From positions 1 to 36,318 of the IMG/VR virus record IMGVR_UViG_3300021963_000350: a DNA stretch of 36,318 nt; one strand, given 5' to 3'. The translations under genes were made by a program, and so were the position numbers. Under the pieces are notes generated by a model, which was not told the origin of the DNA, made no database searches, and saw only the letters and a list, made by a program, of their open reading frames with translations. Below are positions 1 through 36,318 of this stretch, in pieces; position 1 is the first letter of the stretch; the number at the start of each line of letters is the position of its first letter. The stretch is from a virus.

Positions 1-693
1 GAAGAAGAAGAGACCGAAGATGACATGGATTTAGAAGCAATCATCAGAGAGTTAGAAGCACAATTAGGCGATGAGGAAGGTTCTGAAGAAGAAGCTCCAA
101 TGGCTGAAGCAGAAGAAGGTGAAGAAGAAATGGCTAAAAACGAAAATTTAGCTGATGGTTCTGAAGCTGGAACTGATAAAGGCGCTGACCCTAAATTAGT
201 TGTAACTAACGAAGAAGAAGAATCAGATGAAGTTGACTTAGAAGAAATTTTAAGAGAAATGGAAGCTGATATGAAAGGTGATGAAGAGAAAGTTGATGAA
301 GCTGAAGAAGCTGAAAAAGAAGCTGAATTAGAAGAAGCTTACAAAACAATCAAATCATTACAAAAGACTATCAACGAAGTGAACTTATTGAACGCTAAGT
401 TGTTATTCGCAAACAAATTATTCAGAGCACACAACATGACTAACGAACAAAAAGTTAAAGTGATTGAAACTTTGGATAGAACAAAATCAGTTAGAGAGGT
501 TAAATTGGTATTCTCTACATTAGCAGAGAACTTCAAATACACTTCAACTAACAAAGTAGCTAAAAAAGCAATCAAAGAAGGAATCGCTAGCAAAGCAGTT
601 AAATCTACTAAGCCAGCAGCAGCTAAGCAAGTAATTGCAGAATCTGCAGATTTCGCAAATAGATTCAAAAAATTAGCAGGTATTTTAAAGTAA
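1..693 (+). CDS. Prohead core scaffolding protein, gp22-like (5' end outside window)
   Basis: Likely internal scaffold of the capsid precursor, removed by the prohead protease during maturation. The reading frame is open to base 1 (its first codons encode EEEETEDD), so the ATG at 25 is probably internal and the gene starts upstream. The N-terminal half is extremely acidic and holds a duplicated module: MDLEAIIRELEAQ (from base 25) and VDLEEILREMEAD (from base 232), 69 residues apart. The C-terminal half is helical and basic and includes NLLNAKLLFANKLFRAHNM, which resembles the conserved C-terminal segment of T4-like gp22. The major capsid gene follows 28 bases later, the T4 order 22-23. The family call rests on the helical motif, composition and position. 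An unrelated acidic scaffold is the alternative. Confidence 0.75.
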   Translation, partial: EEEETEDDMDLEAIIRELEAQLGDEEGSEEEAPMAEAEEGEEEMAKNENLADGSEAGTDKGADPKLVVTNEEEESDEVDLEEILREMEADMKGDEEKVDEAEEAEKEAELEEAYKTIKSLQKTINEVNLLNAKLLFANKLFRAHNMTNEQKVKVIETLDRTKSVREVKLVFSTLAENFKYTSTNKVAKKAIKEGIASKAVKSTKPAAAKQVIAESADFANRFKKLAGILK

Positions 694-721
694 TTTCAAA
701 AAAATTAAAAAATAACAAAAA

Positions 722-2344
722 ATGGACTTAAAAAAATTAATGACCGGAGCAAACCCTCAAAGCATTATGCTTGAGCAAACTCGTGGTTTAAAATCAAAAT
801 GGGAAAAGACTGGCCTTTTAGAAGGTGTAAAGTCTGAAACAACTAAGCACGGAATGGCTGTGTTGTTAGAAAACCAAGCAAAACAATTATTGGACGAAGC
901 AACCAAAACTGGTGTATCTTCAGGTTCTGAAGAGTGGGCTGGTGTAGCATTACCTTTGGTAAGACGTATCTTCGGTTCTATCGCAGCGAAAGAATTCGTT
1001 TCGGTTCAACCAATGAACTTACCTTCAGGTCTTATTTTCTACATGGACTTCAAATATTCTACTGACCAAGCTGGTTCTCCAGCGTTCTCTGGTTCATCTT
1101 TATTTGGTAAAGGTGGTCCTTTCGGTAAAGATTCTTTAGATTCTAACGCAACCAAATTGGGTTCTACTCAATACGCTGAAGAAGGTCTTTATGGTGCAGG
1201 TAGATTCGGATACACAATCAATGATGTAACTACAAATGTAACTGCAAACGTAGCAACTGCTTCTTGGCAAGATGTTAACTTTGATGCTAATTTATCTGCT
1301 TCTTTAGCAGCTGGTAAATTGAAAAGAGTATCAATCGCTCACTCTGGTTTAAGTGCTGATTTCAACGGTGTAAGAGCATTCGAAGTTTCTGCAAGTACAG
1401 CTAACGCTGGTTACTTACCAGAATATACTAAGATTGATGGTGCTAACATTGTATTTATCGTTTCAGGTTCTTCAGGTCAACCATCTTCAGAAGCTGGTGT
1501 AGGTTTATCTTACCACAAACAACCAACTGATATCACTAGAGGTGATTTCGAAGATAGAGATGCTGATTTCACTGTGAACATCGGTATTCCAGAAATCGAA
1601 TTAGAATTGAAATCTGAGCCTATCGTTGCTAAGACTAGAAAGTTAAAAGCAGTATGGACTCCTGAATTGGCGCAAGACTTAAACGCTTACCATTCAATCG
1701 ATGCAGAAGCTGAATTAACTCAAATGTTATCTGAATACATCTCTTTAGAGATTGATTTAGAAATCTTAGAAATGTTACAAGCTAACGCATTTACAACTGA
1801 TTACTGGTCAGCAAGAGTAGGATACGATTTCAACACAGCTACAAATAGCTTCCAAATCGATTCTAACGCAGCAGCAGCTTCAGCTTACACTAAATCAACT
1901 TGGTATCAAACTTTGGGTATCAAATTGCAGAAAGTTTCTAACAAGATTCACCAATTGACTATGAGAGGTGGTGCAAACTTCTTGGTTGTATCTCCAAACG
2001 TAGCAACAATTTTAGAATCAATGAACGGATTCTCTGCTAACCCAGGTAAAGATGCTTTACAATTCGCAGCAGGTGTAACTAACATCGGTTCTATCTCAAA
2101 TAGATACGATGTTTACAAAAACCCTTACATGACTGAGAACGTAATCTTATTAGGTTTCAAAGGTTCTAACTTCTTCGAAACAGGAGCAGTTTACGCACCA
2201 TATGTACCATTGATTATGACTCCATTGGTTTATGACCCAATGAACTTCACTCCGAGAAGAGGTGTGATGACTAGATACGCTAAGAAAATCGTAAGACCAG
2301 AGTTCTACGGTAAGATTATCGTTGATGGTATCAACACTCTTTAA
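722..2344 (+). CDS. Major capsid protein, gp23-like
   Basis: 540-residue T4-type major capsid protein that forms the hexamers of the head. The N-terminal part carries AVLLENQAKQLLDEA (residues 46-60), and further on VRRIF and VQPMNLPSGLIFYMD, which match conserved gp23 segments; T4 gp23 is 521 residues. Two L-x-E sequences (residues 32-34 and 48-50) fit the (L/I)-x-E preference of T4 prohead protease, so N-terminal processing is plausible, but the exact site cannot be read off. The start is the only ATG near the scaffold stop and is preceded by an A-rich leader with no Shine-Dalgarno. Codons favour aac, ttc and tac over aat, ttt and tat more than in most neighbours, consistent with high expression. 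A strong terminator follows the stop. No TATTTATA motif lies just upstream, so it is probably co-transcribed with the scaffold gene. Confidence 0.93.
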   Translation: MDLKKLMTGANPQSIMLEQTRGLKSKWEKTGLLEGVKSETTKHGMAVLLENQAKQLLDEATKTGVSSGSEEWAGVALPLVRRIFGSIAAKEFVSVQPMNLPSGLIFYMDFKYSTDQAGSPAFSGSSLFGKGGPFGKDSLDSNATKLGSTQYAEEGLYGAGRFGYTINDVTTNVTANVATASWQDVNFDANLSASLAAGKLKRVSIAHSGLSADFNGVRAFEVSASTANAGYLPEYTKIDGANIVFIVSGSSGQPSSEAGVGLSYHKQPTDITRGDFEDRDADFTVNIGIPEIELELKSEPIVAKTRKLKAVWTPELAQDLNAYHSIDAEAELTQMLSEYISLEIDLEILEMLQANAFTTDYWSARVGYDFNTATNSFQIDSNAAAASAYTKSTWYQTLGIKLQKVSNKIHQLTMRGGANFLVVSPNVATILESMNGFSANPGKDALQFAAGVTNIGSISNRYDVYKNPYMTENVILLGFKGSNFFETGAVYAPYVPLIMTPLVYDPMNFTPRRGVMTRYAKKIVRPEFYGKIIVDGINTL

Positions 2345-2370
2345 TCTTTAGTGAATTAAGGAATATAAAA

Positions 2371-2402
2371 GAGGAAGTAGAAATACTTCCTCTTTTTTTT
2401 TA
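2371..2402 (+). terminator. Intrinsic terminator after the major capsid gene
   Basis: A perfect 9-bp stem, GAGGAAGTA (2371-2379) with TACTTCCTC (2384-2392), closed by a GAAA tetraloop and followed by a run of 10 T. A-tract bases before the stem could extend it. It lies 27 bases after the capsid stop and directly abuts a TATATTTATA motif. Confidence 0.93.
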
Positions 2403-2410
2403 TATTTATA
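2401..2410 (+). promoter_or_regulatory. TATATTTATA motif, candidate late promoter
   Basis: Full 10-mer, starting on the T-tail of the capsid terminator and ending 20 bases before the ATG of the fibre gene at 2431. One of 11 copies in the window. Because termination and the motif are adjacent, the fibre gene probably has its own transcript. Confidence 0.6.
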
Positions 2411-2430
2411 CTATATAAACTCTATTTAAA

Positions 2431-3456
2431 ATGTCAAATGTAATTTTCAAAGCATACGATTTACCTGCGTACTCATTAGATGCAGCAGACCATATTTTAT
2501 CAAGGCAAGAAAATGGAGAAATGGGGTATATTAAAGCTATGCAATTTGCAACAACGGGCTCAAATATATTCACGGGTGGACAAATCATAGTAGGCAATCT
2601 TACAATTGATGGTGATATTTATGCATCTAATTTTATAACATCATCAACTCTATTATTTACAGGCTCTACAAATCATGGTAGTAACATTTTAAATACTCAT
2701 ACATTTACGGGTTCAGTTAGAGTTACCGGTTCATTGGATGTGATTGGTAATTCAACAATTACTGGTTCATTTTTAGTAAGTGGTTCAACAACTCAAATTG
2801 GAAATAATACTTTAACAGGTAACACTCAATTATACGGAACGATTGATGTAAGTGGTTCAACTAATTTCCATAATCACACTATTACAATGACGGGTTCAAT
2901 GTTTACAAGTGGTTCACAAGTAATCACAGGTTCATTGGATATTAAAGGAAATGTAAATGTAGCAAGTGGTTCTGAATTTTATTTAGCAGGAAATAAATTA
3001 TTCAATTACGGACAATTTAGTGATACAACAACACAAAGTGGTTCTGCTGATACTGCGTATTCAATGAAAATAAATACAACCGATTTTGCACATAATGTAA
3101 CCATTACAAATGGTAGTAGAATAACACCATCAAATACAGGTATTTACAATCTTCAATTTTCTGCACAATTGATAAATACTGCAAATACTTCAATTAATTT
3201 TGATATTTGGTTAGCATATACGGGTAGTAATGTTGCAAATTCAAATACAAGTGTAACTTTAACAAAAGTAGCAGGTTCTTTGGGTAGAAGTGTTGCGGCA
3301 TGGAATTGGATGTTACCAATTCAAGCAAATGATTATGTTGAAATAAAATGGAGTTGTAATGCCTCAACCGGTCAAATTGTTGCAGAAAGTACTCAATCAA
3401 ATCCGACAAGACCTGCAATTCCATCGGTTATAGCAACATTAACACAAATAGGATAA
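2431..3456 (+). CDS. Virion fibre / head-proximal adhesin with C1q/TNF-like C-terminal domain
   Basis: 341-residue probable trimeric fibre. After a distinct N-terminal region (about 1-40), residues 45-185 are built of short repeats with TGS/SGS turns (for example VTGSLDVIGNSTITGSFLV), typical of a beta-structured phage fibre shaft. The C-terminal part from about residue 195 (SMKINTT, then TPSNTGIYNLQFSAQL and IASVIATLTQI-like strands) resembles the C1q/TNF jelly-roll heads found on many phage fibres. The gene sits between capsid and neck genes, far from the main adhesin cassette, so a head fibre or collar/whisker role is possible. A receptor-binding fibre placed here by shuffling is the alternative. 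It has its own terminator-motif pair upstream. The domain calls are by eye. Confidence 0.6.
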   Translation: MSNVIFKAYDLPAYSLDAADHILSRQENGEMGYIKAMQFATTGSNIFTGGQIIVGNLTIDGDIYASNFITSSTLLFTGSTNHGSNILNTHTFTGSVRVTGSLDVIGNSTITGSFLVSGSTTQIGNNTLTGNTQLYGTIDVSGSTNFHNHTITMTGSMFTSGSQVITGSLDIKGNVNVASGSEFYLAGNKLFNYGQFSDTTTQSGSADTAYSMKINTTDFAHNVTITNGSRITPSNTGIYNLQFSAQLINTANTSINFDIWLAYTGSNVANSNTSVTLTKVAGSLGRSVAAWNWMLPIQANDYVEIKWSCNASTGQIVAESTQSNPTRPAIPSVIATLTQIG

Positions 3457-3473
3457 CATTCTTTTTTTATTTC

Positions 3474-3483
3474 TATATTTATA
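3474..3483 (+). promoter_or_regulatory. TATATTTATA motif, candidate late promoter
   Basis: Full 10-mer, ending 24 bases before the ATG of the gp13-like gene at 3508. It follows a T-rich stretch (3461-3470) that has no visible stem. It would head the neck block 3508-7587. Confidence 0.6.
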
Positions 3484-3507
3484 GTAGTAAAACTATAATT
3501 AAAAATT

Positions 3508-4716
3508 ATGTCTTTAAATTTAAAATGGACCGGAACGGGTTCTCCTATATCGGGCTCAACGCCATTTGGAATATACGATAGTGATAGTGATTTTAGAAAC
3601 GATGGACCAAAAACAGCAGTTTGGTGTGCCAAACGTTTGGGATATCCTATTGTAGATGTTGAAATGGTTGATGAGCAATTCTATGCTTGTTTTGAAGAAG
3701 CAGTTTCCGAGTATTCGGCACAAGTTAACCAATTCAATCTTAGAAATAACTTAGATATCTTAAAAGGACAGCCAAAAGGTAAAGTTGCAAATTATTCACA
3801 AACTCTTGTAGATGGTTCTTTTCTACCAACTGCGGTTCGTATGTCTCAACAATATGGAACATTAGCGGGTGTAGGTGGTAATACTTCTATTAAAAAAGCA
3901 TACATAGAAACTCAAATAGATAGACAGAAATATAATTTAGCAACTGAAGCTATTGATTTGGAGATGTTACAAGCTAGCGGTAGTGCATCGGCATCTTTTG
4001 ACAGATTATATACAAATGGTTCTACAATAGATGTTATGAGAGTTTATTATGAAGCAACTCCTGCAATTCAAAGATTTTTTGACCCATATTCCGTTGGTGG
4101 ACAGGGTACATTAAATTTAATGGATGAGTTGGGATTTGGTGAATACTCTCCGGCCGCTCAATTCTTATTAATGCCTTTGTACGAAGATTTATTAAGAATG
4201 CAAGCTATTGAATTTAATGACCAAATTCGTAAATCGCAATATTCATTTAACATAGTTGATAATAAGTTGGAAATATTTCCAATACCAACATCAAGAACTC
4301 CTAAAAAAATATATTTTGATTATATAAGTAGAGATGAATTTGAACATGATTCACAAACTGTTCAATCAGACTCTCTTTCGGATTATTCAGATATTCCATA
4401 TGACTTTATTCAATATTCAAATATCAACGATGTGGGTAAGCAATGGATTAGAAAATATACACTAGCATTAGCAAAGGAATTATTAGGAGCAATCAGAGAA
4501 AAATATAACTCAATTCCAATTCCGGATGGTGAAGTTTCTTTAGATGGTGCAGCTTTAAGAGCAGAAGCACAGGTTGAAAAGGATGCACTTATTACTCAAT
4601 TAAGAGAAAACTTAGAAGAATTGAGTAGAAAAAATGTGATGGAAAATAAAGCACATGAATCGGAGCATCAGCAAGAAATGTTAAGAAAAGTACCTTTAAA
4701 AATATATGTAGGATAA
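3508..4716 (+). CDS. Neck protein, gp13-like
   Basis: 402-residue probable head-tail connector (neck) protein. The region around residues 38-65 (AVWCAKRLGYPIVDVEMVDE) matches the pattern of T4-like gp13 neck proteins, in which a 'LGxPxxxVExTDEQ' helix-turn segment lies near the N terminus. The C-terminal third is helical and charged (EAQVEKDALITQLRENLEEL). It is longer than T4 gp13 (309 residues). Neighbours support the call: gp14-like and gp15-like genes follow at 1- and 8-base gaps, giving the T4 order 13-14-15. The start is the ATG 24 bases after a TATATTTATA motif. The assignment depends partly on synteny. Confidence 0.65.
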   Translation: MSLNLKWTGTGSPISGSTPFGIYDSDSDFRNDGPKTAVWCAKRLGYPIVDVEMVDEQFYACFEEAVSEYSAQVNQFNLRNNLDILKGQPKGKVANYSQTLVDGSFLPTAVRMSQQYGTLAGVGGNTSIKKAYIETQIDRQKYNLATEAIDLEMLQASGSASASFDRLYTNGSTIDVMRVYYEATPAIQRFFDPYSVGGQGTLNLMDELGFGEYSPAAQFLLMPLYEDLLRMQAIEFNDQIRKSQYSFNIVDNKLEIFPIPTSRTPKKIYFDYISRDEFEHDSQTVQSDSLSDYSDIPYDFIQYSNINDVGKQWIRKYTLALAKELLGAIREKYNSIPIPDGEVSLDGAALRAEAQVEKDALITQLRENLEELSRKNVMENKAHESEHQQEMLRKVPLKIYVG

Positions 4717-4717
4717 T

Positions 4718-5194
4718 ATGCCGAAGTTTATTTCAGATAGAGATGTATCATTTTTTAGAGGGTTAGCTAGAGAATTGGTAGATGTTGTAATAGAAAACGT
4801 TTGTGTTTTATTTAAAGTTGATTTAAGAGAAACCAAAGTTAATATTTACGGCGAAGCTACCAATAAATCATGGCATCCTGGTGTTGAATTATATGTTTTG
4901 ATTGATAAAGAACCGGAAAACGTAGTTTATGATGGATTCGGACCAGATAATTCTCAAAACATTACATTCAAATTTGATAGAGAAATGTGCGAAGAAAGAA
5001 ATGCTTATCCTGAAATTGGAGATATAATTTTCTTTAATGAATCGTATTATGAAATAGATAATACAAATGAAATACAATTCGTAAGTGGTATGGCGGGTAA
5101 AACTACTTATGGTAATGAAAAAAATTGGAGTATTGTTTGTTCTACATTTATGGTATCGAAATCAAATCTTAATATAGAAGAAAGAATAAAATAA
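4718..5194 (+). CDS. Neck protein, gp14-like
   Basis: 158 residues. The segment PEIGDIIFFNESYYEID (about residues 89-105) resembles the 'PxxGDLIYxPxxxxLFEI' element of T4-like gp14 neck proteins, and the order after the gp13-like gene fits. The protein is beta-rich and acidic with no signal peptide or membrane segment. The ATG lies one base after the preceding stop, so it is translationally coupled to the gp13-like gene. It is shorter than T4 gp14 (256 residues), so a minimal version or a functionally analogous connector is possible. Confidence 0.55.
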   Translation: MPKFISDRDVSFFRGLARELVDVVIENVCVLFKVDLRETKVNIYGEATNKSWHPGVELYVLIDKEPENVVYDGFGPDNSQNITFKFDREMCEERNAYPEIGDIIFFNESYYEIDNTNEIQFVSGMAGKTTYGNEKNWSIVCSTFMVSKSNLNIEERIK

Positions 5195-5202
5195 TATAAG
5201 AG

Positions 5203-6318
5203 ATGTCAGTAAACCCAATAAGACCTCGCAATAATAGAGCCAACGAAATAAAATCTACAAAGGGAGACCTAAAAAGAAGTGTAACTCTCTTTGATATAGA
5301 TTATGCTATGATGTCTTATTTGGAAGATACTGTTCTTCCAACTTTAAAAGATGCGAATGGTGTAGGAGTTAGAATACCTGTAATATATGGTAATTCAGAA
5401 AGATGGAATGGAGCAAGAAGGCAGGGAGTTTATAGAGATGGTAAAGGTAAAATACAATTACCGATAATGATGTTAAGAAGAACATCTATTGCAAAAGATG
5501 AAACAATGCCAATGTTAAATAGACATCTTTCATATCCAGCTATTACAAAATGGTCTAAAGATAATCGTTATGACCGTTTTAGTGCATTGGGTGGTGGTGT
5601 TAGACCTAAAAAAGAAATTTATAACATTACAATGCCTGATTATGTTGAAGTGAATTACGAATGTATGTGTTGGACATCTTATACAGAACAACTTAATGAA
5701 GTAATCGAACACTTAAATTTCACATCATCATATTGGGGAGATAAAGATAAATATAAATTTAGAACTTCAATTTCTGATTTTAATGTAATAAATGAAGTTG
5801 GTGAAGGAGCGGAAAGAATTAATAGAGTAGAATTTTCATTAAATGTTAAGGCTTACTTATTGCCAGAAAAATTCGATGGAGAACTTACTACTAAAAAATC
5901 TATGTCAGTTAAAAGATTGGTTGTATCAGCAGAAGTTGATATGACGAGTGGAAGCAATAGATTAGAAGGATTTCTTACAACACCATCACCATATTATGAT
6001 AACAAAGACCTTATTGATTTCTTATCGTTAAATAATAGTATGGTGGTTAGTGGTGCAGGAACAACTACATTTTCAAATATTAAATTAATAAAAGCGCCAG
6101 AACAATTAACAGCAGTTATAACTGCTGGATTAACTGTTGATGGAAATTCTTACGATGTTAAAGTTTACATAAATGGTGTTAGATATTATCAAGGAACACA
6201 TTTTACACCGGTTGTTAGTTCTAATAATTTATCTTTAACATTTAATAATGCCAATTTAGGGTTTATAGTAGATGGTGATGATGAGGTTTCTATAACAGGT
6301 AAATTTATTAATTTATAA
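5203..6318 (+). CDS. Tail sheath stabilizer/completion protein, gp15-like
   Basis: 371 residues. The architecture follows T4 gp15: an early segment VRIPVIYGNSERW (compare FIRVPITYASKEHF in T4), a block LPIMMLRRTSI, a central segment with KKEIYNITMP and YECMCWTSYTEQLNEVIEH (compare IYELSIFTRYEDDMFQIVEQ), and INRVEFSLNVKAYLLP near residue 225 (compare RRIEWSLTFEVNGWMYPP). The protein would cap the tail tube and stabilise the sheath at the head-proximal end. A C-terminal extension of about 120 residues (SGSNRLEGFL onward) goes beyond T4 gp15 (272 residues) and looks like an added beta domain. Its stop overlaps the next start by one base (TAATG). Confidence 0.72.
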   Translation: MSVNPIRPRNNRANEIKSTKGDLKRSVTLFDIDYAMMSYLEDTVLPTLKDANGVGVRIPVIYGNSERWNGARRQGVYRDGKGKIQLPIMMLRRTSIAKDETMPMLNRHLSYPAITKWSKDNRYDRFSALGGGVRPKKEIYNITMPDYVEVNYECMCWTSYTEQLNEVIEHLNFTSSYWGDKDKYKFRTSISDFNVINEVGEGAERINRVEFSLNVKAYLLPEKFDGELTTKKSMSVKRLVVSAEVDMTSGSNRLEGFLTTPSPYYDNKDLIDFLSLNNSMVVSGAGTTTFSNIKLIKAPEQLTAVITAGLTVDGNSYDVKVYINGVRYYQGTHFTPVVSSNNLSLTFNNANLGFIVDGDDEVSITGKFINL

Positions 6319-6647
6319 TGAAAAGAAGTCTTTTAGATATAACTCAAAAAATAAGTAGAAAATTGGGCGATGCGGAATTAACTCCAAAGGATTTAAATCA
6401 TCCTACATATTGGATATACGAAGCAAAGGGTTGGAGATTCGTTGAGTTGTTGAGAGAAATAGAATATAGAACAACGCAGGATAGATTGAGAGTGATAGTA
6501 AACACACAACATATATCAGCAAAAGATTATATTGTGGAGCAAGGAAGTGAAGGATTATTAATCAAATTTATAAAAGAACACTTTGAATTTGATTTAGATG
6601 ATGATGATTATATTGAAATAACAGGTGATATAGAACAATATGCTTAA
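6318..6647 (+). CDS. Small protein of unknown function in the neck/tail-completion block
   Basis: 109 residues, not recognised. It is soluble, with a helical N-terminal half (LLDITQKISRKLGD; WRFVELLREIEYR) and an acidic C-terminal region (FDLDDDDYIEITGD). There is no membrane segment. Its ATG overlaps the stop of the gp15-like gene by one base and its end overlaps the next gene by 8 bases, so it is translationally coupled on both sides. Position suggests a minor neck or tail-completion component. Confidence 0.6.
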   Translation: MKRSLLDITQKISRKLGDAELTPKDLNHPTYWIYEAKGWRFVELLREIEYRTTQDRLRVIVNTQHISAKDYIVEQGSEGLLIKFIKEHFEFDLDDDDYIEITGDIEQYA

Positions 6648-7194
6648 TAGATTTAATTCAAATGCCAGAAAATTAAATAGGATTATTCCAAAAATAAATC
6701 CTAATAATTTAAATGATGATTTATACATCACAGGCAGCTTATTGAATATAGAAGCGCCAACTACAAACAAATTTAATTCAAATACTAAATCAAATCCTAA
6801 TCCGATTAAATTAGTAAATAATAAAAATAAAATAGAAGCATTTCATAATGAAATTCTACAATTTAGTGGAAGAATGGTATCTAGGCAAATTGATGCATTT
6901 GATAATTCGGGATTTGGGACTCTTACGATTTACAACGTAGCATTAGATTATGGAACGGAGGGAGCATCACCGGAAAACTTTGAAATATTAGTTTATGGTT
7001 TGCATTTACCTGGTCATTATATTGTCAAAGAAGTTGGCAATAATGTAGTAATTACTTTATTGGATAACTATATAGATTATGATTCTGTAACAATAAATGA
7101 TATTTATGTTATTGGGAAATTAATAGATATCCCAATTGCAACCGAAGATAATTTTAATATAACAACCGAAAATGGTTTGGATATAATAATATAA
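6640..7194 (+). CDS. Putative minor virion protein
   Basis: 184 residues, not recognised. The first 60 residues are Asn-rich and low in complexity (NRFNSNARKLNRIIPKINPN). The rest is beta-rich with alternating hydrophobic residues (LTIYNVALDY; VVITLLDNYIDYDSVTIND), as in small virion decoration or adaptor domains. The start ATG lies inside the end of the previous gene (8-base overlap), and the next gene begins 3 bases after the stop. It is likely a structural or adaptor protein of the tail-completion/fibre region. Confidence 0.5.
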   Translation: MLNRFNSNARKLNRIIPKINPNNLNDDLYITGSLLNIEAPTTNKFNSNTKSNPNPIKLVNNKNKIEAFHNEILQFSGRMVSRQIDAFDNSGFGTLTIYNVALDYGTEGASPENFEILVYGLHLPGHYIVKEVGNNVVITLLDNYIDYDSVTINDIYVIGKLIDIPIATEDNFNITTENGLDIII

Positions 7195-7197
7195 TAA

Positions 7198-7587
7198 ATG
7201 GCAAACTTAATTAGATTAAAACAAATAGAAAGTGGTTCAGCACTACAAATATCAGCAGAAGTTGGTGCTGATTTTTCACAATCAGTGCTTAACATTGTTA
7301 TAAATGATGTTGGAGCAGTATTGCCAGATGGAGTTATATCATCATCGGCACAATTAGATGGAACTACTTTAAGAAATATTACAATAGCACCATTAAACTC
7401 CGATGGATATTCATTAATTGTTAGTGGAGCATTGGGCGTTGTTGATGCAACAAACTTATCAGAAGGTGGATTTGGAGATTTAGATTCAACTGTTCCTGGT
7501 CAAATTTCAGTAAACGGACAACTACCTCCAGACCCATCTACAAACAATACACCATTGGCAAATGTAATTGACCAAGGGGAGTGGTAA
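7198..7587 (+). CDS. Short fibre-like virion protein
   Basis: 129 residues, not firmly recognised. The N terminus (MANLIRLKQIESGSAL) and the segment DGVISSSAQL resemble pieces of the downstream adhesins (GVVSGSSQITLSS at bases 10132-10170), so it may be a short docking or spacer member of the same set. It ends in DQGEW, reminiscent of the DGG(S/T)F ends of two larger adhesins. It is the last gene of the neck block. The following 97-base gap contains an all-A/T inverted repeat and a TATTTATA motif. Confidence 0.45.
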   Translation: MANLIRLKQIESGSALQISAEVGADFSQSVLNIVINDVGAVLPDGVISSSAQLDGTTLRNITIAPLNSDGYSLIVSGALGVVDATNLSEGGFGDLDSTVPGQISVNGQLPPDPSTNNTPLANVIDQGEW

Positions 7588-7635
7588 TTATTTTTTTAAT
7601 TTAATAAAAAAATCAATACGATTGCAAATATTTTA

Positions 7636-7645
7636 AATATTTATA
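7636..7645 (+). promoter_or_regulatory. AATATTTATA motif, candidate late promoter
   Basis: Contains TATTTATA. It ends 39 bases before the ATG at 7685 and would start transcription of the first long adhesin gene. Confidence 0.58.
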
Positions 7646-7684
7646 AAGGAATTCACAAATCAGAACCAAGAATAAAAACCAAAT

Positions 7685-10600
7685 ATGGCACAAATCATTA
7701 AACACAGACGTGGTAGTTTAGAAGCCCTATCGGCGGTAACATCATCCCTTCAGAAAGGTGAGATAGTAATCGCATCAGGCTCATCGAATTTATCAGTAAC
7801 AAACGGAGCATCGATTGTATTCGCAGTTCCAGAAAACGGACAGGTACAAGCGGTAAATAGAGTACTTAGAGGTACTAACGCTCCATCCAATTTTGCTTCA
7901 TCAACTTATAACGGACTAGTAGATGGTGTTCCTTACTACGCAAGTGGTAGTTCTACCTTATATTTACTTGGTTCAGATGGTAACGAAGCAATTAATTTAG
8001 TTGGTAACATTCAACCATTCTCCGCTTCAGTAGATAGCAGATTAGATTCATTGGAATCATCTATTGGTGGTGGTACTGGAATTGGTGCTAGAGTTGCAGC
8101 ATTAGAAGCAACATCAGCATCTCTAAACTCATTTACACAATCATTCTCACAAAGTGTTGCAACTGATTTTAGTGCAAGTGCGGCTCGTTTAACATCATAT
8201 AGTGCTTCAGCTGCTAGTGCACAAAGCTCTTATAGTTCTTCAGCAGCAACTTCATTATCAGCAAGTGCTGCTAGTATAAACGCTAGTATCTTATCATTAT
8301 CAACTTCTGTAGATAGTAGATTAGATGCAGTTGAAAATACAAACGCAACTCAAGCAACTACTGGTTCTAACATATTCTATGGTAACCAAACTATTACAGG
8401 TTCATTATATATTACAAATAACTTAGTAGTACAAGGTTCATCATCTTTACAAAATATCACCGCATCAGCAGTTGATATTGGTACAAATAGAGTAATTTTA
8501 AACACAGCAACACCAGCAGTAAGATTTGGTGGTGTAAGTGTACAAGATTCTGGTTCATTTGCGGGTGTAAGTGGTTCATTACTTTGGGATTCATTCAATA
8601 ATAGATGGATTTACGAACACCCATCAGGAAGTGGTGAAGGATACAATTCAGCAATTCTTATAGCAGGTCCTAAAAACACCGGTTCATTAGGTGAAGAAAT
8701 TGGATTAACCGCTGGATATGTACCTGTTGCAGACGGTGAAGACCATATTAAAAATTCTAATATATCTACCGATGGTACAACTGTAACAATCGCTGGTGGA
8801 TTAAACGTAAGTGGTCAAATTAGTGGTTCAACTATCGCAGGTTTAGGAAATGCAACCGCATTCTCTACATCGGTTGATAGTAGATTGGATTCAGTAGAAG
8901 CATCATTAGGTGGTGGAGGTTCAATCGGAAGCAGAGTAGCTAACTTAGAAACTCATTCTGGTTCTATAAATTCATTTACTCAATCATACTTTACTGATTC
9001 AGCATCATTTGATAGTAGAATTGATAACGTAGTTAGTGATTTAAGTTCAGTATCAGGCGCATTCGCAGTTAGTGTTTCAGCATCTAAAGCAGAATACACA
9101 TCATTTAGTGCAAGTGCAGCTTCTAATCTAAATTCAGTAAGTGGAGCATTCGCTTCAACTGTTGCTAGTTTAGGTTCAACATACGCAACTGATGCAGAAT
9201 TATCATCAGTATCTTCAGCAGTAGCAAGTACAATTGCAGGTTTAGGTTCAACATACGCAACTGATGCAGAATTAAGTTCAGTATCAGGCGCATTCGCTAC
9301 AACTATCGCAAATTTAGGAGATGGGTTTGCAACGGATTCAGAACTTTCATCTTTAAGTGCATCAATTGCGACTAGAGATGCTGGACAAGATACCGCTGTA
9401 TCAAACTTATCATCTTCAGTAAATAGTAGATTAGTAGTTGTAGAAGCAGTATCAGCATCCGCAGCATCCGCTTTAAATAGTGTAAGTGGAGCATTTGCAA
9501 CATCACAGGCATCACAAGACCTTACAATAACTAACTTATCATCTTCATTAGATAGTAGATTAGATACTTTAGAAGGTACTTTCTCATCTTCAGTAAATAG
9601 TAGATTATTAACAAACGTAGATGCAGCAGCTGGGGCATTCGCAAGTGCAAGTGCATATAGTGGTAGTTTAGCATCTACAATCAATACTTTATCAACATCA
9701 GTTGATAGTAGATTAGATTCTTTAGAATCAGCAGTTGGTGGTGGTTCTAACATTGATAATAGATTATCTTCATTAGAAGCAACATCAGCATCGTTAAATG
9801 CAACCGCTTCTAATCACGAGGTTAGAATCGATATCTTAGAAGCATCACAATCAGCATTTGATACCGCTTTCGCATTAAGTGGACAAAACGTTGAAATCAA
9901 TGGTAATTTAACTGTAAAAGGTACAACTACATCAGTAGAATCTACAACTATTAAATTAGGTGATAATATCATCGAATTAAATGGTACAGGAGTTGCAAAT
10001 GGTGGTTTATTGGTTAAAGACGTAACCGCACCAAACACTGTAAGTGGTTCATTACTTTGGGATTCAACAGGTGACTTCTGGAAAGCAGGAGCATTGGGTT
10101 CAGAGCATAGAATTTTAACTGTAAATGATGGTGTAGTAAGTGGTTCTTCGCAAATCACATTATCATCTACAACAGGCTATTCAACATTCAGTTCTTCAGT
10201 AGCAACTTCAGTAAGTGCAAGTAACGCAACAATCACAGCAAATTCGGCAAGTGCAGCAGCATCGTTGAATTCTGTAAGTGGAGCATTCGCAACATCAACT
10301 TCAGCAAGTAACGCAGCAATCACATCGTTGAGTGCAAGTGTTGCTAGTGTAACGGGAGATTTTTCTTCATCGGTAGCAACTTCATTTAGTGCAAGTGCAG
10401 CTAGTGTAACCGCATTGAGTGGTTCGGTATTAAGTTCTATCAATAGTGTTAATTCTACAATATCAACATTATCATCTTCAGTAGATAGTAGATTAGATAC
10501 TTTAGAGGGAACTGGTACAATACAGGGTGTTGGTACAACAAACAATGTAACGTTTAATAGTGTAACCGCATCTGTTAACTTAGGTGTAGCAGCAGGAAAC

Positions 10601-10735
10601 ACAAAGAGAATAGCATTTAGAAATACAAATGGTAACTTAGATTTAGTACCAACTGCATCGGTAGCAGGTGACTTATTACAATGGAACGGAAGTGACTTTG
10701 TGATGAGTAACACAATCGATGGTGGCTCATTCTAA
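7685..10735 (+). CDS. Long tail-fibre/adhesin protein with N-terminal docking segment and repeat shaft
   Basis: 1016-residue trimeric-fibre-like protein. Residues 1-35 (MAQIIKHRRGS... then LQKGEIVIAS) form the docking segment shared with four downstream proteins and resembling the N-terminal domain of phage Mtd-type receptor-binding proteins. The shaft consists of Ser/Ala-rich repeats such as STSVDSRLDSLE and a 24-residue unit SSVSGAFA...YATDAEL, predicted coiled coil with few bulky residues. It also has two inserted 'GSLLWDS' beta modules (bases about 8519-8800 and 10000-10110), the first also present in the 1084-residue protein. The C terminus ends in DGGSF without an S74 chaperone domain. 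A terminator follows at once. The antisense strand has long open frames only because of repetitive codon content. Receptor specificity cannot be told. Confidence 0.8.
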   Translation: MAQIIKHRRGSLEALSAVTSSLQKGEIVIASGSSNLSVTNGASIVFAVPENGQVQAVNRVLRGTNAPSNFASSTYNGLVDGVPYYASGSSTLYLLGSDGNEAINLVGNIQPFSASVDSRLDSLESSIGGGTGIGARVAALEATSASLNSFTQSFSQSVATDFSASAARLTSYSASAASAQSSYSSSAATSLSASAASINASILSLSTSVDSRLDAVENTNATQATTGSNIFYGNQTITGSLYITNNLVVQGSSSLQNITASAVDIGTNRVILNTATPAVRFGGVSVQDSGSFAGVSGSLLWDSFNNRWIYEHPSGSGEGYNSAILIAGPKNTGSLGEEIGLTAGYVPVADGEDHIKNSNISTDGTTVTIAGGLNVSGQISGSTIAGLGNATAFSTSVDSRLDSVEASLGGGGSIGSRVANLETHSGSINSFTQSYFTDSASFDSRIDNVVSDLSSVSGAFAVSVSASKAEYTSFSASAASNLNSVSGAFASTVASLGSTYATDAELSSVSSAVASTIAGLGSTYATDAELSSVSGAFATTIANLGDGFATDSELSSLSASIATRDAGQDTAVSNLSSSVNSRLVVVEAVSASAASALNSVSGAFATSQASQDLTITNLSSSLDSRLDTLEGTFSSSVNSRLLTNVDAAAGAFASASAYSGSLASTINTLSTSVDSRLDSLESAVGGGSNIDNRLSSLEATSASLNATASNHEVRIDILEASQSAFDTAFALSGQNVEINGNLTVKGTTTSVESTTIKLGDNIIELNGTGVANGGLLVKDVTAPNTVSGSLLWDSTGDFWKAGALGSEHRILTVNDGVVSGSSQITLSSTTGYSTFSSSVATSVSASNATITANSASAAASLNSVSGAFATSTSASNAAITSLSASVASVTGDFSSSVATSFSASAASVTALSGSVLSSINSVNSTISTLSSSVDSRLDTLEGTGTIQGVGTTNNVTFNSVTASVNLGVAAGNTKRIAFRNTNGNLDLVPTASVAGDLLQWNGSDFVMSNTIDGGSF

Positions 10736-10742
10736 AAATATT

Positions 10743-10774
10743 AAACCCTCCTCTCCGAAAAGGGGAGGGTTTTT
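10743..10774 (+). terminator. Intrinsic terminator after the 1016-residue adhesin gene
   Basis: Stem AAACCCTCCTCT (10743-10754) with AGGGGAGGGTTT (10761-10772), including one G-T pair, a 6-base loop CCGAAA, and a short T-tail. It is one of the few GC-rich spots in this AT-rich sequence and lies 7 bases after the stop codon. Confidence 0.9.
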
Positions 10775-10805
10775 AAAATTTCTAAATCCTATAATAAAAT
10801 AAAAG

Positions 10806-11429
10806 ATGGCTCAAGATAAAACAATATTATTACATAGAAGGTCCGCCGTATCGGGTTCAAGACCAACCGAAGCTGCTTTAAGAGTAGGTGAGATTGCATT
10901 GAACACCTACGATGGTAAGGCTTTTATACATAAATCGGGTTCCGTTGATGAAGTAGTAGATATAGTTGTTGCCGGTTCAAACACCCAAGGTGATATTAAC
11001 ATATTAGGCACCGGTTCATTTGGAGAATTAAATGTAACAAACGATTTCAACGTTAGTGGAAGTATATTCGTAAATGGTGATGTTGTTGGTTTGGGTGATG
11101 TTGACTTCGCCGGAGCAGTAACCGCTTCATTCTTTGTCGGTGATGGTAGATACATAACAGGTGTTACCGCATCAATGAGACCGGATGATTTTGATTTTAA
11201 TTCACAACCATTCGCAGGAACAACCGGATATATTCAAGCAACGGGTTCTCTATATAAAGTAACAACTACTCCATCTGCAGTTGAATTTAGACACAACGAT
11301 ATTCCATTCGCAACCTTTACAACAGGTAGTACAACTTTATACGGAATAGGTGATATTTTAGTGTTTAGTGGTTCGGTTGCAAGTAGATTGCAAGCAGTAG
11401 AAGCTGGAATGGATGGGGGAACTTTTTAA
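10806..11429 (+). CDS. Short adhesin/fibre protein of the docking-domain family
   Basis: 207 residues. The N terminus (TILLHRRSAV, then RVGEIALNTYDGKAFIHKSG at about 27-46) is the shared docking segment in its clearest form, closely matching the 250-residue protein downstream. The middle has beta-repeat turns of fibre type (ILGTGSFGELNVTNDFNVSG). The end is SVASRLQAVEAGMDGGTF, a short coiled-coil turn plus the DGG(S/T)F tail. The protein looks like a docking domain and terminal tag with almost no shaft, perhaps an adaptor to which other fibres bind. No TATTTATA motif precedes it; the only promoter-like string is TATAAT at 10790-10795, which is weak. Confidence 0.68.
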   Translation: MAQDKTILLHRRSAVSGSRPTEAALRVGEIALNTYDGKAFIHKSGSVDEVVDIVVAGSNTQGDINILGTGSFGELNVTNDFNVSGSIFVNGDVVGLGDVDFAGAVTASFFVGDGRYITGVTASMRPDDFDFNSQPFAGTTGYIQATGSLYKVTTTPSAVEFRHNDIPFATFTTGSTTLYGIGDILVFSGSVASRLQAVEAGMDGGTF

Positions 11430-11451
11430 TTTACGATAAACAAAATTATTT

Positions 11452-11461
11452 TATATTTATA
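11452..11461 (+). promoter_or_regulatory. TATATTTATA motif abutting a terminator
   Basis: Full 10-mer whose last base is the first base of the hairpin at 11461-11482. It lies 57 bases upstream of the ATG at 11519, the longest spacing of the set. Confidence 0.55.
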
Positions 11462-11490
11462 AAGGTACTATATAGTACCTTTTTTTTTTG
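11461..11490 (+). terminator. Intrinsic terminator after the 207-residue adhesin gene
   Basis: Palindrome AAAGGTACTATATAGTACCTTT (11461-11482) with up to 10 bp around a minimal loop, followed by a T-run to 11489. It would end transcripts reading through from the gene at 10806-11429. Confidence 0.85.
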
Positions 11491-11518
11491 TTATATAATT
11501 TATTAAGTAACCATAGAT

Positions 11519-12271
11519 ATGGCTCAAACGATTGTACTAAGGCGTTCTGCCCAACCAGGCAAAATACCAGACACCGGTTCTTTGAATTTAGGTGAGCTGG
11601 CGATAAATACTTATGATGGTAAAATATTCTTTGCCAAATCGGGCTCAATACAATCAATAGAGCAGATTGTAACCACAAATACAATTACAAGTGGTTCAAT
11701 TAACATAGTTGGTACGGGTTCATTTGATGAATTAGTTGTAACAAAAGATGTACAGGTAAACAATAGTTTGTATGTAGTATCGGATATCGTTGGTAATGGT
11801 GATTTAGATGTATTAGGAAGTGTATCGGGTTCAGAATTAAGAATCACAGGTACAGGTTCATTTGAATCATTACAAGTAAACGATACCCTAACTGTAAACC
11901 ACGGAACTACAATTATAAGTGGTTCTCAATTAGTAACTTCAGATTTAACTGTTTTAGGACAGGTTAACGCAAGACAATTTAATATTTCAATAATATCTTC
12001 TTCGGTATTATATGAAAGTGGTTCTTCGAATTTTGGTAACTCTTTAGATGATACTCACACATATACCGGCTCACTTCAAATAACAGGAAGTGTAACTGCA
12101 TCCTATTTTGTAGGAGATGGTAGTGGTTTGACTAATTTATCAGTAGATTTATCAACCGCACAATTAAACGATGTAGATGGAAATGATATACCAAAACGTT
12201 CATTTGCAGAATTATTTTTAGCTTGTGCAACATCAACAGCAATAGAAGTAGATTTGGATTTTAATATTTAA
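11519..12271 (+). CDS. Medium-length adhesin/fibre protein of the docking-domain family
   Basis: 250 residues. The N-terminal docking segment is MAQTIVLRRSAQPG followed by LGELAINTYDGKIFFAKSGS (about residues 24-43), close to the 207-residue protein. Residues 60-215 are TGS/SGS beta repeats (INIVGTGSFDELVVTKDVQV; LQITGSVTASYFVGDGSGL). The C terminus (about 215-250: NDIPKRSFAELFLACATSTA...) is different, has no DGG tail and no S74 domain, and may be a small head. It stands alone between a terminator and the next TATTTATA motif, so it is probably monocistronic. Confidence 0.68.
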   Translation: MAQTIVLRRSAQPGKIPDTGSLNLGELAINTYDGKIFFAKSGSIQSIEQIVTTNTITSGSINIVGTGSFDELVVTKDVQVNNSLYVVSDIVGNGDLDVLGSVSGSELRITGTGSFESLQVNDTLTVNHGTTIISGSQLVTSDLTVLGQVNARQFNISIISSSVLYESGSSNFGNSLDDTHTYTGSLQITGSVTASYFVGDGSGLTNLSVDLSTAQLNDVDGNDIPKRSFAELFLACATSTAIEVDLDFNI

Positions 12272-12281
12272 GATATTTATA
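12272..12281 (+). promoter_or_regulatory. GATATTTATA motif, candidate late promoter
   Basis: Begins right after the stop of the preceding gene and ends 16 bases before the ATG at 12298, the closest spacing of the set. It leaves room only for a very short leader. Confidence 0.58.
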
Positions 12282-12297
12282 AAAAAGAATAAAATAG

Positions 12298-15200
12298 ATG
12301 GCATCGATTTTTAAATTAAGAAGAGGTTCAGGTTCCGTAAATTTGGAATATGGTGAACTATATATTCATAGTGCATCATTACAATATGGTGATTCAAATG
12401 ATGCGGAAGTTACGTTATTACCATTGGATAGACAAATATCCGGAAATGTTACGTTAACCGGCAGCATTAATTTAAGTGGAAGTTTAAGTGCATCTAATAT
12501 TCATGTACAAAATAATTTATATGTATCCGGTAATTTATATTTAGGAAACGAAACAACGGATACAATTACAACAACAGGTGAATTTACATCACATTTAATA
12601 CCAAACCCAACTAGAACTTATGATTTAGGTGCCGAAGGAAAGTGGTGGAGAAATATTTATGTTAATACTGTATCGGCATCATTTATATCAGGCTCAATTG
12701 CAGGTATTGGAAATATAAACGAATTTTCTCATTCAGTAGATAATAGATTAGATACTTTAGAACTATCGGCATCTCTATATGATAATGCTATGAGTGGTTC
12801 AAAAAGATTATATGTTTCACCAAGCGGTAGTGATGCAAACGATGGTTCAGACCCATCAGTTCCATTTAGAACAATTAAAGCAGCCGTTGAATCATTAGGA
12901 AATGCGCTTTACACAAATACAAAAAGATATACAATATTTGTAGGAAGTGGTGAATATGTTGAGCAAAACCCAATCGCAGTTCCTCCTGGAGTTGCAATTG
13001 TTGGTGATACATTAAGAACAGTTAGATTATACGCAGCAAATCCTACAAAAGATTATTTCCATACACATGATTCAAACTATTTTTATGGTTTGAGATTTTT
13101 GGATTTAAAACATCCTGCGTTCGCATTTTCGTTCCCATCATCTACTGCAACTTCAACAATAAGCGGTGGTAGTATTTCTACAATATCGGTAGTTCATTCT
13201 ATGACAGGATATACCGATGGAAACAATCAGGATATTGGAATTATTATAGAAGGACCAGATGTTAGTGGTAGTATAGCAACTGCAACCGCTAATGTAGTGG
13301 GTGGAGTTATTACTCAAATAAATGTAACGCATGGTGGTACAAACTATGGTGCAACAGAAAAGCCACACATATCAATACCGGCTCCTTTAGCTAAAAGACC
13401 AGTTATTACCACATCACCATATATTCAGAATTGTTCTTCAATTACAGGCCCATTCAATACATCGGGCACTAAAGTTCTTCAAGCATTACCATATGATGAA
13501 GCTACTTATAATATAGATGAGCAAGGAGCCGGTGGTGGTATAAGAATAGATGGTAATTTAGTACATCCAGTATCTCCATTGGAATCATTCGTAGCAGATG
13601 CGTTTACGCAAGTGAATCAGGGTGGACCTGGTCACTTAGTAATTAATAAAGGATATGCACAATTTGTATCTTGTTTTACTACATTTTGTACTTATGGATT
13701 TAAAGTAGCAAGTGGTGGTTTTGCAAATATTTCAAATTCAGTAATTGACTTTGGCGCAAAAGGTTTAATATCAAAAACGTATTTCCCACAAACATATAAC
13801 ACAGGTTCATCTTTAGAAACAAAAACTTCAACTGTAAGTGGTTTTGTAATTGATGAAAATGGAGCAGGATATACAGGCTCCGTAGCTAACGTAACAATAT
13901 CGGGCGGAGGAGCAAGTGTTCAAGCAACTGCTGAAGCAACTGTAAACGCAAATGGTTCAATTGATGAAATTGTACTTTTAACGGGTGGAAGTGGTTATAC
14001 ATCACAACCAAATGTTACAATAGCAGCACCAACGGGAATCGGTGGAATTCAAGCAACTACTGTAAGTGGTAAAGCACTTATTAGTGGTGTTAGTGAAATG
14101 TTGATGTCTTTACAAAGTGGAAGTAGAGGTGTTGATATTTCTTCTAATATGATTTTAAATGGCGTTAACTATTTGGTAACTGATGTTGCGAAAGTAGTTG
14201 GACAGCCAACACAAAGAAGAATTACAACTTATCCAGCACCACCTTCAATAGCAACAGGAGATACAATAAATTTCCACCAACTATCAAATATCTCAACGGG
14301 TGGATTGGTGATGGAATACGTTGGTAGTGGTGTAACGTTCAATGCACTTCCAAAATATGGTGGTGTTCCAATTAGAACGAGAGAAATTAACGAAATAGAA
14401 CCAGGTAGAGTATTTTATTCTACTGTTGATAATATTGGTAATTTAAAAATCGGTGATTTCTTTGCAGTAAATCAATTGACCGGAGAGGTAACAATTGATG
14501 CAAATTCATTTAATTTATCAGGTCTTAACGCCATCGGTCCATTCAAAAGAAATGGTGTAGCAGTTGGTGTTGTATTGCAAGAAGTAAGTAATAATACAAC
14601 TTTACTTAACTCACAAGGATTATATGGTGAAGATACAGTTCCAACCCAATATGCGGTTAAAGGATATATTGACCCAATTAGTTCGAGTTTAGATGCAAGA
14701 TTAGATTTAGTTGAATCAACTTCATCTTACCTAAACACAACATTTAGTACTTCGGTAGATAGCAGATTAGACTTAGTAGAAGCAACCGCTTCTTATTTAA
14801 ATACTACATTCTCAACTTCAGTTGATAGTAGATTAGATACATTAGAAACTGCAGCAACTTCAGATGATGATAGATTAGATGCGTTGGAAGCATATTCTGC
14901 ATCTCTTAAAACCGCAATATCAGCAAGTGGACAGGATTTAATTATATATGGTAACTTAACTGTACAGGGTACTCAAACTTCATTAAATGTAAATGAAGTA
15001 TTTGTAGAAGATAAAACATTAACATTGGCAAGTGGTTCAGCAACTGCAGCGGCAGCTGACGGAGCTGGTATTCATATAGCAGGCGCTAATGTTACAATGA
15101 GTTGGGATAATAACAATAGCAGAATCAATTTAAACAAATCATTTTATGCAAATGGTGATTTAAGTGGTTCTACATTAATTGGTATTGGTAATGTAACATC

Positions 15201-16818
15201 GTATTCAACTTCAGTTGATGCTAGATTAGATGTTGTTGAAGCTACTGCATCTTTATATGTTGCATTCTCAACTTCAGTAGATAGCAGATTAGACTTAGTA
15301 GAAGCAACCGCTTCTTATTTGAATACAACTTTCTCAACATCGGTAGATAGTAGATTGGATGTAGTAGAAGCAACTACAACAACTTTAAACACTACATTTA
15401 GTAGTTCAGTTAATTCCAGATTAAACTCTTTACAATCATATACTGCAAGTGTTTCAACTTCAGTTGGATTATTAGAAGCAACCGCATCATATTTAAATAC
15501 AACATTTAGTAGTTCAGTAGATGGAAGACTAGATTCGGTAGAATCATATACCGCTAGTGTTTCAACTTCAGTTGGATTATTACAAACAACTGCTTCATAT
15601 CTAAATACTACGTTCAGTACTTCGGTAGATGTTAGATTGGATGGATTGGAAATAGAAAGTGCAAGTTTCAAAACATTTACAGGTTCAGTATTTTATCCAT
15701 TCTCAACATCAGTAGATAGCAGATTGGATTTAACTGAAGCAACCGCATCATATTTAAATACAACATTTAGTACTTCGGTAGATGCTAGATTAGATAATAT
15801 AGAGGCTTCAACTGCTTCTTTAAGTAGTTGGACTGGTTCTATATTTAATACATTCTCTACATCAGTAGATAGTAGATTAGATGGTGTAGAATATACCGCA
15901 TCTTTATTTGGTGGTGGATTGATTGCACAATTGAATGCAATTAATAACTCTACTGCATCTTTACAATTAGTAACGGCATCATTACATTCATTTACATCTT
16001 CATACTATACTACTTCGGCATCATTTGATGGTAGAATAGATGCTTTAGAACTATTCAGTTCATCGTTAAATAATACATTTGCAACTGATGCAGAATTATC
16101 AGCAGTATCTGCGGCTATCGCAGTAAGAGATGCAGGACAAGATAGTACTATTACAACATTATCTTCTTCAGTTGATGCAAGATTAGATTTATTGGAAGGT
16201 AAAGATATTATTATAAATTTAGGCGGTGATTTAAGTGGTAGTGGTGTTTCAACGGATTTAGGAACTGTTACATTGAACGCATATGTAGCAGCAGATTCTA
16301 TTGCATTAGCAACTGATACATCAGGTAGCTATGTTCATACAATATCGGGTACAACAAATCAAATTACAGTAGCTGGTTCTGGTGTAGAAAGAGCAGATAT
16401 TACATTATCTTTACCACAAAATATACACACATCAGCAAACGTACAATTCAATTCAATTGGAGTTGGAACTGCAGCATCAACAACCGCTGGTGAAATTAGA
16501 GCAACGGGAGATATTACCGCATTCTACTCATCCGATATTCGTTTAAAAGAAAATATTGTTCTAATTCCAAACGCTTTAGAAAAAGTAAAACAAATTAGTG
16601 GTAACACTTACGATTGGAAAGAAGGATATGATGAAATTCACTCTCATAAAGGAAACGATGTTGGGGTAATTGCACAAGAAATTGAACAAATACTTCCTCA
16701 AATTGTAACAAATAGAGATAACGGATTCAAAGCAGTTCAATATGAAAAAATTATTCCATTATTAATTGAAGCAATAAAAGAATTATCAGCGAAAGTTGAT
16801 AGTTTGGAAAATAAATAA
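12298..16818 (+). CDS. Giant tail fibre/spike: docking segment, beta-helix region, hendecad shaft, S74 chaperone domain
   Basis: 1506 residues, the largest gene here. Domains in order: docking segment (1-25, SIFKLRRGSGS, LEYGELYI); beta repeats, with PTRTYDLGAEGKWWRNIYV near residue 104; a right-handed beta-helix-like region from about 169 (KRLYVSPSGSDANDG) to about 690, interrupted by two 'GGxxY' beta inserts; a coiled-coil shaft about 790-1280 with a 22-residue unit FSTSVDSRLDLVEATASYLN; and a C-terminal S74 intramolecular chaperone (1411-1506). In the S74 domain SSDIRLKENI supplies the expected catalytic Ser1412 and Lys1417, so cleavage before Ser1412 should release the chaperone after trimer folding. 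The beta-helix could bind or degrade polysaccharide, but I cannot assign catalytic residues. A TATTTATA motif lies 16 bases upstream. Confidence 0.82.
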   Translation: MASIFKLRRGSGSVNLEYGELYIHSASLQYGDSNDAEVTLLPLDRQISGNVTLTGSINLSGSLSASNIHVQNNLYVSGNLYLGNETTDTITTTGEFTSHLIPNPTRTYDLGAEGKWWRNIYVNTVSASFISGSIAGIGNINEFSHSVDNRLDTLELSASLYDNAMSGSKRLYVSPSGSDANDGSDPSVPFRTIKAAVESLGNALYTNTKRYTIFVGSGEYVEQNPIAVPPGVAIVGDTLRTVRLYAANPTKDYFHTHDSNYFYGLRFLDLKHPAFAFSFPSSTATSTISGGSISTISVVHSMTGYTDGNNQDIGIIIEGPDVSGSIATATANVVGGVITQINVTHGGTNYGATEKPHISIPAPLAKRPVITTSPYIQNCSSITGPFNTSGTKVLQALPYDEATYNIDEQGAGGGIRIDGNLVHPVSPLESFVADAFTQVNQGGPGHLVINKGYAQFVSCFTTFCTYGFKVASGGFANISNSVIDFGAKGLISKTYFPQTYNTGSSLETKTSTVSGFVIDENGAGYTGSVANVTISGGGASVQATAEATVNANGSIDEIVLLTGGSGYTSQPNVTIAAPTGIGGIQATTVSGKALISGVSEMLMSLQSGSRGVDISSNMILNGVNYLVTDVAKVVGQPTQRRITTYPAPPSIATGDTINFHQLSNISTGGLVMEYVGSGVTFNALPKYGGVPIRTREINEIEPGRVFYSTVDNIGNLKIGDFFAVNQLTGEVTIDANSFNLSGLNAIGPFKRNGVAVGVVLQEVSNNTTLLNSQGLYGEDTVPTQYAVKGYIDPISSSLDARLDLVESTSSYLNTTFSTSVDSRLDLVEATASYLNTTFSTSVDSRLDTLETAATSDDDRLDALEAYSASLKTAISASGQDLIIYGNLTVQGTQTSLNVNEVFVEDKTLTLASGSATAAAADGAGIHIAGANVTMSWDNNNSRINLNKSFYANGDLSGSTLIGIGNVTSYSTSVDARLDVVEATASLYVAFSTSVDSRLDLVEATASYLNTTFSTSVDSRLDVVEATTTTLNTTFSSSVNSRLNSLQSYTASVSTSVGLLEATASYLNTTFSSSVDGRLDSVESYTASVSTSVGLLQTTASYLNTTFSTSVDVRLDGLEIESASFKTFTGSVFYPFSTSVDSRLDLTEATASYLNTTFSTSVDARLDNIEASTASLSSWTGSIFNTFSTSVDSRLDGVEYTASLFGGGLIAQLNAINNSTASLQLVTASLHSFTSSYYTTSASFDGRIDALELFSSSLNNTFATDAELSAVSAAIAVRDAGQDSTITTLSSSVDARLDLLEGKDIIINLGGDLSGSGVSTDLGTVTLNAYVAADSIALATDTSGSYVHTISGTTNQITVAGSGVERADITLSLPQNIHTSANVQFNSIGVGTAASTTAGEIRATGDITAFYSSDIRLKENIVLIPNALEKVKQISGNTYDWKEGYDEIHSHKGNDVGVIAQEIEQILPQIVTNRDNGFKAVQYEKIIPLLIEAIKELSAKVDSLENK
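14755..15320 (+). repeat. 44-bp direct repeat pair in the 1506-residue fibre gene
   Basis: Bases 14755-14798 and 15277-15320 are identical over 44 bp (starting gtagatagcagattagac). Both encode DSRLDLVEATASY within the 22-residue coiled-coil unit. The two are 522 bases (174 codons) apart and in frame. Confidence 0.88.
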
Positions 16819-16827
16819 ATATTTATA
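16818..16827 (+). promoter_or_regulatory. AATATTTATA motif, candidate late promoter
   Basis: Overlaps the last base of the 1506-residue gene's stop codon and ends 44 bases before the ATG at 16872. The following leader is A-rich and includes AAGG, a weak Shine-Dalgarno-like string. Confidence 0.57.
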
Positions 16828-16871
16828 CACATACATTAATCATTTAACGTACTAAAAAAAAGGTAAACTAG

Positions 16872-19800
16872 ATGGCACTTAAATTTAGACGTGGGACAAC
16901 CGCACAGAAATCAGGTTCGTTAGCATTCGGAGAACCATTCGTAAACACCGATTTAAACACATTACAAATTGGTGGACCTTCCGGAGATATCACATTAGGA
17001 ACAACGGGCGAAAGCTCCGCATTTGCAGGCGTATCTATATCAGCATCATCTTTTATTAGTGGAGCCGCACTTAAAATCACAGGCAACGCAGCAATTGATG
17101 GTAACTTAACATTGGGAGGTGCAATCACAATTGGTGATGCAACCGCTGATACTGTTAACGTTGTCGCAAGTTTAAGTTCATCTTTAATCCCTTCCAACGA
17201 TAATACATTTGATGTTGGTAGAAATGATAAAAGATATAGAGCAGTTTATAGTAATACCCTAAGCGCAAGTGTATTAGAAATTGAATCTGGCAGCTGGGCT
17301 GAAGTTAGATTAAAAAATTCATCAACGGGTATAGATTATCATATCCAAAATACAGCAGGAGGAAACTTTAGTATTCATAATGCAGAAATAGGAACATCTG
17401 TATTCAGAATAGATTCTGGCTCATCGGCACAAACTTCTCACGGACATTTCTTTGGAAATTTAAATGTAAGTGGTACATTAAATACGGCAAATAATGTATT
17501 AGCTAGTTCTATTACCGCTTCAGAAGGATTTAGTGGCTCGGTAAGTGGTATAGGAAACGTTTCAGCTTACTCATCTTCTGTAAATAGCAGATTGGTAGTA
17601 GTAGAAGGTGTTTCAGCATCAGCAGCTGGAGCATTGAATAGTGTAAGTGGAGCATTTGCTACAACTATTTCTACATTGGGAGGTAATTACGCAACCGATG
17701 CAGAATTATCAGCAGTATCCGCAGCAGTAGCTGTAAGAGATGCTGCACAAGATGTATTGATTTCATCATTACAATCAAATGTAGTAAGCGCATCAGTATT
17801 TAATACATTCTCTACATCAGTAGATAGTAGATTAGATAGTGTTGAATTAGTTTCAGCATCAGCAGCATCCGCTTTAAATAGTGTAAGTGGAGCATTTGCA
17901 ATTAGAACAGCAGGTATTGATAGTACAATATCAACTTTATCTTCTTCGGTAGATAGTAGATTAGATAGTGTTGAATTAGTTTCAGCATCAGCAGCATCCG
18001 CTTTAAATAGTGTAAGTGGAGCATTTAACACAACTATTGGAAACTTAGGAAGTACTTACGCAACTGACGCAGAATTAAGTTCAGTATCAGGCGCATTTGC
18101 TACAAGAGTAGCTGGAATTGATAGTACAATAACATCATTATCAACTTCGGTAGATAGTAGATTAGATAGTGTTGAATTAGTTTCAGCATCAGCAGCATCA
18201 GCATTGAATTCATTGAGTTCAAGCGCTTCTTCGGCATACGCTAAAGTAGGTGCAGCAAATACATTTAATGGCAACCAAACAATTAGTGGTTCATTAATTG
18301 TAACACAAGATTTAGTTATTGGAGGTTCTGCTTCAATTCAGCACGTAACTTCTTCTCAACTTAATATAGCAGATAATATCATCACTGTTAATACAATCAA
18401 CCCAACCGTTAGATTTGGTGGATTGGCAGTAATTGATAGTGGTTCAGCAGGAATAAGTGGTTCATTCTTATATGATTCAGTACAAGATGAGTTTGTATTC
18501 GTACATAAAGGAGATGGTACTAACATTACATCATCTCACTTCTTAGTAGGACCTGAAACATATAATGATTTAGGTAACGAAACATATTTGTCAGCAAATA
18601 AGGTTATTAAATCAAAAGGAAACGAACATATTGTTGAATCAAACATTACTGATAATGGAACAACAATCACATTGGGTTCTAATACTTCAGTAACGGGTAC
18701 ATTGGTAGCAACCGGAACTTCATTAGTTTCCGCTTCAGCACAAATAACCTTATCTTCTACGACTGGATATTCAACATTTAGTTCATCGTTAGCAGCAACT
18801 GATGCAGCTCAGGATATTACAATTTCAACTCTATCTTCTTCAGTAAATAGTAGATTATTAGTAGTTGAGGCAGTTTCTCAATCAGCAGCATCAGCACTTA
18901 ATTCATTTAGTGCAAGTAACGCAGCAACCGATGCAACTCAAACAACTAATATAACAACTGCAACAACCGCAGCAGCAGGAGCATTCGCTTCAGCATCGGC
19001 ATATAGTGCTAGTGCAGCAGTTGTAGATGCAGCACAGGATGTGTTAATTGCATCTTTAAGAACTAATGTGGTGAGTGCATCAGTATTTACTACATTCTCA
19101 ACTTCAGTAGATAGTAGATTAGATTCAGTAGAATTGGTATCAGCATCAGCAGCTGGAGCATTGAATAGTGTAAGTGGAGCATTTGCAACAACGATAGGTA
19201 ACTTAGATAATACTTACGCAACTGATGCTAGTGTAACATCTGTATCAGGCGCATTTGCTACAACAATTTCAAATTTAGGAAGTACCTACGCAACTGATGC
19301 AGAATTAAGTACTGTTTCTGGCGCATTTGCTACAACAATAGGAAACTTAAATTCAACTTACGCAACTGATGCGGAATTAAGCACTGTATCAGGCGCTATT
19401 GCAACCAGAGATGCAGGACAAGATTCTACAATATCAACTTTATCTTCTTCAGTAGCAAGTAGATTAGTTACATTAGAGACAAAAGATATTACAATCACAT
19501 TAACAGGCGATGTGACTGGTACGGGAACAATTACCGATTTAGGTAACGTATCGTTCGCAACAACTGTAGCAGCAAATTCAGTAGCATTAGGAACGGATAC
19601 AACGGGTAACTATATGAGTGATTTAACTCAAGGTACCGGTGTAACAATTACACATACTCCTGGAGAAGGTTCAAATGCAACAATTGCAATTGGACAAGCA
19701 GTAGCAACTTCATCTGATGTTAGATTTAACTCAATAGGTGTTGGTGTGGCAGCAAGTGCAACTCCTGGTAGAATTGATGCAAGTGGTGATATTGTGGCAT

Positions 19801-20126
19801 TCTCAACTTCTGATAGAAACTTTAAAGAGAACATTACTCCAATCGAAAATCCAATTGAAAAAATCAGAAAGATTAGTGGTAACACATATGATTGGAAAGA
19901 AGATATGAAAGAGTTCCATGGTTTCGAAGGAAATGATGTGGGTGTGATTGCACAAGAAATTGAAGCAGTATTACCACAATTAGTAACAACAAGAGAAACC
20001 GGATATAAAGCAGTTAAATACGATAAATTAGTAGCATTACTAATCGAAGGTATAAAAGAACAACAAATACAAATAGAAAACCTAAAATTAGAAGTTGAAG
20101 GTTTGAAGAAACAAAAAGGGTTATAA
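16872..20126 (+). CDS. Long tail fibre with docking segment, coiled-coil repeats and S74 chaperone domain
   Basis: 1084 residues. Starts with the docking segment (MALKFRRGTTAQKSGSLAFGE). A beta module SNDNTFDVGRNDKRYRAVYS near 110-130 is paralogous to one in the 1506-residue protein. The shaft has SSVDSRLDSVELVSASAASA repeats of 43-67 residue spacing. An inserted 'VRFGGLAVIDSGS...SGSFLYDS' module (bases about 18410-18710) is paralogous to one in the 1016-residue protein. The C terminus is an S74 self-cleaving chaperone (978-1084): TSDRNFKEN gives Ser980 and Lys985 as the expected dyad, followed by ISGNTYDWKE and GVIAQEIEAVLPQLV and a helical tail. The S74 domain is closely related to that of the upstream gene, which points to duplication. 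The glycosyltransferase gene follows after 4 bases. Confidence 0.84.
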   Translation: MALKFRRGTTAQKSGSLAFGEPFVNTDLNTLQIGGPSGDITLGTTGESSAFAGVSISASSFISGAALKITGNAAIDGNLTLGGAITIGDATADTVNVVASLSSSLIPSNDNTFDVGRNDKRYRAVYSNTLSASVLEIESGSWAEVRLKNSSTGIDYHIQNTAGGNFSIHNAEIGTSVFRIDSGSSAQTSHGHFFGNLNVSGTLNTANNVLASSITASEGFSGSVSGIGNVSAYSSSVNSRLVVVEGVSASAAGALNSVSGAFATTISTLGGNYATDAELSAVSAAVAVRDAAQDVLISSLQSNVVSASVFNTFSTSVDSRLDSVELVSASAASALNSVSGAFAIRTAGIDSTISTLSSSVDSRLDSVELVSASAASALNSVSGAFNTTIGNLGSTYATDAELSSVSGAFATRVAGIDSTITSLSTSVDSRLDSVELVSASAASALNSLSSSASSAYAKVGAANTFNGNQTISGSLIVTQDLVIGGSASIQHVTSSQLNIADNIITVNTINPTVRFGGLAVIDSGSAGISGSFLYDSVQDEFVFVHKGDGTNITSSHFLVGPETYNDLGNETYLSANKVIKSKGNEHIVESNITDNGTTITLGSNTSVTGTLVATGTSLVSASAQITLSSTTGYSTFSSSLAATDAAQDITISTLSSSVNSRLLVVEAVSQSAASALNSFSASNAATDATQTTNITTATTAAAGAFASASAYSASAAVVDAAQDVLIASLRTNVVSASVFTTFSTSVDSRLDSVELVSASAAGALNSVSGAFATTIGNLDNTYATDASVTSVSGAFATTISNLGSTYATDAELSTVSGAFATTIGNLNSTYATDAELSTVSGAIATRDAGQDSTISTLSSSVASRLVTLETKDITITLTGDVTGTGTITDLGNVSFATTVAANSVALGTDTTGNYMSDLTQGTGVTITHTPGEGSNATIAIGQAVATSSDVRFNSIGVGVAASATPGRIDASGDIVAFSTSDRNFKENITPIENPIEKIRKISGNTYDWKEDMKEFHGFEGNDVGVIAQEIEAVLPQLVTTRETGYKAVKYDKLVALLIEGIKEQQIQIENLKLEVEGLKKQKGL
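17822..18199 (+). repeat. Long direct repeats inside the 1084-residue fibre gene
   Basis: A 76-bp stretch at 17822-17897 (starting agatagtagattagatag) recurs without a mismatch at 17951-18026, an offset of 129 bases (43 codons). Its first 48 bases recur again at 18152-18199. The copies encode SRLDSVELVSASAASALNSV. Such in-frame identical repeats allow shaft length change by recombination. Confidence 0.9.
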
Positions 20127-20130
20127 TTTA

Positions 20131-21129
20131 ATGTACGATGTTTATTACACCACCGCTGGAGGACCTTGGTTCAACAGCGGTGCTGATATATGGGTAACCG
20201 AATGGATAAAAGAAGTGGCACCTAACTTAGAAGTTAAGCCACTTCTTCTTTTTCATAGAAAAAAGCCAGATAATTATCAACAATTTAATATTGATATAGA
20301 CCATATATGGGAAACATCGGAAGATGAAATCATAAAGATACTAAATAATGCCAGACGTATTCACATATTACATGGTCATTATACTCCAACCAGAGCTATA
20401 CATCAAAATTTGGAAAAGATTAATTCAATTGTTTTCCATAATTTAACAAAAGTGTCTTTAATGGCACAAATGGGTAAAGATGAATATCTTCATTGGTATG
20501 GTAATTGGGAATATGAAAGCGAATTAATTAACAAAATTAAAAATAAAATATGGGTAGGATTATATCATTTCCCATATCAAACCGAAAATTTATATCACAT
20601 ACCAAATGTATATAAATTTATACATAATAAAGAACTTTCAAACTCAACGGAAATAGGATATGCGGCGAGAGTAGAGGGAAGAAAGAATGTTGAATATATG
20701 GATGGATTAGGTGGATATATTTCTACCAATACAGAAACATTCAACAAATATTATAAAAAGAAATATGGATACAGATTCGAAAAATCAAAGATTTATAAAT
20801 TTGATTTCAAATATAAAGAAAGGTTCTACGGACTTGATTGGGGAATATCTCATTCTTGCTTTGAACATGAACCATTTGGATACGGAATTTTTGAAGCAGT
20901 GGATTGGGGTAAACTTCCAATATTACACGAAAGATGGCACGTACCACTTGATTATAAATACAAAGCGATTGACAAGGAAACATTTAAGCAGACCTACGAA
21001 ACGATTTGTAACGATGATTACGAAACCCGTAAAAAAGAGTTTGAAAAACTTAAAAATTGGATGATAAAATACTTTTCAAACAAAGATGAATGGAAACAAA
21101 AACTTTTAGATATTTATAACGGAGAATAA
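20131..21129 (+). CDS. Glycosyltransferase, GT4-like (GT-B fold)
   Basis: 332 residues. The C-terminal half carries the retaining GT-B signature EHEPFGYGIFEAVDWGKLP (from residue 245), with the E-x7-E pair Glu247/Glu255 that binds the nucleotide-sugar donor in GT4-type enzymes. GYAARVEGRKN (176-186) matches the usual 'G-x-x-x-R-x-x-x-R-K' donor-site loop. The N terminus (TTAGGPWFNSGADIW) fits the Gly-rich acceptor-side loop. There is no signal peptide or membrane segment, so it would act in the infected cell's cytoplasm. It lies 4 bases after an S74 fibre gene and 11 before the Hint/LamG fibre gene, so glycosylation of virion fibres is a reasonable inference; host-surface modification is the alternative. 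Its first 125 coding bases hold two strong nested hairpins. Confidence 0.78.
   Translation: MYDVYYTTAGGPWFNSGADIWVTEWIKEVAPNLEVKPLLLFHRKKPDNYQQFNIDIDHIWETSEDEIIKILNNARRIHILHGHYTPTRAIHQNLEKINSIVFHNLTKVSLMAQMGKDEYLHWYGNWEYESELINKIKNKIWVGLYHFPYQTENLYHIPNVYKFIHNKELSNSTEIGYAARVEGRKNVEYMDGLGGYISTNTETFNKYYKKKYGYRFEKSKIYKFDFKYKERFYGLDWGISHSCFEHEPFGYGIFEAVDWGKLPILHERWHVPLDYKYKAIDKETFKQTYETICNDDYETRKKEFEKLKNWMIKYFSNKDEWKQKLLDIYNGE
20151..20182 (+). other. Nested hairpin at the 5' end of the glycosyltransferase coding sequence
   Basis: Perfect 8-bp inverted repeat CACCGCTG (20151-20158) / CAGCGGTG (20175-20182). Inside the 16-base loop, GACC (20162-20165) can pair with GGTT (20168-20171), one pair being G-T. 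It starts 20 bases after the A of the ATG. Confidence 0.6.
20210..20253 (+). other. Terminator-like hairpin inside the glycosyltransferase coding sequence
   Basis: Outer 10-bp perfect stem AAGAAGTGGC (20210-20219) / GCCACTTCTT (20238-20247), inner 6-bp stem TAACTT (20223-20228) / AAGTTA (20231-20236), then C and five T. It has the shape of an intrinsic terminator but lies in frame within the gene, around codons 27-41. Confidence 0.6.
21110..21118 (+). promoter_or_regulatory. ATATTTATA motif, candidate late promoter
   Basis: Lies in the last codons of the glycosyltransferase gene and ends 22 bases before the ATG at 21141. It is the only copy that sits inside a coding sequence, but the spacing to the next start is typical. 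Confidence 0.5.
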
Positions 21130-21140
21130 TACTAAATAAC

Positions 21141-22886
21141 ATGCCAAAAACAAATTTATCATTAGGTAATTTATACAGAGCAGTAAGTGGTTCGGTAAGA
21201 GTTGCTCAAGCAGTTTCATTAGCCGGTTTAGCAGGTTCAGCCGTAAATAGTAGTATAGCATCATTTGCTATCGATTCTGTTACCACACAATTACCAACAT
21301 ATACATATATAGTTGAATCAACAGATGAATCTGCTTCATTTAGTTTTGGTAGTGCTGGAACACTACATAGTACTAAAGTAGCAACTGTGGCTAACAACTA
21401 TACTTGCTCATTTAGTAATGCAAATTTCACAGTACCTTCTTCTACATTAGGTAGTTCACCATCTTTTACAATTAGACCCGCAGCAATTAACGTATCATCG
21501 TATTCTGAAGCTGAATCTCAATTAACAATGAAGTATGAAGATGGATTCAACATAAATGCAACGGGTTATGGTACTATATCTAATAAAACTTTATATGCGG
21601 TGGATGTATATAATACAATCAACCAACCGGATTTTTGTTTATTATTTGGAACAAAAGTAACAAAAGCAGATGGTACTGAAATAAATGTTGAAGATTTACA
21701 AATTGGAGATAGTATTAAAGCGTGGGTGCCTACAAATTTACCAGATGAATCTTTGGATATGGAATCCGAACAAGTTGAATGGAGATTTCATATGTTAGAA
21801 CAAAATGGAGGAGAAACACAAAACGTTTTGGTTTCTGATTTAGTATTTAACTTTGCTAGTGGATATTTTTCAATTAATGATGGGTTAATTAAAGCAACAG
21901 GAACTCACCCTCTTTGGGTATTTGATAACGAAATTGAAAAATACAAATTTAAATTAGTTGAAGATATTTTACCTGGTGATAAATTAGTAAAATATGAGGC
22001 TAATACTATTACAGAAATTGAAGTAACAAATATAGAAATTATAGAAGAAGATGTAGAAATTGTAACTATTAACGTAGAACAATCTGACGTTTACATTTCA
22101 AATGGTTTAATTTCTCACAATAAAGGAACAGCTACACAACCATATATCCCATCAACAGGATTAAGAATGTATGTTGACCCTTCAAAAGCTCAATCTTTCC
22201 CATCACAAACACTCCCATCTACCGGTACACCAACTGTAGACTGGTTGGATTTAAGTGGTTGGGGAACTGGTATAAGACCAAGAGCACAAGCTCCATTGGC
22301 TGCCGGTTCAAATCCTTCATATAACGCAGGAGCAACTAGAAAAGAAAAATATTACGCATTTAATGGTTCTGACCAAGCATTTTATAAAGATTCTTCATCT
22401 AATATTAATGGTGGAATATCTCAATTCAATGTAACAGCAGGTACAATTCATATGTGGGTTAGACCTACAACAACATTAGGAACTTCAACAAGAACATTGT
22501 TTGATTATAATGGATTTTATGGTATGGCTATCGAATCTACTGATAGTTCCACATTAAATAGATTAAAATTTTATTCATCAACATTGGGTGATTCGGTACA
22601 GGTAACAACATCACTTTCATCAAATGTTTGGTATTTAATATCAGTAGCATTTGGAAGTGGTACGGCTCCTCAATTCTATGTTGATGGAGTTGCCGTTGGT
22701 TCATTATCAGCATCCGCAACAATAAGCGCACCAGCATCATCTGATTATGTAGTTATTGGTGCAAATGATGGATTTTCATCATTTTGGAATGGTCAAATTG
22801 GGCCTGTATTATTTTACAATATTAAACAAACATTGGCAGAAGTAGACCAAGTATTTGATTATTTCTCACCAACATATAAAGTTTAA
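21141..22886 (+). CDS. Fibre protein with intein-like Hint domain and C-terminal LamG lectin domain
   Basis: 581 residues in three parts. Residues 1-165 are a Ser-rich beta region. Residues 166-327 are a Hint (hedgehog/intein) domain without endonuclease: block A CLLFGTKVTKADGTEINVED starts at Cys166, block B TGTH is at 253-256, and the C-terminal block DVYISNGLISHN ends in His326-Asn327. The next residue is Lys328, not Cys/Ser/Thr, so normal splicing lacks its second nucleophile; N- or C-terminal self-cleavage remains possible. Residues 340-581 resemble a LamG/concanavalin-like lectin domain (YYAFNGSDQAFYKD; GTIHMWVRP; QFYVDGVAVGSL; SFWNGQIGPVLFYN). It is probably a carbohydrate-binding adhesin that can shed or expose its lectin head. 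It stands just after the glycosyltransferase gene and before the sheath gene. Confidence 0.8.
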   Translation: MPKTNLSLGNLYRAVSGSVRVAQAVSLAGLAGSAVNSSIASFAIDSVTTQLPTYTYIVESTDESASFSFGSAGTLHSTKVATVANNYTCSFSNANFTVPSSTLGSSPSFTIRPAAINVSSYSEAESQLTMKYEDGFNINATGYGTISNKTLYAVDVYNTINQPDFCLLFGTKVTKADGTEINVEDLQIGDSIKAWVPTNLPDESLDMESEQVEWRFHMLEQNGGETQNVLVSDLVFNFASGYFSINDGLIKATGTHPLWVFDNEIEKYKFKLVEDILPGDKLVKYEANTITEIEVTNIEIIEEDVEIVTINVEQSDVYISNGLISHNKGTATQPYIPSTGLRMYVDPSKAQSFPSQTLPSTGTPTVDWLDLSGWGTGIRPRAQAPLAAGSNPSYNAGATRKEKYYAFNGSDQAFYKDSSSNINGGISQFNVTAGTIHMWVRPTTTLGTSTRTLFDYNGFYGMAIESTDSSTLNRLKFYSSTLGDSVQVTTSLSSNVWYLISVAFGSGTAPQFYVDGVAVGSLSASATISAPASSDYVVIGANDGFSSFWNGQIGPVLFYNIKQTLAEVDQVFDYFSPTYKV

Positions 22887-22912
22887 TTAAATGTTGTTTT
22901 GAAATAAAAGAT

Positions 22913-22922
22913 TATATTTATA
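22913..22922 (+). promoter_or_regulatory. TATATTTATA motif upstream of the sheath gene
   Basis: Full 10-mer ending 29 bases before the ATG at 22952. TTTTG occurs at 22897-22901, but only 11 bases upstream of the motif, not the 19-21 expected for a host -33/-7 pair. Confidence 0.6.
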
Positions 22923-22951
22923 GTAGACATTAAAAATTAAATAAGCATAAA

Positions 22952-25183
22952 ATGGCAGAAAAATTAGTATCACCAGGAGTTTTCACTAAAGAGAACGACT
23001 TATCATTTTTACAACAAGGTGTAGCAGAAATAGGAGCGGCATTCGTTGGTCCATTCTTAGAAGGACCATTAGTTCCAACAATTGTTAATTCTCAAGCAGA
23101 TTTAGAAACATGGTTTGGTAAAGCCGATGGAACATATTATACACCATTAGCAGCTCAAAGTTATTTGAGAGAAGCAGGTACTGCAACTATTTGTAGAGTA
23201 GCTGGTGTAGGTGGATATGTAGAAACAGCCCCATTGTTGTTAACTGTACAATCTGGTTCAGTAACACAATCAGTAGGTATTTTATTTAATAGTGTATTAG
23301 CATCTAACGCTGGTTTCGTAGGTACAACTTTGGATACTGATGATGAAGGAGATTTCTTATTATCAGGCTCTAACGCTGGATTATTATCAGCTTCTTTAGA
23401 TGTGGAAGATACAAATGATATCGAAGCTGTATTTGGAACATCTCCATTTGGTTCTAAAAAACCTTATGTATATGGATTCTTTAAAAATACATCAATCACT
23501 TTTGATGCAAATGCAAGTTCATCTGTAACTGTATTAGGTAATCAATCATTTACATTTGATGCACAGGAAGCATTAACTCCTATGTTCAAATCACAACAAA
23601 TTAGTGGTGAGAGATATGACCTTTTCCAAATTGAAACAATCGGAGCAGGTAACGCAGCAAACAACAAAATTAAAATAGGTATTTCAAATATTAAAGCAGC
23701 TGGTTCAGTAAATGGTACTGATTATGGTACATTCACTGTAACTGTAAGAGCATTTGGAGATACAAATAAAAAGAAGAGTGTATTAGAAACATTCGCAAAT
23801 GTAAACTTAGACCCTAATTCTCCAAACTATATTGCAAGAGTAATTGGTGATAGAAAATTATCTATTGCAAACGATGGTAAAATCACAACATCAGGCGATT
23901 GGGTAAATCAATCTAAATACATTAGAATAGCAAACTTAAATACCGCAGCTCCTGTACAGGCAGTTCCATTTGGACATGAAAAATATAAATTACCAATTTC
24001 AGCATCTACATCAGTAAGTGCTAATGTTCCTGTTGTTACATTTGTAACCGCTTCAGCAACACAATTTGGTGGTATCGATTTGGATGGTAATGTAGATAAC
24101 AAAATCTATATGAAACCAATTCCAAACGGAGCAAGTGCTGGTTCAAACGCAGTATTTGGATTAGATGTAGCAAATGGTGGTTCTTTATCAGTAGGTTCTT
24201 CAGCAGCACAATTCGTTGTAGCATTCCAAGAAGGATTTGATGGTATGAACCCAGCAACTCCAATTTACAAAGGAGCTGATATTACCGGAGGAAACACACA
24301 AGGATTTAACTTATCATCTTCTACTTCTTCAGGTTCAGTAGCATATATGAAACACATCAACGCATTATCAAATGCAGATGAGTGGGATATCAATATGATT
24401 GTTGTGCCAGGCGTAACTAAGAATGACCACTCTTATGTTCACACAGCAGTTGTTGATATGGTTGAACAAAGAGCAGATGCGTTCTTCATTACTGAAATGG
24501 CAATAGCAGGTGTTGGAATATCTTCAACAAACACAAAAGCAGGTGAGTTAGATACTAACTACGCAGCAACTTACTACCCTTGGGTTAAGACAATTGATAT
24601 TAACACTAATAAGTTAGTAACTGTTCCACCTTCAGTATTGCTACCAGCAGTATTTGCAGCAAACGATAGAGTAGCAGCAGAATGGTTCGCACCAGCTGGA
24701 TTGAATAGAGGTGGATTAATCGGAGCAGTAGATGTATTAGATAGATTAACTCAATCCGAAAGAGATACATTATACGAAGCAAAGGTAAACCCAATCTGCC
24801 AGTTCCCTGGACAAGGTATTGTGGTATGGGGACAAAAGACCTTACAAGATAAACCATCAGCATTAGATAGAATCAACGTAAGAAGATTATTATTAACTGT
24901 TAGAAAGTATATCGCTTCAACTTCTAAGTATTTAGTGTTTGAGCAAAATACATCAACAACGAGAAATAGATTCTTAAATATCGTTAATCCTTATTTAGAA
25001 TCAATCCAACAAAGACAAGGTTTATACGCTTTCAGAGTAGTAATGGATGAAACTAACAATACACCAGATGTAGTTGATAGAAACATTATGAAAGGCGCTA
25101 TTTACTTACAACCAACTAAGACAGCTGAATTCATTCAAATTGATTTCAATATCTTACCAACTGGGGCAACTTTTAACGGATAA
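22952..25183 (+). CDS. Contractile tail sheath protein, gp18-like
   Basis: 743 residues. The N-terminal signature LVSPGVFTKENDLSFLQQG followed by IGAAFVGPFLEGP is typical of T4-like sheath proteins. The C-terminal region has LLLTVRKYIASTSKYLVFEQ and the closing strand block AIYLQPTKTAEFIQIDFNIL, which form the conserved inner domain gripping tube and neighbours. It is longer than T4 gp18 (659 residues), with the extra length probably in the outward-facing middle part (about 100-450), which is variable in this family. The tube gene follows 48 bases later, the invariant order 18-19. Codons are biased to aac/ttc, consistent with an abundant protein. Confidence 0.95.
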   Translation: MAEKLVSPGVFTKENDLSFLQQGVAEIGAAFVGPFLEGPLVPTIVNSQADLETWFGKADGTYYTPLAAQSYLREAGTATICRVAGVGGYVETAPLLLTVQSGSVTQSVGILFNSVLASNAGFVGTTLDTDDEGDFLLSGSNAGLLSASLDVEDTNDIEAVFGTSPFGSKKPYVYGFFKNTSITFDANASSSVTVLGNQSFTFDAQEALTPMFKSQQISGERYDLFQIETIGAGNAANNKIKIGISNIKAAGSVNGTDYGTFTVTVRAFGDTNKKKSVLETFANVNLDPNSPNYIARVIGDRKLSIANDGKITTSGDWVNQSKYIRIANLNTAAPVQAVPFGHEKYKLPISASTSVSANVPVVTFVTASATQFGGIDLDGNVDNKIYMKPIPNGASAGSNAVFGLDVANGGSLSVGSSAAQFVVAFQEGFDGMNPATPIYKGADITGGNTQGFNLSSSTSSGSVAYMKHINALSNADEWDINMIVVPGVTKNDHSYVHTAVVDMVEQRADAFFITEMAIAGVGISSTNTKAGELDTNYAATYYPWVKTIDINTNKLVTVPPSVLLPAVFAANDRVAAEWFAPAGLNRGGLIGAVDVLDRLTQSERDTLYEAKVNPICQFPGQGIVVWGQKTLQDKPSALDRINVRRLLLTVRKYIASTSKYLVFEQNTSTTRNRFLNIVNPYLESIQQRQGLYAFRVVMDETNNTPDVVDRNIMKGAIYLQPTKTAEFIQIDFNILPTGATFNG

Positions 25184-25194
25184 TTTCAAAAGTA

Positions 25195-25204
25195 AATATT
25201 TATA
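25195..25204 (+). promoter_or_regulatory. AATATTTATA motif upstream of the tube gene
   Basis: Ends 27 bases before the ATG at 25232. The tube gene can thus be transcribed separately from the sheath gene, and a strong terminator closes it. Confidence 0.58.
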
Positions 25205-25231
25205 TAAAGAAAACAATTAAATTAAAATAAG

Positions 25232-25720
25232 ATGCCAGAAGTATTAGAGTTTGATAAAATGTTCTATACCAACTTTGAACCAAAGTTAGGTAACAGATTT
25301 ATAATGGAAATCGACGGTATAGAATCATATATGATAAAAACGGCTAACAGACCAACTTTCACTTCGGAAGTAGTTGAATTGGACCATATCAATGTAAAAA
25401 GAAAGATTAAAGGTAAATCCACTTGGGATGATGTAACTATCACTCTTTATGACCCAATTGTACCATCAGGTGCACAGCAAGTTATGGAGTGGGTTAGACA
25501 ATCACATGAATCTTTAACAGGTAGAGATGGATACGCAGCTTTCTATAAGAAAGATATTACTTTCTATTTGTTAGGACCAGTTGGTGATAAAGTTGAACAA
25601 TGGACTCTTAAAGGAGCATTCATTTCTTCAGCAAACTTCGGCGAATTGGATTGGGCTTCAAATGACCCATTATCAATAGAATTAACTTTAAGCTATGATT
25701 ACGCAATTCTTGAGTACTAA
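25232..25720 (+). CDS. Tail tube protein, gp19-like
   Basis: 162 residues, almost the length of T4 gp19 (163). It has the family pattern: an N-terminal FEPKLGNRFIMEIDGIESY, a middle VTITLYDPIVPSGAQQVMEW, and a C-terminal beta block SANFGELDWASNDPLSIELT. It forms the hexameric rings of the inner tube beneath the sheath. It sits between sheath and tail chaperone genes and is followed by a strong terminator. Confidence 0.95.
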   Translation: MPEVLEFDKMFYTNFEPKLGNRFIMEIDGIESYMIKTANRPTFTSEVVELDHINVKRKIKGKSTWDDVTITLYDPIVPSGAQQVMEWVRQSHESLTGRDGYAAFYKKDITFYLLGPVGDKVEQWTLKGAFISSANFGELDWASNDPLSIELTLSYDYAILEY

Positions 25721-25754
25721 TCTCTAATTGTAAAATTTAAAATAGTGATTTTTT

Positions 25755-25786
25755 AAAAGGGGGTAGATTTTCTACCCCTTTTTTAT
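25755..25786 (+). terminator. Intrinsic terminator after the tube gene
   Basis: Stem GGGGTAGA (25760-25767) with TCTACCCC (25771-25778), extended outward by G-T and A-T pairs, loop TTT, T-tail to 25784. It separates the abundant sheath/tube products from the chaperone and baseplate genes. Confidence 0.93.
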
Positions 25787-25817
25787 TTGACAAAAATTTA
25801 TTTTATATATACTTATA
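25786..25817 (+). promoter_or_regulatory. Possible host-type promoter of the tail chaperone gene
   Basis: TTTGACA begins at 25786 and would give a TTTG -33 element. A TACTTATA string at 25810-25817 lies 20 bases after TTTG and partly fits TAnnTTTG. This gene lacks a TATTTATA motif. The match is imperfect and the region is simply AT-rich, so confidence is low. Confidence 0.35.
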
Positions 25818-25842
25818 TATAAACAACAATTTAGTTATTATT

Positions 25843-26655
25843 ATGGAACAACAAAACGTAGAACAACAAGTTACACGAGGATTAGGAAATACGCAACAAC
25901 CAAAAACATTTCCTTTCCCAACAGAAGTTATTACTCTACCATCTAAAGGATTGGTTTACCCTGAAACATCTCCATTAGCAAAAGGAGAAATCACAATTAA
26001 ATTAATGACAGCAAAAGAAGAAGATATTCTTACTTCGCCTAATTTAATTAAAAAAGGAATTCAATTAGATAAATTATTGGAATCCATTGTGGTAGAGCCA
26101 GGTGTTAACATCAATGATTTGGTAATTGGTGATAAAAATGCTATTTTGATTACATCTCGTATATTAGCATTTGGACCTGAATATGTGGCTAAAATTGTTG
26201 ACCCATTCGATTCGGAAGAAGTTGAAGTTAGTATAGATTTAACTCAAATAAAAATAAAAGAAATAGATGAGTCTGTATTAAACAGACAAAATGAATATAG
26301 TTTTGTTTTACCTATTTCAAAAACACCAATCAAATTCAAATTATTGACTCACGGTGATGAAATTGCAATTAATAAAGATGTGGAAGCATCTCAAAAAACT
26401 CTAAAAACATCAAATGAAATTACAACAAGATATAGAAGAATGATTGTTGAAGTTGATGGTAATAGGGAGTTTGGATATATTAGTAATTTTGTATCTAATA
26501 GATTATTAGCAGGAGATTCAAAGGCTTTGAGAAAAGAAGTATCTAAAATTACGCCTGATTTAGACCTTAAATTTGACTATACATCCCCAATAACAGGTGA
26601 AACGGAGGCACTAAGAATTCCCTTTGGGATTGGGTTTTTTTATCCTGCCGACTAA
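25843..26655 (+). CDS. Tail assembly chaperone / baseplate protein, gp26-like (frameshift donor frame)
   Basis: 270 residues of the T4 baseplate (gp26-like) family. The recognisable part is the N-terminal block: FPFPTEVITLPSKGLVYPET, then KGEITIKLMTAKEEDILT, LDKLLESIVVEPGVNINDL and GDKNAILITSRILAFG. In phages of this type the protein is part of the tape measure/baseplate hub assembly machinery. It ends GIGFFYPAD. Just before the stop, at 26632-26642, lies GGG followed by seven T, where ribosomes could move into the overlapping frame of the next segment. Most product would be the 270-residue form, a minority the extended form. No TATTTATA motif precedes it; the tube terminator does. Confidence 0.85.
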   Translation: MEQQNVEQQVTRGLGNTQQPKTFPFPTEVITLPSKGLVYPETSPLAKGEITIKLMTAKEEDILTSPNLIKKGIQLDKLLESIVVEPGVNINDLVIGDKNAILITSRILAFGPEYVAKIVDPFDSEEVEVSIDLTQIKIKEIDESVLNRQNEYSFVLPISKTPIKFKLLTHGDEIAINKDVEASQKTLKTSNEITTRYRRMIVEVDGNREFGYISNFVSNRLLAGDSKALRKEVSKITPDLDLKFDYTSPITGETEALRIPFGIGFFYPAD

Positions 26656-26860
26656 TTACTCGGTCACTCTCCATCAAAAGATTTTTCAGATGGTTTATTA
26701 TGCTAATGGTGGATTTAATTGGCATGATGTTTACTATATGCCTATTAAACTTAGAGAGTTCTATTATAAAGAGCTTGCAAAGGCTAAAGATTCTGAAAAA
26801 GAACAAATGGATGCAGCAACTCGAAAATCCAATTCATCTTCTAAAGTAAGAAGAAGATAA
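26615..26860 (+). CDS. Tail chaperone C-terminal extension expressed by frameshift (acceptor frame)
   Basis: Open frame bounded upstream by a stop at 26612-26614 and overlapping the gp26-like gene by 41 bases. It encodes ILPTNYSVTLHQKIFQMVYY, NGGFNWHDVYYMPIKLREFY and a Lys/Glu-rich tail ending SSKVRRR. The 'GGFxWxDVYxMPxxLRxFY' pattern recurs in the second part of T4-like tail chaperones. There is no convincing start: TTG at 26624 has no initiation context, and the first ATG (26689) would cut into the conserved part. Expression as a fusion with the upstream frame is therefore the best reading. The role by analogy with lambda G-GT is to coat the tape measure during tail assembly. Confidence 0.72.
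   Translation, partial: EFPLGLGFFILPTNYSVTLHQKIFQMVYYANGGFNWHDVYYMPIKLREFYYKELAKAKDSEKEQMDAATRKSNSSSKVRRR
26632..26642 (+). other. Probable programmed frameshift site (GGGTTTTTTTA)
   Basis: Seven consecutive T (26635-26641) preceded by GGG and followed by A, 14 bases before the zero-frame stop and inside the 41-base overlap of two frames. tRNA-Phe on TTT (26638-26640) can re-pair perfectly after +1 (26639-26641) or -2 (26636-26638) movement. Either gives access to the downstream frame, with fusion products of 338 or 339 residues. A -1 move would not reach that frame. Confidence 0.7.
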
Positions 26861-26874
26861 TTAATAAAATTGTT

Positions 26875-26884
26875 TATATTTATA
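26875..26884 (+). promoter_or_regulatory. TATATTTATA motif, candidate late promoter
   Basis: Full 10-mer ending 21 bases before the ATG at 26906. It overlaps the in-frame TTG-initiated extension of that gene, which argues for the ATG as the true start. Confidence 0.6.
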
Positions 26885-26905
26885 CATAAACATAATAGAA
26901 AAAAT

Positions 26906-27172
26906 ATGTCAAAAAAAAGAATGTTAGTAGAGCTCGCTTTATTTGATAAATTAGTAGGTTCATTTTTTAAAGCTAAGGGCGATAATAAAGAAGAAGAATG
27001 GATTTCTAAAATAAGAAAAACAAATCCACAACTTGCTGATTTATGGGCAAAATGGGATGCTGATATGAATCGAGTTTTAGCAATAGGTAAACAAGGTGTA
27101 GAGAAATTTACAAAAGATTTACCAAAAGAAAAAGAGTCTAATATTGATAGAATCATTAGACAATACAATTAA
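26906..27172 (+). CDS. Small helical protein before the tape measure gene
   Basis: 88 residues starting MSKKRMLVELALFDKLVG. It is mostly helical and basic-acidic mixed, with no membrane segment, and I do not recognise it. An upstream in-frame TTG (26870) would add 12 residues encoded by the TATATTTATA motif region and is rejected in favour of the ATG. Its position between the frameshifted chaperone and the tape measure suggests another tail-assembly chaperone or a hub component. Residues 38-50 (RKTNPQLADLWAK) form the most distinctive helix. Confidence 0.65.
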   Translation: MSKKRMLVELALFDKLVGSFFKAKGDNKEEEWISKIRKTNPQLADLWAKWDADMNRVLAIGKQGVEKFTKDLPKEKESNIDRIIRQYN

Positions 27173-27194
27173 TTCAACACATCTCTAAGTTTTA

Positions 27195-30100
27195 ATGGCT
27201 AAAAGTACAGTAAAACAGGACCAAGCCGCTTTAGGTAAAGAATTTGACTCACTTTCTAAATTGCAAAATGAGTGGGATAAACTATTGGATAAAAAATCTA
27301 AAGGTAAAAAATTCGATGAAGAGAGATTAAAACAATTAGAGAAAGAATTCGGTACATATAATAAATTAGCTGGTAAAGTAGATAGAATAGCTGATACTTT
27401 TAATTCTTTAAATAAAAATGTAGCCGAACACAACAAACGTTTAGAAGATTCGATAGAAAATTACGATGATATGGATGATGCTTTAACAAGCATTGGAAGT
27501 AGAATCGGTAAAAATGATGCTGCATATCAGGGTATAAACAAAAAGATTGAAAAATCTAAAGAAGCATTAGGACAAATATCTTCAATTTTACAAGGGCAAA
27601 ATCAATTAAACGAAAGACAGGAAGGAAACATTCTAAAAGCAGCCGAATCTTATAAAGGATTTTTGGTTGATGTTGCCGATGCCAGTAAAAAAATAGACCA
27701 AGGAAACATATCGCAACAAGAATACAATCAAATCATAAAAGAGAGTTATGAAAATTTAACCGGAATGGTTGATTTGATTGATGATTCTACTGAAGCCGGA
27801 AAACAATTGAAAGCACAATTTCAGGCTATGGCTCAGGAGAGTAAATCGTTCTATGATGCATCTATGAAATCTCTTGGTGCAACTCAAAAATTAGATGACA
27901 TAATGGGTTCATTCAGCGGTATTCCTGCTATGGGTGAATTAAATACATTATTAAAAACTAATATAAAAGACACAGTTGCATTTAAAGCAGCTGTATTCGC
28001 ATTAGGTGCAGCATTGGGCAAAGCGGCAATGGATTATTTTGGCGCTCCAATTAAAACTGCGATGGAGCAGTATAAACAAAGTGAACAAAATAGAATTGAT
28101 ACTGAAGCTAATATTGGTAAATTGCAAATAGATGCACAATCTATACCAAAACAAATTGAACAAGAAAGATTAGAGAATAGAATCAATTCAGAAGGTGAAA
28201 TTGCTAGATTACAACAAGAAGCAGCATTCGCAGGAGCCAAAGCGGCTATTCAATTTAGCGCTCAAATGCAGAGTGGAGCAGCCGCATTTGAAAGAGCAGC
28301 AAAAACTGCATTGTTTGGTAACAAAATTGGTTCAGTAGGGTATGGTGCAGCACAATTACAATTAGCAGGAATTAGTGCAGACCAAATAGCTAGTGGAATG
28401 GAAGCAGCATCAGCTGCAACAGGTAGAATGCCATCTGCAAGAGTTGGTGCAGATATGGCTATTATGGCTGAAAGAACAGGTGCATCGGTTGATAATATAG
28501 CATCAATCAATGAGATGTTCCAAAGAATGGATGGCGTATCGGAATCAACTGCTATGAACCTTTCCGAAGGTTTAAGAAATATGGCTGACCAAGCTAAGAT
28601 TGGATTGGGTGGATTGATGAGAGAAATTGCAGATGCATCTAAAGATGCACTATCATATCAGATTAAATCTGGTCCTGCTTTAGCAAAGCAAGTAGCATAC
28701 GCACAATCATTGGGAGTTAGTTTCGGAGATATAGCTAAGGCTGGTAAGAGTATGGTTATGAACTACAAAGATAGTATCAAAAACGAAATGCAATTATCAG
28801 CTATGTTAGGTAAGAACGTAGACCTATCAGAAGTTAGAGCTAAGTTTGCTAGTGGTGATACCGCTGGTGCTATGGAATCATTAAAAGCACAAGGATTAGA
28901 CCCTGCTCAAATGGATATGTTCCAGCAAGATGCGCTATCACAGGCATTAGGTGGAATGGATTTGAGTTCTTTACAAAAAATAGCAACAAAACAAGGAGCG
29001 CAAGTTGGTGGATTAAAAGCTGGTAATGCTGGAGCAGGTAATCAGGATTTCTTATCAAGAACTCAAGCAGCAGAAAGTGCATTAAATCAAAAACAAACAT
29101 CTATATCCGCACAAACAGCTATATTAGATGCTCAACTATCTCAAAAAATTGCCGATTCTTATTTAGCATCTGGAGATTATCAAAAGTTAAAAGAAAACCA
29201 AAACAAAGCGGCACAAGAAGCTGAGAAATTGGCAGGTGCTATGAATGAAGCTTGGATTAAAAGTGATGCATTTGCTAAACAAATGACGGAAAGTACAAAA
29301 TTAGGATTTGTAACCGGATTATTAGAAAATATTGTATCAGGTATAGCAATGCTATTAGGCGGAACTATATTAAGTAAGATGATGGGTGGAGGTGGACTTA
29401 TGAAATCCATTGGTGGAATGATACCTGGATTAGGTGGAGGAGGAGCAACCGCAGCATCTGCAGCATCAGCCGCACCTGCAGCTATGGGAGCAGGAGGACC
29501 AGGCGCCGCACCAACCGCAAGACCTGCTGGAGGCGCAGGAGGTGGTGGATTTACAAAAGGATTAACTGATTCAGTTAAAAATACATCAAAAGTAATACAA
29601 AGTGTAATCAAAGAATTAGGCGCTGTTTTAAAAACAGGTGTGGATATGATTATGCAGATTGTAAATAAAATGGCATCGGGAGTTATGACCGCTTTTAATA
29701 CGGTAATGAATGGATTATCAAAAGCATCATCAACGTTACCAACTATTTTAGGTAATTTAGGTAAAGCCGTTGGTGCTTTCTTTAGCGGAATGACTACGGG
29801 GTTAACAACATTTGCTATGGCTATGGCAGCTCCAACACCATTATTTGGATTGCCTGTTGGATTAATTGTAGTTGGTATGGCAATGGGGTTAGCTCAAGCA
29901 TTATCAATAGCTGGCCCTGGTATTCAAAAATTAACACCACTATTATTAGGTTTAGCATCTATAATTGGTGATACCTTTGTGAAGGTATTACAAACCGCCG
30001 GTCCTATTATAAAAGAAATATTTAATGGAATTGCAACCGTTATTAATTCTATGGGTAATGCGGTATCTACTATAATAAATTCAATCACATCAAGTATATC

Positions 30101-30650
30101 TGGCTTATCATCATTAGACCCGGTTAAAATGTTAGCAGTAGCAGGTGGTATTGCTGCTATGGCTGGTGCAGTTGCGTTGTATGGTGGCGCTAGTATATTA
30201 GGTGCAATTGGTAGTTTCTTTGGAGGTAGTGTATTTGATGACTTAAAAGATATATCGTCATATGCAGACCCAATAATGGCAACAGCCGTAGCAGTAGATG
30301 CATTAGCAAACGCATTTGATAGATTAAGTTCTATCGATGTATCATCTTTAAAGGATATTCCTTGGGGTGATATGGAAGATTTTGCATCAGAAGGTGGTAA
30401 ATTTGTATTAGCATCATCGGGTGGTGGAAGTTTTGCACTTTCAAAAGAAACTACCGATAATATTAAAAAAATGGCTACGAATACCGAAGTGATGGCTAAA
30501 TTAAATAATACCATCGCAAAATTATTAAAAGAAGGATTCTTTGGTACTGAATCATCTACAATGAAATTATATATAGATGGTAAAGATGTTTCTACTTCTA
30601 TGAAACGTTATCAATCTAACACACAAAATCAGGACCCAAAGAAGAAGTAA
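27195..30650 (+). CDS. Tail tape measure protein
   Basis: 1151 residues that set tail length and line the tube. N-terminal about 250 residues are charged and coiled-coil (EFDSLSKLQNEWDKLLDKKS). A middle Ala/Gln-rich helical part follows (GAAQLQLAGISADQIASGME). A Gly/Ala/Pro-rich linker lies at about 732-785. Hydrophobic segments lie at about 703-730, 866-904 (PLFGLPVGLIVVGMAMGLAQ) and 978-1010 (MLAVAGGIAAMAGAVALYGG). Hydrophobic segments in the C-terminal half are usual for tape measures that insert into the host membrane at DNA ejection. Size, position after the chaperone pair and composition make the call secure. T4 gp29 has 590 residues, so a longer tail than T4 is expected if the length rule holds. 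Confidence 0.9.
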   Translation: MAKSTVKQDQAALGKEFDSLSKLQNEWDKLLDKKSKGKKFDEERLKQLEKEFGTYNKLAGKVDRIADTFNSLNKNVAEHNKRLEDSIENYDDMDDALTSIGSRIGKNDAAYQGINKKIEKSKEALGQISSILQGQNQLNERQEGNILKAAESYKGFLVDVADASKKIDQGNISQQEYNQIIKESYENLTGMVDLIDDSTEAGKQLKAQFQAMAQESKSFYDASMKSLGATQKLDDIMGSFSGIPAMGELNTLLKTNIKDTVAFKAAVFALGAALGKAAMDYFGAPIKTAMEQYKQSEQNRIDTEANIGKLQIDAQSIPKQIEQERLENRINSEGEIARLQQEAAFAGAKAAIQFSAQMQSGAAAFERAAKTALFGNKIGSVGYGAAQLQLAGISADQIASGMEAASAATGRMPSARVGADMAIMAERTGASVDNIASINEMFQRMDGVSESTAMNLSEGLRNMADQAKIGLGGLMREIADASKDALSYQIKSGPALAKQVAYAQSLGVSFGDIAKAGKSMVMNYKDSIKNEMQLSAMLGKNVDLSEVRAKFASGDTAGAMESLKAQGLDPAQMDMFQQDALSQALGGMDLSSLQKIATKQGAQVGGLKAGNAGAGNQDFLSRTQAAESALNQKQTSISAQTAILDAQLSQKIADSYLASGDYQKLKENQNKAAQEAEKLAGAMNEAWIKSDAFAKQMTESTKLGFVTGLLENIVSGIAMLLGGTILSKMMGGGGLMKSIGGMIPGLGGGGATAASAASAAPAAMGAGGPGAAPTARPAGGAGGGGFTKGLTDSVKNTSKVIQSVIKELGAVLKTGVDMIMQIVNKMASGVMTAFNTVMNGLSKASSTLPTILGNLGKAVGAFFSGMTTGLTTFAMAMAAPTPLFGLPVGLIVVGMAMGLAQALSIAGPGIQKLTPLLLGLASIIGDTFVKVLQTAGPIIKEIFNGIATVINSMGNAVSTIINSITSSISGLSSLDPVKMLAVAGGIAAMAGAVALYGGASILGAIGSFFGGSVFDDLKDISSYADPIMATAVAVDALANAFDRLSSIDVSSLKDIPWGDMEDFASEGGKFVLASSGGGSFALSKETTDNIKKMATNTEVMAKLNNTIAKLLKEGFFGTESSTMKLYIDGKDVSTSMKRYQSNTQNQDPKKK

Positions 30651-30670
30651 TCCATAAATTTTCTTAAAGG

Positions 30671-30679
30671 ATATTTATA
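30671..30679 (+). promoter_or_regulatory. ATATTTATA motif upstream of the baseplate genes
   Basis: Ends 20 bases before the ATG at 30700. It would drive the tightly spaced group 30700-35314 (gaps of 9, 3 and 4 bases). Confidence 0.57.
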
Positions 30680-30699
30680 GTAAATAGAATTACTATCAA

Positions 30700-32304
30700 A
30701 TGCCAAGTATCTTAGATTTATTTAAACAAGCAAACGCAAATGGTGAGGTCACTATGTGGAATGGTGATGCTCAAAACAAAGGTTTGGGTGGCAAGATAAT
30801 GGATTTTGTAAAAGCAGAAATTAATCCAAAAGGACCAAGAGTTTTGTTTTACAAAAAATTAGTAACACCACCATTAATCTATGGTACAGAAACCCCACGT
30901 ATTTCGTTAAAAGGAACTGTTGACCCACCGAGAAGTTTAGCAACTAAATCGGCAAGATACAACGAAGACCCGCTTAAAAAGGCTCCCGTAAGTTTAGGTT
31001 CACTATTAGGAGGTTCAGCAAATAGACCTTCGGATACTATATTTGAAAAGAAAGATGGAGCACCCGTTACAAAAGGAACGTTGCCCGCATCTGTTGGTGA
31101 CCATTCTGCAATACGTTATGCAGTAGAACCTAATACCGATTACTATATAAGTAAAACTCCGATGGGGCCAAATGCACTTTCGGGTGTATTAAAGGGTGAT
31201 TTAAATCAAATGGCGGGAAAAGCTATTGGTGCGGGAATAGGAGCAGCTAAAAAAGCAATAGGTAAAGCTGTTACAAATTTAGTCACTAAGAAAAGAAAAA
31301 AAGGACAGAAGGGACCAAAAACACCATCCGATAAAGCTGATAAATCAGGCAAACTATATGGTGGCGGAACTAAAAAATCAAAAACAGGCAATCTGGCGGA
31401 TGGTAACGTTAAAAATTCCGATTATTTAACAAGCTATACGGGTAAAATTCCAACCGGAGTGATAGAGAGAAAGGGGGATTATATAAAAGTAGATGATATA
31501 AATGCACAATTATTAAGAACTCCTTATTTCAAAGATGATACTACTTTAAGAGATACATTAAATACAAAAAAAGTAGCAACACCATATATCAAAATAAAAC
31601 CATATGGTAAAGATTACTCGATGGTATTCCCCGCTAGCATAACAGGATTGACAGAAAGTGTAACACCTGAATGGAATCCATTTAAGTATGTTGGTTCGCC
31701 TTATAACACATATAGATATAATGGTGTAGAGAGAACAATATCTTTTGAATTTAAATTATATTATTTAGATGAAGAAACTAAATATTCAATGATTAGTAGT
31801 TTAAATTCATTAAAAGAATTGGCATTTCCATATAATGAAGTATCTTATTTAAAATATGGTGATAAAGATGTTGCTTTAAGTTTTTCTCCTAATTTAATAG
31901 AATTGAGTATAAATGGATATTATAAAAACATATTTGGATTCATAACACAATTGGAATTTTCAATAGATGATACGACAAGTTGGGCAACTACCAGACCTAA
32001 TATGGATTCAGCAGTAGAAAGTATAAATGGGTTATATCCAACTGTTATAAATGTATCCTTTGGTATGACTGTAATTGAGAACCATAATATAACCGATGGT
32101 AAAACTACAAAAGTTATAAGATATAACTTTGATGGAAGAGATAATTACACATTATCTATGAAGATGGAAGGATTACCTGAAAAAGATTCAGAAAAAATTA
32201 ATGCAGTTATTAAGCAATTGATACTTACACCACCAAAAGTTACAGCAGAAGATATCGAAGACCCGGTAGTTGAAGAAAATTCGGATGCTATAACTCCAAA
32301 ATAA
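30700..32304 (+). CDS. Baseplate / tail-tube initiator-like structural protein
   Basis: 534 residues. The C-terminal half contains a pattern I associate with T4-like baseplate proteins next to the tube: MVFPASITGLTESVTPEWNP, then GSPYNTYRYNGVERTISFEF and YSMISSLNSLKELAFP. This region looks like a tube-like beta domain plus helix, so a gp48/gp54-type tube-initiator role is plausible. Residues 173-206 are cationic and amphipathic (GKAIGAGIGAAKKAIGKAV followed by TNLVTKKRKKGQKGPK), followed by a Lys/Gly-rich linker, and look like an insertion. The next genes (LysM, hub) follow at 9- and 3-base gaps. The exact T4 counterpart is uncertain. Confidence 0.6.
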   Translation: MPSILDLFKQANANGEVTMWNGDAQNKGLGGKIMDFVKAEINPKGPRVLFYKKLVTPPLIYGTETPRISLKGTVDPPRSLATKSARYNEDPLKKAPVSLGSLLGGSANRPSDTIFEKKDGAPVTKGTLPASVGDHSAIRYAVEPNTDYYISKTPMGPNALSGVLKGDLNQMAGKAIGAGIGAAKKAIGKAVTNLVTKKRKKGQKGPKTPSDKADKSGKLYGGGTKKSKTGNLADGNVKNSDYLTSYTGKIPTGVIERKGDYIKVDDINAQLLRTPYFKDDTTLRDTLNTKKVATPYIKIKPYGKDYSMVFPASITGLTESVTPEWNPFKYVGSPYNTYRYNGVERTISFEFKLYYLDEETKYSMISSLNSLKELAFPYNEVSYLKYGDKDVALSFSPNLIELSINGYYKNIFGFITQLEFSIDDTTSWATTRPNMDSAVESINGLYPTVINVSFGMTVIENHNITDGKTTKVIRYNFDGRDNYTLSMKMEGLPEKDSEKINAVIKQLILTPPKVTAEDIEDPVVEENSDAITPK

Positions 32305-32313
32305 TTTTAAAGT

Positions 32314-32613
32314 ATGAGTAGATATACAAGTAGTGAAGTATTAAAAAGAAAAGATTCTAAAAAACAATATTTAGAATCTACAATATATCCGATAGTTAAA
32401 CCATCGGATACGGATTTGTATATTATATCAGAAAAAGGAGATAGATTGGATTTATTGGCTAATAAATATTATGGTGACCAAACTATGTGGTGGATAATAG
32501 CAACGGCTAATAATATAAACGATGCTACTTTTTATGTAGAGCCGGGTATTCAATTAAGAATACCAACGGATACAGCTAAAGTGTTGAGTGATTTACAAAA
32601 TATAAATAAATAA
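32314..32613 (+). CDS. LysM-domain baseplate wedge protein, gp53-like
   Basis: 99 residues. Residues 35-86 form a LysM-type domain: LYIISEKGDRLDLLANKYYG, then MWWIIATANNIND and a closing PGIQLRIP. Small LysM proteins of contractile tails (T4 gp53 and the Afp7-type injection-system proteins) join the hub or tube to the wedge. No signal peptide is present, so a structural rather than cell-wall-secreted role is likely. It is coupled between the tube-initiator-like gene and the hub gene. Confidence 0.75.
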   Translation: MSRYTSSEVLKRKDSKKQYLESTIYPIVKPSDTDLYIISEKGDRLDLLANKYYGDQTMWWIIATANNINDATFYVEPGIQLRIPTDTAKVLSDLQNINK

Positions 32614-32616
32614 GTT

Positions 32617-34935
32617 ATGGGATTTCCGTATTTAGCACCCGTAAAGAAATGGGTTGTAGATATATTGAAAGAAAGAGAATATTCAACTGAAGCTAAATCA
32701 ATACTATCTCCAACTACAATACCTAATAATTTTAATTCCGTTTTAAAAAGACCTTGGGTTACATTGACTTCTGGTGCAAAAGTTACCAAACAGCCTATGA
32801 AGGGATTGAGTGCCGAAGATAGAGCAAAAAAATTAGAAGAATTATATACACAAAAAGCATCGGATAGTAAAGATTATTTAGGATGTATTATTAGAAATGA
32901 TTTAGATAGAGATGCTAAATATCAATTAGAGGAATCTTATATAGGAGTTGATTTTGCCGGTAAAAAAATAAAAGTAGTAGGCGAATCTAATAGAAGAATT
33001 TCAACACCAATTATAGAGAGCGTTGATATAGATACTGATGGTGCTAATAATACATTAAAAATTGCAAGAGTAAATGTTAGATGCTTTTCATTAAAACAAT
33101 TTGAAATGTTTGAATTGTTTTTTTGTAGACCTGGTATGAATGTATTGGTTGAATTCGGAGATAATACATTAGATACTTATAGATTTAATGATAGAAAAAA
33201 ACCAATTAAAGATGCATATCCAAATTCAGCACACGTATCATCTTTATTATTTCCAAAAAACGATTATCAAAATTTTGTTGATAAATTTTCATCTTATTAT
33301 AGATTTACAAACAATTCATTTAAATTATTTCAACAACACGTTGAAAAATCAATGGGGTCATATGATTTTGTAGCTGGTAAAGTTACTGATTATAGTTTTG
33401 GAATAGAAGCCGATGGAACATATAATGTTATGGTCGAAATTTCACAAGGAAATCAAATGTCACTAGCTATACCAATAAATGTTGGTAATGATGCATCTCA
33501 AATAGCAACTCAACCAAAAGCTGGTAGTGTTGAGGAATTTGACCAATGGATTGCACAATTAGTTGCAGATTTAAATATAGAAAAAGGTAAATTGTCTGCA
33601 AGTAAAGCAGATTGGGATAAGGAATTTTTTAACTGGGGAAAACTTAGTGAGAAAAAAGAAGATGAAACGGCATCAACCGAAAGATATATCTCATTGAGAT
33701 TTATATTAAAAAAATTAATGAATTATTCATTGACAGAAACAGGATATGTACCGGATGATTTTAAATTTACAATTCCTGAATATAATGTGGGTGGTTCTCA
33801 AAAAGAGTATATCCCAATCCGTTCTCACAAAAATATAATTTCAGCAAATACTGATATATTATATCCAAACAAAGAAATGGTAACATTCCGTGCTCCTATA
33901 AATGATAGTAAGACAAAGGAGGGAGATGAAATACAAATTTCAACTAAAACAATAGATTGTAGTATAAACGGATATTCAGTAAACGAAGGAGTTGAAGTTA
34001 AAGATGTTAATGGTAATATTATAAATCCAAAATCAACTGAAGGAGATTGCTGTGGAAATGCTTTAAATATTTTTATAAACTATAAAGTTTTAGTTCAAGC
34101 TTGGAAAGTATCCTATACAAGAATAGATTTTTTAGGTGCTATATTAGATGCTATAAATGCAAATAGCTTTGGTAAGTTTAGATTGGTTAGAGGTAATCAC
34201 ATAGAAAACGTATCAGCATCTGTAATGGATTACACCGCAACAAGCGATGTTAAAATAGATAATCAAATTTACAGATTTAACGTTAATACCATAAAATCAA
34301 ATGTTATTGATTTTAGTTTTAATTTTGAAATGAGTAATTTAGTAGCAGGAAGAACTGTATTCAATGCTCAAAGGTTTTTGACAAACGCATTGAAAAATTT
34401 AACAACGCAACAAAAAGCATTACCAAACATACCATTACCACCAAGCGCATTTCAACAATTTGATATGTCTTTGATGAGTAATGCGGATGGATTCTTTTCT
34501 TTGAATATGATTGATTTGAAAGCATTGGAAGCAAACTATAATGAAACGGCAAAGAAAAGTACAATACCAGAAGATTCGGAGCAACCAAAACCAAATGAAG
34601 CGCCAGATTATACTGCAATTATAGATAGTAAATCAATTAAATTCAAATTGAAAGATGGAATTAAAGTTTTAATATTTACAGATGGAGAACTTACAAAGAA
34701 AAAAATATCGGCACCAAAGCAAGATGCAAAATCAACTTTGAGTCCTATTGATATAACTTTAGTATTAGATGGTATAAATGGATTTAATTGCGGTGAATAC
34801 TTTAGAATTAATGGTGTGCCTGAAATATATAATCAAATTGGCGTTTTCCAAATAACTAATACTAAGCATAGTGTTTCGCCAGATGGGTGGAGAACAACAC
34901 TAGAAGCACAATTTAGAATAACCCCTAAAGAATAA
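32617..34935 (+). CDS. Baseplate hub protein (gp27-like, tentative)
   Basis: 772 residues. The N-terminal half contains beta-rich segments (VDIDTDGANNTLKIARVNVR; LFFCRPGMNVLVEFGDN) of the kind found in hub rings. The C-terminal block (ITLVLDGINGFNCGEYFRIN, then FQITNTKHSVSPDGWRTTLE) resembles the closing domain of phage hub/late-control-type proteins. I see no lysozyme or peptidase signature. It directly follows the LysM gene and has about twice the length of T4 gp27 (391 residues), so it may combine hub and another role. Function is inferred from position and fold-like pattern. Confidence 0.55.
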   Translation: MGFPYLAPVKKWVVDILKEREYSTEAKSILSPTTIPNNFNSVLKRPWVTLTSGAKVTKQPMKGLSAEDRAKKLEELYTQKASDSKDYLGCIIRNDLDRDAKYQLEESYIGVDFAGKKIKVVGESNRRISTPIIESVDIDTDGANNTLKIARVNVRCFSLKQFEMFELFFCRPGMNVLVEFGDNTLDTYRFNDRKKPIKDAYPNSAHVSSLLFPKNDYQNFVDKFSSYYRFTNNSFKLFQQHVEKSMGSYDFVAGKVTDYSFGIEADGTYNVMVEISQGNQMSLAIPINVGNDASQIATQPKAGSVEEFDQWIAQLVADLNIEKGKLSASKADWDKEFFNWGKLSEKKEDETASTERYISLRFILKKLMNYSLTETGYVPDDFKFTIPEYNVGGSQKEYIPIRSHKNIISANTDILYPNKEMVTFRAPINDSKTKEGDEIQISTKTIDCSINGYSVNEGVEVKDVNGNIINPKSTEGDCCGNALNIFINYKVLVQAWKVSYTRIDFLGAILDAINANSFGKFRLVRGNHIENVSASVMDYTATSDVKIDNQIYRFNVNTIKSNVIDFSFNFEMSNLVAGRTVFNAQRFLTNALKNLTTQQKALPNIPLPPSAFQQFDMSLMSNADGFFSLNMIDLKALEANYNETAKKSTIPEDSEQPKPNEAPDYTAIIDSKSIKFKLKDGIKVLIFTDGELTKKKISAPKQDAKSTLSPIDITLVLDGINGFNCGEYFRINGVPEIYNQIGVFQITNTKHSVSPDGWRTTLEAQFRITPKE

Positions 34936-34939
34936 GAGT

Positions 34940-35314
34940 ATGTATTCTAAAATAGCAACAAAATTAAATCAGTTTAAATTAATAAATCCAAAAACGATAG
35001 TTCCATCTCCCGATGAAAGTGATTATCAAATAGGATTTATTAGAAGATATTTTTGTCAAAAATCAAATGATTCGCATAGTTATATATTTGAAATAGATGA
35101 GCAAGAATATAGAAAATTAGAACATTCTCCTCTTTGGAAAATGGCTGATGTAAAATGGAGAATAAGCGGACCTTTGGATAAGGTATATGATGAAAATGGT
35201 AATATAAGCGATATAGGGGTTAGAGAATCGAATAAAGGGGCTATAAACTTAGCGGCTTTGAAAATCAAAAATATTTCCTTATATTTACCAAATATATTAC
35301 AATTCTATAAATAA
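34940..35314 (+). CDS. Small conserved-looking virion protein after the hub gene
   Basis: 124 residues. It has the pattern IGFIRRYFCQKSNDSHSYIF, then IDEQEYRKLEHSPLW, DVKWRISGPLD and a C-terminal LPNILQFYK. I recall a similar 'F(I/V)RRYF...WRI.GP...LxFY' protein next to baseplate genes in other Bacteroidota T4-like phages, but its function is not known to me. There is no membrane segment. It is the last gene of the late structural block, and the replication promoter follows. Confidence 0.6.
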   Translation: MYSKIATKLNQFKLINPKTIVPSPDESDYQIGFIRRYFCQKSNDSHSYIFEIDEQEYRKLEHSPLWKMADVKWRISGPLDKVYDENGNISDIGVRESNKGAINLAALKIKNISLYLPNILQFYK

Positions 35315-35319
35315 GAGAT

Positions 35320-35350
35320 TTTGAATTCTCAAAAAAAAGTTGTATATTTG
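35320..35350 (+). promoter_or_regulatory. Bacteroidota-type promoter for the DNA polymerase gene
   Basis: TTTG (35320-35323), 19-base spacer, TATATTTG (35343-35350): a full match to the host pattern TTTG-N19-21-TAnnTTTG. The predicted start of transcription is about 35355, only a few bases before the ATG at 35358, so the mRNA would be nearly leaderless. This is the only complete host-type promoter I found in the window. Confidence 0.8.
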
Positions 35351-35357
35351 TGTCCGT

Positions 35358-36318
35358 ATGAACTTAATAGAGAACAACGATATTCTTCTGTCCTTTTACA
35401 AATCAAACCCAAAGGTGGTATTGATGGTGCCCGTATGGAGTTCACCCAAAGCACACGAATACGATACATCAATCTCTTTCGTATATCTTAGAACTGAAAA
35501 ATCTGATTATCTTATAAACTTCAATCACATAGATGCCAAACAATGTAAAATGGCAGCACTTAGATTGTTGGTTAACGAAAACACATTAGTTTACGGAAAT
35601 CGCTATATTGGTAGCAAAGGACTCGATTATGAGTATGTTTACTTTGAGGAGTATGGGAAACCATTTATTTTAGAAGAGTTCGCTGAAGAGGTTTATAGAG
35701 GGTATAGAGTTGATTTTAAATACCTTAACGATTGCATACCATTGATGAGATGGTACGAAGTTCTAAAAAGAATACCATTGATATCAGATATTAAAGGTTG
35801 GTATAGAACGTATTCAGATTCCATTAAAACATTGGGAAGGCTGGAAGGGGCTGGGGTGAAAGTCGATGAAGAAAATTTTATTGATAGATTTCACTTCAAC
35901 AAAGAGTACCTACCAAAAGGATTTGCCTTTACAAAATACAATCCATATACGGTAACGGGCAGACCGAGCAATAGACATTTAGGGGTGAATTGGGCTGCGA
36001 TGAATAAATCCGATGGAAGTAGAGCAAATGTGGTTAGCCGTTTTAAGGGGGGAACTCTATTACAATTTGATTACGAATCCTATCACATCCGTATCATTGG
36101 TAAGATGGTAGGATATCGATTTCCCGAAGGTGAAACTGCGCACGAACATTTAGCAAAGTATTATGGGGTTTCAACCGAAGAATCAAAGGCGTTATCGTTC
36201 AAATACCTTTATGGTGGTTTGGATGAGTTTGCTAAGGGGATTCCGTTCTTTCAAAAGGTGGATGAGTATATACAATCCGTTTATCAAAAATTCGTAATTT
36301 CGGGCCGTTTAACGACTC
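35358..36318 (+). CDS. DNA polymerase, family A (3' end outside window)
   Basis: First 320 codons of a gene that runs off the window. TGRPSN (200-205) matches the 'TGRLSS' element of family A polymerases. Motif A is LQFDYESYHIRIIGK, with the metal-binding Asp at 238 and Arg at 245. Motif B (O-helix) is KALSFKYLYGG from Lys277, keeping the Lys, Phe (281) and Tyr (285) positions while the canonical Asn-Phe-Gly is Ser-Phe-Lys. At the motif A position that normally holds the steric-gate Glu (DYSQIELR) there is His243. The N-terminal 190 residues show no clear 3'-5' exonuclease carboxylates. The gene has its own host-type promoter, fitting an early/replication role. The start is the ATG 7 bases after the -7 box; no alternative fits better. 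Confidence 0.88.
   Translation, partial: MNLIENNDILLSFYKSNPKVVLMVPVWSSPKAHEYDTSISFVYLRTEKSDYLINFNHIDAKQCKMAALRLLVNENTLVYGNRYIGSKGLDYEYVYFEEYGKPFILEEFAEEVYRGYRVDFKYLNDCIPLMRWYEVLKRIPLISDIKGWYRTYSDSIKTLGRLEGAGVKVDEENFIDRFHFNKEYLPKGFAFTKYNPYTVTGRPSNRHLGVNWAAMNKSDGSRANVVSRFKGGTLLQFDYESYHIRIIGKMVGYRFPEGETAHEHLAKYYGVSTEESKALSFKYLYGGLDEFAKGIPFFQKVDEYIQSVYQKFVISGRLTT

Follow-up and report, generated by a model that had tools for sequence, protein, structure and literature searches.

How are two overlapping reading frames located upstream of a tape measure gene in a T4-like phage translated and, if a ribosomal frameshift joins them, in which direction does the ribosome slip? Frameshifting of tail assembly chaperone genes is described as widespread in long-tailed phages, with the exception of T4. 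The stretch of DNA analyzed here (36,318 nucleotides, hereafter the window) makes up a virus record of metagenomic origin (36 kb). It carries a T4-like tail module, and its major capsid gene is gp23-like. Downstream of the sheath gene (22952-25183), all on the + strand, are found a tail tube gene of the gp19 family (25232-25720; PF06841, 7e-11; phrog_4542, 5.5e-33), directly 3' of it ORF A (25843-26655), then a small ORF (26906-27172) matching no family above chance, and a candidate tape measure gene (27195-30650), assigned from phrog_1272 (4.5e-05), its position and its length. ORF A is thus placed between a gp19-like tube gene and a tape measure candidate, as expected for T4-like chaperones. 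Searches of the window against Rfam and for tRNA genes gave no match and no tRNA gene, respectively.

ORF A (270 aa) matches PF12322 with 31.6 bits (curated cut-off 24.5; 1.7e-07) and phrog_150 (7e-11), and both gp26 and gp51 of T4 match these same two models. This supports the gp26-like label given to ORF A in an earlier note on this DNA, which was made from the letters alone. In the match of T4 gp51 a C-terminal extension follows the part common with gp26, and gp26 and gp51 have been assigned as the short (TAC-N) and the long (TAC-NC) tail assembly chaperone of T4 (Vladimirov, Gautam and Davidson 2022, Virology 566:9-15, as relayed in PMC10885494 and PMC12846349). The AlphaFold model of ORF A (pLDDT 88) had its best matches in a viral library with the SP-15 hub subunit and with T4-like baseplate hub assembly proteins. 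Its best PDB match, the HK97 tail assembly chaperone 2ob9, was weak (E 0.91, prob 0.54). ORF A ends in RIPFGIGFFYPAD, its last codons being GGG ATT GGG TTT TTT TAT CCT GCC GAC TAA.

ORF A shares its last 41 bases with a second frame, which is open over 26615-26860. The overlap holds GGG-TTTTTTT-A (26632-26642), with the T7 in phase as TTT TTT T (26635-26641), and the second frame is in +1 (equal to -2) phase relative to ORF A. The earlier note had described the frames and the T run in the same way, and its statement that only a +1 or a -2 shift joins them holds. Read from the slip site, the second frame (ORF B, 26636-26860, + strand; FFILPTNYSVTLHQKIFQMVYY...) has no start of its own and would form the C-terminal extension of TAC-NC. 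The predicted +1 fusion (25843-26860, + strand, 338 aa) has the junction IPFGIGFF followed by ILPTNYSVTLHQK.

We consider it very probable that the locus makes a tail chaperone in two lengths, with TAC-NC produced by a +1 shift at TTT_TTT_T beside TAC-N. Most ribosomes would finish ORF A, giving the short form, while in a minority the peptidyl-tRNA-Phe on the second TTT (26638-26640, the presumed P-site codon) would slip one base forward onto the TTT at 26639-26641. These ribosomes would read on into ORF B (ATC CTG ...), giving the long form. By analogy with G and GT of lambda, many copies of TAC-N and few of TAC-NC may coat the tape measure, recruit tail tube subunits and then leave. We infer the occurrence, the +1 direction and the rate of the shift and the part played by each element; the conserved frames, slip site and upstream elements and the selection on ORF B are visible in the sequences themselves.

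The main comparison covered 186 loci of relatives, with a nonredundant set of 158, and later sets brought the total to about 200; the loci are mostly metagenomic contigs, and shuffled-column tests do not fully remove their relatedness. ORF B was found in the +1 frame in 182 of the 186 loci, and exactly TTT_TTT_T was kept in 144. Among 80 relatives with 48–81% identity, TTT TTT T was in phase in all but one (L040, TTC TTT T). All 13 loci from genome bins, mostly of Flavobacteriales (29–64% identity), were +1, and the same phase was seen in distant loci (35–50% identity) binned with Flavobacteriales, Halobacteriovorax and others. Two exceptions among the 186 (L181 and L186) have ORF B in another frame with its own ATG just 3' of the ORF A stop; the other two gave no frame reading, L188 being cut by the contig end. 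The comparison confirms that the overlap and phase pattern is far from chance.

Two relatives, one of the 186 and L213, have a T8 run in which codon 3 is TTC and the frame relation is the same, and it is therefore the codon phase that matters rather than the run length. The earlier note had expected eight Ts to change the frame relation, which these loci contradict. T7 alone is not the signal either, since a second in-phase T7 in the window, at 33118, is without such an arrangement of frames. Frame B opens as little as one codon 5' of the slip site in some loci, and the ORF A stop codon has its end 18–33 nt 3' of the first T; the position of the shift is thereby bracketed. The first TTT codon is conserved in 148 of the 158 nonredundant loci. 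A +1 shift at codon 2 does not strictly need it, and weak pairing in the E site is a possible reason for its conservation.

ORF B is under purifying selection as a protein, and only in its own frame, where pN/pS was 0.24; when this DNA was read in the two remaining frames, the values were 1.35 and 0.86. This, together with the +1 phase in the relatives, substantiates the impression in the earlier note that the second frame is conserved. A short form and a long form with a C-terminal extension is the arrangement of T4-like chaperone pairs, and ORF B, conserved and selected in frame, agrees with it. No match to the extension was obtained in Pfam or PHROGs. Its likeness to the C-terminus of T4 gp51 is marginal (3.7 bits; 1 of 200 shuffles scored as high), and the extensions of S-CAM8, Atu_ph07, LR756511 and L193, in which the homologous frame is in -1 phase, scored above all 2600 shuffled controls against an ORF B profile. 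In the Flavobacterium phage immuto (L082, NC_055915; 4697-4943) ORF B was missed in the public annotation, and in Mel-JY01 (L081) it is annotated as a separate hypothetical protein.

The 158 nonredundant slip sites fall mainly into three classes, TTT_TTT_T (127 loci), TTT_CTT_T (18) and TTC_TTT_T (8), and five further classes, TTC_TTT_C, TTT_TTT_C, TTT_TTT_A, TTT_CTA_T and TTC_CTT_T, have a single locus each. On the protein tree, TTC_TTT_T has at least two origins (L040, inside the T7 clade, and L171-L185), and TTT_CTT_T, the site of the immuto clade, arose inside the T7 group. TTC_TTT_C was found in L084 and L226, TTT_TTT_C in SP-15, and UUC_UUU_CGU in phage GXN1. At every YTT_T and TTT_C site the peptidyl-tRNA can re-pair one base forward, so that re-pairing in the P site on an overlapping +1 codon (TTT_T, CTT_T or TTT_C) is possible in nearly all loci. 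In LR756508 (TTT_CTA_T) and LIS04 (TTT_TTT_A) it is possible only at codon 1. The same P-site codons serve in established +1 sites: CUU_U, used in the immuto clade, is that of prfB, encoding RF2 (PMC8710568), and UUU_CGU, present in GXN1, is that of influenza A PA-X, proven by mass spectrometry (PMC3498833); elsewhere in the family the codon is UUU_U.

A +1 shift is favored because the C-interrupted sites keep +1 re-pairing while most of them bar both a -2 shift and slippage of the polymerase. The direction would then be a +1 ribosomal shift at a P-site YUU_U or UUU_C in nearly the whole family. The most serious competitor, at a small probability, is a ribosomal shift of -2 at the T run, of the kind seen in phage Mu or with the arterivirus nsp2 signal, which would add one Phe. 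It leads to the same frame relation, codon 2 re-pairs perfectly on an uninterrupted T7, and one clade has a downstream stem. In the TTC_TTT_T loci (8 nonredundant, two origins), however, it would place tRNA-Phe on UCU with a mismatch in the middle position, and it is equally unfit for TTC_TTT_C, whereas +1 fits both; in the TTT_CTT_T class, re-pairing onto UUC would be poorer, yet not impossible. For the window's own T7, on which a -2 shift could take place, we infer +1 from its kinship with these loci. The junction peptide predicted for the window is IPFGIGFFILPTNYSVTLHQK for +1 and IPFGIGFFFILPTNYSVTLHQK, with one extra F, for -2. Slightly less probable still is slippage of RNA polymerase on T7, in which transcripts one T shorter would encode the fusion in frame. 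The loss of one T does give the right frame, and the homopolymer is exact in 144 of the 186 loci, but it is interrupted in others; runs broken to T3 or T4 (TTCTTTT, TTTCTTT, TTCTTTC), on which the polymerase would slip poorly, keep the overlap and the frame relation, and such slippage would leave the phase-specific codon conservation and the upstream RNA elements unexplained. The choice between +1 and -2, which the earlier note had left open, is in this way narrowed in favor of +1 by the substitution pattern of the slip site.

That ORF B is a separate gene, translated from a start codon of its own or by ribosomes that re-initiate once past the ORF A stop, we regard as a little less likely again. 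T4 does use two genes, ORF B of L181 and L186 has its own ATG, and TTG codons at 26624 and 26630 are candidate starts, the only ones 5' in frame B in the window. Nevertheless, in 51 of 157 loci frame B contains no ATG, GTG or TTG between the point where it opens and the 14th codon after the slip site, in agreement with the earlier remark that the frame lacks a good start; no start position is conserved among the 157, and the conservation of ORF B begins only at the slip site (FF[TG]L). A homopolymer sequencing or assembly error, or a decayed gene, has a negligible probability. The metagenomic origin of the window leaves room for it, and the earlier note had named an error in the T run as a possible refutation. 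However, about 200 independent contigs share the run and the phase, as do the genomes of isolates (RM378, Mel-JY01, and immuto with TTT_CTT). This comparison excludes such an error as the source of the frame relation, and the purifying selection on ORF B speaks against decay. The comparison also lends strong support to the central claim of the earlier note, a programmed shift joining tail chaperone frames 5' of the tape measure.

At most known +1 sites the A site holds a stop codon or a rare codon. In the window the corresponding zero-frame codon is TAT, and in most loci it is TGG, TAC or TAT, with TGG and TAC used 7.3 and 9.1 times per 1000 codons in the window; a codon that is neither a stop nor clearly rare counts against +1. 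A slip at the next codon, the proline codon CCT, was considered and rejected: RM378 has AAT there, and CCT is therefore not a shared site.

Inspection of the sequence upstream of the T run revealed two elements in most clades. An SD-like GGAGG is located 31 nt 5' of the first T in the window (26604-26608, + strand). Among the 158 nonredundant loci its offset is -31 in 86, -28 in 22 and -30 in 7, and the motif is almost absent elsewhere in the preceding 300 nt. Where GGAGG provides a Glu codon, GAG is used in 95 of 102 cases despite the preference for GAA. The immuto clade retains GGAGG too, but reads it in a different phase, as Gly-Gly; the motif is therefore kept at the RNA level. Between GGAGG and the T run, at -18 to -5, is a hairpin, in the window ATTCC-CTTT-GGGAT (26617-26630, + strand; 5 bp including one G-U), which ends 7 nt before the presumed P-site codon. 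Compared with synonymous recodings, the hairpin region is more stable (-2.0 kcal/mol, se 0.17); in segments farther 5' the difference is -0.2 to -0.4. At least four of the five pairs form in 118 of 158 loci, compared with 19–40 at shifted positions. The pair -16:-7, the only one formed by two third-codon positions, is Watson-Crick in 79 loci where 53 are expected. Of its 16 double changes on the tree, 6 preserve the pairing, compared with 0–3 in control pairs. Covariation thus lends the hairpin moderate support. In L171-L185 its register is shifted by one, with Ala/Thr replacing Gly (TACCG-ATTG-CGGTA).

Downstream of the slip site, folding energy showed no clear peak across the 158 loci. Only one clade, which is without GGAGG (L060, L062, L065, L068, L073 and L075-L077), has a 6-bp stem-loop there; it is placed 5 nt 3' of the T run, 12 nt from the first T, and two of its pairs show compensatory changes. 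A candidate downstream stem in the window (CCGA...TCGG) was dropped, as it is not conserved in its clade. The upstream GGAGG and hairpin probably tune the shift in most clades and the downstream stem in one.

An SD-like element is located upstream in both prfB and the loci described here, but in prfB it is 3 nt from the slip codon, whereas here it is at -31 with a hairpin beside the E site in between, and the A-site stop codon of prfB is absent. At this distance GGAGG is too far away for SD action of the prfB type unless the hairpin shortens the path. A hairpin adjacent to the E site has been reported to stimulate +1 frameshifting in a 70S system, mimicking the SD duplex (PMC6321510). Bacteroidia ribosomes occlude the anti-SD, and +1 sites of prfB are still kept in 72% of the species checked (PMC8710568). 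Tentatively, the distant GGAGG, the E-site-adjacent hairpin and YUU_U may constitute a class of +1 signal in which, in Bacteroidota, the hairpin replaces the SD duplex of prfB or brings a distant SD near, and which may have displaced an ancestral -1 signal at the same T run while the product was kept.

The locus resembles the T4-like chaperones in family (PF12322, phrog_150), in position before the tape measure and in having a short and a long form; T4, however, has a short gene and a fused long gene, and here there is one locus in +1 phase at TTT_TTT_T. A -1 site, GTTTTT, has been reported for chaperones of Vandenendeviridae in a study (PMC12846349) that also refers to poly-T sites of the -1 type in T4-like phages. 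Cyanophage S-CAM8, Agrobacterium phage Atu_ph07, LR756511 and L193 carry T_TTT_TTC, at which the homologous frame lies in -1 phase; the canonical X_XXY_YYZ arrangement does not apply to the 182 loci with ORF B in +1 phase. Judging from the tree, whose deep branches are long and whose root is of unsure placement, -1 and +1 were probably exchanged at least once. There are thus at least four routes to the same chaperone pair: a -1 shift, a +1 shift, a short and a fused long gene, and adjacent separate ORFs. The last is seen in L181 and L186, a natural loss of the frameshift inside the TTT_CTT_T clade, where the ATG of ORF B lies a few nt past the ORF A stop; ORF B is out of phase in both, and in L181 the slip site is degenerated.

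In lambda (gpG/gpGT) and P2 (E/E+E'), too, a short and a long chaperone arise from a frameshift late in the first frame, before the tape measure, but the mechanism there is -1 tandem slippage on a heptamer rather than a +1 slip in the P site. The proteins are related to ours only distantly if at all, HK97 being the best, weak, fold match in the PDB. The Mu chaperone reaches the same +1/-2 frame by a -2 shift, which the C-interrupted sites disfavor here. A +1 shift is known from Listeria phage PSA and is predicted for the chaperone of the haloarchaeal myovirus HSTV-2 (PMC5009743), likewise in phage structural or tail genes; in PSA, though, the capsid and tail-shaft genes are the ones concerned and the slip is on a proline codon, and the families and sites differ from those described here.

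A large environmental group of T4-like phages, mostly linked to Bacteroidota, appears to keep the chaperone frameshift with its direction reversed, at the homologous site, relative to T4-like relatives with a -1 shift. An opposite direction at a homologous site would imply that slippage can be reversed without loss of the product. The earlier note had considered a +1/-2 event in such a phage an uncommon variant. Chaperone frameshifting as such was already known, including -1 poly-T sites in T4-like groups and, as a prediction, +1 in a single haloarchaeal myovirus; what is new is that the direction has switched and that upstream elements are conserved. Neither these two nor +1 at YUU_U in a large clade was found in the literature searched, most subscription journals lying outside it. 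The series of TTT, TTC and CTT at the two slip codons amounts to a natural mutagenesis of a +1 site, and GGAGG with the hairpin offers a concrete test case for +1 stimulation on ribosomes with an occluded anti-SD. On the practical side, ORF B can be overlooked or labeled a separate hypothetical gene.

The tail-fiber genes of the window show some further features. Two long fiber proteins (12298-16818 and 16872-20126) carry C-terminal Peptidase_S74 intramolecular chaperone domains and many SVDSRLD-type repeats. Inside the fiber cluster, a 332-aa ORF (20131-21129), for which Pfam gave no match at E 0.01, resembles a glycosyltransferase by eye. A 581-aa ORF (21141-22886) has a Hint/intein-like segment (a weak PF14890 match, below the cut-off) and, after it, a lectin domain of the LamG-like type (PF13385), and is possibly a self-processing structural protein.
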